A stretch of DNA of 64,000 bases from positions 3,756,455 to 3,820,454 of the forward strand of contig FJOG01000001.1 of the NCBI GenBank assembly GCA_900073065.1. Reading direction: 5' to 3'. A program made the position numbers and the translations under genes. This stretch comes from Phialocephala subalpina (Eukaryota > Ascomycota > Leotiomycetes > Helotiales > Mollisiaceae). Shown here in pieces: positions 1-64,000 of this stretch (position 1 is its first letter; each line of letters opens with the position of its first letter). The notes beneath the pieces are model-generated. The model ran no database searches and had not been told where the DNA came from. It saw nothing but the letters and a program-made list of their open reading frames with translations.

Positions 1-1204
1 GGAGGACCGATGTAACAACTGGCACCATGATCTCGAGTCGACGACCATATGTATCAACCAAAGCAGCAACATGTTCGAAGTCCCGGATAAGCAACGTGTA
101 TTCTTCGAGATCCTGATTGGCTTTTGTACGATGTTGAAGAAAGTCGATCACAGACCGAAGTTTGCTTGTCGTCTGTAAGCAACGGCGACCCCAAACCTCC
201 AGAGAACGCAAGTCCGAATCTATTTTTCTGAGCCCGTCTCTCTGGTGTGGAGCTTCGGTGGTGTACTCGTATTGTTTGATGCTGTTGGACATCACTGCAA
301 CATAGCTCACCCATTCCGCCGCCGAAATCTTCAGAGGATAGTAGGCCAGTGAGAGAAGAGTCGGCTGTGTGGATTCAAAAGCTGGAGGTCGCTCCTTCTG
401 CCAATACCACACCAGGTCTTCGAGAAGAGACATTCGTCCCGGATGCCCCGCATCAGGTTCAAAAAATGAGGGACGTTCGGAGAAGTCTTCGTAGCCGCCT
501 TGGAATGGCCGCGACGGAAGTACCATCTGTTTCTCTGGCGATGTGTATAGGTCGGAATTCGGCTTGTCGACCAGAATCAATGCTACATTTTGGTGAGCTT
601 TGTCCTGTTAGACTGCTGTATCCACATTACCTAGCCATGACTTGGACTTGGTGGATGACAACAGAATGGAACAACTTTGTTGTTCTAGTCCAATGTATGT
701 ATCCTTCAAAGGAGGCAGAAGTACAACTTTCCGAGGCACATTGCTATTGCGGGACATCTTCCTAGGCGCCATTGGACACAAACCGAAGTCCATCGACCGC
801 TGGTATTGAAGGCTTAGGAAGTTTTGATTTATGACTTTGGAGGGCAGTATAGCCAAAGAAGGTTTGGACGAAGTGACATCTACTCTGGGACCATGAATAT
901 GGGAAGCAAAGAAGAGTGGGTCTAGGTCCAGAGAAGACCCGAGACTTTCAATGATGGCTTTGCTCAAGTCCTCAACAATGATGAGTCGCCCTTGACAGTC
1001 ACCTGCATCTTTCTTCATGATGGCGTCGAGTTCCGACAATTCGAGATCGACTCGGCGAGGCTTCGCATCTTTGGCGTGGAACTCGAGGCTGACAATTCTG
1101 CAAGCATTCCTGGCATTGTCGTTGGCAATGAATTGACATAGGTTGCGGAGACACGGATTTCGCTTGCTCTGCGCAAATATGTAGTCTGAATATGATCGCG
1201 CCAT
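1..1204 (-). CDS. CorA-like membrane protein, fungal accessory family (3' end off window)
   Basis: Two minus-strand exons are visible, 1204-631 and 582 to the window edge. They are joined by a 48-base GT-AG intron (583-630) across a split Ala codon and give 385 residues of one continuous protein. Residues 73-80 (RLIIVEDL) and 92-103 (LDLDPLFFASHI) match the conserved N-terminal block of the large fungal family annotated as CorA-like Mg2+ transporter proteins. The last visible residues (FEHVAALVDTYGRRLE, then VVTSVL) look like the helix that precedes the two C-terminal membrane segments and the GMN-type loop, which lie beyond base 1. Ion transport is therefore inferred from the family only; many fungal members lack proof of Mg2+ transport. 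The start is the first ATG, directly upstream of the conserved block. The gene is divergent from the RelA/SpoT-domain gene at 1672. Confidence 0.75.
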
Positions 1205-1671
1205 GATTCTCTTCTACGAAAGGTACTGCATTTTCCTTTCTGTGAGTTTTTCTGAGAGAGGAAGCCCTCAATTATGCCTTATCAAGCTGGAAAATTCTTC
1301 CAGGCAGAATGGGAGCTCAGCCTCAGTGTGGCCTCGTGAGAGCTGCAGTGGCATCACGATAGCAATGCTTATTCGCTCTGGATACGCCTCATCGACAGGG
1401 TTTGTGCATCCCAGCTTGGCGGGAGGTGCCGACCCCAAATTTATTGTCGAGATCCTTTTAATGCTTGACATCCTCTAGATCCTTACGACAAATTTCACAC
1501 TCCAGAACAGAGATAATACATATCCCTTCAGAAGCGCTTGGAAGTAGAGTCTAACAACGCGCATCTTGGAGGTTGTTCACTTCACCGCTCACGAGGCTGA
1601 GAACCACACCGAGTACAGGTGCAACCCCGCCAGCCCCACCGAAGGGCTCGTTGGCAACCGGGACGCCAAAA
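1205..1671. promoter_or_regulatory. Divergent intergenic region
   Basis: This 467-base stretch separates two divergent start codons and must hold both promoters. No convincing coding frame, RNA gene or repeat is visible. An open frame continues about 100 bases upstream of the RelA/SpoT ATG, but it has no ATG and low-complexity Pro/Thr content, so it was treated as leader. Confidence 0.4.
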
Positions 1672-4461
1672 ATGGATCTTGACACCCTCTCATCCTACAA
1701 CTCCGAAAGCAGGACCGACAATTCAGCAGATACCATCTCGTCGTTCATTGCGGATTGGGTGCAGATCAAATATTTCTATTCGGAAGCAGCCAGTCTTGCA
1801 CAGGAGCTCTGCGAGACGCTGCTTGCCAGCAATGCGATTCGCGCGATCGTCACTCATCGAGTGAAACAAGGCCATCGACTTGAAGCGAAGTTACGGGAGC
1901 GAGTTCGAAAGCTTGGGAGGGAGTATAGGAGCGCCAAGGAGATTCGCGACGATGTCGTTGACCTTGCTGGGGTGCGAATTGCTCTCTATTTCCCCAGCGA
2001 CAGAGAAAAGATCGACAAAATCATTCACGATGCTTTCGCCGAGGTCAAACACAAAAGCTTTCCAGAGAACGAGAACAAGCGGATTTCCGACTCAGTATCT
2101 GTTATCATAGACAAGGCATCTGAATTTGAACAACGATTCCATGGCTATTCGGCTGATCACTACCGGGTGCGAATGAGGGTCGAGAACCTGGCTACGAAGA
2201 AGCTTCGAGACGATTTTCAGAAGACGAACCCAGTAATTGAGATACAGGTCGCATCAGTGTTGATGCATGCATGGGCCGAGATAGACCATGATCTCGTGTA
2301 CAAGACTTTAACCAGTGGACCGGCCTCGCAGCAAGAACTTCGACTTCTCGATGCCACGAATGGCCTTGTGCACACTGGCGAAGTCCTATTACAACAACTA
2401 CAGACGGCCATGGACGATCGCGTAGCATATCAGAACAAACCTTTCAGCGAACAGTATGAACTCTTGAGCTTCTTGCGTGGACAGATCAAGAAGGCCAAAG
2501 GGTCAATGGAACACTTGGATGTCTTGCTTCTTGTACGTAATTGTGTTTTGGTTGCCGCCAGGACTGCCACTTTATTTGAGAAGTGCTGACTTGGACTCTA
2601 GGTATTGAAGATCACTGGACTAGACTCTCCTCGGAGGCTCGGGGAGATGCTCGAGGGCTTCATTCTGCCAGCCAAAGGCAACGCTCCTGTGGCTCTCGTG
2701 ATATTGGAGCATATCCTCTGTTCCCTAGGAGAGGAGCAGCGTCGTACAAACAATCTTTATTTACGGCCAAAGTCTGTAGTCGTCAAAGACCTTGAGATTG
2801 ACGAGACGAATCCCAAATGCTACAATACAAACGTCGAGACACGCGACAGGATCCTGGATCAGAGAGACATCCTCGAGATGACCGTATCTGTTGCAGACAT
2901 CATGCGCTTCCCCGAGAAGTCAATATTGGTTGTTGAGGGCATGCCGCAAAAGTTCAGGAAGTTCTATGCCCTCTACAACCTGGTCCATTTTGCTACTGTC
3001 CGGCCTTTCGACAAGACGAACAAGGACAGTGAGAAATGGCTGTGTGAGATATCGCTAAGGGAACTTGATCCTCTATGGACATGGTTTGAGACCAACGACG
3101 ATGTTTTGTTCAGGGTGTCTCTGCTGCTGGCCAGGATGAATGTCGAGGAAATCGATCAGGAACTGATCAAACTGCGGCCTTCAAGTGGCTTCCAACGTCT
3201 GCCGTCCGTATACGAGCCCAATGCTGGGTACCTGAGTCCAGGATACATGAGCCCAGGAACAATGAGCCCTGGCTACTTCAGTCCATGCTCTGATGATACC
3301 GAGTCCAGGTTCTCCAGAATTCCAGAAGGATCAGGGACACCGATGTCTTCTCCTAGAGGTGGGAGTGAAAGGAGTCCTAGTACTCAAGATCAACGGTCAT
3401 CGCCGAAACCTACACGAAGAGGTGGGAGTGAAAGAAGCCCACTGAGCTTTAAGAATAAAGGGCCATCACCACAACCTGTTCGAACCAGTCGAACCATTGC
3501 GAGCGAAGATACCCCAGCGAAGAATGAGTGGATTTCTCCAACGGTACCAAGAACCAGCGGAAAATCAGACACAGAAGAAGAGGAGGATGAGGATGAGGAC
3601 GAGGACGACGAAGATCCTTCGCCAATCGTCATACCAGAACGCACCAGGAGGCCGTACATCGACAAAACCCCCAAGCCAGAGCCAAAGAGAAGACCATCAG
3701 AACGAAGAAATGCTGCATCGGCGCCCGAAGGAATCATACGCGAAGAGAGACCAGTCACCAATCCGGTGAGACCGTCGCCAGAGCGAAGGACAAGCAATCA
3801 AGCTGCCTATGTTGAAGACGAAACTTCAGAAGATTCTGACGCAGAACCGAGCAGGCCAGTAGTAAAACTCCACCAAGATAGTTCTCGACGACCACCGTCA
3901 TCACCCAGGCCGAGGGAGAGGGAGAGGGAAGCTGCACGAAACAGAGTAACAGCTTCCATGCCTGGCGAATCTCGGCAGAGGGACAGGGAGAGAGCATTTG
4001 CACGGGATAGAGGCGCTGCTTCCATGCCTGGCGAGTCTGCAATGCCAATAGTACCGGAAGTTCCGGAGCCTCCGGATGCGGGCCCCCAAGAGTACCTAGA
4101 GGACGTGGATGGGGGACAAATAGAGTACGATAGGGAGTACAGACAACATATTCGTAACGAAACGGCATCCATGCCGTCCATGCCCGCTATCGAACCCGCG
4201 AGACCAAGACGCAGAGACACAGGGAGGTCGCGGCGAAATGATTATTATAGATCCAACGAACCAGCTCTTCGGGCGAGGTTCGAGCCAGCAAGCAGAGTCA
4301 GAAGTCAAAGCGAATATCACCCACCCCCTGCAATGGCGCCACCGAGAAACTACGACTATCAGCAACCTATGAGACGTCCGTACAGTCATACGCAAGGGAT
4401 TCCGATGTATCCACCGGCTCCGAGAAACCCGGATTCTCCGGCAGCTTGGTCGGCCTATTGA
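1672..4461 (+). CDS. RelA/SpoT synthetase-domain protein with long disordered C-terminal tail
   Basis: Exons 1672-2532 and 2602-4461 (intron 2533-2601, GTACGT...CTAG) encode 906 residues. The N-terminal 230 residues fit the RelA_SpoT nucleotidyltransferase domain (Pfam PF04607): HRVKQGHRLEAKL at about residue 61, DLAGVRI near 96 with the expected metal-binding Asp, GYSADHY near 165 with the Tyr that stacks on the acceptor nucleotide, and EIQV plus HAWAEIDHDLVYK near 190-210 with the catalytic Glu. Bacterial homologues transfer pyrophosphate from ATP to GTP or GDP to make (p)ppGpp. No HD hydrolase domain is visible, so this resembles a small synthetase fused to other sequence. From about residue 500 the protein is Ser/Pro/Arg-rich with a 4x GYxSP repeat, an acidic run (about 3571-3615) and duplicated ASMPGES blocks, and is probably disordered. 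Alarmone synthesis is inferred from motifs. The start is the first in-frame ATG. Confidence 0.82.
3226..3285 (+). repeat. Four tandem 15-base units encoding G-Y/T-x-S-P
   Basis: Four consecutive pentapeptides (GYLSP, GYMSP, GTMSP, GYFSP) lie within the tail of the RelA/SpoT-domain protein. Each contains a Ser-Pro dipeptide, a potential proline-directed kinase site. The DNA units are similar but not identical, so the repeat is old or under coding selection. Confidence 0.8.
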
Positions 4462-4729
4462 TCGACTTCTTTGCCAGACAGATTGCCGGTCACCATTCGG
4501 AGGAATGACAGCCCTATTTATCATTAAAATCTATATAGCCATTCATCGTTGTCCATGTCGTCAAACTAGCTATCTCTTCTACCATTTTTAGACATTAAAA
4601 CAGGAAGTTGTGCATCGTTTTCATATACCATCAAATTTCCTTCAAAGTCCTCCACGTCATGCTTCCAAATTCTTGATGCTTTCTCCACCCCTCCCCCCTC
4701 CCCCATCCACCCTTCTGAACCTCTCACCT

Positions 4730-5613
4730 TTAAGCAGGCACAGCAATAAAAGAATCAAAGAACCAGACTGGATTGCCGGTACAAAAGTCGATGTCGATCT
4801 CAATCGTATCCTCTAGCATCCCTCCCTGGAAAGTCGCAGTATAGGTTACCCCTTTTTATATCCTCGTCAGCAATCCAATCCTGAAAGAACCATAATTGAA
4901 AACCACAAGTCGTCTGTGCACTCAAAGGACTCAGATCCGCCGAATTCTAACTCACAATAGGCGAGTCTCCTGTTCCAGAGTGGGTCCACCCACTGCATCC
5001 CGTTGCATCACTATGCGCTGTATCCAATCTCATCGCGAATGTCAAGTTATACACCAGAGGAGAATTGAAGGTTGGGGAAATGACGCTGATGTCTGGGTTG
5101 GTGTTGCTGAGGAACTCAATGCCTTGCATGCTGTGGGAAAATTATCAGCTCTCTCTTCTGGCCTGCCTGCTGGGATATGGGAGGGTAAGCTTACAAGTTC
5201 CCTTGATGTGTTGGATTTGTCGCAGTCCTTAGGATCTGATTCCTAGCGGACTCCCCTGGATTTCCATACTCATAAAATTTCCACTCCGCATCATCCGCTT
5301 CGAAGCCTCCGTTCAGGATCATGTCGCTGGTCGGAGGGGGGGATTTTGGGTCACGTGGGACAGTGCGTTGACATCCATCTGTTGGATTTGAACGGTAAGC
5401 GGAGTCCAGCTGTCGTGTGTATTCGTACTTGAAAATTTCGATATTTTTGACTCCGTAGCAGAATGGTGCGCGTAGTGCTGTCCGGACAATGTTCCTGGGA
5501 GCTCGAGCAACCCGCTCGAGTCCGCAAATCGAAGGATTCGACGATCTTGGGGAGGTCCGGTCGACGTGCAACAGAGAATGATCGGTACATCGTTGCTGGT
5601 TCCGATCTCTCAA
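4730..5613 (-). CDS. Probable secreted protein with carbohydrate-binding-like (NGGFE...W) start; N-terminus unresolved
   Basis: Three 3' exons are supported by splice signals that keep one frame: from about 5613 down to 5195, 5130-4956 and 4825-4730, with introns GTAAGC...CACAG (5131-5194) and GTGAGT...TTCCAG (4826-4955, with a GCTGAC branch site). The deduced protein has MILNGGFEADDAEWKFYE, the pattern that opens many CBM4/9-like beta-sandwich modules of fungal secreted proteins. Short alternating hydrophobic strands, a Cys-Ser-Gly-Trp and a C-terminal NPVWFFDSFIAVPA follow. No signal peptide or start ATG could be placed: the frame upstream runs into a stop at 5656-5658, so a further 5' exon or a decayed 5' end is likely. 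The 3' end faces the RelA/SpoT-domain gene. Carbohydrate binding is a guess from the motif. Confidence 0.42.
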
Positions 5614-6575
5614 CGCACAGGGCGAGCAGGTGCTTTGACGGAATGGTTCAGACGGTCATTCGAACCTTCAGGAACGCTTTCCCAACTCCAATTATGGAAC
5701 GCTCAGGTATGTTTGCTTGCAGTATCGCTGTTTTCGAGTCGGAATGATTGATGGTTACGTTTGCGTTGGAAAGGTAATTGAAGGTCCTCCTCGGTTCGGC
5801 TCACAGCACTCATTTCTTGCGTCGACTTCTCCTTTTCTTATCTGATTTCTATACCTGAGTTCAAGGTTATTAAGCTGCCTGAGCTTTTACACTGATGTCA
5901 TTTATCTTTAAGTGCTTTGCTTTGTTCTCGAGACGTCTCTGATGCGAAGAGCAAGCCTCCATTTCCCCCTTTTCTGCTTTCCCTTAGAATGTCCAAAGAG
6001 GAAGAGACGAGCAGCGAAAGCCATTCCACGCTATGTGGAGAAAAACGACGATGCAAGAGCGCAGGAGGACTCCATTTCTTAGGGCCAAAAGCCTTCATAG
6101 TCTATCCTTCGTCGTCTCGGACATGGTAAGACAGTAACCTTGAGGTATTCACGACTTCTCCAAATCATCACACCTTCCGAACATCGGACCCAAATGACAA
6201 GATTGGAGGCCAAGCTGTGGATGAGTGTGGATGAGTGGCCGATCATCGGTAATTTTTGGTTTCGAAAACTCGACGGACAATGTAGATGAAATAGCCACTA
6301 TGCAGAACCGTGATTGGTCTTCTCTTACGCGCTCGGACGCCTGGCCTCACCCCTCCCTCTATCAATGAAGCTGCAAGAAAAACTTCGAATAATAAAGTAA
6401 AGGAAAGAAAATGAAGGACCTAGAAAACATGCGCTTAAACCAAATTCAGGTCAGGAAAGGGTTCGGTCTTGAAATTCGGTTGAACTGGGATAGAAAATAT
6501 ACCTGTACGTAGCTGAACAAAATGAAAGCTCTTATCCCAGCAAATGACTTTGTTAAAAACACTGAGCATCTTCGA
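5614..6575. other. Gene-poor stretch
   Basis: About 960 bases without a supportable gene. Open frames here are short and have no recognisable motif. The missing 5' exon of the preceding minus-strand gene may lie in the first 200 bases. Confidence 0.4.
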
Positions 6576-7460
6576 TTACTTCTCCAGCACAAACGTGATC
6601 ATCGATCTTCCAGGGACGCTTCCACTCACAATCCCAGCCGAGACCGTAGTAGTCGTCGACTCATAATCATGCGTATTGTCCGTAATAAACGCTTTCGCAC
6701 TCGTCGCGGTGAAGCCAGCAATGTTCACACTCGCCGCACCCGTCCCAGTATTGACGGTAAGGACAGCGACAGTCCCATCCACTCTCAAATACGGACTCGC
6801 TTGCAACCCACTTCCTCCAGTGACACCAACTCTCACACTTCCGGGGGTTGCCCCTCTCGACCACTGAGCAAATGGCCACACTCTCTTGCAAGCGGTGTAG
6901 GAGGTTCCGTCAACCCGCACCATCTTCGAGTTCGTGCTCCGGCCCTGAACACCAACCCAATACAAATACGCGCTACAACCGCAGTATGGATCAAGCTCGC
7001 CCAATGCATGCCTTCTCCAGCTCCACCACTAGCAGACCAAGCAGACTGCCACGCTCCTTGAAGATCCGCATTCTCGGTTTGCCAGACTCGTTTGCTGGTA
7101 TTGATTGGTGAGCCGGGGAGCTGGTGTAGGAGTGTGAAGTGATGATTGAGAGGAGAGATTCCGCTCTTGCGGACTTAATTTGAGAGGTCATTGATTGTTG
7201 GTTTGACCAGCCTTCGCTATCACAGCAGGCGATCCCGGTGCTGAGGTTTGCAGCTTTGATTGTGGGGGAGAGGACTTTGATGAAGTCGGCTGCTTGGGTG
7301 CCGGATGAGAGCATGCCTGCGTAGCTTGCACTGTTTCAATGTCTGTAGACGACCAGAAGTCTTGATAGCAGTGGGGTGTCGCCGTCGTGAGGTGCAGAAG
7401 ACACGACTCAAATTTATATTCATCAGGTGGGGCTTTCCAGAATCTGAAAACAATTATATA
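6576..7460 (-). pseudogene. Glycoside hydrolase family 30 gene, frameshifted and 5'-degraded
   Basis: Reading the minus strand, three frames together spell a GH30 catalytic and C-terminal beta domain. From about 7335 the frame gives SYAGMLSSGTQAADFIKVL and the CCDSEGW motif. It shifts near 7107 to the frame encoding INTSKRVWQTENADLQGAW and SASGGAGEGMHWA, and again near 6970 to SAYLYWVGVQG, SVRVGVTGGSGLQASPYL and the terminal VPGRSMITFVLEK. The pieces follow the order of fungal endo-beta-1,6-galactanase or glucanase-type GH30 enzymes. The first shift equals loss of one base (CACCAATC where CACCCAATC would keep frame); the second looks like a larger deletion. The N-terminal half is not recognisable, although a RYxxGGS-like piece near 7800 and EYKFES near 7410 may be remnants. 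The enzyme is inactive as read. Assembly error could explain one shift but hardly the missing 5' half. Confidence 0.68.
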
Positions 7461-8170
7461 CCCATGTCCGGCTGTTTCGATCGTCCCGAAATGATTGCAT
7501 GAGTATTGCCGGTGAACCGGGAACTCGGAAGATCTTCGCTGCCAGTATGTAGGATTCCCCGCAAGTAGCAAGGGTGTTGGATAAATGCTGAATGTAGATT
7601 TGGCGCTGCTGTACCGAGCATCTTCACGGCGATGAGAACAAAACATCGCAGTCTTGCGAGAATCTTCAGAACCCAAGAAGGAAGTCGGATGTTCTAAGGG
7701 TTTGTTGGACATCGTAGGGGCGGCAGCAGAAGAATCACCGCCGGCACCGTAAGAGCAATTCACAAGCTTCCGCAGTCTCCGCCAGGGAGCGCCACCAGTC
7801 GTTCTTCTACTGCCGCCCACGCGATATGCAACAAACAACATTCCAAGTCAAGCTGAGACATTGGAAATCCTATGTTGCACTGTGATATTGCTCTATCTGG
7901 TTCGGACAATGGGACAACTTTGTTGCAGATCGCATCTCTAACGTCCAGAATTCGGCGAGGCTGAAGGAGGGAAGTTCACAAGGCTGAGGAAGAGGGAAAC
8001 TGACGTGATTCGGGAGGAAGGCAGGTTCCAAGGCTGATGGTGTGCTTTCTGCCAGCCTTCGAACTATTCGCTTCTGCAAGCAACGTCGCTCATAGTGTCC
8101 TCGCTCAGTCGTGGTTTCTTGATGCGTGCATAGATGTTCCTAACATCGTCAGATGTTGTGCAGAGGCCTG
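7461..8170. other. Stretch with only possible GH30 N-terminal remnants
   Basis: No intact gene is visible between the broken glycosidase and the end of the regulator gene. A minus-strand piece around 7790-7830 resembles the VVRYNxGGS segment of GH30 enzymes, but the match is too short to annotate. Confidence 0.3.
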
Positions 8171-11058
8171 TCAACCATTCATGTTGACATCCATATTGAA
8201 CCAGTCTAACCAGTCAAGGCCCGTCTTGTCGTCCATCTGAAAATTTGGAAGATACATTTCCAGCTCTTCCCCAGCATTGTTGATCGCCTCGTTGATTTGG
8301 TCGTCTGACATTGCTGAGAATTGTAGAAGTTCTGACATTTGCATGGGCGCGAAGTTTGCTGGGCCCTGATATGCCTGCATCTGAGGCTGGATAGGAACAT
8401 TCTGATGCGATGGGAAGGATGTCTGGTTCTGTCTTGGCTGGCTCGAGACATCAGATCTGCTGGGTGAAGTGCCCACAACTTCTCGAAGATGCCTTCCATA
8501 CAAGGCGGAAGTTCCATTTCGATGTGGTGGGTTTGAACCAATTCTCTCCAGGACGGCAGCGCATTCTTCAATCAGTCTCCGAATTGAAGGCGCCAGACTC
8601 ATGTTTCCAGTTGAGCCCATTGTGCTGAGATAGAAGGCGAAACAAGCGGCGAACGAGATCATAATCGCAGTATTGTTCGGCATGGACTTCAGGCGGTTTT
8701 CACCTTGTACTGCAGCTCGCATCACATTGAGCGCAGATGAAAGACCGGCAGCTCGAAAGAAGCGTTTGACCTCGACGGATGCTGTTGGATGGTTGATAAC
8801 ACTGCTATAAATCGAAAGTCGTCCGTGGGTGACCAGTATCTCTACGTAGGGAGGGATCGAATTGTCTTTCATGCCGCCAGTCGCAAATGCCCATGTCGAG
8901 TACCAATTGGTGAAAAAGCCATCGATCATATGCTGAATTGACTGAGCGATTCCATGGCCATTCATTGCACGAGGGCCATTGCCATCGCAGGTTTTCTTGA
9001 CATCTGATATCAGAGTTTCGAGATCTCGCCTCAGCATAGCCGAAGATACCATAGAGCCGTCCCAAATGTCGGCAATGTCTGATTGGTGCCAATTGTCGCA
9101 GTGCTCGATAATCGGAGTCAACGGGACAGTGAAGCCTCTGCCTCTTGCTAGGCAGACACTGCATTCATTAGCGAGGGGGTCAGAAAGGTAGCGTTTTCAA
9201 TCACCCAGTCTTAGCAGGACAATTGAGAAGGTAAGGTCAGGCCGAGATGCAGTATGCAGTGAAGCCTGCCTGATCTCGGCCAACGATTGTCTTTGCTCTC
9301 TCGGAAAGAGTAGCTTGAGAAAGTGCAGGCTAGGGTGGGAGATTGAAACCATGAATTATGACTTGACTCACCCTCTATCGAGTACAAACAAAGCCAGCCA
9401 GATCCTCTCTCTCCGTCTCAGCAAGCGTCTGCCGAAATCAGACATCGGATCTACTTCATGAAATCCATCTAGATCCAGTGCTTTCCTTGCTGTGATATAA
9501 TCTGATGGCGGACGGCGCTCGTGGATGCCTGCGAGAGAAGGACTTGGCGAGGGAACAATCAACTTGTTCAGCGAGATGTCGATTGCAATGGTCAGAGCAG
9601 CTCCCATGTAAGAGCAAGTCCCATCGTCTGACCAGTGCCTTCCAGGAGCCATCCAAGGGACATTAACCATGAAGCCTAGGACGATTTCCGGGGATCGGTG
9701 ACCGCTGATCATGAGAGATTGAGCAAGGTGTTTGCAATGAGTTGAAAGTCTCTTCGAGATAGCCGCTGCGGTGGGGATGAACAGGGCCGATGCTGCCATG
9801 ATAGATGTAAAGAGGAAGCAAGACTGCTTTCGAACGAATTCAGGGGTATGCAATAGCGTATCTAGGCCCCATCGGGTGTGGGAAAGGTTCTCATAGAAGC
9901 TGCTTTCGTTAGCTTCGTCACCCGAATGAGAAACAGCGTTTTCAATCTCCCAGCCTTGACAGGAAAGTCGAGAAGGCTTAGCTAGGCTGACTAGATGACA
10001 TGAAGCGAGATCATCTTGGCCAACAGTCGCCTATGTTTAGACGGGTAGGCTGAGAAAGTCCAGGCTAGGCTGGGAGATTGAGAACGCTGAGAAGGATGAG
10101 ATCATTCTTACTAGGCAAACAAAGCAGCTGCTTCCTCCTCTGTGACAAGTCCCATGTCAATCGGATCAATGTCTGGCCCGACATCAAGACTCGGCCGGAA
10201 AGGACCAAAAAAGTTCTGCAGCTCCCGGTCCTGATCACTGGCAGCACGTGACGGACGTTGTTGCATCACGGTATTCGAGGCATAAGAAGCCTGAGCTGTT
10301 GGGGCCGAAAGATCAGATGCTCTTGCTAGCAGTTGCAGAGGATTCTCGGCATCGTCGACGGCAAATTGCTCTTCGGATGACCCATCTCGAATCGTGTCGG
10401 AGACCTGTCCCCAAGAATCTCAGAGTCAGTATACTTCTGACAGCTCAGAGAGTCTCAAGGATAGTGGGACATTTGCGGGGAGCAACCGCATTCTTGAAGC
10501 TCCAGAGACAATGCAGAAGATGAAACATTGTATCATGAAATGAAACTTACCACTTGTCCGTTTCCACGTGGAAGTTGCTGCTGTGAAGACAGATCGATTC
10601 CGATCCTTGACGACTCTGCTTGGAAAGCGCTGGGTTTCTGAGGGAGTAAGCCTTGTGCTTCGTTTAGAAGATTCTGCAAATGAAACGTGTTTCTGTCCTC
10701 TTCTGATTGGGTGCTCTGTGTCCTGGACTTCTTGATAGCCTGCTCGATGCGGTATACTGCTTTCTCAAGGCCGTCACGCTTGCTGAACTTCTGTCAGTCT
10801 TTATACCTCTAATATTGTCCCGGAAGTCCTGGGACATTGGATATCGGACGCGTACTTCTTGATTCCCTTCTTCCTTCCCACCCTGTAATCCGGAATGACG
10901 CATTCTGCCTGCGACTGAGAGCACTTCTTGCACTTGAGATCCTCAGGGTTCCTCAAACATCTTGTCTTACTCTTCCTACAGTTCAAGCACGCTGCCTGCT
11001 TCTGACTTTCGCCGCCCCTCTCCGCCGTATTGGAGCTGGATGGAGACCGGTCTTCCAT
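8171..11058 (-). CDS. Zn(II)2Cys6 transcription factor
   Basis: Five minus-strand exons (11058-10856, 10782-10551, 10404-10112, 9899-9372, 9158-8171) join in frame to 747 residues. Residues about 22-50 form a binuclear zinc cluster, C-LN-C-RKSKTR-C followed by C-KK-C-SQSQAE-C. A basic linker (RKKGIKNKRDGLEKA) and a likely coiled coil (VYRIEQAIKK) follow, as in fungal DNA-binding dimers. The middle region carries the fungal-specific regulator domain, including ENLSHTRWGLDTLL, RRERIWLALFVLDRG and VCLARGRGFTVP, the usual middle-homology pattern. The acidic C-terminus (GLDWLDWFNMD) is a plausible activation region. Introns 1 and 2 are 73 and 146 bases, but introns 3 and 4 are 212 and 213 bases and homologous to each other (annotated separately). 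It lies in tandem with the downstream mitochondrial carrier gene. Its targets are unknown. Confidence 0.85.
9159..9371 (-). repeat. Intron 4 of the regulator gene: introner-like element copy A
   Basis: A 213-base intron (GTGAGT...AATGCAG, with a GCTAATG branch site) between the VLDRG and VCLARG codons. Near its ends are TTCAATCTCCCACCCTAG and, inverted, CTGGGTGATTGAAAACGC. It shares long stretches with intron 3 of the same gene, including the AGCCTG-ACTTTCTCA block, GTTGGCC-AGATxATC and the inverted terminal segment. The length and homology set both introns apart from all other introns in the window. Confidence 0.7.
9900..10111 (-). repeat. Intron 3 of the regulator gene: introner-like element copy B
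   Basis: A 212-base intron (GTAAGA...GAAAGCAG, with an AGCTAACG branch site). It contains a near-perfect terminal inverted repeat: CAGCGTTCTCAATCTCCCAG close to the 5' end and CTGGGAGATTGAAAACGCTG close to the 3' end, about 23 of 25 positions pairing over the extended arms. It aligns over most of its length with intron 4 of the same gene. Both keep good splice signals, so the element is removed as an intron. Confidence 0.72.
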
Positions 11059-11773
11059 GTCAACAATATCCCGACACGTTTTGGAGATTCTCCCATCGCG
11101 GCCAAGAAAGAGGTTTAGTTGAAGTTTTTCGAGAGAATGAAAGAACAAGCATGAAAAATGTACGAAGTCATGGTAGATATCAGGAGACGACGATGGGAAG
11201 TCGGGCCGGATGAACACGAAACACAGAGAAGGCGTTCGGAACCGACTTCGATTGAGGTTGCTTGGTGTCACGTGATAGACACTGCAAGCGGTGGCTTGAC
11301 TTGTGGCGCAGGCACCCGTTCAAAATTCTTTCCAACTCATCAACCATCAAAGTCACACACTCTTGAGCTCATTGCGCACGTTTCTTCCAGACTTGTAATC
11401 TTCCCTCTCTGCAGCATTCTCACCGAGTTTTTTGTTGATTTCAATGTCCCAGGGAGACTCAAAAGTTCCGAGTCTCAGTCGCAGTCCAATTCACACGAAG
11501 CTGTTGAGATAAGATGAGATGTGAAGGAAATATTCGATGCGAAGAGGACATTTCTTTATATTCATGTCTCAATATGCTTTCAAATTCTACCCGAATCTCA
11601 GAGAACGCCTCATTGCTCACAGAAACGCCATAACAATAGTGTACTCAACCACGTCTTGAAGCGACGCAGACAAACATCCCCCTCCACCTTGGACACCGAG
11701 TCGCTGTCGGACATTTATCTGCTTTCTGTTCATGTTTTTCCCCAAACGATTCTTCTTCTCTCAAGTCAAGATA
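11059..11773. promoter_or_regulatory. Regulator-gene promoter region
   Basis: About 715 bases between the start of the minus-strand regulator gene and the 3' end of the minus-strand carrier gene. It should hold the regulator promoter and leader. No gene or repeat is recognised; a TCACGTGA palindrome occurs near 11268-11275. Confidence 0.4.
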
Positions 11774-13079
11774 TCACAGTGTACTTTTCGCTGCAAAAAG
11801 CCGTTGCAATTGTTCCATGAAAATGAACATAAGAACGGTATTCGGACTGTCCTCGTCAGCTCTGCAAATTTCATCCAGGGGATCTTCACATACGCCAGTC
11901 GCAGCCAAGCTGGCGTCCAGCCCTTCATCAGAAACCTTGGACCTTCATTCTTCAGAGAAGTCGCCAAGATTTTCACGAGTCCCTGTCTCAATCAGCTAAT
12001 TATTCTCTCCAACCATGGTCTACCTACCGGAGTCTCTCCCTTCGCCGTCGCGGCGTTCTGCAATCTACTCTTCAACACATCTGCTGGTGCGCAAACAGTT
12101 GTTGCGACTGTCCCAGCAATCAACGAGGCCGCGATATGTACTGGAACCCCATCGGATAGTTTGACGAAGTTATTCGAGAGGAGTTGACGCTTCGCTGAGG
12201 AATATCTGTTCCTGAGTCAGTACTTCGTTGCCACGCATTTTTCCAGAACTTACACAGCTATCTGCGACACATCTAGCAAAGTCAGCGAAACGGATACCCA
12301 TGTTCGAGACAACACTTACTCATCAAAATGCTCCTCACGATATTCGGCCCCAACCCTTTTGTGAAGGCACCAAGACCTTCTTCTCTACCAATCCTCACCA
12401 AGCCCGAGAGAGCATTGGGATATCGATACCTTTGTTTAGCATCCTTTACTCCATCCGAGCACATTCTCACCAAGACAACCTTTCAGCATTAGCTATGGAT
12501 CAATTCCAACATTGAGTCTACCCACCTCCGTCGGGTTTCCAATCATTCCTGCCAAACCTCCTGCTACTCCCGCACAAGCAATGGTGTCTGTCGCTGAGAG
12601 CTTTCCGTCTCTTCTTTGCTGCAGCTGGCGCGCGAGCACGTCGTACAAGGCAAAACGCGCTGTGGAATACGTCGTCTGTCGAAGAATGGATGCGGAGAGA
12701 CCCGACCAGAGCGAGGGGATGCCTTTCCACGTATCAGTTTCTTCCAGCTCACATCAGCCACTCGACCTACCATCACGAACAGCAAAAGTGTGCATTGCCT
12801 TCAGCATTGGCTGTTTTGAAGCAAGGACTTGCATGCAGCTACCGGTTGTTAATCAGGGTTCCTTCCCTACAGCTCGACCGAAAGCACTTACTATTTTGTC
12901 CGATCAAGAGGATGTGCTACTCGATGTCAGCAGATTCCTTCTTGCAACTTGGAAACTAAAACTTACTGAAACAAGCTGCCATCGAGGCAGAGGCACCACT
13001 TTCTATGATTCAGCATGTTTTCTAGCAATTCGAGATCTCTCACTCACCCCAACCAGAACGGTTGCTGTGCTTTCGCCAT
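11774..13079 (-). CDS. Mitochondrial carrier protein, dicarboxylate-carrier type
   Basis: Ten small minus-strand exons join without frame conflict to 290 residues: 13079-13048, 12998-12967, 12916-12892, 12838-12771, 12722-12526, 12479-12320, 12319 boundary then 19-base exon near 12258-12276, 12205-12028, 11982-11894 and 11846-11774. The protein has the three-fold repeat of mitochondrial carriers with signature loops HPLDRTK, NPTEVVLVR and APADVLKSR, each near the end of an odd-numbered helix. GIPSLWSGLSASILRQ, GLGAFTKGLGPNIVR and GPRFLMKGWTPAWLRL are the matching loop-and-even-helix segments. Yeast DIC1-type carriers exchange malate or succinate for phosphate across the inner membrane; that substrate is inferred from the NPTEVV/APADV pattern. 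Four exons are only 19-32 bases. It is divergent from the CoA-transferase gene, which also acts in mitochondria on succinate. Confidence 0.85.
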
Positions 13080-13504
13080 TTCCAAATCACGTGTATGATA
13101 TTTCGACAACTTCACTCCATCTTCAAAGGCTTCCAAGACCGATCAGGATATATCTTCCTCATTTGATAGCACCTCTCAAACATCAACTCCATGTCCACTC
13201 CGGCCACAAAAGTATCACCGCTTCCACTCGGGCTGTGACGCAAGCAGATCAGCACGTGAGAAAACGGCGGTTAAAGAATGAAGCGAACGGTTTGAAATAT
13301 CCCAGTTTCTCCCTCGGCAATTCGCATCGGATGCAAAAGAATTCCCGTTCAATCCCACCGCCTGGACGAGTTTCGGCAGAAAGCTGCTCCGGAGTTCGCA
13401 ATTCGAACGCTGCCGTCATCGACAACTCTTCAAAATATTCTTACTTCCATCCTTTCACTTTATTTTCTCTCATCTCTTGATACCAATTGAACTGTTAATT
13501 AAAG
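13080..13504. promoter_or_regulatory. Divergent promoter with two CACGTG boxes
   Basis: This 425-base gap lies between the start codons of the mitochondrial carrier (minus) and the CoA-transferase (plus). It contains two palindromic CACGTG sites, at 13088-13093 and 13253-13258, the core of E-box elements bound by bHLH regulators in fungi. Shared control of the two mitochondrial genes is possible but not shown. Confidence 0.5.
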
Positions 13505-15296
13505 ATGGCGACAAGAAGAATATCCTCAGCTTGCATCGCAGCTTCCTCCCGCCGAGCAGCTATCGTACCCCACTTCCGCCCATTCATTCCCCGATTTCAC
13601 AACTCACGGCATTTGCATGCCACATGTATACGACTTGAAGCCCAGAAAGCCAATGTTGGGGCGAAACGAGATCCAGCGCCAAAGATTGTGAGAGGGCAGA
13701 GCAAAGTGTTCAAGAACGCTGATGAGGCTGTTAAGGACTTGAAGAGCGGGGCGGTGATTCTGAGTGCCGGTTTTGGACTTTGTGGTACTGCTGGTATGTA
13801 TCCTTCTTTCCCCCTTCTCACCTCTTACTAAATGGGGCAATTCGCTGATGAGTTTATTTGTCAATAGACACTATCATAGCAGCAATTGAGCGAAGAGGAA
13901 AGGATGGCTTGAACAACCTCACAGCAGTATCGAATAACGCCGGTGCAGCTGGCGGTGGAGGACTTTCTCCTCTCGTCGCGAGTGGGCAAATCGAGAGATT
14001 AATTCTGAGTTTCTTGGGAGCGAATAAGTCTCTAGAAAAGAAATACCTGAACGGAGAAGTTGCAATTGAGTTATGTCCACAAGGGACAATTGCAGAGCGG
14101 ATACGCGCTGGCGGGGCTGGAATCCCAGCATTCTTCACTCCCACTGGAGTCAGTAAGTGAACCTCTCTCAGTTTTAGCTATGAGTACAGTTCTCTAATAC
14201 TTCTATAGATACATTAGTTCAAACCGGAGACATCCCCGTCCGCCTCGGCCCCGTCGACAAAGCCACTGGAAAGACCACCATCCTAGAGGCCGGCAAACCA
14301 CGAGAAACAAGAATATTCGACGGGAAGACATACAATATGGAAGAAGCAATCAAAGGCGACGTTGCTATTTTACGAGCATACAAAGTGGACGAGGACGGCA
14401 ACACCCAATTCCGCTACACCACAAGAGCCTTCGGAGAAGTCATGGCCAAAGCCGCGAAAGTCACAATCGTGGAAGCAGAAAACATCGTCCCAACAGGCTC
14501 CATCCACCCAGATCACGTGCACATTCCTGGCATTTATGTTGATCGCATTGTTCCTGCGACAGCAGAGAAAGTCATCGAGGTTCGCTACCTCAAAGAGGAA
14601 GCAGGAAAAGGTGACATCAAGAAATCCGAATCCCAACTCCGCCGAGAAAGAATCGCTCGACGAACAAGCAAAGAACTAAAACACGGATACTACGTCAACC
14701 TCGGCGTCGGAATCCCAACCCTCGCACCCTCGTTCCTAGACCCAGAAACAAAAGTCTGGATTCAATCAGAAAATGGACTCTTGGGGATGGGTCCCTACCC
14801 CACCGAAGAAACAATCGACGCAGACATCATCAACGCCGGAAAGGAAACCGTCACGATCGTTCCCGGTGGCTCGACCTTCTCCTCTTCTGAATCATTCGCC
14901 ATGATCCGGGGCGGACACATTGATGTTTCCGTTCTCGGCGCTCTGCAGGTCAGTGCTAATGGCGATTTGGCGAATTATATGATTCCAGGAAAGGTGTTTA
15001 AGGGGATGGGAGGCGCCATGGATCTTGTGGGCAATCCGGACCAGACGAAGATTGTGGTTGCGACAGATCATGTGGCGAAGGATGGGAGTCCGAAGATTGT
15101 GGAGGAGTGTGAGTTGCCGTTGACTGGCGCCAAGGTTGTTTCAACAATTATTACGGATTTGTGTGTGTTCGAAGTCGATAGAGAGAAGGGTGGTTTGACG
15201 TTGACTGAGCTGGCGCCAGGTGTGGATGTTGAGGAGGTGAAGAGCAAGACGGGGGCGAAGTTTAAGGTCGCGGACGATGTTAAGTCAATGGAGTAG
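13505..15296 (+). CDS. Succinyl-CoA:3-ketoacid CoA-transferase, mitochondrial
   Basis: Exons 13505-13793, 13868-14152 and 14209-15296 encode 553 residues, the usual size for fused alpha-beta SCOT. The first 45 residues are Arg/Ser/Ala-rich without acids (MATRRISSACIAASSRRAA), a mitochondrial targeting sequence. The alpha domain has SAGFGLCGTAD and NNAGAAGGGGLSPLV, and a basic linker (SQLRRERIARRTSKEL) joins the beta domain. There GVGIPTLAPSFL is followed by QSENGLLGMGP, whose Glu forms the covalent CoA thioester in this family. GGSTFSSSESFAMIRGGHIDVSVLG and the C-terminal block also match. The enzyme moves CoA from succinyl-CoA to acetoacetate in ketone-body use and, in fungi, helps acetyl/propionyl-CoA balance. 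The divergent neighbour is a dicarboxylate-type mitochondrial carrier, consistent with shared succinate metabolism. Confidence 0.93.
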
Positions 15297-15600
15297 ATCA
15301 TTTCATCTCTCATATAGAAATTGGTTTCGCATTGGAGTACACAGCTGGGCTATGGTTTTGTTATATATACTGTACATATCTGCAAAAGAAATTTGACAAT
15401 TTGACATCTTGACATTTGTTACAATCACTCTACTGCCTTCTTAGATTCTCATTTCATGTGCAGATTCACTCACACATTGTTCAGGCACACCACTAAGCTT
15501 GATCATTGTCATATATACAGTACATTTCGATCCATCTATTTACATATCTAGCACTCTACTACGACCGAACAATCGCACTCATCTATCTTCATCTATCTCT
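15297..15600. terminator. Convergent 3' ends
   Basis: About 300 AT-rich bases between the stop codons of the CoA-transferase (plus) and the AhpD-like gene (minus). They presumably hold both polyadenylation regions. No gene is seen. Confidence 0.35.
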
Positions 15601-16637
15601 TCATAATTTCTCTTTCACCTTATCAATACCCGGCGCAAAACTGCTTCCTCTCCCCTCACCCAAAGCCTCCACAATTCTATCAATAGCTTCCAGCAACCAC
15701 GTATTCCCCTCCTCACTCGCCAACCACTCCCCGCCTTCAACCTTGCTCTCTCCTTCCGCCTTGAAACTCTCATCCTCAAACGCTTTCCTCAACCCAAAAA
15801 CATGGCTCGTAACTTGTGGTCCAACACCAGTCTGCGCTCGCAGACAAGCAACTGCAACTACCGATGTGAGAACTCGTCCAATCTTCGCACCGGGGCGAAT
15901 TTGGTGGCCTAGTTCTGGGGGATCGGCGAAGAGGGCGCCGTATTCATGATTGACGATGAATATTGGCAGATCTGGATGAGAATCTGCTAGTTTGGAGAAG
16001 AGCTTGGAGTCGAAGGGGCGGTAGATGGATGTCCACAAGGCAGAACCGCGGTTCAAGATATCGTTTATGTTTTTCGGACTGGAGTTTCTTGTTGGTTGTG
16101 TTGAGAGCCCGGAGACAATTTCGGAGGGGAGGGAGGAGCGGAAGGCTCCCAGGCAATTGATAGTTCTGGGGACCTGGAGTTGAATTCGTTAGTGACAATT
16201 TTGAGAGGGAGGAGAGGGAATGAGAAGAGAAGTGATCAGGGGACGAGGGGGAGGGAGCACGAACGCCATTGAAACCAATACACTTCAATCCCACCTCTCT
16301 CATCAACTCTGCCGTTTGCACAGACTGCGCTTTATCTTTCGATTTTTCTGTCGCGATCTCGTATATCTGGGCCAATCCTTCTGGCGAGTTCATCGTCATT
16401 GTCGCTGCTGTCTATTCCTTCTCGTCAGCCCAATGCCCTCCAAGCTTGCGATAAAAGGGGCAGGATGAGTGAACGTACTGAAAGAGTCAACCAAGCTGGC
16501 GTCCCAACATTCTTGCCGCTCGCCTCTGATCTCAGAGCTTCATATACGCTTCGTGCATGTGGTGACGCTGGCAGTGTGTTTGGTCGTGCGTATGGAGCTG
16601 CGATGAGCGCTTTTAGGGAGGACGAGAGTTTGGACAT
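15601..16637 (-). CDS. AhpD-like (carboxymuconolactone decarboxylase-fold) protein
   Basis: Exons 16637-16479, 16411-16265 and 16173-15601 encode 292 residues. All junctions fall between codons, and the second donor is GTTCGT. Motifs match a conserved fungal family of AhpD-like proteins: [11 protein letters not shown] near residue 43, [16 protein letters not shown] near 85-100, [15 protein letters not shown] after the second junction, [14 protein letters not shown] near 205 and [19 protein letters not shown] in the helix that normally carries the redox Cys of AhpD. Only one Cys (VACLRAQ) is visible there, not the CxxC of peroxidase-linked AhpD, so a disulfide reductase role is doubtful. The cellular role is unknown. 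It lies tail-to-tail with the CoA-transferase. Confidence 0.75.
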
Positions 16638-17291
16638 CGTGGCTTCAATGGCTTCTCTTGCCTCTCAGCTCAATCAATTGCAAGTAGCACGATAGATCGT
16701 GAGCTCGGAGGATATAAAATCAGGACGTCAGTCGATCAGGAACTACGAACTTCGGCATCGTTCGTCTCTCGGCGGAAGTCCACGGGTCAATCGGTCTCGA
16801 AGTGGCGCCGTTGATAAACGCTAGGCCATTCATTTTTCTCCGACCAGAACGCGGGGTCACATTCTGCTCTAAAACCTAAAAAGGCTTTGCTGACCGACTT
16901 TCACAATTTCATTTGATGGAAGCACGTATCCTCGCTTGGGTGACAATTTGGGTATGGAGAACCCTGGTTTAAGGTGAGTGCTGTGCCACGAGGAACCAAG
17001 CAGAAGAAGGGTAGCCGGAAAGAAGCTTACTTTCGGCCATACTTGGGTGGATAGGTTGATTACACGACAAGATGATTTGCTAGGTTTGTGCGAGGATGAG
17101 GGGGACGAAGGACGGGCGGCTGCTTGCGGATGGACAGGGGAGGTGGAAAGCTGGAGTGATAAGAGAGGACTCCCTAGAATTTCCCCGGATGTCATTCTCG
17201 CTCTTGTTTTCATGTTTGTGGGGTGCTACATTTTGGACAATTGATACATTTTCTTGCTGATTCAAAATTATTGTGCATTGCGTGAAGAAAG
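16638..17291. promoter_or_regulatory. Divergent promoter region
   Basis: About 650 bases between the AhpD-like gene (minus) and the permease gene (plus). A minus-strand open frame at 16869-17213 has no recognisable motif and skewed composition and was not accepted. No repeat is seen. Confidence 0.35.
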
Positions 17292-18985
17292 ATGGACAAA
17301 CTTGAGAAACGCGATACTCTGGCGGAGGAGAAGGAGGACATCAGAGAGAAGAGAGCCATCTCTGCGAGCCAGCTGGAAGAAAATTCAGCTCTCACGAGAA
17401 AGATCCTCTTGAAGCTCGACATCAGGTATATACGAAATTTTCCCTCCCCAATCTCATCAAGCTGCAGTACAGTGAACGTCCACGCAGAAACGCAGAATGC
17501 TAATCATCTCACAGGATCCTCCCAGTCCTCGCTCTCCTCTTCCTCTGCTCATTCCTCGACCGAACAAATGTCGGAAACGCAAAAACCTACGGCCTCGAAG
17601 CTTCCCTCAAAATGACAGACCACCAATACGATACCGGACTTGCTGTCTTCTACGCCACATATATCGTTTCGTACGTTCCCTCTCATTTCCCCACAATCCC
17701 CAGATTGCCAAGCTGTCAAAAGCTGTCATCGACTCTGCCAAGATATCACGATCTTGGCTCGCAGTGTAGATCAATACTAACGACTTTGACATACAGTGAG
17801 ATTCCATCGAACTTGATGCTCAGAAAGGTCTCACCGAAAATATGGCTTCCAGTCCTGACCATATTCTGGGGTATCGTGACGATGTGTCTGGGTTTCGTGA
17901 AGAACTACAAAGAATTCATGGCCGTTCGAGCCATTCTCGGAATATGCGAAGGCGGACTCCTGCCTGGCATGGTTCTCTATCTTTCAGGAATGTACACACG
18001 AGGCGAAATGGCCCTTCGTTTGGGACTTTTCTATACTGCAGCAAGTTTGAGTGGTGCATTCGGTGGCCTCCTCGCTCGAGGACTGACCAGTATTGGAAAC
18101 CGGGGGGGACAAGCAGAATGGAGCTGGATATTCATCATCGAGGGGTTACTGACGGTAGCGATTGGGATCATGGCGTACTTCCTGCTACCGAACAACGTCG
18201 AAACAGCCCCCTTCCTTAAACCCAACGAACAAATTTACGCTCGCTCCCGCCTCCATCTCGACATGCCCTCCCGCCTCGCAGAAGACGGAAGCGAACACCA
18301 CCACGAAGCCTTCCGATGGTCAGAAGTCCGTCGCGGAGTCCTCAACATCTCAACTTGGCTCTCAGCATTCTCCTACTTCGGAATCCTAGCCGGCCTCTAC
18401 TCATTCGGTCTTTTCCTGCCCACAATCATCGTCGAACTAGGCTACACAGCCAACGAAGCCCAACTCTGGTCCGTAATCCCTTACGCCGTCGCCTCCGTCA
18501 TCACCGTAATAATCGCGATCATCTCCGACCGCATGAAACTCCGAGGCGTGATCATGTTGTTCGTTTTGATACCCGCTATTATCGGGTACGCCGTCATTGC
18601 CAATATTTCTGTTGCTCATCCAAAGATAAAGTACGGGATGACCTTCTTGATGGCGACGGGGATGTATGCTTCTGTTCCCTGTGTTTTGGTCTGGAACTCG
18701 AATAATTGCGCTGGACATTATAAGAGGGCGACCACGACTGCCTTACAGCTCATGATCGCGAACAGCGGCGGCTTCGTTGCAACATTCATCTACCCCAACA
18801 AAGACAAGCCCCAGTTCCACAAGGGACACACGGTAGTCCTCGGATTGTTGGTAATGAGTTGGTTCATGGTGCTGGCGAATGTGCTGTACTGTCACAAGGT
18901 GAATAGGGATAAGAAGGCAGGGAAGTATGATGAGTTTGTGGGATCTGCGGATGATAGAGATCCGGATTTCTTGATGGTGTTGTGA
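17292..18985 (+). CDS. MFS transporter, allantoate permease (anion:cation symporter) type
   Basis: Exons 17292-17425, 17515-17670 and 17797-18985 encode 492 residues. Intron 2 (17671-17796) is a multiple of three without stops, so it can be mistaken for coding sequence, but it has GTACGT, TACTAAC and ACAG signals. The N-terminal part reads LDIRILPVLALLFLCSFLDR and NVGNAKTYGLEASL, the hallmark of fungal Dal5-like permeases. EIPSNLMLRKVSPKIWLP, the AVRAILGICEGGLLPG loop and about twelve hydrophobic segments follow. Members import organic anions such as allantoate, nicotinate or other carboxylates with protons at the plasma membrane. The substrate here is not predictable from sequence. Confidence 0.88.
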
Positions 18986-19347
18986 GGGGTATTGGAATGT
19001 GAAGTTAAGACACTTGACTTTAGATGAAGTAGTGAACAGTGACTTGTTTGAATGAACCAAAATGAAGGACATATGTGAGATCTCATCAAAGATGAATGAC
19101 GTGAACACAACAAAGAAGAGAGTGAGATTGAGGTCTGACGACCAACCTGAATGACGGACCAGAAACTGGAAGTGCGGACTTTGTGTACTTAGTAGTGCTT
19201 TTTCAAGAAAACAACGTGGTGGACCTTTTGGTGGAACTGGGTATAAGTGATCAGCGGGGAAGGGGTAACCGACTCCTTATCCAAGACGACTATCCTGCCT
19301 GTAGTTTCGACCAAGCATCTGATACCTGCTCTTCATGCCAGGAAACA
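18986..19347. terminator. Convergent 3' ends
   Basis: A 360-base gap between the stop codons of the permease (plus) and the 2EXR gene (minus). No gene, repeat or RNA is seen. Confidence 0.3.
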
Positions 19348-20505
19348 TTACGTTTCCTCGTAGAGCTCTCCACAAACAGCCTCAATTCCATATTTTAAGA
19401 CTTCCTGCTCCTCGGCGACTTGAATCCTTTTCCTCCATTCTTTCTGCGCTCGCGCGAGCTTAACTGCCATGTTCGGGTAGATGACATATCGAGCCTCAAC
19501 CCCAAAAGATCCACCAGCCCAAGACACGCTCTCGGCCTGGTTATCAATGAGGTCCTGGAGCCTTTGTGGATTGATTCCGCACGGGGGCATTCTCGAGCGT
19601 AACTGATACCAATCTGCCAACTTCGGATCAGGATTGTTGAAGATCTCCAGGACTTTGTTCGGATTAATAGGAGCGGCCAATGTGACGCCAGCACGGTGTT
19701 TGAACATCCACGGTTTCCCATTATTGACACCTATAGGCCATTGAGGCCAGTCATCGATGACTAGATAGAGAGTTCTGATGTTTTTGAAACAACATAGGAC
19801 TCTAGCCAGCCACCTCTCAAGCAATGCCCATGAGCTTATACCTGCGACTGTAAGCCCGACGTACCGTACAGTTTCTAGCTGCGTTGTGCCTAATGCTGTG
19901 ATCATTCGCTCGAGGCGATCAAAAGCAGAAGTTGTTCTGCAGGTAGGATCTCGAAGCGTTGAAGGTGAGCTTTCGGAGAAAAATAGTGTATCAACTTCGG
20001 GTTTGAAGTAGGTCTGGGCGAAGGTCCCTTCATCTCGATATGCGAATGATTGGGCGTACTTGCAAATCTCGAAAGCTTCTCGACAAGCTAAAATGATGGA
20101 TGGAATCTCCGCATCAGAACCGATACCCCATGGGCGTGGAGGTCGTGCTTTGGGCAGGAACACATTGCAGGACTCGCAAAAGAAGGTCTCTTTTCCACGC
20201 TCCTGTAAGTACTCTTCTTCTTCGAAACCGATGGGCTTCCCGCGGTCAGAATATCCGTCCCATGGGCGCTTCCACATCCACTCATTTGGTTCCGATCGGG
20301 TCTTCACTCCTAGCTGCTCAAGTCTTCGATGCCTTTTTCGGTGGGCGAGCTCGTGTGTATCAAGGACCGGACGCTCGTAGATATGTACCACCCGCCTAGG
20401 CATTGCCGCCCGCCATATCTTATGTCTCAACTCTGTTGGAAGATCTGGAAATCGTGGAAACTCGATCGACGTGCCGGAGACGGGGATCGTTTGCGCATAC
20501 GCCAT
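19348..20505 (-). CDS. 2EXR domain protein (intact copy)
   Basis: A single exon of 385 residues. The N-terminal block FPRFPDLPTELRHKIWRAAMP with RRVVHIYERPV matches the 2EXR family (PF20150), abundant in Leotiomycetes and Sordariomycetes and of unknown function; the leucine-rich start resembles an F-box. Further landmarks are SIILACREAFEICK, FKPEVDTLFF and a basic C-terminal helix (LARAQKEWRKR). The gene has a decayed paralogue about 600 bases upstream on the same strand, so the pair arose by tandem duplication. Function should be left open. Confidence 0.75.
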   Translation of the reverse strand: MAYAQTIPVSGTSIEFPRFPDLPTELRHKIWRAAMPRRVVHIYERPVLDTHELAHRKRHRRLEQLGVKTRSEPNEWMWKRPWDGYSDRGKPIGFEEEEYLQERGKETFFCESCNVFLPKARPPRPWGIGSDAEIPSIILACREAFEICKYAQSFAYRDEGTFAQTYFKPEVDTLFFSESSPSTLRDPTCRTTSAFDRLERMITALGTTQLETVRYVGLTVAGISSWALLERWLARVLCCFKNIRTLYLVIDDWPQWPIGVNNGKPWMFKHRAGVTLAAPINPNKVLEIFNNPDPKLADWYQLRSRMPPCGINPQRLQDLIDNQAESVSWAGGSFGVEARYVIYPNMAVKLARAQKEWRKRIQVAEEQEVLKYGIEAVCGELYEET

Positions 20506-21056
20506 TGAAGCATTTATCGAGGCGAAAATGATGTCGAAGTCGACTTCGCAGATTCGTTGTTTGACGTGATGGGTTGGGAGTTATTTGGAGGAAGACTGTT
20601 TGATCTGTGAATGCATCACATCATGGAGGTGAAGTTTGTGTTTGGCTTAGTCAGCACCGGCTCCCGCTCACCCCGCCATTTCCCATCTTCCTCCTCACCT
20701 ATGTTGAATTTGGGTTTCGAATACCATTGTTTTCTCACTTATATCTCTGGTAATGTCCCATAACCAGTAGCAGCTGACATTTTCAAGGAATGTCGAGCTG
20801 TGTAAAGCTCCGTAGTACGAATTGGACCATCAAAGTTCTGTCGAAAGTCTGAACTCTGAAGCATTTCCAATGACTGAGAAACCAAAGAGAAAACATCATA
20901 ACCGACTTACCCATGGGATACTGAGCTGGGAAGCTCTCTTGACCCAATGCTGAAAACGCTTGGCGTACATGGCACACTTATAGGAGAGAAAATAACAAGT
21001 GATTGTGTACTTCGCTAGCACTCGAGGCATCCGATGACTGCTCAGCACACTTCGTG
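20506..21056. other. Gap between the 2EXR copies
   Basis: A 550-base stretch that holds the promoter of the intact 2EXR gene. No supportable gene is seen. Confidence 0.35.
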
Positions 21057-22289
21057 CTAATATGTGCTTCCCATCTCAAGGCCCGCCAACAATGGCTGGC
21101 CAGCCTGCTGATATGCCCAAGCCTTTGGTACCATGTTCTGGGCATTCAGCTTTCTCCGAAGTTCTTTTTCGGCTGCCGCAAGCTTCCACTTGATATCCTT
21201 CTTGACCAAATGTCTTGTCTCAATGGTAGGAAGCTTCCAAGACGGACGTCCAAGCGCAACTTGTTCCTTTCTGTGCTTCTCGAGCCGGGTTTCCTCGATA
21301 CCAGATACACGCTGTTTGGATGGGGACGAGAATCGGTTGTATTCCAACAAATCTAGATTTGGGTTGTTGTAGATTTCGAAAGCTTGTTCGACACTATTTG
21401 CAGGCCGAAAGAGGACGTCTGCCATGCGTTTCGACCTCCACGGCTTCCCGTTGCCCTCAAGCCGGTAGCCAATGACTAGTATGAGGGTTTCCAGATTCGG
21501 GAAATGACAAGACTTTGACCAGCCATTTCTCCATACGGTCCCAGGTGGCGCGATTCGCTAGCGACAGGCCCAGGTATCGTACAGAGTGTAGCTGGCCCCC
21601 AGTGCCCAAGTGCTTGATCAACTTGATAAGTCTGTCAGCAGCGCAGCGTGAGTCAGGGTAGTAAAGTGAAACGGCTGATTCCTCGGAAAGTATAAGGCTG
21701 TCAAGCTCGAAGTTGAAGTAAGTCTGGGCCAAAGCGCCCTTATTGGCAAATGAACGAGAGCACGAGCGATTGCATACTTCGAAAGCTTCGCGGCATGCTA
21801 AGAGGATTCCTGGTATCTGTTTATCAGACTCAAGGCCCCAAGTCCCTGGGATTTTCTTTGGCGATACGCGTTCTGGTGTAGTTTCGACCTCCTGATTTCG
21901 AACTTCGAATTCAGGAAGACCGTATGCTCTGTGGTGTGGACGATGCCACACCCAGCCATCATCTTCGTCTGTTATCAACTTCCTCTGCTGTTGTTCTCTG
22001 TCCCATGCTTATTCCTGTCGATATTGTCCCTGCAGAGAAGGCTCCTCTGGCGATGGTTTCGGCGAGGAGGAATCGTGTATCGGTCGCTCGTAGATATGCA
22101 CAAGTCGTCTAGACTTTGCTAGCTTCTATATTTTACGCCTCACCTCTTTCGGTAGTGGAAGGTGGACTCGATCGATGCGTTAGAGGTGGTTTGGGGAGAC
22201 GCTGGTTGTTCTAGAGCTTGTCGGATTATCTTTTCGTCGGTCTGCTCCGCAGATGCAACATGGCGGAAATTTGGTCGTTCAGAAGCCAT
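21057..22289 (-). pseudogene. Decayed 2EXR paralogue
   Basis: The minus strand encodes, in broken order of frames, the same landmarks as the intact 2EXR gene at 19348-20505: LPLPKEVRRKI, RRLVHIYERP, GILLACREAFEVC, FNFELDSLIL, LHSVRYLGLSLA, AFEIYNNPNLDL and a basic C-terminal helix. Lesions seen are a frameshift near 22165-22175 before LPLPKE, a TAG at 22126-22128 where the intact copy has the Trp of RHKIW, a TAA at 22009-22011, and a frameshift near 21490 between KVLSFP and the downstream frame. The Trp-to-TAG change is G to A on the coding strand, that is CpA to TpA on the other strand, as expected from repeat-induced point mutation. The number of lesions rules out simple sequencing error. 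Confidence 0.8.
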
Positions 22290-23219
22290 TGGGATATTCT
22301 GGGAGTTGCAGTTGGACTGCGAGGTTGTGAGCAGTTCGTGGAGGAACATATTTCAGAACCGGCTGAGTCAGCTGCAGCACCCCAACATCTCTGGCGACTT
22401 CTACACTTTTTCAATTCTTCGTTAATAACGCGCACACTGCTAGAGGAGAACGTCTGGTTTGAGCATCATCATTCCTGCACCTTTCTATCTTGTAGCAATG
22501 TCCTATGGTGTTGAATTTCCTATTGTTGAGACGCATTCGTCCTAGCATCATCAACTCACCAATTCTGCTTCAGACGGGTCTTCGTTCTTCATCACCAATC
22601 AAGACTTACGCCCAAATCGAATGTTTGTTTTGAATACTGCATTAATCTTTGGACTATCTTCTATTTCGCTGTCAATACTCGCGTTTCGAGCTTCCGGTTG
22701 TCCGAGACAGACTCGCTCGAAATACAGCGATTTCTGCAAGATCAAGATACAAAGCTACATGTACCATATCCGGAAAGTAACAAGTATGGATCTGATACGA
22801 ATCATGCTACTTCTCATTCATGGCGGACTTAAGAAGAGCCGAAAGCACTTCCCCAGAGCGGAGCCCCCATGTGAGGAGTGAAGTGGAGATAGCCTCATCC
22901 GCTACTTCAACGCCGTCGCCATCGCTTCATATCTCCGACCTCTCAGAGCACCCTCACAGCAACACCGTTGATGTCATGTGTGCTAAACACAATAGTTTGT
23001 AGACGAACACCACGGCAATGAAGATCACGATCCGACGAGCTGTTCGGATCAACGAGCAAATGCTGTTGTTAACCGCGGATCAGAGGGATGGGTATCCTTC
23101 GGTTCCAAAGATGGGACGTCATTTGGCATTCATAATGTCCCCTTCTCCCCCAGATATCGTGCTCCTTTCACTCTTTCCATCTTGATACTCTACCAAGTAC
23201 TTTCGTCAAATTCTTCATC
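22290..23219. other. Gene-poor stretch and promoter of the acetate transporter gene
   Basis: About 930 bases with only short frames that show no motif. The CT-rich segment just upstream of 23220 (cttctcccccag to cactctttccatcttg) looks like a typical fungal core promoter/leader. Confidence 0.35.
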
Positions 23220-24283
23220 ATGGCAACACCAGGAACAGCACCCCCAGTTGCCAACGGCAGCTCATCAGTCAGCGCCTCAAATAGCTTTGAGAAGCCTCGT
23301 GTCCCAGATGGCCACCCAGCCGGTTACGCTCAGAACGGAGTTGGTGGCACCGACTTCAGCAATCAAGGCCGTGCAACCCACTGGGACTATGGCGGAAACC
23401 CTCTCGCTCATGCCAACACAGGCGAAAGTGCTCGTCTCCCTCCTTTTGCAGGATACCTCCAGCCAGGGATGTACAGACCGTCCAAGAAGAACCTCGGAAA
23501 CCCAGCACCAATGGGTTTGGTTGCCTTCGCGTTGACGACTTTCCTGTTATCGCTTGTTAATTGGCATACGAGACATATTGCAGAGCCTAGCATTGTTATT
23601 GGACCTGCGTTTGCTTATGGTGGATTGGTGCAATTGCTTGCTGGCATGTGGTAAGCGAAGCGTCTTTGGTCTAAATGTACAGTACACAGCTGATCGAGAA
23701 AGGGAAATGGCCCTTGGAAACACCTTCGGTGCTACCGCCCTCGGCTCCTACGGAGGATTGTGGATCAGTTTGGCCATCGTTCTCACACCTGGTGGATTCA
23801 ATATCGCTGGCTCGTGCACGAACCCAGTGCATTCAACTACGCATTCGGATTCTTCCTCATGGTACGTACTCTCCCTCCAGCTTTTCATTCCATTCCCCCT
23901 TTTCCGTACCCCTATTCCGCTCTTCTCCAACATTACTGACAACGTGGCTGTAGGGATGGTTCATATTCACCTTCATCCTCTGGATCTGCACCTTGAAATC
24001 CACAGTCGTCTTCTCTGCCCTCTTCTTCTGCGTCTGGATGACCTTCCTCCTTCTCGGCATCTCGTACCTCCTCACCCCTGACGTCACTGGAGGGGCCCAA
24101 AATACCGCGATTCAGAAAGCCGGGGGTATGTTTGGGTTGTTAGCTGCGTTTTTGGCATGGTATGTTGCGTTGGCGGGTATTGCAGATAGCTCTAACTCCT
24201 TCTTCACTGTTCTTGTCTGGCACTTCCCTTGGTCTGACAAGGGACGGGCTGCGAGGGAGAAGACGGATGAGTTGAGGGCTTAA
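23220..24283 (+). pseudogene. GPR1/FUN34/YaaH-type acetate transporter, one frameshift
   Basis: Exons 23220-23650, 23703-23861 and 23954-24283 give an Ato/YaaH family protein of about 305 residues if one base is restored in exon 2. The family signature NPAPMGL is present near residue 101, followed by LLAGMWEMALGNTFGATALGSYGG, EPSAFNYAFGFFLM, GWFIFTFILW and LFFCVWMTFLLLG. Six membrane segments are expected. The frame of exon 2 fits exon 1 up to GGFNIAGS (about 23814) and fits exon 3 only from EPSAFNYAF (about 23820), so one base is missing or two are extra around 23813-23822 (ggctcgtgcacgaaccc). No tolerable intron explains this: the only GT...AG alternative would be 36 bases and would remove the conserved GGFNI. 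The family imports acetate with protons. A single-base assembly error remains possible because everything else is intact. Confidence 0.7.
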
Positions 24284-24564
24284 GGTAAAGGGAGAGCTCT
24301 GGAAGTACTAGTGCGAGGAGAGGAAAGGGAAGAATGAAAGAGATTAGGAGATTTCAGTTGTACGATAGGGATGCCTGATGGTGGAGGTAGGACATCCTGG
24401 TGCACTAACTAACGGGTATTTGCACGTTTGAAATACTACAGTTTACCTCGCGTCTATATCCATTCTATGAATCTTCGATGCCGCTTTGGAAGGTGGAGCA
24501 GAGGAAGGAACGGTACGAGATGCTTTTCTATGAAACCTCGAGGTCTGCACTGGTCCATAAAAGC

Positions 24565-26622
24565 TTAATGAATCTCCAGTTCCTGCCAAGCATTATCCTG
24601 CATCTTCACCAACTCTCCGTTCATAACACCATCCACATAAGCATCACCGACAATATAGAACCCCCCACCTTCTCTAGCTCGGAGGATGGCAGGAACACTG
24701 CAGCCTGCCATTATGCCGATGAAATCGTCTTTCTTACCATTAATGTGAGCCCATCCCACACATCCCCTCTTCGTCGTCATAAACCGCATATTATCATCCA
24801 GCACAGGAGCGAGTGTCCGTTCCGCAAACCCGGACGATAATTCATATGCGGAACTATGTTCCTCGAAGGTACTCTGTCTCAACCTGAACGCGGCCACGGA
24901 GGGATCGAAAGTGCCCGGCCGTATATCAGGATCGTCAGGATGTAGTGTCGAATATTCCGTCGCGAGATCTAACAACGTGCTATCGGAAACTCGGAACGAT
25001 CTGCTCCCTAATAACCAAGACACGATTCTGTCGTCTTGCTTGTGTGAACCTAGTACCCGTGAAACACTCTTTTCTTCTTCGTCGTGCTTCGTTAAAAGCT
25101 GGCGTGAGGCCTTGCCGCGACTTAGGAGGTCGATGTAGGTGTACCAACGTGCTAGGACGGCGGTTATTTTTGCTTCTTCGTAGCTATACCCTGTTTCCAT
25201 GGAGGTGAAGTATCGCGTCAAGGCGGAGACAACATGTAACCACATGCCTCCATAGCATGTGCACAATGATGTGTAAGCGTTGTTGGAATGCTTTGATTGT
25301 TGCTGTATCGGTATCGTGATATTGTTTTGAAATTCTTCGGGTGTAGGACAGATCCCATCGATCTTATCAAACAACATAGCTCGAACGCGAAGAACATCGT
25401 TGATCATTGAGATGGATCCCTTCGTTGTTCCAACTGCGTGATATTGAGGCCGTCTTGGTAGAAACTCCACTTTCATCTTCTGCAATCTGAATGGTGCTAT
25501 CGTTCGAGGCGCCTGGCATATATACTCCAAAGCTCTCGTCTTGTCATCGTCAAGAGCAAACCAGTTGATGGCCCAAGTTGGTAGTCCAAAAGTGTTGTCC
25601 TGCTTGGTACCAAGACAGAGCAGCCCCACAGTATCCAACTTGGATGTGGTAGTCGTGGCCGAGAGGGTGATTCCTATGCACAGGTCTCTGAGAGATTGCT
25701 TGTAGTTGGGTATCGGTACGTATAGGTTTGCATCGTATGAAAGGCCCAGCAAGGCGAAGACTTTGTCCCTCGGGTCCGTAGACAGGGCGGAATGAGTGCG
25801 ATACAATGCCTCGATGAAAGGCAGAGGTTTGACCTCCTCGGCGTCGAGTTGGAAGCGAACCAGATTCTCTATACTTCTGACTGACGGATGGAATCCTAGA
25901 TGATGGCTTTGAATCTCTGATACCCTCAATGTTAGGCTCTTCCAGTCGGTGTGCTTTTCTCCGCAGTGAACAATGGTTGTCCGAGCGAAGGCAAGCTCTT
26001 GCACGATCCAGACTCTTTTCCAATAAGGCCGGTCGAGAAATTGCACCAGCGAGGTATCACTCTCTTTCCCCAAATGTCCAGGGTCGGTAACGCTCGTGCA
26101 AAATGCGCGATTGAAGTCGTCGCCGGCTTCTCCAGTCCATGCATGCACTTCCTTCGCTCGCCGATAGATAGATCCCATCCAAATCAGTTGTTGATTTTTC
26201 TCAACCTTGTCCATCTGATTGATACAAATTGAATCAACCCAAAGACATCCAAGTTCTTTCGCTCTCAAGCGGCGTAAGGCTGACTCGAGGTTCGCCGTGA
26301 TTTGGACCGCGACATCGTTGATTGTGATTGTGGCAGTAATGTTCAGATCTCCCCAGCAATAGGAAAGTGCGCAGAACTCGGGTGGGTTGATGAGAGAAGC
26401 ATGCTCAAGGTTGCAATAGACATCGCCGTCGCCAGGCAGTAGCTTGAGAAGGCGGATCTCGTTGCGATCGGTGTCCAATGGCATGTACTCCATCGCATTG
26501 TAGGATTGACTGGTAATAACTGCAATAGGTCCGTCTTTTGTATCATATCTAATGTTGAATTGTCTCTCGGAGGCTGAAGAGCACAGAAGTTGCGGCTCTG
26601 ACCAAGGCAGGGACCCTGTCAT
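24565..26622 (-). CDS. HET domain protein
   Basis: A single exon of 685 residues from the first ATG. A complete heterokaryon-incompatibility (HET, PF06985) domain begins near residue 90: FCALSYCWGD, then LWVDSICINQMDKVEKNQQ, MGSIYRRAKEVHAWTG, LDRPYWKRVWIVQELAFA and the downstream STDPRDKVFALLGLS block. The C-terminal half has no recognised domain apart from a final segment (GDAYVDGVMNGELVK) common to many HET proteins. Such proteins trigger growth arrest or cell death after non-self recognition between hyphae or as part of innate immunity. No NLR part is attached here, unlike the gene at 60990. The neighbours are degenerate genes, the usual setting of fast-evolving HET loci. Confidence 0.88.
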   Translation of the reverse strand: MTGSLPWSEPQLLCSSASERQFNIRYDTKDGPIAVITSQSYNAMEYMPLDTDRNEIRLLKLLPGDGDVYCNLEHASLINPPEFCALSYCWGDLNITATITINDVAVQITANLESALRRLRAKELGCLWVDSICINQMDKVEKNQQLIWMGSIYRRAKEVHAWTGEAGDDFNRAFCTSVTDPGHLGKESDTSLVQFLDRPYWKRVWIVQELAFARTTIVHCGEKHTDWKSLTLRVSEIQSHHLGFHPSVRSIENLVRFQLDAEEVKPLPFIEALYRTHSALSTDPRDKVFALLGLSYDANLYVPIPNYKQSLRDLCIGITLSATTTTSKLDTVGLLCLGTKQDNTFGLPTWAINWFALDDDKTRALEYICQAPRTIAPFRLQKMKVEFLPRRPQYHAVGTTKGSISMINDVLRVRAMLFDKIDGICPTPEEFQNNITIPIQQQSKHSNNAYTSLCTCYGGMWLHVVSALTRYFTSMETGYSYEEAKITAVLARWYTYIDLLSRGKASRQLLTKHDEEEKSVSRVLGSHKQDDRIVSWLLGSRSFRVSDSTLLDLATEYSTLHPDDPDIRPGTFDPSVAAFRLRQSTFEEHSSAYELSSGFAERTLAPVLDDNMRFMTTKRGCVGWAHINGKKDDFIGIMAGCSVPAILRAREGGGFYIVGDAYVDGVMNGELVKMQDNAWQELEIH

Positions 26623-26903
26623 TTTGACAGTGGAATCTTGCTGCAAGGCTGAGAACCTAATGCTGCCCTCGTGTCGTCTCTTGATTGGTGAAACAGACCC
26701 AGGATTTCTGCCCCACAGATCATATTATGGATCGCTGTTCAGGTGTCGATTCAGCCTCGAGGCTCGAAGACTTCGGCAGTCAATCGGCTAGGGGACAGGA
26801 GCAGGCCAATGTTATACCAGCCTCCTCGCGACACCATTAGGTGCCCAACTGCACAGATTCACATTAGCACATCTCCTTTCTCTCTTCTTTCTTCCACGCC
26901 TCT

Positions 26904-28770
26904 TCACCATCCCCAAAGAAACAAGAAGAAAGAGAAAGACTTGCCACCACAAACTCCACGCTTCTCGCAAATTAGCATCATGCCAACCATCAAGTCGCTC
27001 AACATATGGTCCGTAAACACCAACCCATATGGCTCATACACCTTGCTAATTGTCTTTAGGATAGTATTAAACTCCATATCTGGGAAATAGTCCTTCGTCC
27101 AATCATTGTACGTTGAGAAGTTCTGGAAGCCGTCGAGGTCATCTTGATCGATTGCGCATTGATTGGATGGGGGGAGGGGGGAGGAAAGCCCGGCGGAGGA
27201 GCTTCGGCCCAGGTGAGGACGCCGCGGCCATCTGGTCGCCATCTAAACAAGTCCCCACTCCCATCAGCTATCCTCAAATACGCTCTCCACTCTTCGACCG
27301 TGATCTGGGGTTGTATTCCACCAAGCAGAACGATATAATTCAACAACGTATTCTCCGGCATCTCGAAATGCATCGTATCAAGACATAGAGCTCCTTGTCC
27401 GCGATTCGCTGGTATGTATTGTCGAATGCTTTGGTAGCGTGGACATGATGGTGCCTCTTCTTGTTCCGTACTCGGTGCAGGAATTGATGGTATTGCGTTG
27501 GGATATCGAGCAGCATGTACACTCGCCTGGCCCCTCGCATAAGCCTTATCTCTCGCCTTCTGTATCCTCGTCGCTGTCGCCCGTCTCGGATTCTCATACT
27601 CTGTTTCCGAGACCTCCGTGGGTGTCATAGAAGTCCAAATTGGCAAATCAGTTTTGTCCAGTCTATCAGCGAGAGAGATGAGATCGATAGTGTCATTGTG
27701 TACATCGTATCGGTTTCCTAGAAGTTTGGGTCCCATCTTCGTTGTATCGACGTATTTCCTTGCGTGTATGGTCCAGAAATCAGGATGGAGGAGAGAAGAG
27801 AAAAACGGGACAGGTGTGGGGTACGAGTCAACATGGTTCCAGTCTGGTGGGAGAGGAGTGATGGCGGGGTAAGCGGTGGTGGCTCCGATGAAATGGTTGT
27901 TCCGTGCAGCGTAGGCGTTAAACTAGGAATGGTGAAATAGTGCGCTGGAAGGGAGGTTGTTGCCTTCGATGAAGGGAGGGGTGTACATGCTAGTGAGAGA
28001 GGTTGTCTTTCCGCTTGTGATACTAAAAGTTATTCTCTCTAAAATCTCTTCAAGGTCTTTTCGGAAGCCTCTTCGTGTTCATTGTGGCGCATTTCGACCA
28101 CAACGAGGAGCCGCGACCCGCCGGAGTTTGCCGCCTTTCCACGGATTGGGTATTCCTTGCTCGATGGAGGTGTAGTTCCCATCGACGAGAGTTGTGAACC
28201 TAATAGATGGTCAACCCGGGACATTGGATAACACGGGAACTTGTACAAGGAGGTGAGCTCACCAAGGAATGACGAGGTGGTTCTCCAAGAAAAGACTGGC
28301 TAATCGTAGGCAGGGATCGAGGATGTTCCAGATGACGAGATTTTGAGCCTGCTGAAATGAATTTGTATTCTATCAACATTTGGCGAACTCACTTGCCAAT
28401 ATCCTCCAGCTTGCCCAGGCATACGAAAGAGAGGTACACTATTCGGATTGCCAACATTCCATTTGTTAAGTTCGAAGAGAGGGTTTATTTGATTGGTAGG
28501 TACCGTAAAAAGTAGACTAGTAGTAGGAAACAAAGGAGCAAAAGCTTCGACATCCTCAATTTCCCGTGTCGAGAATGCTTCAAAGCGGCGTCTTTGATAG
28601 GCATCGAGTGCTTCATATCGTCTTTGTTGATAGCCGGTGGGAAATATTGGTGATGAGCTTGGAGTCATGCCAGATTTCCCAGTCCCTGCAATCTCCTTGT
28701 GGTCTTCACCAACAGGATGGGTGTACTTGTCTGCTAAAGTGGTCAATCTCGGCCTCCCTGGAGGGTTCAT
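26904..28770 (-). pseudogene. Broken gene for an uncharacterised fungal protein
   Basis: Exons 28770-28393, 28348-28263 and from 28199 onward join in frame. The third exon then contains an in-frame TGA (28079-28081) and TAG (27923-27925), yet coding character continues past both: DLEEILERITFSIT, CTPPFIEGNN-like sequence, FIGATTAYPAITPLPPDWNHVDSYP and PDFWTIHARKYVDTTK. The frame is lost once more near 27160, after HPINAQS, where another frame carries FSTYNDWTKDYFPDMEFNTILKTI. Both stops can be explained by one C-to-T change each. The family was not recognised; it resembles anonymous hypothetical proteins with acidic, Trp/Tyr-rich regions next to HET genes. Function unknown. Confidence 0.55.
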
Positions 28771-30728
28771 CGTAGCTATCGCGGGTGGAGGAAGCCGTCG
28801 GAGAGGCAAGTGCTACCCACGCAGGTTCCAAGGTTATTGTCAGCCTCGAGTTAAGCTCGCCCTCGCCATAGTTTTCGGAATTGACATTGTCAAACCTATG
28901 GTGTCTTCGATCCATTGTGAGCAGGGAAAACAAAGGAAAGCGCGACGATTTGCTAGCCCATTTGCGGATGTCTAGCTACAAACAAAGAAAAGGAGGTGAA
29001 TACAATGAGAACCACACGCAAGAATGATTCTCAAGGGTATGATGAAATGTCACCTTCGCAGAATACTAGGAGCTAAATCATCCCATCCATCGTCATTGAG
29101 GAAGGCTCAAGATGGAAGACCTAGTATCTTTGATTGGCAGGGTAGGTAAACATGTTTGCAGAGGACGAAAAAAACGCGATGGATGAGCTGGGATCTCTCC
29201 TATACGGCCTTGTCGCAGGAGATCCGAAAAATAGTAGCATGGAGGGCAGTTTGTGAAGGATGAGTTGCGATATTGAGAAGGAAGGATCAGAAGACCAAGC
29301 AATCGAAGAAAGGTTGGGATATAAGATTGCGGTGTGGCTTGTGTGGCTCCAGCCACATGTGGCATCACCAAGCAAAATATCGCGATTCAATTATTATGCT
29401 CCTCCGATTACACACCCATTATAATAAAGGCGAATACAGTTGGAATATGACTTCTTGAACTTCTTGAACTTATGAAATAACTTACTTGATCGAGATCGTG
29501 AGCTGTGCACGTGATTCCGGCACTTGACCAAAATTTCGATGTTTCGTAAGAGCACATCCCTCAGCATGACTGCAGATTAGACCATGATCCTGACATCGCT
29601 TTAAATCCTGCGTCGTCGTCTTCGATGCATCGTCGGCCGCGGAATTGACCCAGCTGCCCAGACTCCAGAACAACGAGGGCTCCCAGCAACACGGCTCATG
29701 GGCTCGACGACGCCTTTGATGGGACATTGGTATCTTTATCGAACACGATCTGGCCAGGTTTGGTGAAGATATCCCTCACTTCAAGAACCCCATTTCTGCC
29801 ATTTCTAGTCAGCACATCGCGTCGCGGCCAACGTTATCACTAACGAGCCTGGTCAGATAAGTCTGTGTTTTCAGGCTACTTTTCAGGCTATTTTCAAGCG
29901 ATAGACACCAAAATCGACCACTTCACTTGAATTTTATTCAATTATCACAAATCAAAATCGTTTAAATTTCGACCTTCACTCTTAAAAGAAGTCAAAGTTG
30001 ATTATCTAAGCTCGTTCGATAAAATCCGAGTTGAGCTCAAAATCCAGATTTCCGCTTCAGCGTTCCTTCAGGGTAGCGGAAAGCCTAAAAGAGCATTGCA
30101 AGAAGTTAAGTATGGAGAACCAGGCTCGTGAGGTTACGCATGCATAGAATGCTCCGCTCTTATCTTTCATACCAGGAATGACCCTGCATAGCGGGTCCGA
30201 ATGTCAAATACAGGCTCAAGGAATGGCTGCGGCAGTGAGCTGAACCTCAAAGTTTATTCTCTATCACGGACATCCGCGTGTCACTTATCTTGCCGGTCTT
30301 ATCTCAAGCGGCCGAAAGCATGTTACCTCTGCATCGAGTTCAGCCTATTCTATCATTTCGAGCGTTTTCGTGCTGCAGAACCACATACCACGAGCCAATG
30401 GCAGCTTCAAACGTTCCTACACGAGCTGTCATGTTCATGGATTCAGGGGAGAAGCACAGGAATGCAGCTGGCCAATTCTAGAACTTGCACAAACAGGCAT
30501 CTCCATCATCCCCTGCATCAATCGTTGCTTGTACGATGTAAGCTCTCCACTTCTTGCTTGTACAAAATAAACTCTCCACCCCAACTCAAGTGATGGTGGT
30601 GGGTCCTCCACTTTTGAAGAAATGGGGAGTAGCTTCTGAAAGATAGCAAGTTCCTTATCCTGACCATCTGCCTCGACGTCTTTGCACTCCTGTTTTGTTT
30701 CCCTTCACACGCAATTCACGCCGACAAG
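28771..30728. other. Gene-poor stretch
   Basis: Nearly 2 kb without a supportable gene. The part around 29860-30060 is AT-richer, and short frames across the region carry no recognised motif. The last 150 bases should hold the promoter of the NCS1 permease gene. Confidence 0.35.
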
Positions 30729-32431
30729 ATGGAATTTCAAGAGAAGAAAGGTCCCGAGCCTGATTTGTACCAGACAGACTCAGGTCCTCGTCAAGGTCAA
30801 GTGACTCGAATCAAGAATCTTCGTGATCTTGAAGAGGTACCTTCAGTATGGACCAAGGTGCATCTTTTGAGTGAGAAACTCGGTGCAGAGACAATTGGTG
30901 TCGAGCAATTGCCTGAAGAAGCAAGGAATCCAAATCAGAAGCCATACAGTAAGCCCCCTCAATCAGCCGATCCTCTCAATTACTGACCAAGGCGCAGGTA
31001 CTTTCTTCGTCTGGAGCACTGCCAACTTCCACTACTCTGGATTCACAACCGGCGCCCTTGGGCCACTTCTCTTCGGCCTCGGATGGTGGGATTCATTCCT
31101 CACGGTCATCTTCTTCAACTTCTTGGCCGACCTCGCACCAGGCGTTATATCTTACCTCGGCCCAAGACTTGGAATGCGAAGCATGATCATTGTCCGATAC
31201 AGTTTTGGATTCTACTTGAGCAAGGTGATCGTTCTTCTGAATGCTATCACTTGTATCGGATGGATTATTATCAATACGGTTGCAGGTGGTGGACTCTTGT
31301 ACGATGCGGCTGATGCTAAGATGCCCTTGGTGGTAGCTATCATTATCATCCTCGTTCTGTGAGTACCCTCTTCAATCTCGCACTTTAAAAGCCTTGCTAA
31401 TGAATTTCTAGGTCACTCATCACTTCCTTCCTCGGATACCGCGCCATCCACCTCTACGACAAATACGGCTGGCTAGTCCTAATCGTCCTCTCCATAATCG
31501 TCGTCGGCTTCGGTGGAAAGCACTTCGTCGATGTCCCCATGGCTAAGGGCGACGATGCCCGTCTCGGCGTTCTCTCATACGGCGCACTTGTCTTTTCTTG
31601 GGGAATCACCTGGGTACCTCTCGCTGCCGATTACTCTCTCTACATGCCTTCCAAGACTCCAAAATGGCAAACATTCTTCTGGACTTTCTCGGGTATCTAC
31701 ATCGGCTCCACACTCGCCTTCCTAGTCGGTATCGCGATCGCAACCCTCATCTCGAACCCAGATCCATTTTACAACTTCCCCGCTGTATATGATGATCGTG
31801 GAATCGGAGGTTTGGTTGGAGCTATTTTCGAGGGTCATGGAACCGGTGTGAGAGGATTCGGGAGATTCATCGAAGTCCTCCTCGCGCTTTCGATCATGGG
31901 CGCCAACATCCCCAACATCTACTCCTTCGGTCTCTCCGTCCAAGCAATCTCTACTTGGACCCAGAAAATTCCCCGCATCCTCGTCACCCTTTTCGGATTC
32001 GCCGTCGCCGTCACAGTCTCCTGCATTCTCCGAAACCGATTCGTTGAAGCTCTCGAGAATTTCTTAAATGTTTTGTCTTACTGGTGTACACCTTTCGCCG
32101 CCGTGGTTATGACTGAGCATTTTTGGTTTAGGAGAAGGATCGGGTATAATGTGGAGGATTGGAGTCGGCCGGCTGGATTGCCGACTGGGATCGCGGCTTT
32201 TGTGGCGTGGGCTTGTGGTATTACAGCTGCGTTTATGGGGGCGGATCAGACGTGGCTGGTTGGGCCGGCTGCTAAGAGCATTGGTGGCGCTGATATTGGA
32301 TGGGAACTTGTAAGTTTTATATCTTTCCTGGACGGATGAGGATTAATGCTAACGTGAAATAGGGTGCCGCTGTTGGAACTGGTGTGTATCTAATCGCAAG
32401 AACCATCGACTTGAAGATTACCGGTCGCTAA
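30729..32431 (+). CDS. NCS1 family purine/cytosine-type permease
   Basis: Exons 30729-30948, 30998-31358, 31412-32309 and 32363-32431 encode 515 residues. The N-terminal cytosolic part is followed by STFFVWSTANFHYSGFTTGALGPLL, the first helix pair of Fcy2-like nucleobase:cation symporters. DLAPGVISYLGPRLGMRSMII, GITWVPLAADYSLYMPSKTPKW and SIMGANIPNIYSFGLSVQ follow, and about twelve hydrophobic segments are visible. Relatives carry cytosine, adenine, guanine, hypoxanthine or pyridoxine across the plasma membrane; the substrate is not predictable. The short last exon (GAAVGTGVYLIART) supplies the final membrane segment. It is the plus-strand neighbour, tail-to-tail, of the first UstYa-type gene, and nothing ties it functionally to that gene. 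Confidence 0.88.
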
Positions 32432-32549
32432 AGTACTGTTGTATGATAGGACATTGCACATCATGTAATGTCACAAACGGGTTGTATAGACGATAGACAG
32501 AGTGATGTTCGAGGAATGAAAGAGCTCTCAGGCTCGGTTTTGATTAAAT

Positions 32550-33672
32550 TTATTCAGTAACCGGTGAAGGGCCGACAATCGACTGAATATCGTCCATCCT
32601 TCTGTCTTCAATCCACTTCACCGCCTCCTCCCTATTCCTACACATATGCGGCTGTCCCTCCCCAGTCGCATCGAGCAAACTCTCGCTTCCCTCTAATGTC
32701 ATGTCTGCCATGCACATGATCTGATTGCGTAGGTCTAGTTGATGGTCAGTCAATAACTCTTTTTCAAGCATGGGAGAGGTTATTGAGGGGAGTGGTGACC
32801 TACATTCGAAGCAGTGTGCGGCGTGGAAGTCGTTCCTCTCGCCTTTGAAGCCGAATTTCGTGCCGTTGCTGATGACGAGTTGATGATAGGAATCTACTGT
32901 GTAGTACAGGCAGTGCAGAGCATGAGTCCAACTTGCTTCGAAGACTGGGCCTTTGTGGATTGGGTCTGTGACGATTGGTTTTCCGAGCATTGGATGTTGC
33001 TCGTAGTCTGGGATCAAGACGCTTCCGCTTCCGACTGTTTGTTGTTAGAAGAGAAGACAAGTGGAGGAGGGAGGAGGGAGGGAGGAGGAAGATTTACGAG
33101 GCATCAACATATCCCAGTTCTTTCGAATTTCCATTCGGTTGGAGTCATCAGTCATGTTCGGGACAAACTTCTCCTCCTCCGGAGTAAGTAATGTGTACTT
33201 GTGGCTCGCTACACAAGTTCCAATCAGCATCTTGTTTGTCTCTTTGACGTTGGTTCAACCTACTTGGAATATACAGCCCATTAATATCACCACCCGTCTC
33301 CGTCTTACTCGTATCCCACCCCGAAATTCCCCCACTCGAACCTCCCAACTTCGTCCCTCCCGTCAGACTACTCAGATTCCAACCCTCCTCTGTTAACACA
33401 CCACTAGTCGGCAACAACAACATAATGATAATACCTTGGAGAAAGATTATTATTCCCCATCTCGACCAAGTGAGGATGGTAGATAATCTGGAGCTGTTTT
33501 CGTATCGTGAGATGCGCTTCGCGTGGTTCTTGTGTAGGAAACCGTCGGATGCGAGTGTAGTTTCGGAGTCATTGTCGTGGTCCATGTGGTCGAGGTGATC
33601 GAGTTCGTCGTTTTCGAGGTCGATGTCTAGGGAGTCGTAGCGGTGGGGGTCTTCTTTGACGAGAGGTGCCAT
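32550..33672 (-). CDS. UstYa-family (DUF3328) oxidase, copy 1
   Basis: Exons 33672-33264, 33208-33098, 33034-32804 and 32734-32550 encode 311 residues. An acidic cytosolic N-terminus (about 65 residues) precedes one membrane segment (GIIIFLQGIIIMLLLPTSGVL). The UstYa domain follows (PF11807): LTPEEEKFVPN, the first HxxHC motif in SWTHALHCLYY and the second in DFHAAHCFEYLRNQIMCMADMTLEG. The two HxxHC motifs are the proposed metal-binding catalytic residues of enzymes that cyclise, oxidise or desaturate peptides in ustiloxin, phomopsin, victorin and cyclochlorotine biosynthesis. The fourth intron junction restores the diagnostic EYLRNQIMC, which confirms the model. Type II membrane topology in the secretory pathway is expected. 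A second member lies 1.9 kb away, and a repeat-rich secreted protein lies beyond it. Confidence 0.9.
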
Positions 33673-35552
33673 TTTGAGTTTTTGTGACTGGTACTATGAG
33701 AGATCGAGGTGATGGAAGGATAATGGATCAAAACGAATGTAATAAAGGAGTGGTTGAGTAACAGAACGAAGAATCCAGCTTCTAGAAAGTAAAGAAACCA
33801 GTTCTTGCGTCAAATCAACAACCAAAAATCGACTCAGAAGACCTCACAGAGGATGGAGAACTCAAAAATCCACGATCACGAACATACAAACCTCAGATGG
33901 ACACCAAACACCAAGAAAGCCAAGCCCAGTCTCCTCGAGGCTGGTGAGCATGACTAGCTCCAACAATCAGACGGCTCTACCGCGCACATCAGACACTAGT
34001 CCTCCTCATCCACACCCGCCACAACTCCATCACGGTTTCATCCGTACGTTTGACAGGTCTCGGATCTCAAGATCTAATCAGATAGATTTGCCCGTCTCGG
34101 GTTGCCGCTCGCTTAATTAGCCCCTGGGTTCTCGAAATGTCGCCAAAATGCGGGGCAGACAGGGTAAGCTGAGACGACTCCGGCCGCAGGGACTAGGATT
34201 TATCTGATCGAGGTTGGGCAGGCATGTGGTGCCGATTTTCGTTTCGAGGTTTGAAAATTCGGAGATTTCGTTTGGATGGTTGAGACGACATGGTTGATGG
34301 GGTTCGAATGCCGAAAAGGGGGTGCGGGAAGTGCGGGTTGGATCAAGAGCCATATTGAGGGAGATGGGGAAAGGAGAATTTTAGGGGTCTGACTGCATCT
34401 CAATTTTGACGACGGTATAGATCAAAAGTTTGAGAATTGTCATTTGCGTGACTTTTGATTTTGGGTGTTCTTTCATTCTTGCTGAGAGAAGAAACATTTT
34501 CTGCTGTCAAGTGGAGACTTCACCGTCAGTTTGGCCAAGCATGTCTCAAACTGCTACGAAAACACCAAAACTAGAGCTCGAGATTGGAATCACAACTTGG
34601 CCACTAATTTGCAGATCCCCGGACCGGAAGCGCCGCTGTAGTAGTGAAGCCAACCCAAAATTGTGCCTGTCACCGGTATGATGATATCCACCCAACTCTA
34701 TCTTTATCCCCATCTTCAAATTTGTAGACCTGGTTCGTGGGTTTCCAGTCTCGATGAGCACTGTTTCAACAAAATCACGCCTTCTTCAGCTCGGCTCTCT
34801 CCACCAGTCATCACAAGAGTTGAAAGGATTTCATCCACCTTGAATCACACCATTATTACCTAGAATAGAAAGAAGCTTATCAGATGGAGCCCGAGTCCTG
34901 AGCTTCGACCTCCTCAAGCCCCTTGAAGTTCAATAGTACGAATCCCACAGGCCCCGAATCTAAGGGGCAGATTCCTTCGAGAAATGAAGTACAATGGGCC
35001 CGGCAAAGAAAACCAGAATTGATTTTGGGGCCGATCCGTCTTCGATATGGAATCGTCGTGGATACTGAAAAGGTTGATGCGTGGATAGGAAATTATAGTG
35101 GGAGAAGATGGGCCGCGGAGACAGTCGAAGGCCATCACCAAAAGTTAGAGACACACTGTTCAATTTGCGATTTACGCTAATTATTGCTTGATGGAAAAGA
35201 GAAGTGTGGGTAATGATTATTGGATGAGCTATATCCTGAGACTATTGGGCTTGCATATGCTGTTTGAGATGGAATTTAAGCATTGCGGAGGAAAGCATAA
35301 CCGCACTGGCAAAGTGACAGGTGATGAGCAAGCCGCCGAAAGAACGTACTATTCTCAAGATCGTAAACAGTTCAAATGAGAAAGTTCAGAGAAACGCAGC
35401 TCCAGTACAGCAGAAGAGAGATGCTTTACTTGGCCTTAAAGTTTTTGGAATGTCAGAGAGCTAACACCTTTCATGATCAATAAATCGCCATAAAATGCTT
35501 AATTATGCTCGTCTTGATTCTAGATACACGCTCTAAAGTTCAAAGATCCAGT
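33673..35552. other. Gap between the two UstYa-type genes
   Basis: About 1.9 kb with no supportable gene on either strand. The first few hundred bases should hold the promoter of UstYa copy 1. Short frames were checked for a signal peptide followed by repeats, as in small RiPP precursors, and none was found. Confidence 0.4.
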
Positions 35553-36468
35553 TCAGTTCGGGCTCACATCTCCCCTCTCCATATTGCCCACAGAGTTATC
35601 CAACGCCCAATCCCTCACAGCATTGAAATTCCTGCACTGATGATAAGAGTTGAGTTCAGGCCATGGCAATGGGTCTCCATCCATAAGATAGAACGTAAAG
35701 ACTCCAACATCCGCATTGCACTGGACGTTCATTCTTAGGATCTCCAGGCAGTGATCGGTGTGCATCTGCAACTCCTCATCGCCGCCAGCAAAGTTACCGT
35801 TGCCGAGCTCGACGTAGTGGTCTTTGTATGTTACTTGACGGAGGAGATTGATGCAGTGGAGTTGATGGAAGACTTCAAGGCCAACACGATAGCCTTCTAC
35901 GCCAGTCTTGGGGTGCTTTGCTCTGAGGTGGGTCTTGGGCATGCCGATGATTTCTAATTCTTCGTCTGTGATCACTTGGTCGCCAACTGTGGGTTGTTAG
36001 TTCCAGCTCTGGATGATTGAGGTGACTGTTCTTACTGTCGTACGAGATCGCGTGCCACGCTTTGTCGACTTCTGCTCCCTTACCAACGTAGGGTGATCCC
36101 TCTCCCATCGTCGCATTGAATTTCACTTTCTTATAATGAACGGCTTCTGCAGCAGGTGCTAAAACCTTGTTAGTCGTGCACCATGCTTACTGGAGATCTA
36201 GCTTACAGTATGCTGAGAATTTGCGCACATGCTCTAACGTTGAAGCTTTTGTGAACATCGCCGACATGAACATCGTGAAGGACAGTAACAGCAGCACAGC
36301 GTGCACCAGCCACATCCATTTCCCACTGAACCTCGATCTTGGCTCTGGTTCTCTGTGGTCCTCCTCATCCTCTAACAGCGTCGAATCCGAAGTCGAAGTC
36401 GACGATCTCCTTGGAAACGCCTCTGTGAACTTCTCGTCATTCTGAACAGCATGGTATTTTGAAGCCAT
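35553..36468 (-). CDS. UstYa-family (DUF3328) oxidase, copy 2
   Basis: Exons 36468-36207, 36158-36036 and 35986-35553 encode 272 residues. A Ser/Glu-rich N-terminus precedes one membrane segment (WLVHAVLLLLSFTMFMSAMF). The second exon gives SPAAEAVHYKKVKFNA and EVDKAWHAI, the usual approach to the UstYa domain. The catalytic part has both motifs: FHQLHCINLLRQ and HTDHCLEILRMNVQCNADV, each HxxHC. The C-terminal YHQCRNFNAVRDWALDNSV matches the tail of many UstYa proteins. This copy belongs to a different subtype from copy 1 (HQLHC/HTDHC against HALHC/HAAHC). Paired unlike UstYa-type enzymes are common in fungal peptide clusters, where each handles a different oxidation. It is transcribed away from the repeat protein at 37764, with 1.3 kb between them. 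Confidence 0.9.
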
Positions 36469-37763
36469 AATCGCGATCAAAAAATAATTACTCCTGGCCA
36501 GCAAGTGAAGAATAGAAAAGAAGGTTAAATGAGCGAATGTACTTGACCAGAAGCAATTGCTGAGAATCGAAGAAGAGAGAGGGAACAGAGAAACCTGAAC
36601 TTGAGACTCAAAAGAATGAGGGAATATCAATTCATGATGGTGGAATTTCGAGGGGGTGCAAGTGCAAGCGACCCGGGCGTCTGATCGCTGCCCGTCAGAT
36701 TATGCGAGATAACAATTATCAGATCTTCTGAAACGTCTCGCCTGGACGAGCGATGTTTGGAGCTACCGATCGTGGGATTAAGAACGTCATGGGGACACCA
36801 GGAGATGAACACCCAAAGAACACTGAAACCCGTAATGGGGACGGATGGGGCCTGAATGGAGGCTAGAAACATTCTGAGGATAGACGCCGAGCATATCGGA
36901 ACCTAATCTCGCCTTGGTCGCCTTCTTTGTCGATATCGCGATTGAGGTTTTCGAACGTCAAGATGCTGATTTCGTGAATTCGTATCGAGGAAGGCTTTGC
37001 CGATTGTATGAGATCGATGTTGCACGTTGTGCATGAATTTTGACTTCATCCCAACTCTGCGCGCGTCAACCTGCCACTCGTGCCTGCAAACCGTGCCGCT
37101 TCCCGAATACTAAGAGCTTAGCGCCACCAGAATGGTTTCGCAGGCAAAGTCCATGACTTGCAGCACCGGAAATCGCTTCCACTTTCGCTTTCTGCTCCTT
37201 CAGCATTGATGTTGAGGGATGTCTTGAAGTGCTCTGAGACGGTAGATCTGGTTGGTTAGGCTACTCTTTCCCCGCGATACCTGTCACACTGCCCCTTGTC
37301 GCTAAATCTCCGTGCATCAACCCAACCCAGAGAGCCTCCATCGAGATATCGTGGCAGGTTCTGGCGGCAGCCAGTGTTTGACTGATGAATGAGAGACACG
37401 GTTCCGGTTATCTTTGGGTATGATTAGACCGTGGATACTCGGCTAAGTCCAAATGCGAATGCTGTGGAATAAAGGTCCGCGGGTCATCAATCAGTTTCTG
37501 TCTCGAACTCGTTCATGGATCGAATTCAGGATTCCTAGTCGTCCATCGTCTGAAGTTGGCCGTGGTGACAGTAGGGACGTGCTGGTGCGTGCAGTCGTTG
37601 CGCTCGAAAATGACCTGATGTATAAAGTAGAGTACGCCTCTTGCTTATGTTCTCAAATCCACTCACACCTCATCCGCTCAACCTGACCCACCTCCTCCTT
37701 CCGACTTCACTTCATTCGTTTATACTGCCGGCCAGTGATTTATCATTCATACACTCCTTCAAC
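36469..37763. promoter_or_regulatory. Divergent promoter between UstYa copy 2 and the repeat protein
   Basis: A 1.3-kb intergenic region between divergent start codons. No gene is seen. The 100 bases upstream of 37764 are CT-rich with short leader-like spacing (ccacctcctccttccgacttcacttcattc), as in highly expressed fungal genes. Confidence 0.4.
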
Positions 37764-39054
37764 ATGTATACTTCAGTTTCAAACGTTATTACTTTGGGCC
37801 TTTTGGTCTCTGCGCCATTGACATCGGCCTATGTCATCCCCGGTAAATCCGCCGAGCTGGATAAGAAGGATATTGTGAGCAGATTCAACACGCCGTATTA
37901 CACAACACGTGCTAACAAACAATAGGGAGGACCGCTTTCCTGGGTCAGGTCTGTCCTTCCTTTGGATGCACGACACCACACCGAGGCTCAAATTGCTGTA
38001 AGTCACACTGCCCAGCCACACTGTGACCAATAACCATACTGATGGAATACAGGCCAAGAAAGCCAAGGCTGGTGCCAGAGATGTCGAGATCTTGGAGACA
38101 AGACACCACACTGAGGCTCAAATCGCTGTAAGCATCATCGAGTTGAATACATAAACACAAGACTGACATCAACATAGGCCAAGAAGGCAAAGGCTGGCGC
38201 CCGCGATGTTGAGGCTCGTGAGCCCCATCACACTGAGGCACAGATCGCTGTAAGTACAGCCCACTTGGGTCCATCTACAAAGCTAACAAGACTACCAGGC
38301 CAAGAAGGCTAAGGCTGGCGCGCGTGATGTAGAGCTTGAGGACCGTGAAGCTCATCACACCGAAGCCCAAATCGCCGCCAAGAAGGCCAAGGCAGGAGCA
38401 CGCGATCTCGAAGACCGCGAGCCACACCACACTGAGGCCCAGATTGCCGCAAAGAAAGCAAAGGCTGGTGCCCGTGACGTTGAAGTCGAAGCCCGCGAGC
38501 CCCATCACACTGAAGCTCAAATCGCAGCTAAGAAGGCTAAGGCTGGCGCAAGAGATGTTGAGGTTGAAGCTCGTGAGCCCCACCACACCGAAGCCCAGAT
38601 TGCTGCCAAGAAGGCCAAAGCCGGTGCTCGCGACGTTGAAGTTGAGGCCCGTGAACCCCATCACACTGAGGCTCAAATCGCTGCCAAGAAAGCAAAGGCT
38701 GGAGCTCGTGACGTCGAGGTAGAGGCTAGAGAGCCCCACCACACCGAGGCTCAGATCGCCGTAAGTTTACCAAGACTCCAATCTTCTACTCCAAAACTGA
38801 CAATACCACAGGCAAAGAAGGCCAAGGCAGGTGCTCGTGATGTCGAAGAGCGTGAAGCTCATCACACCGAGGCTCAGATCGCAGCTAAGAAGGCGAAGGC
38901 CGGTGCCCGTGATGTCGAAGAGAGAGACCCCCATCACACTGAGGCACAAATTGCCGCCAAGAAGGCTAAAGCTGGAGCTCGTGATATCGAGGAGCGTGAA
39001 GCCCACCACACTGAGGCTCAGATTGCGGCCAAGAAGGCAAAGGCTGGCAACTAG
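37764..39054 (+). CDS. Secreted protein with twelve HHTEAQIA repeats; candidate RiPP precursor
   Basis: Six exons (37764-37874, 37926-37997, 38053-38127, 38178-38249, 38299-38760, 38812-39054) encode 344 residues; every junction is phase 0. Residues 1-22 (MYTSVSNVITLGLLVSAPLTSA) form a signal peptide. A 16-residue spacer (GGPLSWVRSVLPLDAR) is followed by twelve copies of a unit of about 22-26 residues: HHTEAQIA, AKKAKAGAR, then a variable acidic link such as DVEVEAREP. The architecture (signal peptide, many near-identical units, basic and acidic spacers) is that of Kex2-processed fungal repeat proteins, the class that includes UstYa-linked RiPP precursors and alpha-type pheromones. However, the units have no Lys-Arg site; basic sites are KK and single Arg. 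They have no Tyr, Phe or Trp. With two UstYa genes next door, a peptide precursor is the leading reading. A structural or His-rich secreted protein is the alternative. Confidence 0.85.
37974..39051 (+). repeat. Array of twelve coding repeats, partly split by introns
   Basis: HHTEAQIA occurs twelve times, each followed by AKKAKAGA (the last by AKKAKAGN and the stop). Units 6-9 share the identical link DVEVEAREP, while links elsewhere differ in length (for example ILETR, AREP, LEDREA, EEREA). Codon choice differs between units with the same protein sequence, so identity is held at the protein level. Introns of 49-55 bases split units 1, 2, 3 and 9 at exactly the same point, after HHTEAQIA. Confidence 0.9.
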
Positions 39055-41160
39055 ACGCATCTTGCATCTGCTGGCCTTCGGGGATGGTGTAGGAAAACTG
39101 GCGGAAGTCTTTCAATGTACCTAGTTCTAGGCGGTAATACCATGTGTTGAGACCAAGCCTTCGAGTGAATAATAACTTGCTTTCAATTTTTCGTGTGTTC
39201 GATGGTGTGCGCTCAGAACGCATGCCGAGTTTGATGTTGAAATGTACAGTACGTTGATGTGTTTTTTTTGGCAGCATCTCTCTTGCTTTTGTGGAAGTTG
39301 TTGTGGGAGTTGTCGAGGAAGCTTCAAGCAAGTGTTGTCGTTGCTCCCATCTGTGGATGAGATGATTTGGTGGGTCGCGATCGGCTTATCGTATCCCACT
39401 TCAATCTTCCTCCGTGCTGCAGAGGCTAGCCGTCCTGTTCTAGGAAGCAATCGCCTTGGATGGTCGTCCACAAGTCCTTGGTGCCATGGTGAGGCTTCGC
39501 CGGAGTGATTCGGAAAACTTAACAACTCAACGAATACTTGTTCCAGATCAAAGTCTCAATGTATCGTCGATGGTCTTCGCTTCGCTTCGTTCGTTCCTTC
39601 GTTATCCATCCCTTGCCGCCGTCCGACCGAATCCGAATGTCGACTCGTCTCGATGTTGTTGACAGCCCCCCAAAGCTAGCTTGCCCTTCAATGGTACTGG
39701 TGGAAGAAGGTCCTGTCAATGTATCGTCGACTCTCGATTCTGATGGCGAACGTAGTAGCGATGTCTGTTGTCAAAGGTCAGCGGTGGCTTCCCTGATTCC
39801 AGGAGGGAGTCGAAGCTTATATCAAGTGAGATGTTTGATACCACGGAAGCGGGTTATGGGCTGACGAAGCACAGACCACCACGACATGATTGCTGTAAGC
39901 AGCCCCAAATGGTTTCAAGAAAGACCCTCAAATGACCTCCTTTGTCAGTTTTTGTCTACATGTGGAAGCCTGTTCGGGTAGGCATCAATTTTGTGGTTTT
40001 ACCTCTACTGGAACGCTTCGTGAGTGCAGAGCCTCGTAGGAGGGATGAGGTGATTTAGCGCCTGCCAGGGGATATCGGCCAAGTCGACAACAATTGGCAC
40101 AAATTAGGGAGTCAATAAGTTTGATGAGCCAAGCACAAACCGCAGTAGGGATCGAGTGCTTTCCGCACATCCGTACTGAGCTTCGATCGCGTCTTCGTTT
40201 CGGGTTTACGGCTGCAAGTACCGACCAAATGCTGACCAGGTATGCATTGGATATCCGTTTCAGTTGAGCAGACGTGACACGGAGAAGAGTATACTAGCAA
40301 TTGCACAAAATACCCCTTCTCTTCTTGTTCGTGCGATGCTAGATATGATATGCGGCTAGGAGACCGGCAGTTCAACATTGGTTGTCAGATATATATCATG
40401 ACCCACAGCAGCGCTTCTACGATACCTCGCTAATAGGAGCATAGGCAAATTGGGTATTGGAGAATTGGAGACCTTGGGATTTAGATATACAGTCTGCAAA
40501 CTTAGTAGAAGAGCAAGAGAAGCATATTGCGATTCTATGAAACAATACAGGCTACCAGAAACCGTCCAGTATGAAGACTGAAAAAAAAGAGATTCCAGCG
40601 TGTCCACTTTCTATATAGATGAGGCTCGCGGCGCATAGTCGAATCGAATCAAGCACTGAAGCACCTGGCAACTGTCCCCAGCCAACGCTTGGTGATGTTT
40701 TTGTATACTTGAAACTTTCCAGCTTTAGCATCTACTTCGAGCTACGTAGCCTTGTCCTGCTTGCCTCGAGTTACTTTCGTGATCAGGTGCGTGAGCGTAA
40801 TGCATCGGTCGAGATGGCAGCTGGTGTAGGAGAGTGGTACGAGGAAGGAACGGTTTCGTTGAGGCAAGGCAGAACGCAGCAGGGACAGATGCCGATGTTT
40901 CCGTTGCCGTTGTGGCCGGTTTCAATAGTGTAATTGCTCCCAGCAGGAAGCCATGAATTGATAGATGTCATCCAAAGGATGTGAGCATCTAAATCACTAG
41001 GTTGTAGGCGAAAGTTTCTAGTTGGATTAGAGCTGCTGTTCAGCTTGGTTAAGAACATGTTGTCGACTACAAATTCCAGCTTTTGTTTCACGGGAAGAAT
41101 TTTTGGTCCCCTTACCTTGGGTATCATGAATCAATTTTCTCTTTCTTGTACGTCGCATAA
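39055..41160. other. Stretch without a confident gene
   Basis: About 2.1 kb. Minus-strand pieces at 40783-41127 (a Cys-containing GICPCCVLPCLNETV) and 40112-40378 (SSPCHVCSTETDIQC) look more protein-like than their surroundings and could be exons of one small decayed or unrecognised gene, but no joined model could be supported. A 15-base sequence (tcaatgtatcgtcga) occurs twice, near 39556 and 39717. Confidence 0.3.
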
Positions 41161-41389
41161 GGTTAGTAAGCTTGCCGCTCTTGCTCAGGCGCTAATCACC
41201 CTCGACTTACCCTCGGCTTAATCAACTCGCCTAAATAACCTAAATATTACAAACAGACCGTATTATAAACTAGTAAAGCAAACAAGTTATACTACAAGCC
41301 TAGTAAGCAAGGCTTATTGGAGATACTTTAGAATAAGAAGGTTCCAAGTGCATGTGACTAAACAATCACGTGACTGGATCGAGAGTAAA

Positions 41390-41830
41390 TCGAAAAGAAC
41401 GAGATTTGAGAAAGTTTTTAAATTTATTAAATTAAAAGTTTTATATAAATAAAATAAATTCTTATTAAATAAAAGCTTTATATTTAATTAATAATAAATA
41501 ATAAATAATAAATATTTAATATATATATAATAATAATAAATTTGAATAATATTATTTTTATATAATTAAATAAATAAAATAAAAATAAAAATAAATATTT
41601 ATATTTATATAATATATTAATACTCAAAAATAAATTTAGTAATCTAAGGCCTTAATTAAAGCCCTTTAAATATATAATTATTAAAACTCGAAAAACTTTT
41701 TTAATATATTAAAATATATATATAATTTTTCTTAATTTAAAACCTCTTTTTTTTTTAGAATATTCTTCTTATAATAAAAAGTTACTATTTATATAAGGAT
41801 TATATAGCTAGCCCGTGATAATTTACGTGA
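41390..41830. repeat. Extremely AT-rich block
   Basis: About 440 bases consist almost only of A and T (runs such as taataataaataataaataata and atatatatataat), with a gradual rise in AT starting near 41160. Nothing codes here on either strand. Such blocks in ascomycetes usually are transposon relics mutated by repeat-induced point mutation. It separates the UstYa/repeat-protein region from the exporter gene. Confidence 0.85.
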
Positions 41831-41963
41831 TACTATTAATATAATTACCTATGTGAATATCACTATCCTAGCTCTTATTTACACGTAGCCTATAGTCCGA
41901 ATAACAGCTTTCTCCTTTGTCCAATCGCCGGATCCTCGATTCTTTCCGCGGTAATCGGTAGGC

Positions 41964-43956
41964 CTAGACGCTAGCTACCTTCTCCTTCTCCTCCGTCTCC
42001 TTGCTATCATGATTAGGAAGCTTCTTCAAGGGAATTACAAGGGCTAGGAGGACAGTGAATGCCGAGCCAGTCAGAGCACAAGCGAAGACGTCCTTGATCC
42101 CAACCATGTAAGCACCGAGCACAGCGTCCAGATCTGCACCTTTGAAGACCTGACGGAGATCGGATGCACCACTGTTTATGACCGTGAAAGCGCTGATGCC
42201 GGGGGCACTGGTCTTGAGTGCGTGCAACATGCAGTTGGAAAATATGGACTGCGCTACCGCGATGAAGTAGGCACCACTAATAGATTGGCACACTGATCTT
42301 GGAGTTAGTGGAAACAGCACATTTATAGCAGAATATGGATTCTTATTAGGTACTTACTGAGCATGATACCAGTGGAGTTTGCCACGTCTTCGGGCTTAGA
42401 GAAATTCTGCACTGCGATCATCGGTATCTGGTTACCGAGGCCGACGCCAAACCCGAAGAGCACCTGAGGACCGATGTATCGAGCTTTAGATGAATCGATG
42501 TCCAAGGTGTAGAACAGAGCTACGCCAGCAGTCATCAAGAGTGCACTCGTCAGCTGGTAGGGCTGCAGGAGGTGTGTCTTCCCAACGGCGGTACCACCGA
42601 CCATGGCTCCGAAAGCAAAGAAGGCCAAGAAAGGAATGGTGTTGACACCGCTCATGATGGCCGACTGGCCGTGGATAGACTGGAAATAGATAGGGAGGTA
42701 GAATATAACTTGGTAGTCGACGGCATTAGACCTTGGCAAGGAATCGCTGGTTAGCCATGTTGGAGACAACAAAGAATAGGTGGCAGCTAGTTACTTACAT
42801 GTAGGAGTATAAAGCGTTAGCCCATGTTATACGCGTCTTCAGCAGCTCCAACGGAATGATGGCGCGTAAGCCTTGGAGCCACTCGATAATGACGAAAATA
42901 AGGGTGAAGGAAACCCAAAGGACCAGAGTGGCAATTACAGGGACTTCGCTCCATGCTTTGGTCTGGCCGCCCCATTGCAGAGCCAAGGTCAAGCAAACGA
43001 GCGAGGCGAGCAATAAGCTGAAGCCCGGAAGATCCAGCTGTAGGATGATCTCTTTCCACGTGGCTGGAGCGGGCTTTATATGCTTGGGCACATTCAAGAA
43101 GAGCAACAACAGGACGACGATAGGGCCTCCGAGCGGCAAGTTGATCCAGAAACACCATCGCCAGGAAACTTCGCTCGTGAAGGCGCCCCCAATCACGGGC
43201 CCGAGAATAGTCGATACCATGAAGACGCCCATCCAAGTACCAATCAGCACAGGATGCTGCTTGGGCTGGGCCACGTACTTGATGACGAGGGCAGAGCCGC
43301 CGAGAACACCGGAGATTCCCAAGCCTTGAAGGCCTCGACCGACGATCACGGAAGCGCTATTCGGAGCTGCTGCGGCCTATGAATCAGAACCTCGGAGTCA
43401 GTATTACCATATTAGGAGTAATTGGGAGTGATAGGGGAGGAGGGAGGAGGACAATGTTTCAAGAAGCTTAAAGCATTTGTCTTGATGTCTCAAAATCCTT
43501 GAGACATTCAACTCTAAGAAGTTGAGGACTTACCACAACGCTCCCAACCAAGAAGATTCCGACAGAGGCAAGGTAAACGAACTTGACATTGAGGTACTTG
43601 TAGATCTTGCCGAACAGTGGCGAGGAAGCGCCGACGAGGAGGAAAGTGGCGCTTCCATACCATCCAACATCGTTGAGTCGGCGGAATTTGTCGGTGATGA
43701 CGGGAATTGCGGTGGAGATAATGCCAACCTCCAGACCTACAAGGAGAGTGCTCATAGAGATGGTGAACATAATGAGGAACAGCCGCAAGCCTGTCGCGTA
43801 CTCGGGCTCGGGCGCGTCTCCAGCAGGCAAGGCTACGTCTTCGTCGCCATTCTGCTTCTCTACACCATCCTGCTTCTCTTCCTTTTGAATGCGGTCGGGT
43901 GCAGAGTCCTCGACGTTGCTGGTCGAGGTCGCGGGTGTTGGATTGCTTGCTTCCAT
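41964..43956 (-). CDS. MFS exporter, 14-TM drug:H+ antiporter (DHA2/TRI12) type
   Basis: Exons 43956-43534, 43376-42799, 42731-42358 and 42292-41964 encode 567 residues. A charged cytosolic N-terminus of about 55 residues precedes LFLIMFTISMSTLLVGLEVGIISTAIPVI. The DVGWYGSATFLLVGASSPLFGKIYKYL segment, VGRGLQGLGISGVLGGSALVI, and the antiporter motif C region WMGVFMVSTILGPVIGGAFTSEVSWRWCFWINLP follow, all typical of fungal DHA2 exporters of toxins and drugs. The last exons give GFGVGLGNQIPMIAVQNF and SISGAYFIAVAQSIF. These pumps often sit in secondary-metabolite clusters and export the product. Here the gene lies 2.9 kb beyond the repeat protein, across an AT-rich block, so membership in that locus is possible but unproven. 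Confidence 0.9.
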
Positions 43957-44274
43957 CTCGGATTGCTGTTCTGCGTTGATGTTGCTCGCTGTATCTTGTC
44001 AGGCTGTTCAGAGGATGGAGAAACGACGAGGATCTATTGAATCGGGATCGGGAGAGACGAGGCTCAGAAGAATAGAATGGGAAAAGTCCAAGAGCTGGGG
44101 TCGCGTTGAATTATTATTATGAGTTATAAAGGAAGGTGGTTCATGAGTATTAATATCGAGAGTTCAATCGTCCGCCGTGTTGTATATGTACATGCGAACC
44201 CCTATTGGTTAAGCGGGGCCGAGGGAGCGTGGAGAGCGTCTTCGTCCGCCGCGTCACGTGCCAGCCCCAGCGTA

Positions 44275-45862
44275 AGCGATTCTATTACCGCATGGTGTAC
44301 GGCGATGGACGGCAAGACGGCCACAAGTGATCCAGCTGGACCCGCTGTCCAATTCGCCATGTATCCCACCTCATATTACGCCTTCTGGTTCTCTGCAGGT
44401 TTCTGGAATAATGCCCCCGCCGAAAGAAATTGCAGCAATACACGTTCAATTTCCAAGGACGAGTGTGAGAACACGTTGAATGCAGCCATGATAGCTTGTG
44501 ATCCGAACTCTGGCGCAAGTCATGGGGCATCTTTGGCGGGCACTTGCATTCAATATGTAAGTCTCGGTCCAATGCACATCAGACAGCACTGAACATATCG
44601 CAGAATATTACTTTGAGTACCGATACAGACCCTCAAAATCCTCCTTGGAATCCTCTTCCCCAATCTTCCTTGCCGGTTTGCGACACACTAATCTCGAGTG
44701 GCGTAAACAACAACCTTTTCGCGGGACTGTATCCGCAATTTTGCAGTTTGATAGATGGAGGGGATAAGACCCTCCCAGCTGGGAGTGACTTCACCAACGC
44801 CGACTTCAAAGCCCCATCCAAAAGGTCTCTTGACCCAAGGACCCCACCAGCCAGCAACAAAGAGTATGATGGGTCGAAGTTCCATTTCAAGTGGACTGGA
44901 AGCTCAGGCACTTGTGGAACAGATTTCTCTAGAGCATATCAATCCATCATGACGTCCACATGTGAGTTTCTAAGTCTTGGCACTGTAGCCCTAGCAATCA
45001 CTGACCTCATTCCTAGGTGGCAACAGCGGCTCGGAGTCCAATGCAATGACTCTTAGAGGCTCTGTAAACGTAGGCTGCGGAACTTACACATTCTCTATCG
45101 AAAACCCAGCCGATGAACCTCCACCAACACCTGAAAGCAACTGCAACGGGACATCCGACGGGTATTACGTTTCAGGTGCATCTATCTATGCCAACTACCC
45201 AGACTTCTGCACTAAAGTAGCAGCATTGGGTCCCACTTGAGGCGGTACAGTTCATACAGAGACATATAATGACCAGATTCCTGACAAGGTAGACATCGCT
45301 GTGACCTTTCCGGGCGACGACGGCACGCTCTACCCTCAAGTGTCGGCAGATGATTGCAACAATGCCACGAAAGGCTTCCTCGACACATGCAACGTCGCCG
45401 GAGATACAAATCCACTGAAATACAAAAACGGTGAGAAAAAATCTCAAAGACTTGGAGCAAAACAGCAACTAAAAACTTGCCAGGTGGTTCGTTCACCTTC
45501 AACACCATCCTCTACACCATCAGCCCTATCAATCATCGTCGCGATTCAAAGCCAGCCAAGGCCAAAGACTCGTGCTGGATATGGTACAAGTCCTCTTCAA
45601 CACCTTCGACATTGAAGGCTACGGTTTTGCAGACGCTGACTCTGGTGATGCATTGCTCCACATCCGAAGCTGCGGCGCGGTGACTGGATGGAGTTTCCAA
45701 TACTATGCCTCAACGCCCACTGACCCGAACAATCATGACGAATATGAATGGCATGCTTCGGGAAAGCTGCCTATTGGACAACAGCAGTGGTCTTGTATTG
45801 GGAAAGCGATCTCAGCTGCAAGTAATGGAGGCACGGGAGGTGGAGGCTGTTCTGGTCAATAG
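44275..45862 (+). pseudogene. Broken gene for a Cys-rich secreted-type protein, 5'-truncated
   Basis: Coding character starts abruptly near 44275 (DSITAWCTAMDG) without start codon or signal peptide. Exons about 44275-44556, 44604-44961 and from 45017 join in frame, with NCSNTRSISKDECENTL, ACDPNSGASHGASLAGTCIQY, NPPWNPLPQ and CGTYTFSIENP. Even Cys spacing suggests an extracellular fold. This resembles the C-terminal parts of large fungal killer-toxin-type chitinases, but that is a weak recollection. An in-frame TGA (45238-45240) interrupts the third exon, after which the same frame continues (YNDQIPDKVDIAVTFPGDDG). A further splice (45431-45483) leads to SFTFNTILYTISPINHRRDS, and the frame shifts near 45600-45640 to FADADSGDALLHIRSCG and the final Gly-rich tail. 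The gene is non-functional as read. Confidence 0.6.
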
Positions 45863-47337
45863 AGAGAACTTCCAGGCTGTTTAAAGACTAGCGGTTCGCA
45901 GTATATGGGCCCATAAAATGGGAAGAGATTAGGGAACTTGCAAGATCACATAACAAACAGTGAATCCATCATCTTGAAGTTCGTTGCACATCGCAGTTTC
46001 TCCGGACATAGTGCGTAGTCTAGCCTTACTTGCCATTGGCCAAGCTCTCAGATGAACGCCTGGACACACGAAGGACATTGACAACTGTCATTGCACATCT
46101 CAGTCTCAGCGGCCGCGCCTTTGCTCCGATGACTCTTCCCATTGGCCGGGCTCTTCATTGTACATCAGGTGAATGTCTGTGAGTTGCGAGGACAAAGAAC
46201 CGAGCTTCGTTTTGTATCTTGTTCCATCGGACTCTTTCGGGTGCAACTTCCGCTGCACTTAAGTGGATTTCGGGCGTTGAGAGGGGGAATCTTTGCATGT
46301 CAAAGGATCTTTAAGTTTTGGCTTGCTTTTGTTATTCGAGTAGGATGATTGGAAATCTGAACCAAAGTCGGTCGTCTATCGGGCAAGCTCTTCGTGGGGA
46401 GTAGAAGGATCTCGGCTGTAGTATTCGTTTGGGAGTGCGGTAGGAGGTCATCGTGGAAGTAGGTCATTCGTTCAGATGTTCCATGTTGCCTAGAGCCATT
46501 CGATCGAAATAAAAGCATTGCGCTCCCTTCAAGTCCATGAGATATATGTCACCGATTTGATCTGCTACGTGTTTATACCGCTGGTAAAAACATACACCAG
46601 TGAAGACTCCACCGAGAAGGTTCTCTCACCTGGCTTTCTCGTCTCCAAGGATGAGGACCAGTTCCAGTTTTGTAGGTGAGCTCGAAGGCGTCGCGGAAAG
46701 GAATATTCGAGGGTAAGGGTAGCTCGCAGATTTCTAGAGGCATATTGCAGAGACCAACCTGGAGAGAAGTTAAAATGCTGTCACCTAAAGCTTCCATCGT
46801 GATTGACGTACCTTGGCTAGCCGCTGGCGACGAGACATCCAGAGCCCACAATCTCAGAATTTGCAAATCACCCCCTCTCACAGCCCCAGCCAACCAATCT
46901 CTGGATCAATCGACCTTCGCCGCGCTCTGGCCCAATTGCACATCATCACAAATCCCCACACTAGCAGCGCTCTGCCTCTCCATGGCAGTCGCCCAGTCTA
47001 TGCCCCGCGCCTCTGCGAGCAAGAACGGGGAGCTTTTCTTAAATGGCACATCAAATGGCACATTTAGAACAGAAGTAACGTCGCTAGTCATCCCTTTGTG
47101 AGAGGACTTTCCCCGAAGTAAGTCGGATGTGTGAAGAAGGAAAGTTCAAGCTTGAATTGTTCAAGGCTATCGCGACTCGACGCGCTAAAACGGCCCTAAA
47201 TTTCTACGCGAGAGACCCCTGGACTTCAACCCCTCCACTTCTTTCTTCCAACCCCGCCATCGTTCCCAAAGACACCTGCTCCGGGAGAAGGAGATCACCC
47301 AAATGGTCCCTATATCACCGGTATTACACCTCTCAAG
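45863..47337. other. Gene-poor stretch with one possible minus-strand fragment
   Basis: About 1.5 kb. On the minus strand, 47091-46820 reads FLLAEARGIDWATAMERQ and onward, and 46770-46630 reads GLCNMPLEICELPLP and onward. These have protein-like composition and could be exons of one unrecognised gene, but start, junctions and family are unclear, so no gene is called. Confidence 0.3.
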
Positions 47338-48786
47338 ATGTCGAAATCAGAAGCCGTCCTCTTCCCGACTCCTGTCTCTGCTGTTAAGGGAGCAGTATGT
47401 TTCATGTGCTACAAGGCAGCAACGACGCTGAACAAATGCGGTGCTTGTAAACGCGTCTTGTATGTTTGTCCATCTCGAATTAAGTGATTCCTGTTGACTG
47501 TTGGTGTAGCTACTGTTCAGGAGAATGCCAGAAGAAAGATTGGAAACGAGGTCACAAGAAATTATGTCCCGTGCTCCAGGAGATCAACTCCCTAGATTCA
47601 CCCAAACAACCACAATCATGGCAAGAATACCGCGAAGAAATGGTCTTTCCCTCCTTCCTCTACCTCATTCATGACTGACCAAAAGCAGTGGATGCGCATC
47701 ACAGCCTTCAGAAACCATCAACCCCGTGGCCAATTCACCGTCAACGACGAACGCCTCCTCCAATACCAGCCCTACTGCACCAGCTGCCACCTAACAATCT
47801 TCCAACTCCCTCCCTCAAACCAAAAACTCACTCTCTGTCCCAACTGCCAAATCGCCGCCCACTGTCCCTCTTGTCCCTTCTCCTCTCACGAAGCTGCTTG
47901 TTCAAACCTCAAGTCCGTCACAACAGCAGAACACTTCGCCATAGCCCACTACATCGAGACCTCCGAGCCCTCTCTCATAATGCCAACCGGCACTCCACGC
48001 ACCACTTATCTTCCATTGTCCTCTGCAGAAGGATGGCTAGATTATTACACCACCATCTCAGACAAGCCAATGATCGCCGGCCTCTTGTCACCTGATCTCA
48101 AACCTTTGGTTGAGAACGACGAAATGGCATCCGCGATGACGGCCGCTACGGAGAAAATGAGCATGATGCTCTCCATCATCGCCGGACTCGAATCCGTATA
48201 CCCAGATCTCAGAAACATGGAGAAGGTCAATTTACATCTCATCGGAGCCAATGCTAAAGAGTTGGATGCTCTGATGCTTTTCGAAGAGATTCTCCACCTC
48301 CTCCCCTCATTGAAGGAGATCCATACTGTGATGGTAGGACTCGAGATGCCCAACCCTATTGATGGCGGTGGGAAGATTGTGTTGGACTGTTGTCCCGAAT
48401 GCACGAAACAGAAGCGAGTTCGCTCGATGGAGATGCATAAAGGCGCTTACCACGACTTTGTCAAATACTCTGCCTACCAGAAACCGGATCTCGCGGTTGC
48501 GTTCCAAACAGGGCATTCGCAAGAATGTGTTGATGATTGGACGCCTACGATCAAGTACCTCGTCAGTGCAAACCATTACACGATGTTCACTTGCTACAAC
48601 GAGAAAGAGATGACGGAGGAGAAGGAGATACTCAGGAAGTTGGGTGCTGAGTACGTAATTGAGGGGGGAAAGAATAAATGGAGGAGCATGAGACCGTTGT
48701 TGGAGGTAATGGAGGAGACGGAGAATAGTGTGTATTACAACCATCAATACTGGTACGTTCTCCAATGCAAAGGTGTAACTAAGTAG
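47338..48786 (+). CDS. MYND zinc-finger protein with MSS51-like C-terminal domain
   Basis: Exons 47338-47459, 47510-47642 and 47689-48786 encode 450 residues. Residues 21-61 form a MYND finger with all eight ligands: CFMC, CGAC, YCSGEC and HKKLC. The long C-terminal domain begins PYCTSCHLTIF and CPNCQIAAHCPSC and includes PTYLPLSSAEGW-like sequence, VNLHLIGAN, LMLFEEILHLLPSLKEI and AYHDFVK, then FQTGHSQECVDDWTPTIKYL and an ENSVYYNHQYWY tail. This order is typical of the fungal proteins related to Mss51, a mitochondrial translational activator of COX1 in yeast. Many filamentous-fungal members are anonymous, so the mitochondrial role is not certain here. A CTGAC branch site supports intron 2. 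Confidence 0.85.
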
Positions 48787-48988
48787 GGAAGTAGGGTCGC
48801 TATCATAGTTCGGCGTCGGAAAAAAGGGTATACATTAAAAGTTTAGATACTAGAAGAATGGATAATGGATCTCTATCAGGATGCTCGAGCATCATTCGGA
48901 TTTTTTTGATTAGCTCCAGGGACAGAGTCCCCGTTCCATCATCTGAATTGTTCCAACACCTCACTTCTACCCAAACTTCAAACCCAGC

Positions 48989-49994
48989 TCAAAGATTCGC
49001 GGCAAAAAACCCTCTCATGACCTCATAAGCATCCCTCGCCATCCCCGCCAGCTTCGGATTATTCCAATCACTCCTCGAACTCGCGAACCCATGATGTCCC
49101 TCCAGAAAGTCCTTCCTTACACATTTCCCCGCAATCTCTTTCTCTTGAAGCTTTTCCCAGATGGCGTTCATGACAGTCTGGTCTTCGCCTCCGCTTGGGA
49201 TCAAAGCTACAGGGACGGTGAAGAGGTCCCCATCCGAAGGAGAGAGGTTTGTGGGGTGTACGAGGGCGACTGCATTGAAGAGGGTTGAGTGCGCAGGTGA
49301 GGCTGCAGCTTGAGCTAACTTCTTCCCGCCGAAGCAAAAACCGTATGCCTGTTTCTCTTGTCAATCACATTTCTCCCATTTCCACTTCTCTTCGCTATTC
49401 GGTCTTGCATAAGTGACGAGAGAAAAGGACTCAAGAAAATGCCAACTCACACCGATGCTCTCCACACCTTGCCTTTTGAGATGCTCAACGGTGGCGAGCA
49501 AATCAGGACCAACAATCTCCCAACTCCCAATACTCTGAATGTAAGCTTGCATCTTCTCTCGCCCCTCTTTCGGAGGCATATCATTCATATCCCATCCCTT
49601 TCCACGGAAGAAATCTGGGAGCAGGACTTGGAATCCGCATTGTTGTGCTAGGTGGTCGGCTCCTTGTTGGGTGTTTGGATGGACGCCGAAGATATCTATC
49701 TCTAATCATCAGTTTGTGTACTCTCTTACAAAGCTTTGAATGAGGTAGAGCTTGAGGTGTGATATGAAACGGGATAGTAATTGGATCTGGAGAGATGGAA
49801 GTAAGTGAAGATGGCGGGGTAAAAGACGAACCATAAATCCCAACCAACGCAATCTTCGCCCCCTCAGATCCAGTAACATAAACAGGCAAATCCTCTCCAC
49901 CAGGAACCTGCAGCGTGATAGTCCTTCCAACAGGCTTGTAGTCTGATTTGAAAGGAGGGATGGTGCAGCATTGCTCATTTGGTATGTCTGCCAT
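48989..49994 (-). CDS. Dienelactone hydrolase family protein
   Basis: Exons 49994-49832, 49695-49451 and 49348-48989 encode 255 residues, a normal DLH length. The alpha/beta hydrolase landmarks are DIFGVHPNTQQGADHLA after the first junction, DFFRGKGWD, the nucleophile elbow GFCFGGKK with Cys in the catalytic position, and EGHHGFASSRSDW with the catalytic His. The acid residue is expected in SGGEDQTV. Bacterial relatives open dienelactone in chlorocatechol degradation, whereas fungal relatives are broad esterases or lactonases. Neighbouring FAD monooxygenase, regulator and MFS genes make an aromatic-catabolism role plausible, which is inference only. Confidence 0.9.
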
Positions 49995-51076
49995 CTTTCC
50001 ATTCAAGTTTAACCCCGCACCTATATCAAATCCACAACAGCTTCAAAAATTGATATTAGAACCGACGAACGGGGTAACTAGAACCGAACACTTCCTCTTT
50101 CAAGCAATACCAAGCAACTTAATCAGCGTCTCCTTCTCAAAAGAGACACCGTACCGCCGTGTTCTTCCTCTCGACTTCCCTTTCCGATCCCTTCCCCACA
50201 AACGAGGGGTCAAGCGAAGCACAAAACGCACATCACAATAAAGCAAGCTTTCCCCAGAACCCTCCTTTCCTCTCTCCTTCACAACCGTACTCGCGTGTCC
50301 AATTCCAGACCTTAAATAAATAAATAAAACCCTGACTCGCGCACTACCCGCACACAAAAACTCAATCCAGAATCACCTGCATGAAAAACCGTTATGGCGG
50401 GTCCCGTCAAAGCGGGCCACAGAAAGTCAATCCAGACCCAAGCTTGAATCCTTCCGTCTCCCCTTCGCCTATAAACTCCCCCTAATTGGCTTTTCCCCAT
50501 CCAAAAAAAAGAAATTTTGTCATGCATCTCATCCATCCTCTCATGCATGCAGCTCAAGCTCCCCCGTGGTTGCTGATGGAGGGGCAAGCTAAGCTCCGTG
50601 GTCGAAATTCGGAAAAGGAGGGTCGTCAGAGTGCGGAAGTCTTCAAGCGACGGAAGACTCGATCCTTTTTCTTTTCTTGACCTTGGTCCCCCGCGTTGCC
50701 CGCCACCCATTACAACAAGTCGTACCGTACCGTACCATAACAGGCTCTACAATCGATATTCAACCCACTGCCGAGGAAACGGGTAGTTGGATCCTTTGAG
50801 TGTCGGTCGGTAGATTTGAAAAGAGAGTGGTGAGTTGAAGCGAAGAGGAACATGTGGAGTGAATGGAAGCTACGGACTTGGGGGAGGATTAAAGATGCGA
50901 CGGATCCCCCACCACGTGCTGGGGATCTGGTGGAAGGAGTTACTTATTCCCCCTATCTTGATTCTTGATACACTTAACTTCATCTCTTCGAAATATCAAA
51001 CTTTGCCGTTTGCATTTCTGTTTTGTTTCTCTCTGCCTTGATACCCCTTCCCTCAGATAGCAATTAATCTCGAAAG
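49995..51076. promoter_or_regulatory. Divergent promoter region
   Basis: About 1.1 kb between the dienelactone hydrolase start (minus) and the FAD monooxygenase start (plus). A CACGTG box lies at 50913-50918. No gene is seen. Pyrimidine-rich tracts are present on both sides. Confidence 0.45.
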
Positions 51077-52789
51077 ATGGTAAGTGACATCCTAGTGACA
51101 TCACATCACATCACATCCGCCTCCCCCTTTTCAAACAAACCTTCACGGACATCCTCCTCGGGACTTCTGATCTAATCTGATCTGATCTCCAGCACATCAT
51201 CGTCATCGGCTGCGGCCTCGCTGGCTTGACGGTGGCTATCAGTCTCGCGAAAGCGGGACACAAGGTCAGTATCGTTGAGAGCGCGCCGAGTATACAGTAC
51301 ATTGGAGCTGGTACGTCTTGAAACTTATCATTATCTGTTCATATCAAACAAAGTCAAGCAGCTTCACATTTACTTCTTCACGCCATCTTTCCTTTCCTCG
51401 CTTCTCCCTTTTAGATTCATCTCCATCTCCCATACGAATGAAACGAAGACTCAAAGTTGACTTTCAAACCAGGAATCCAAATATCCCCCAACTCGTCGCT
51501 CATCCTCCGCCGCCTCGGCGTCGACAAATACATCCAGAAATACTGCACCACCCCCATCGACCTCCGCATGATGCGTTATGCAAACGGCCAAACCCTCGTC
51601 CAAGTCCCCCTCAAAGAACCCGCCGAGAACGAATATCATTCGCCGTATTGGTATGCCTTTCCTCCTCCCTTTCCTCCTTCCCATTCGTACCTCCCTTGTT
51701 TCTGATATGATAAGGCACATCCATCGCGCAGACCTACATCGAGGATTACTGCAAGCTGCTGAAGAACTAGGATGCGAAGTCCACCTCGATAGTCGCGTAA
51801 CATCCATCGACCCCTCAACACCTTCACTCACCACCAAAGACAACAAAACCTACACCAGCGACCTAATCGTCGCCTCAGACGGTCTCCACTCAATGGCCAG
51901 AACAGTCGTCTTAGGAAATCCTTCACTTCCAGTTCCCACCGGCCAAATGGTCTACCGCGTAACCCTACCCGCCTCCGCGCTTGAAGGAATCCCAGAACTA
52001 GAAGAAATCATCACCATCCCTCGAAACAACCACTGGCTCGGACCCAACGGTACCGTCCTCAGCTACCTGCTCGATGGAGGGGGGAGAGGGACCTTGATAA
52101 ATTTCGTCTTCACCTGCGATGTTGAAGGCTGGATGCCGGACGGTGTCATGCAAAGACCTGGAGACTTGGCAACTGTGAGGAAGAGGTTTAAGGATTGGGA
52201 TCCGAGGCTGAATAGGATGTTGGAGCATATTGGAGATGTGTTGGAATGGCGACTATTCACTCATAAGGAAGCGCCGACCTGGGTCCATCCGGAGGGAAAG
52301 GTGTGTTTGATTGGAGATTCGGCGCATGCTATGACGCCGTATCTTGCGCAGGGAGCTGCTATGGGGATTGAGGATGCTGCGATTCTTGGTGGGCTATTGG
52401 AGAAGTTCCCTTCTCCCTCCGACCTTCCTTCTACTCTCAAAATGTACGATAAGTTGAGGATCAAGAGGACAGCCATTGTCGCCACCCATTCAGTCGACTC
52501 AAGGTGGTTTACCCAAATGGAGGATGGGCCGAAGCAACAAGACCGAGATGAGTATATGTTGGCGCATCCAGGGATCCAGAAGGGACATCGAAACATCAGG
52601 AGTGATCAGGATTTTCTAGATTGGCTGTTTGGATATGATGCTTTTGAGGAGTTAGAGCGATTTCTGAAGAATGGGGATAATGGAGAGAAGAGAGTAAACA
52701 TGATAAATGGGACGAACGGAGTGAGCGAACTTAATCAGGTCAATGGGCAGACTGACGTAAATAGGTATAAAGGATTAGGGGTAGTTTGA
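51077..52789 (+). CDS. FAD-dependent monooxygenase, salicylate hydroxylase-like
   Basis: Exons 51077-51079, 51193-51310, 51473-51650 and 51715-52789 encode 457 residues. The first exon is just the ATG, followed directly by GTAAGT; the next exon opens HIIVIGCGLAGLTVAISLAKAG, the FAD-binding beta-alpha-beta fold, and has no other Met. IQISPNSSLILRRLG, the second-FAD segment IVASDGLHS and the GD motif CLIGDSAHAMTPYLAQGAAMGIEDA complete the PF01494 pattern. Group A flavin monooxygenases use NAD(P)H and O2 to hydroxylate aromatic rings. The salicylate-type label rests on overall motif spacing, and the substrate is unknown. The gene is convergent with a Zn2Cys6 regulator whose stop lies 102 bases away. 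Confidence 0.9.
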
Positions 52790-52891
52790 ATAGAAACCAA
52801 ACTTACCAAGTGAACTGTCACAAGAGGGCGTGGGGATCGCAATTGTGTCGAAGCGCAAACAAGAGAGCAGGTGTCATCAGAAGTGTCGGTT

Positions 52892-55489
52892 TCATTGATG
52901 TGGCTGGCCCATAGAATTCAACGATGGTTTCGACAAGCTCCCCCTGTGTTGAGCAAACGGCGTATCGATCTGTCCCCAATGCGTATAAGCAGTATGCGGC
53001 GGAACCGGCGCGATCAAATCTTCTCCGTCGCCAACCACCTCATTCAGGTGATTGTTATAACCTTCTCCCAAGCTCGCTCCTGTAAGCGGCAGCTGTTGTG
53101 CATGCATACCATGATATGTCTGATGATCAGGTGAAATTTGTCCTGGACCAACATATGTATCTGTTCCGAAGAAGTCTTTCAAGTCCCAGGGTAGGTCGAC
53201 GGGACCTTTCTGGAACCACGATTGAAGGGCGTTGCCTTGTGGTCCTCCATGAGTGGTTTGAGCGCCGTAATCGAAGTGAATTGGAGCCGTGCCGGGCTGC
53301 TGCTGCTGCTGCATGAATTGACCTGGACGGAATTCTGAGGTTGGGTCGTGTTGAGGGGGTTGAGTGTCGAAGATTCCGACAATCTTTGCAAGTTGCAGAG
53401 ATACTTGAGTCAGAATGGTGAAAGTCGGGCACAGCTTGACCTTTTGTAGTGCAACCATTACATCTCGAACTGCTTGCTTGCGGGCGTGGTCTTCGGGCGT
53501 GTCTTGCTCATCCCATGGCCGGGCCAGAAAGTCGAGAGCCAGGATGAAGACGGAGTGGTAGATATAATAAGCATCCATCCATTGAACACCATCGAACATC
53601 CCGCTCACAATGAGCTGATGCAACAGCAGGGCTGCCTTCCTAGAATAGGTCCCACAGGCATGACTCAAATTTAGCTCCTCCTTATCTAGGTCCTGAGAAC
53701 GGACATGTTTGCCCAATTTTCGAGCTAGCTGTACTCCAACCTTTCGTAGAATGAATGGCCGCGTGACGAGAGATTGCGTATTGTGGAATTGCACATGAAG
53801 AAGAATGACTGCTCGTCGATGCTTAGGAATAGGTGACATCAGTTCGAGCCGCAGAGCAGGAGGTAAACTATGATGCCAAGAATCTAGGTCTAGCAAAAAT
53901 TGAACAGCAATGTTAATCTTCGGTGAATCTCCTTGTTGTGTCGATCCTGTCTGTGCAGCGTAGATTTTCCGTCTGATGTCTGATAGCAACCTCATAAGCC
54001 GTACCGAGTACTCGATGTACCCAGGCGGAACGGATGATCCACCATCAAGTATGACCTCGTCGGGATAGCTAACATTGACTTCCGAGTCATCGATCGCACA
54101 AGGTCTACCGAGGATCGCGCATTGATTTTGCTCGAACATATAAGCGGTCCACCAAACACGCTTGCGGACCTCTCTCTCCATGTCATCAAAGCCTCCTGAG
54201 GTTCCTTCTCTATGCATACCCAAAGCCATAGCCATGCGGGAAGCACATCCGAGGAGCATGAACGCACTGTTGCGCTCAGTACAATTGTGTTGATAGAGTT
54301 GGAGCAAGAGTATGGCTTGGACGTTGATGAGCGTAGTGGCGCTGATGAGCGAATGCATTCTGGCTTGGACGAGACTGAGATAATGGCGTTGTATCTGTAT
54401 TGATTGTCTTGCGTCCCGTTCCTCGAGTGCCTGAGCGCCGAAAACCAAGATCATGAAGATGCAGCAGATCCATCCTGGTTCAATGTCACGCATGAGCACG
54501 TGTGGTTGAGACCACATAGCTTCGTACCTCATTTGAAACCTGGGTCGGTGGAACATGAGGTAGTTTGGATGAACTTTGTCGAAATAGGCTTCCACAAAAG
54601 TGTCTGTGACATCCCTGCCAGGAAGGAGAGAGAGGACGGTTACTCTTTTGAGTCTGTTAGAGAGCGCATTGCTGTCCACTGAAGGAGGAAACAAAGATGG
54701 CGCCCGCTGTTTGCGAATTGGTATTCTGCCAGCTGGTTCTCCGAGACTTCGGTCGATATTGTCTTCTGACGAATCTTCGCTCTCCTCCTTCACAATTGGT
54801 TCTAGCGCCTTGCTCCAATTCGATGCCGCAAAGTCGGAGGAAATCTTCGCTCTCTCATCGTCAGGCTGTATAGTCCTCAAAGCAGCATTGAACTCTGCGA
54901 CCATGTTCCGCACAGTGAGGACGAATCCGAATGAGCTGGAAGGCCCGATGTAGTGTGATGGTCCTTGTGGCATAGGAACCAGCTTCTCCTCCACAACTTT
55001 GCCTGGCTTTCCATCAGGATTTTCGGAATCTCTTGATGCAATTGAAGGACTGCCTCCACTTCCGGTAGAGTGTTGAGGCGAAGTTGCTGCTTGTTGTTTC
55101 GGGGGTTGGTTGAAGACTTCCTCCGCCACCGTCTGCTCGTCGAAAATAGGTATTGCGATATCGTGCGCCTCTGCAATGGCGTATAGGGTATCAATGCTAT
55201 TCGTATCTTTCTGGGGATACAGTCCCTTGATCAGCGCATCCAACACACGATATCGTACGCTAAGTGTCTCGACGCTGCCGTATATCCGCGTCTTTCGCGG
55301 GAGTGTTGATTCGCATTGTACGCCAACCTCCAAGCAACTCTGGCATGGCTCATTCTGGTCGCTCCCGCTGGATCGATTACATCGTATACGCCTCTTCTTG
55401 CATCGATCACAGCTGACTAGAGCTCGTCGTCGCAGATGGTCGGGGATTCGTGCCTTTCCGGTCTTCTTTGCCTTGGCATGTTGGTCCAT
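52892..55489 (-). CDS. Zn(II)2Cys6 transcription factor
   Basis: A single exon of 865 residues from the first convincing ATG; the upstream open frame has no ATG. Residues about 27-60 form the zinc cluster (C-DR-C-KKRRIR-C, C-QS-C-LEVGVQ-C), preceded by a basic arm (KARIPDHLRRRALVS). The fungal-specific domain spans about residues 300-550: FVEAYFDKVHPNYLMFHRP, SAFMLLGCASRMAMALGMHRE and EREVRKRVWWTAYMFEQNQCAILGRPCAI. A poly-Gln run (FMQQQQQPG) lies near residue 745. The absence of introns contrasts with the other regulator at 8171. Its position between an FAD monooxygenase and an MFS gene suggests local control of those genes, which is inference. Confidence 0.9.
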   Translation of the reverse strand: MDQHAKAKKTGKARIPDHLRRRALVSCDRCKKRRIRCNRSSGSDQNEPCQSCLEVGVQCESTLPRKTRIYGSVETLSVRYRVLDALIKGLYPQKDTNSIDTLYAIAEAHDIAIPIFDEQTVAEEVFNQPPKQQAATSPQHSTGSGGSPSIASRDSENPDGKPGKVVEEKLVPMPQGPSHYIGPSSSFGFVLTVRNMVAEFNAALRTIQPDDERAKISSDFAASNWSKALEPIVKEESEDSSEDNIDRSLGEPAGRIPIRKQRAPSLFPPSVDSNALSNRLKRVTVLSLLPGRDVTDTFVEAYFDKVHPNYLMFHRPRFQMRYEAMWSQPHVLMRDIEPGWICCIFMILVFGAQALEERDARQSIQIQRHYLSLVQARMHSLISATTLINVQAILLLQLYQHNCTERNSAFMLLGCASRMAMALGMHREGTSGGFDDMEREVRKRVWWTAYMFEQNQCAILGRPCAIDDSEVNVSYPDEVILDGGSSVPPGYIEYSVRLMRLLSDIRRKIYAAQTGSTQQGDSPKINIAVQFLLDLDSWHHSLPPALRLELMSPIPKHRRAVILLHVQFHNTQSLVTRPFILRKVGVQLARKLGKHVRSQDLDKEELNLSHACGTYSRKAALLLHQLIVSGMFDGVQWMDAYYIYHSVFILALDFLARPWDEQDTPEDHARKQAVRDVMVALQKVKLCPTFTILTQVSLQLAKIVGIFDTQPPQHDPTSEFRPGQFMQQQQQPGTAPIHFDYGAQTTHGGPQGNALQSWFQKGPVDLPWDLKDFFGTDTYVGPGQISPDHQTYHGMHAQQLPLTGASLGEGYNNHLNEVVGDGEDLIAPVPPHTAYTHWGQIDTPFAQHRGSLSKPSLNSMGQPHQ

Positions 55490-57364
55490 TGTGAAGCGGA
55501 AGAGCAGAGCCGCCCGTACCGTGATCGCGGTACCGAGTGAGGGGTGTGCGGGATGTCGTGAGAGAGGCAGCGGGTAGACTGTGTTTCCTTCATAAGATGC
55601 TGAGCCGTGATTAGTAGTATATATGAGATGCGACAAAAAAGTAAGTGTGCAGTCGTCGGAGTGGTGGTCGAAACAGTCGTGGTCGCTCGTTTTAGTGGAG
55701 CTTGGGGAATGTGAATGTGGTTCTGTGGAGGGGAAGCCGTGACCATGTTAAGCTTTTTCGGACCTCTTTTCACCGGCAAGAGGGGCTGACACAGCATTCA
55801 CAGGCTCAGAATCGCTGTGATTCGAACCGGCAATCAGGGCGAAGTTCGGGTTCGATGCAAGGATGAATGCACGCGGGCTGAGATGAGAATGAGAGATGCA
55901 GAGGATGAGCGAGTCAGAGCAAGAGCTGCTTCCCAGGAGGATGACGACTGCGGCCCTCACGAGCTCTTCAAACCAATATTGAGGCTAATTGGGTCGGACA
56001 ATAATTGGCTGCAGAAGGGGTCAGAAGCTTGGTACGGAGTATCAAAGAAGGCCCTTGAGTGTTTGTTCTATCGACTAGGCTGGAGAGAGGATAGAGCATG
56101 AAATGCAGCGAATCCCTTGCGCCATAATCCATGCCTATACAGTAAGAACCATTGGGAACATCTTACCGGGGGCCTTATTTTAATAATATGGAGATCGTTC
56201 GAGACCATGGGCTCGACGGAGTACCGACGGAGATACGAGCGTATCATGAGGATTTATGAAGAACTCGGTTGCTGTGCCGAGTTTCTTGAGGTGTATATAA
56301 GCGTTGAATATAATGAACGCGCGCTCATCTGCAGTGCCAATCTCGAGCTGATGAAGTTATTCTGACTATTCAACCAGGGTGCGTGTGTCTCAGAGGAGGA
56401 AGGTGTGATGTGCTGTGCGATGACCACAGCGGCGCTAGGCACTTGTTCTAAGACCGGGCGACTTTCCCGGGCGACTTCCGTTCTGCAGTGGGATGATTCG
56501 TCCCCTCAACATCCAACGTCCAAGAAGCTTTGGGGTCCCATCATTAAATGCCCATCCTTCGCTTCTGGGATGACGATACGATGCATCTTTGGTGTGTCGA
56601 GAACTGGTGCATAACCAGTCCAAGAGGACCTCTCACCACCGCAATCTCTCATCAACCCACTGGTCTCAGGAATGATCTTATAAATAAATCTCATCTCATT
56701 CCCGAGTCCCGGCACCTTCCATGAAGCCTCTCGCACTCCCTTCTTTCTCTGATTGGAATCCAAGCCACGAGGCAACCACGCACCAAACTGCAAACAGCAA
56801 GCAGATGTACGCCATCGGGAGTTCAAATCCCGAAAATCACTTCATTTCCCCAATGCCACCCCAGTGCGTGTGTGGATGCCGGGGCTCGGGCTCTTGATCC
56901 TGGTTGCTGGAAGATGGTCCTGGCGTTCCACGCTGTGTTGGCTGGAGCCGAGCCCTTCAGGTGAACCTCCCGTCTTCGTCCAACAATTTTTCCCAGCGTA
57001 TCAACCGTCCTGAAACCCACCCAAGAAAGCTCTAACCGAACCGCAATATCCACTGCATGTTCTGGGCTTGAGGTGGGGGTTGGGGTTGGTTTCTTGGTTC
57101 TTGGGGCACTGATCCGCGCTTCTTGGCTGCAAAACCACTCAGGCGGGACAGTGGTTCTGGGCGCTCGCCCTTTGGGAATCGCAAACTCTGAACCCCAGTC
57201 CCATCCCATTTCCATTCTCTGGGGAAAGCTGAAATCGTGATACTTTAACTCCATCTTCTCCACTTGCGTGCACATGTTACGCAAACCTTCTTCGTCTCCT
57301 CCAAAATATTGGACTGGATTGAAGAATCGCATGCGGCGCAGCCTTCACCATACAGGTAGACAAG
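55490..57364. other. Gene-poor intergenic stretch
   Basis: About 1.9 kb upstream of both the regulator (minus) and the MFS gene (plus). A minus-strand frame of 170 codons at 56823-57332 starts only 32 bases from the MFS ATG and has no recognised motif, so it was not accepted. A tRNA-like T-arm near 56815-56835 was examined and rejected. Confidence 0.35.
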
Positions 57365-59161
57365 ATGTCGATGGCGGGGGAATCAAAAAACCGAGAGTAT
57401 CGTGTTGAGGATTACGGCGACGAAAGGAAGGACAAATCTTTCAGCTCCCGCGACCCAGAGAAATACGAAGATGGGAATGGTTCCGAATCTTCTGAAGACT
57501 TGAAGCTCGACAACAATGGCCTTCCTCTCGTGCCACAACCCAGTCGCTTCAAAGACGATCCCCTGGTACGTCTCGCATATTCTACCAAATCAACTTCAAT
57601 CCCAACCACGAAGAGATCTTCTAACATGTACCTCGCAGAACTGGCCATCATGGCTCAAATGGGCAGTCCTGATCCAAGTAGGCTTCATGGCCTTCCTCGG
57701 TCCCTACAATTCCGCCTTAATCAATCCCTCCCTCGTCCTCCTCTCCGACGCAATCGACGTCTCTTCAAAGACTGCAGCATACACAACCACAACCGCAATC
57801 ATAATCGGCGGCGTCTCGCCATTCATCTGGACACCCTTGACAAACTATTACGGCCGCCGTCCAATCACCTTGCTCGCCATAATTCTTACAATCTTGGGTG
57901 GGGTGGGATCGGGAGCCTCGAGTTCATTCAATGAGTTGATCGGGACGAGAGCGATGTGCGGATTTGGCTTTGGAGGAATGATGAGTGTGGGAACCGCTTG
58001 TGTGAATGATATGTTCTTCCTTCACGAGCGTGGAGAGAAGACAGGGGTTTATTCGATCTTTGTGACAAATGGGGCGCATGTTGCTGCGTTGAGTAGGTTA
58101 TGTTTTCTCGTCTCCGTCTCTCATCAGCCGATATGCACAATGTTCCTAGGGTCCAGGTTGCTGGATTCTGCGCCGCATCACTACATCTACATCCCTCCCG
58201 AACATCGTCGATCTTCTCTTGTGTAACAGAACTTCAAGAAACATCGCTGACATTATTTCCAGTTGGAGGTTTCCTAGGCCAAGCCGCAGGCTGGCAATGG
58301 GACTACTACCTCGGCGCCCTCTCGACCTCCCTATCCTTCATCATCGCCCTCTTCCTCCTCCCCGAAACCCTATTCTCCCGCAACCCCATCTTCCTCGCAA
58401 ATCGCACCCACGAACGCAGCTATTTCGAAATGCTCTTCAACTTCCGCGGAAACATGATCCCCGGCCGCCATCTGCACGCCGCCGATTTCTTACAATCCTT
58501 CAAAATGCTCCAATACCCGAGCGTGGTGCTCCCATTCTGGTATTACACTTGGGCCTGGACGTTTATAAACGTCATGCCTGCCATATCGTTGGCGACCATC
58601 TACACGTATTTCTACCATCTGAAAGCCGGCCCCATTGGAGCCTGTCTTGGCGTATCGTTGATCATCGGTTCCGTCCTGGGAGAATTCTTCGCAGGCCGCG
58701 CCTCGGATTACGTGATGCTGTTCTTCGCACGCCGAAACGGAAATATCAGGAAACCGGAATACAGACTCTATCTCTGTACCCTATCCGCGATATTCATGCC
58801 CCTAGGCCTCATCATCTTCGGCGCAACAGTAGGGAAATACAACCAATACGTCCCCCTCGTCGGTCTCGGCGTAGGTGTCTTCGGTCTCCAAATCTGTTCA
58901 ACAACCCTCTACGCTTATATTTCCGATTGTTATAAACCACAGACTCCAGAATCAGGAGTGTTGTTTAATCTGAGTCGAGGGCTCAGTTTCGTGGTGGGAT
59001 ATTTCGCGTTGCCGTTTGCGGACGCGGTGGGGTATTTTTGGGCGTGGTTTACGTTTGCTGCTGTGTTATTTAGTTTCTTTTTGCCTATCGTAGCTCTTAT
59101 GCGCTGGGGTGAAAAATGGCGACATCAGCTGGGAGAACCGAGGTTTCATCGGTATTTGTAA
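57365..59161 (+). CDS. MFS transporter, 12-TM drug:H+ antiporter (DHA1) like
   Basis: Exons 57365-57565, 57639-58092 and 58263-59161 encode 517 residues. A charged cytosolic N-terminus of about 65 residues precedes NWPSWLKWAVLIQVGFMAFLGPYNSA. WTPLTNYYGRRPI is the loop-2 motif (D/N-xxGRRP), and RAMCGFGFGGMMSVGTACVNDMFF and GGFLGQAAGWQWDYYLGA follow, as in DHA1-like fungal transporters of small organic compounds. About twelve hydrophobic segments are visible, with a central loop (FEMLFNFRGNMIPGRH). Intron 2 is 170 bases, longer than most here. The substrate is unknown. It could export or import compounds handled by the nearby monooxygenase and hydrolase. Confidence 0.88.
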
Positions 59162-60989
59162 AGGATGGAAGTGTATGATTTTTGTATGATAATGAGGCGT
59201 TTGTAGGGATAGTAGGACGCACGGAGATGCTGGGAATGAAAATTTGAAGACTCTTTCTCCTTTTTGGATTTTTATGTGAATTTGAGAATCGTGACGTTCT
59301 TGATAAGTAAGAACACGTATGGATCTTTGAAAGCTTCGAGACGAGCTTTACAATCTCGAGAGAATAATATTGAATCCGTAAAGCGTAAGCAAAGTTGCCG
59401 AAATAGCAAGATAAAATTCACCACAAAATCACTTAATTTTCAGAAAGGAAACCACTATCCCCCAGCTCTTGCTTCAAACCACAATCCAATCTATCCCTCT
59501 CAATCCAACCCCCCACCCGACCCAAGAAACAAAGCAACAACGGCCATTCCAAAGAATCTTGAAATATTACTTTCTTGGAATAAAGTCTAGCTTCTTTTTT
59601 TAATGAGGGGTATGGCTGAAGACGGGAAGGGACCGACTTCGACGAGATAAGAAGAGTGATGTTGAAGAATATGGATTTGTGATGGATTTTATGCGCCCTT
59701 ACGAAGGCCGATTCGACAAACGGACTTTTAGTAATAAGACTGCCTCGACTGAACTTCTTACTATTGCTCTATTGGTCGCTGTGCTCCCGGAGACTTCTTT
59801 GGTCTCTTTCTAGGGCGGCTTCGGTTTACGGACTAGAAGCCAACGAGAGTTATCGGGGGCCGGTTTTAAATCTTTGATTGGGTTATTCTGAGGCATTAGG
59901 AAAGCTTAATAAGATAAAGGTGGCAAAAGCTAGCGAGATGACGAACGTGTGTCTTGCGTGGGAAGGTGTGAACGAGGCCAATACGAAAGGTAGGTTTTAA
60001 AGTAATGAGCCATGCACGTGATTTTCCCAGCCCAAAAATCAAGTAAGGTTATTTCGGAGAGGAAGGCTCGGACCATAACTCAGTACTTTAAAACCTACCC
60101 TTCGGATTTGAGAGTCCTAGTCATAGCCACGCGGCATATCATGCTATTTGTTCGTCCATCCCCAGGAGCAGGTGTGCCGTCCGGACATGACGGAAGCCTC
60201 GGGATCCCAGGGACGGGAATCGTTTCTCCGGTAGGTGCGATGTGCTGGACGAGAGGTTTGGTGAACACAATATTATGTACTGTACCCGAAAATCAATAAT
60301 AGCTTTCAACCACTATGACTTTCTGTGTATTGTATCTTTATGCCCATATGTCTACACTCTAACAATCTGTTGTCTCGGCTTCAAATTGTGGCTCAAGATT
60401 GTTCAAAGCCATAGTGCCCAAAACCTTGCGAAGGGGTCACGACGAAAACTACACGGGGAAGTTTTCCCGAAACCATGAGAAGGGGACACGACGAGAAGTT
60501 GTACCCACTTTCCGCCGTGGTAGGATCTTAAACTCACGTGAGCTTTTAAAGGAGCTTTTAGCCAGGAGACAGAGGCATTGTGAGAAATAGAGGCATTTGT
60601 GATTTAGCCAGCCGCGCTGCGAGTGCCAGCCTTAGATTAAAGTGCTTAACTTACTTGACTTAGAAAGGCTTCGAGTTAAAAAGGACTGAGAGTTTGTTTC
60701 GGGTTAGGAAGGGCGGCAACGCCCCCTACTTGTGGGTCTTATGGGTTCCAATGGCTTAGCGCCTTGATTAAGCGAGCTCAGGCCCCCGGGTTTCGGGCTG
60801 CTCCGTAGGAGTACTGTGCCGCGCCACGAAATAAATCACGTGTTGCAGATTCCCCGCACCTTGCGAAGGGCTATGCGCTGGACACTCTTATCCCACACTC
60901 CACTCTAGACTAAAACCGTGGAACTTCGATCTTACTTTAACTTCTTCAGACACGCGGGAGACACACGAGATCCTAATCCATGCGCAATC
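59162..60989. other. Gene-poor stretch with an inverted-repeat element
   Basis: About 1.8 kb without a supportable gene. It contains the inverted repeat at 59984-60104 and sequence around 60600-60850 with no coding character. The end should hold the promoter of the NLR gene. Confidence 0.4.
59984..60104. repeat. 121-base inverted repeat, MITE-like hairpin
   Basis: The arms 59984-60004 and 60084-60104 are inverted copies with 20 of 21 positions pairing (ggtaggttttaaagta against tactttaaaacctacc). Pairing continues imperfectly about ten bases into the loop (tgagccatg against the complement of cataactca), with mismatches of the C/T type. No coding sequence or clear target-site duplication was found. 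It could be a small non-autonomous element or the end of a decayed one. Confidence 0.6.
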
Positions 60990-63900
60990 ATGCGTCTTTT
61001 GGAGATCAAAGGCCCGGGCGAATTCAGCCTGGTTCAGGTTGCCACCCATAATACTCTTCCCTACGCAATACTTTCACACACTTGGGTACATGGCCAAGAA
61101 GTCACCTATAGAGATCTGGTTAATGGTACCGGGGATGGAAAGACTGGCTACGAAAAGATCAAGTTTTGTGGGGAACAAGCAACGAAAGATGGCCTACAAC
61201 ACTTCTGGGTGGACACTTGCTGTATTGATAAGTCGGATTCCACCGAGCTTACAACTGCTATCAACTCTATGTTCCGCTGGTATCGAAATGCGAAGAAATG
61301 CTATGTGTACCTGGCGGATGTGTCAACCCCTGGCGATGACGCAGATGTTCAGGCAAAGCAGAGCATATGGGAAGCGGCTTTTCGGGATAGTAAATGGTTT
61401 ACTAGAGGCTGGACGCTTCAAGAACTTATTGCTCCGGCGACAGTCGAATTTTTCTCTCAAGAGGGCAAGCGATTAGGTGACAAGAACTCACTCGAAAAGC
61501 TGATTCACAAGATTACTAGCATTCCAATTCAGGCTCTGCAAGGAAATCCCTTCTCTCATTTCAGCATAGCTGAGCGGAGAGAATGGGCAGTGCAACGCCG
61601 GACAACGGAGGAAGAAGACATAGTATACTGTTTACTAGGTCTTTGCGAGGTGTCTATGCCGCCTATCTATGGCGAGGGAAAGGAGGCCGCGCTAAAAAGG
61701 CTCCAAATGACCGTAAGAGAATTCTCTAAAGACAGCAGCGAGCCGAAAGACTTAGAAGGTATGGCATATCTAGTGTGACTCAGCCTATGCTAAGTTCTGG
61801 TGTATAGACAATATGGCTCCTTTCATCGTACCATTCGACAGAAATCCCAACTTCACTGGTCGTGGGACCGAGCTTGCTAAGGCTGAAGAAAAATTATTTG
61901 GGGGAAGTCAAACCACAAAAGTTGCAATCTGGGGGCTTGGTGGTGTAGGCAAGACGCAGTTGATGCTCGAGCTTGTCTACCGAATAAAAGACAAGTATAA
62001 GAATTGCTCAGTCATTTGGATACCCGCAACCAACACGGAAAGTCTTTACCAAATGTACCTCGATATTGCGCGACAGCTTGGAATACCTGCTTGGGAGGAC
62101 AAAGAAGTGGATGTGAAGAAACTTGTGCAAGAGTACCTGAGCAAGGACAACGCTGGCCAGTGGCTGCTTGTATTTGACAACGCCGACGATATCGATATGT
62201 GGATCGCGAAGCCGGGATCTGGATCTGGATCTGGATCTGCGCAGGAATCCGGCGGTCTGATCGACTACCTACCAAGGAGCAAGCAAGGTTCCATAGTGTT
62301 CACGACGCGGGATAGGAAGGCGGCGGTGAAGCTTGCACAAGAGAATATCGTGGAAGTTCAGGAGATGAACGAAGAATTATCTGTGCTACTGCTGCAGAAA
62401 TGCCTGGTCAATCCGGATCTTGTTAAGAAACGTCAGGACGCTACAGCTCTGCTTACAGAACTTACTTACCTCCCGCTGGCCATCGTTCAGGCAGCCGCGT
62501 ATATCAATGAGAACGGGATAACGCTTGCAGAATATCTTTTGCTCTTAGAAGGACAGGAAGAGGAGCTCATTGATCTGCTGAGCGAGGAGTTTCAGGATTC
62601 CGGGAGATATCGCAACGTGAAGAACCCAGTAGCTACAACCTGGTTAATTTCTTTCGAGCAGATTCGGCGACGCGACGCTCTAGCAGCAGACTACCTGTCA
62701 TTCATGTGCTGCATCGATCCGAAGGATATTCCGCAGTCTCTTCTTCCGCCAGGACCGTCGCGCAAGAAAGAGATAGAGGCGATTGGGACGCTCAACGCCT
62801 ACTCCTTTATCACCAAACGGGCCGCAGACCTAACTCTCCATCTCCATCGGTTGGTACATTTGTCAATGCGGAACTGGCTTCGGAAAGAAAATTTGCTTAC
62901 TCGTTCGACGGAGGAAGTAATTACGCGACTACAGGAAGTGTTTCCGGACGACGACGACCACAAGAACAGAAGTGTCTGGAGAACATACCTGCCACACGCG
63001 CGTTATGTACTGGAATCTAATCTAGTCGGCAAAGAGTGGCAGAGCAGGATGGATCTTATATGGAGGTATGGAATGTGCCTCTTCGAAGACGGACGATGGA
63101 ATGAGGCTGAGGCTGCAATCACTGAAGTTCTCGAAATCGAGAAGAGAGATCTTGGCGCGGACCATCCTTCTACGCTAATTAGCATGGCCAACCTAGCGTC
63201 GACGTATAGGAATCAAGGACGATGGGATGAGGCCGAAGAGCTTGAAGTGCGAGTGATGGAGACAAGCAAGACGAAGCTCGGAGCGGACCATCCTTCTACG
63301 CTGATTAGTATGGCTAACCTGGCGTTGACGTATAAGAATCAAGGACGATGGGATGAGGCCGAGGAGCTTGAGGTGCGAGTGATGGAGACAAGGAAAACAA
63401 AGCTCGGAGTGGACCATTTAGACACGCTGATTAGTATAGACAACTTGGCATCGACGTATAGGAATCAAGGGCGATGGGATGAGGCCGAAGAACTACAGGT
63501 GCAAGTGATAGAAACGAGCAAGACGAAGCTCGGAGCAGACCATCTAGACACGCTGATTAGCATGGCTAACCTGGCGTCGACATATAGGGGTCAAGGACGA
63601 TGGGATGAGGCCGAGGAGCTACAAGTGCAAGTGATAGAGACAAGCAAGACGAAGATTGGAGCGGACCATCCAAACACGCTGATTGGTATGGCCAACTTGG
63701 CGTCGACGTATATGAATCAAAAACGATGGGATGAGGCCGAAGAGCTACAAATGCAAGTGATAGAGACGAGGAAGATAAAGCTCGGAGCGGACCATCCAGA
63801 CACGCTAATTTGTATAGCCGACCTAGCGTCGACGTACTGGAACCAAGGACGATGGGATGAGGCCGAAGAACTACAGGTGCAAGTGATGGAGACAAACAAG

Positions 63901-64000
63901 ACGAAGCTCGGAGCGGACCATCCTTTTACATTGACTAGTATGAACAATCTTGCTATTATATGGAAAGGAAATGGCCGAGATACAGAGGCCCTTAAGCTAA
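60990..64000 (+). CDS. HET-NB-ARC-TPR receptor (NLR-like), 3' end off window
   Basis: Exon 60990-61758 and an open exon from 61808 to the window edge (intron 61759-61807, GTATGG...GTATAG) encode at least 987 residues. The HET domain has YAILSHTWVHGQEVTY, HFWVDTCCIDKSDSTEL and WFTRGWTLQELIAP. The NB-ARC ATPase has P-loop GLGGVGKT (61932-61955), the Walker B-like LLVFDNADD, GSIVFTTRD and LPLAIVQAAAYI. The C-terminus is a run of 42-residue TPR units starting GRWDEAEEL, nearly identical to each other. This is the standard plan of fungal NLRs: repeat sensor, nucleotide-switched oligomerisation and a HET domain that triggers incompatibility cell death. A second exon lacking a stop in the window explains why the gene is easily missed. 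The start is the ATG before RLLEIKGPGEF; the protein's end is not visible. Confidence 0.92.
63091..63972 (+). repeat. Seven tandem 126-base TPR units (plus a partial eighth)
   Basis: Units start at 63091, 63217, 63343, 63469, 63595, 63721 and 63847, exactly 126 bases apart, with a partial eighth from 63973. Each encodes 42 residues beginning GRWDEAEEL or close to it and ending near LASTYRNQ. Units 2-7 are nearly identical at the DNA level, while the first (GRWNEAEAAITEV) and the eighth are more diverged. Variation is concentrated at a few positions, for example ME/IE, SK/RK and HPS/HLD/HPN. Confidence 0.93.

Follow-up and report, generated by a model that had tools for sequence, protein, structure and literature searches.

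A UstYa-linked repeat-protein locus in Phialocephala subalpina that probably encodes a small secreted-peptide module

Dikaritins, of which ustiloxin, phomopsin and asperipin-2a are examples, are encoded by loci in which a precursor with a signal peptide and repeated cores lies beside UstYa/DUF3328 genes bearing two HxxHC motifs. UstYa/DUF3328 is the class-defining dikaritin enzyme, as cited in PMC12048977, which also cites an older definition demanding a tyrosinase in the cluster and describes UstYa-family genes as serving polyketide and non-ribosomal pathways as well. Secreted di-His tandem-repeat precursors beside DUF3328 genes have already been catalogued, as types G-3 and G-8, in a survey of Kex2-processed repeat proteins (PMC7329392; Umemura 2020), Table 2 of which gives DUF3328 within 15 genes for 57 of 64 and 45 of 49 precursors, respectively; the genera listed for G-3 include Phialocephala, Cadophora, Rhynchosporium, Hyaloscypha and Botrytis. 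Ascomycete alpha-pheromone precursors also combine a signal peptide with repeats, in which Arg and then an E/D-A/P dipeptide stand before the mature peptide, and Ste13-type dipeptides of this sort are described as typical of alpha pheromones (PMC6339444). The locus described here, from a 64-kb stretch of the Phialocephala subalpina genome (the window), can be set beside each of these systems.

Two UstYa genes and a repeat-protein gene make up the locus, with gene models assembled manually from splice signals rather than from transcripts. UstYa-1 (U1; 32550..33672, minus strand; 311 aa) has four exons (33672-33264, 33208-33098, 33034-32804 and 32734-32550), and UstYa-2 (U2; 35553..36468, minus strand; 272 aa) has three (36468-36207, 36158-36036 and 35986-35553). 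Each protein carries a hydrophobic anchor at its N-terminus and two HxxHC motifs (HALHC and HAAHC in U1, HQLHC and HTDHC in U2), and each matches PF11807 (DUF3328) above the cut-off of 25 bits, U1 with 57.8 and U2 with 190; the two share 28% identity across 101 aa and are thus an unlike pair. No solved relative of U2 was found among PDB sequences at E values up to 1. The precursor lies head to head with U2 across an intergenic region of 1295 bp, ATG to ATG (36469..37763). A preliminary description of this DNA had reported two unlike UstYa genes with two HxxHC motifs each, a signal-peptide protein with twelve near-identical units within 1.3 kb of them and a 14-TM exporter gene further out. The UstYa pair and the repeat protein were borne out, and at the third place lies a major facilitator superfamily (MFS) transporter gene read from open reading frames (ORFs) at 41964..43998 (minus strand; PF07690, 61.4 bits in the ORF 42798-43376), which stands about 3 kb beyond the precursor across an AT-rich block and is a possible exporter for the locus. 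From the 44 gene-level UstYa matches in the genome, a lower bound, about 0.0065 UstYa genes would be expected in the 5 kb around any randomly chosen position, and two were observed at the precursor; as UstYa genes cluster, these neighbours do not represent two independent draws.

The precursor gene (37764..39054, plus strand) encodes 344 aa in six exons (37764-37874, 37926-37997, 38053-38127, 38178-38249, 38299-38760 and 38812-39054). Its signal peptide of about 22 aa, MYTSVSNVITLGLLVSAPLTSA (37764..37829, plus strand), was called by eye and from hydropathy, and the hydrophobic N-terminus ends in VSAPLTSA, which is AXA-like. The array that follows (37974..39051, plus strand) consists of twelve units spaced 24-26 aa apart, every one of which contains the identical 15-mer HHTEAQIAAKKAKAG; it was also picked up by Tandem Repeats Finder, and is interrupted by four introns, in units 1, 2, 3 and 9, all at the codon boundary IA|AK. 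The protein combines two features of Kex2-processed repeat proteins, a signal peptide and at least three tandem repeats of at least 8 aa. No Pfam match was obtained for it, and a search of NCBIfam with this precursor and its relative on contig C8 gave a single match, far under its cut-off. A similarity to viral contigs (E 4e-4 relative to the candidates; 48% over query residues 18-72, its best segment) was judged to be a chance Ala/Lys-rich match. Upstream, a stretch of the form CTGCCGGC...ATC.TTCAT (37725..37750, plus strand) begins 39 nt before the ATG, and CTGCCGGC also occurs 28 nt before the ATG of a paralogous precursor on contig C56 and 77 nt before that of the C8 precursor. A shared 8-mer over 400 nt arises in 42 of 2000 shuffles, and the longer upstream pattern has ten matches in the genome, only three of which are these precursors, and none in the reversed control; the region may tentatively be regarded as a candidate shared 5' element.

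The repeated 15-mer is under strong selection, because the 13 nucleotides that vary across the 12 x 15 codons all fall on silent third positions; over the 66 unit pairs there are 476 synonymous differences at 660 sites and none at 2310 nonsynonymous sites. The pattern HHTEAQIA occurs 14 times in the 68-Mb genome, 12 times in the window and twice at the C56 paralogue, and not at all in the reversed control. AKKAKAG is as invariant across the units as HHTEAQIA and is retained by the paralogue up to AKA, which makes it less likely that KK is a plain cut site, and an alternative core ending at KK (HHTEAQIAA) is less likely.

The arrangement of Arg residues is equally regular. Arg precedes all twelve HH pairs, directly in two units and with one dipeptide between (R-EP, R-EA or R-DP) in the other ten, and follows AGA in 11 of the 12 units, the last copy ending in GN; 23 of the 24 Arg residues beyond the signal peptide sit exactly at unit borders. 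Of the dibasic pairs that set off the units of Kex2-processed repeat proteins (KR, RR, KK or RK), the precursor has only KK, which lies inside the conserved unit and, in one further copy, in the leader; its unit borders are of single Arg, whereas the survey of such proteins counts dibasic sites (PMC7329392). For repeat proteins of fungi, cleavage after a single Arg has been suggested (PMC9769878). The pattern fits Kex2-like cutting and Ste13-like trimming to a peptide of about 16 residues starting with HH, and profile searches of the genome matched one kexin P-domain and one DPP-IV N-domain. In the proposed sequence of events, the precursor would enter the secretory pathway, a Kex2-like protease would cut behind the Arg on either side of every unit, a Ste13-like dipeptidyl aminopeptidase would take off the single E/D-A/P dipeptide, and carboxy-trimming would remove the last Arg, so that at most twelve copies of a 16-residue peptide, approximately HHTEAQIAAKKAKAGA, would be set free, the last ending in GN. 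The two membrane-anchored UstYa oxidases may then act on the units; the likeliest target is the pair of N-terminal His residues or a position close to it, since HH is the feature that is kept at the sister locus on C8.

Contig C8 carries a U1-like gene, a U2-like gene and a secreted repeat precursor in the same order, U1-U2-precursor, with a gap of 1395 bp between the U2-like gene and the precursor and with the U1-like gene turned round. U2 finds its best non-self match in the genome there (136.7 bits; the next, on contig C83, has 120.3, and no R-HH array was seen at C83), and the best non-self matches of U1 are nearly tied between contigs C71 (46.2 bits) and C8 (45.4 bits). Like the window precursor, the C8 precursor has a signal peptide, a phase-0 intron between leader and units, and units (three) that each start with HH after Arg; unlike it, the borders are dibasic in part (RR-HH twice, R-HH once), and the units are about 43-48 residues long and Gly/Ala-rich, have little in common with those of the window beyond HH, and contain one Phe in each of the two written out, whereas the window core has none. 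It is called a relative from its leader, its HH starts and its neighbours rather than from the rest of the core, and its adjacency to UstYa genes is not an independent draw, since C8 was met while reading UstYa loci. ORFs for an M28 peptidase and an FAD-binding protein lie downstream. This look-alike trio suggests that precursor and UstYa pair work together on a tyrosine-free peptide. The C56 paralogue has two full units, each keeping HHTEAQIAAKKAKA at 14 of 14 positions, and shows a dibasic form, KR-EP-HH. No UstYa was detected on its 1.43-Mb contig by a search that is not exhaustive, as it also missed U1; tblastn with U1 and U2 gave no match in the 30 kb around the paralogue, where a bare HxxHC-pair regular expression had one reading-frame match, unsupported by homology. 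The suggestion that UstYa genes would lie beside each homologue of the repeat protein was thus supported by one of two relatives within this genome, C8, and not by the other. Precursors at other UstYa loci may have been missed, because the reading covered 10 of the 32 other UstYa loci, with C71 outside, and the repeat scan demanded four equal 4-mers in one frame.

Taken together, these observations favour, with a probability of roughly 0.68, the reading that the locus is a small biosynthetic module for a secreted peptide, of the kind built around a Kex2-processed repeat protein linked to UstYa genes, in which the UstYa pair acts on the units; the cleavage, the trimming, the action of the pair and any chemistry are what we infer. 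The earlier proposal that the repeat protein is the precursor and that the pair modifies its units is in keeping with a multi-copy precursor beside the pair and with the recurrence of the order at C8, and is weakened by the C56 paralogue, beside which no UstYa was detected. The locus resembles the G-3 and G-8 precursors as secreted di-His repeats beside DUF3328, a likeness of description rather than of compared HHTEAQIA and HHKGAGG units. The label of a dikaritin-like cluster has fared less well: UstYa genes with two HxxHC motifs adjoin a repeated-core precursor, as in dikaritins with known products, but the core contains no Tyr, Trp, Phe or Cys, so that HHTEAQIAAKKAKAGA offers no Tyr for an ether, and no tyrosinase match was obtained in the 64-kb window or on C8, the nearest on the window's contig lying about 570 kb away. 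It is therefore probably not a ustiloxin- or phomopsin-like tyrosine-ether system. A scan of 17 of the 53 window ORFs of at least 160 aa named no methyltransferase.

Alternatively, the product could be a linear, unmodified secreted signalling peptide, pheromone- or hormone-like and cut by Kex2, Kex1 and Ste13, with the UstYa pair coincidental or serving another purpose. We consider this rather unlikely, although Ste13-type dipeptides before ten of the twelve units, the paralogue without detected UstYa and a core lacking an aromatic residue for known chemistry all speak for it. The mature sequence is unrelated to that of alpha pheromones, having no Cys pair, no PGQ and no CGYPGQPC-type peptide, and a mating pheromone was rejected because a gene of the alpha-pheromone type, in which CGYPGQPC is repeated six times, sits elsewhere on the window's contig (C51:3,237,970-3,238,674); the pattern used has 15 matches, these six clustered and nine scattered, and eight in the reversed control. 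Against a linear peptide stand also the two adjoining UstYa genes, whose order is repeated at C8, and the survey, in which annotated mating factors and pheromones are without DUF3328 neighbours, with three exceptions (PMC7329392). Nor are the dipeptides an argument against UstYa action, since a tyrosine-bearing precursor beside UstYa matches on contig C112 carries XP dipeptides after KR in three of its seven units.

Peptides with N-terminal His bind metals, and HH follows Arg, directly or after a dipeptide, at every unit of the three precursors (12 in the window, three at C56 including a remnant, three at C8) although the C8 core differs. Peptides that bind copper or other metals, or are antimicrobial, through their N-terminal His-His, with UstYa tuning them by oxidation or being secondary, nevertheless seem improbable, as the same scan of 17 of the 53 window ORFs named no family that handles metals, and the low amphipathicity (muH 0.21) does not suggest a membrane-lytic peptide. 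That the protein is an unprocessed secreted or wall-associated one, with the unit a structural repeat and the neighbourhood due to chance, is very improbable, for the lack of KR and RR sites and the long Lys/Ala-rich repeat that would suit it are outweighed by the border positions of nearly all Arg residues, by the contrast between a constant unit and a spacer of changing length and sequence, and by the KR of the C56 paralogue and the RR of the C8 precursor at the same place.

Di-His precursors beside DUF3328 are widespread (PMC7329392), yet the literature searched names no product or mechanism for them. Within the favoured reading of a UstYa-linked module, a more specific proposal, possible but doubtful, is that these loci form a sub-class of UstYa systems in which paired oxidases of the U1 and U2 types recognise the N-terminal His-His, exposed by cleavage at Arg and removal of the dipeptide, and install a His-based oxidation or cross-link, the rest of the peptide being free to change. 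If this were true, His-His recognition would leave the core free to be a 16-residue Lys/Ala peptide in the window and a 43-48-residue Gly/Ala peptide at C8. In one genome, two modules combine the same pair of enzymes with cores that otherwise differ, and a paralogous precursor stands without detected enzymes; this natural three-way comparison makes the effect of UstYa on His-His directly testable by mass spectrometry.

The gene neighbourhood in the window is best explained as a UstYa-linked repeat-peptide module. Two UstYa (DUF3328, PF11807) genes, modelled by splicing by hand, lie on the minus strand: UstYa-1 at 32550-33672 (311 aa; 57.8 bits against PF11807) and UstYa-2 at 35553-36468 (272 aa; 190 bits), each with two HxxHC motifs and sharing 28% identity over 101 aa. 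Beside them, on the plus strand at 37764-39054, a six-exon gene encodes the putative precursor, a signal-peptide protein of 344 aa with twelve HHTEAQIA units. The preliminary description of the UstYa pair and of the twelve-unit protein was thus borne out in coordinates and counts by the spliced models and the PF11807 matches. A sharply AT-rich block at 41400-41900, which separates the MFS gene from the precursor, resembles by eye RIP-degraded repeat DNA. The window also holds a fungal protein with a RelA/SpoT domain (1555-2586; PF04607, 45.3 bits) and two HET genes, one at 24565-26724 and the other an ORF at 60909-61775, after which a 42-aa unit, TPR-like by eye, recurs about six times (period 126 bp, 84% matches); the whole of 60909-63923 is perhaps an incompatibility-type gene.

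The assembly searched (68.1 Mb in 119 contigs, fungal; window at C51:3756455-3820454) gave 56 PF11807 matches; merged, these make 44 genes at 33 loci, a lower bound as the search overlooked UstYa-1. Among the 10 loci read of the 32 other than the window, the best relatives of UstYa-1 and UstYa-2 stand together on contig C8, at 26420-27379 (plus) and from 28877 down to about 28051 (minus). Over the whole genome, the best non-self match of UstYa-2 is the C8 gene (136.7 bits), followed by one on C83 (120.3), and those of UstYa-1 are on C71 (46.2 bits) and C8 (45.4). Next to the C8 pair, at 30273-30837 on the plus strand, is a precursor of 171 aa with a signal peptide and three units, each starting HHKGAGG straight after R or RR; genome-wide, the R-HHKGAG pattern occurs only at these three sites (reversed control, 0). 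The order UstYa-1, UstYa-2, precursor is common to both loci, with UstYa-1 inverted at C8, and UstYa-2 and the precursor are head to head in each, their start codons 1395 bp apart at C8 (30273 vs 28877) and 1295 bp in the window. When the window and 23 loci were scanned for clusters of R-HH, the window, C8 and C56 precursors gave true arrays; four clusters of two hits each, lying elsewhere, were judged chance. The leaders are similar (MYTSVSNVITLGLLVSAPLTSA, MQFTSLTQLLTVALMVSAPLAQA), and all three precursors have a first intron of phase 0; from these sequences common descent is likely but falls short of proof, since signal peptides are easily alike. The string CTGCCGGC...ATC..TTCAT stands just 5' of the start codon in all three (window 37725-37750; position 4755 of the C56 extract L017; position 2197 of the C8 extract L036). 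It has 7 other matches in the genome, and for one of these (C14:72227) a UstYa match lies at a distance of about 21 kb.

The strongest fact against a UstYa-linked module is the paralogue on C56, near which no UstYa was detected. It was the one further place given by a protein-level search of the genome, and a degenerate HHTEAQIA pattern had 14 matches genome-wide, 12 in the window and 2 on C56 (reversed control, 0). The paralogue is 113 aa long; its leader starts MYTS, and it holds two complete units, HHTEAQIAAKKAKAS, besides a remnant reading HHKSTKR. The genome profile search, which overlooked UstYa-1, gave no PF11807 match on C56; tblastn of both UstYa proteins over 30 kb around the paralogue found no match; and a Pfam scan covering 15 of the 17 surrounding ORFs of at least 150 aa named no UstYa but common families such as beta-lactamase, aldehyde dehydrogenase and ankyrin. 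Searching there with nothing but a pattern of two HxxHC motifs matched one reading frame, without homology. The window precursor was rejected as an alpha pheromone, a gene of alpha-pheromone type that carries CGYPGQPC six times being located elsewhere on C51 (3,237,970-3,238,674, minus strand); PMC10569646 reports RCGYPGQPCG from among the Ploettnerulaceae, Drepanopezizaceae and Mollisiaceae.

A repeat scan, for which it served as positive control, also found on C112 near 1,343,466 (from 2967 of that locus) an array of seven DA(D/N)(T/S)ATLYKTN units with KR between them (KR-ADADTATLYKTN and variants), about 2 kb from UstYa matches. By its sequence this is a tyrosine-bearing dikaritin-type precursor, and an XP dipeptide follows KR in 3/7 units; P. 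subalpina thus has the classical form too, and Ste13-type dipeptides occur with it. On C43 near 1,603,600 (minus strand), less than 10 kb from the highest-scoring UstYa match, is a repeat protein rich in Gly, Pro and Asn whose start is signal-like (NGPANG..., RAGPPPPQ); it makes no clear case of a repeat precursor.

The 15-mer HHTEAQIAAKKAKAG is invariant across the twelve units, and the variation at its 45 nucleotide positions is confined to 13, every one a third position and every change silent; over the 66 unit pairs there are 476 synonymous differences on 660 sites and 0 nonsynonymous on 2310. By such constancy of the peptide despite silent variation, the copies are probably old and the whole 15-mer, AKKAKAG included, is under constraint. 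Four introns (37998-38811) share one codon boundary (IA|AK), in units 1, 2, 3 and 9 of 12, and this common position suggests that the array expanded from an intron-bearing unit. When the five introns of the gene were compared two by two, ten pairs in all, and scored against 200 shuffles, four pairs beat all shuffles (three among units 2, 3 and 9, and the leader intron with unit 2) and the unit 1 intron matched no other, a likeness that weakly supports the same growth. The four introns would then record array growth together with intron loss or gain.

Past the signal peptide, the window precursor has 24 Arg, 12 before units, 11 after AGA and one in the leader; 2 of the 12 pre-unit Arg directly precede the unit and 10 are separated from it by one E/D-A/P dipeptide. 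The protein contains no KR or RR, and its 13 KK lie within the units (12) and the leader (one). An X-A/X-P dipeptide behind a Kex2 site is described as a Ste13 signature (PMC6339444), and peptides derived from fungal repeat proteins have led to the suggestion that a single Arg can be a cutting site (PMC9769878); the KR-EP before one C56 unit is the canonical form of the window's border signal. In the genome search the kexin P-domain, the DPP-IV N-domain and Ste2 each had a single match. The predicted main product is HHTEAQIAAKKAKAGA, and the core residues include no Y, W, F or C.

From the neighbourhood, we infer that the UstYa pair acts on the adjacent precursor, probably at or near the N-terminal His-His of the units, as this is the feature common to the window and C8 cores. 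Neither the window nor C8 gave a tyrosinase match, and the closest on C51 is about 570 kb off. The reported activities of UstYa-type proteins are hydroxylation, chlorination, a part in transacylation and ether formation (PMC12048977), so that, on that account, a substrate without tyrosine would be no bar to UstYa action. In Umemura 2020 (PMC7329392), types G-3 and G-8 are di-histidine types, and 57/64 and 45/49 of their members have DUF3328 genes nearby; judged by this description, the window module, the C8 module or both are expected to belong there, and the two would be of a kind already known. A full-text literature search of main texts found neither HHTEAQ nor HHKGAG, and no paper among the matches listed, by title and abstract opening, concerned a di-histidine UstYa product.
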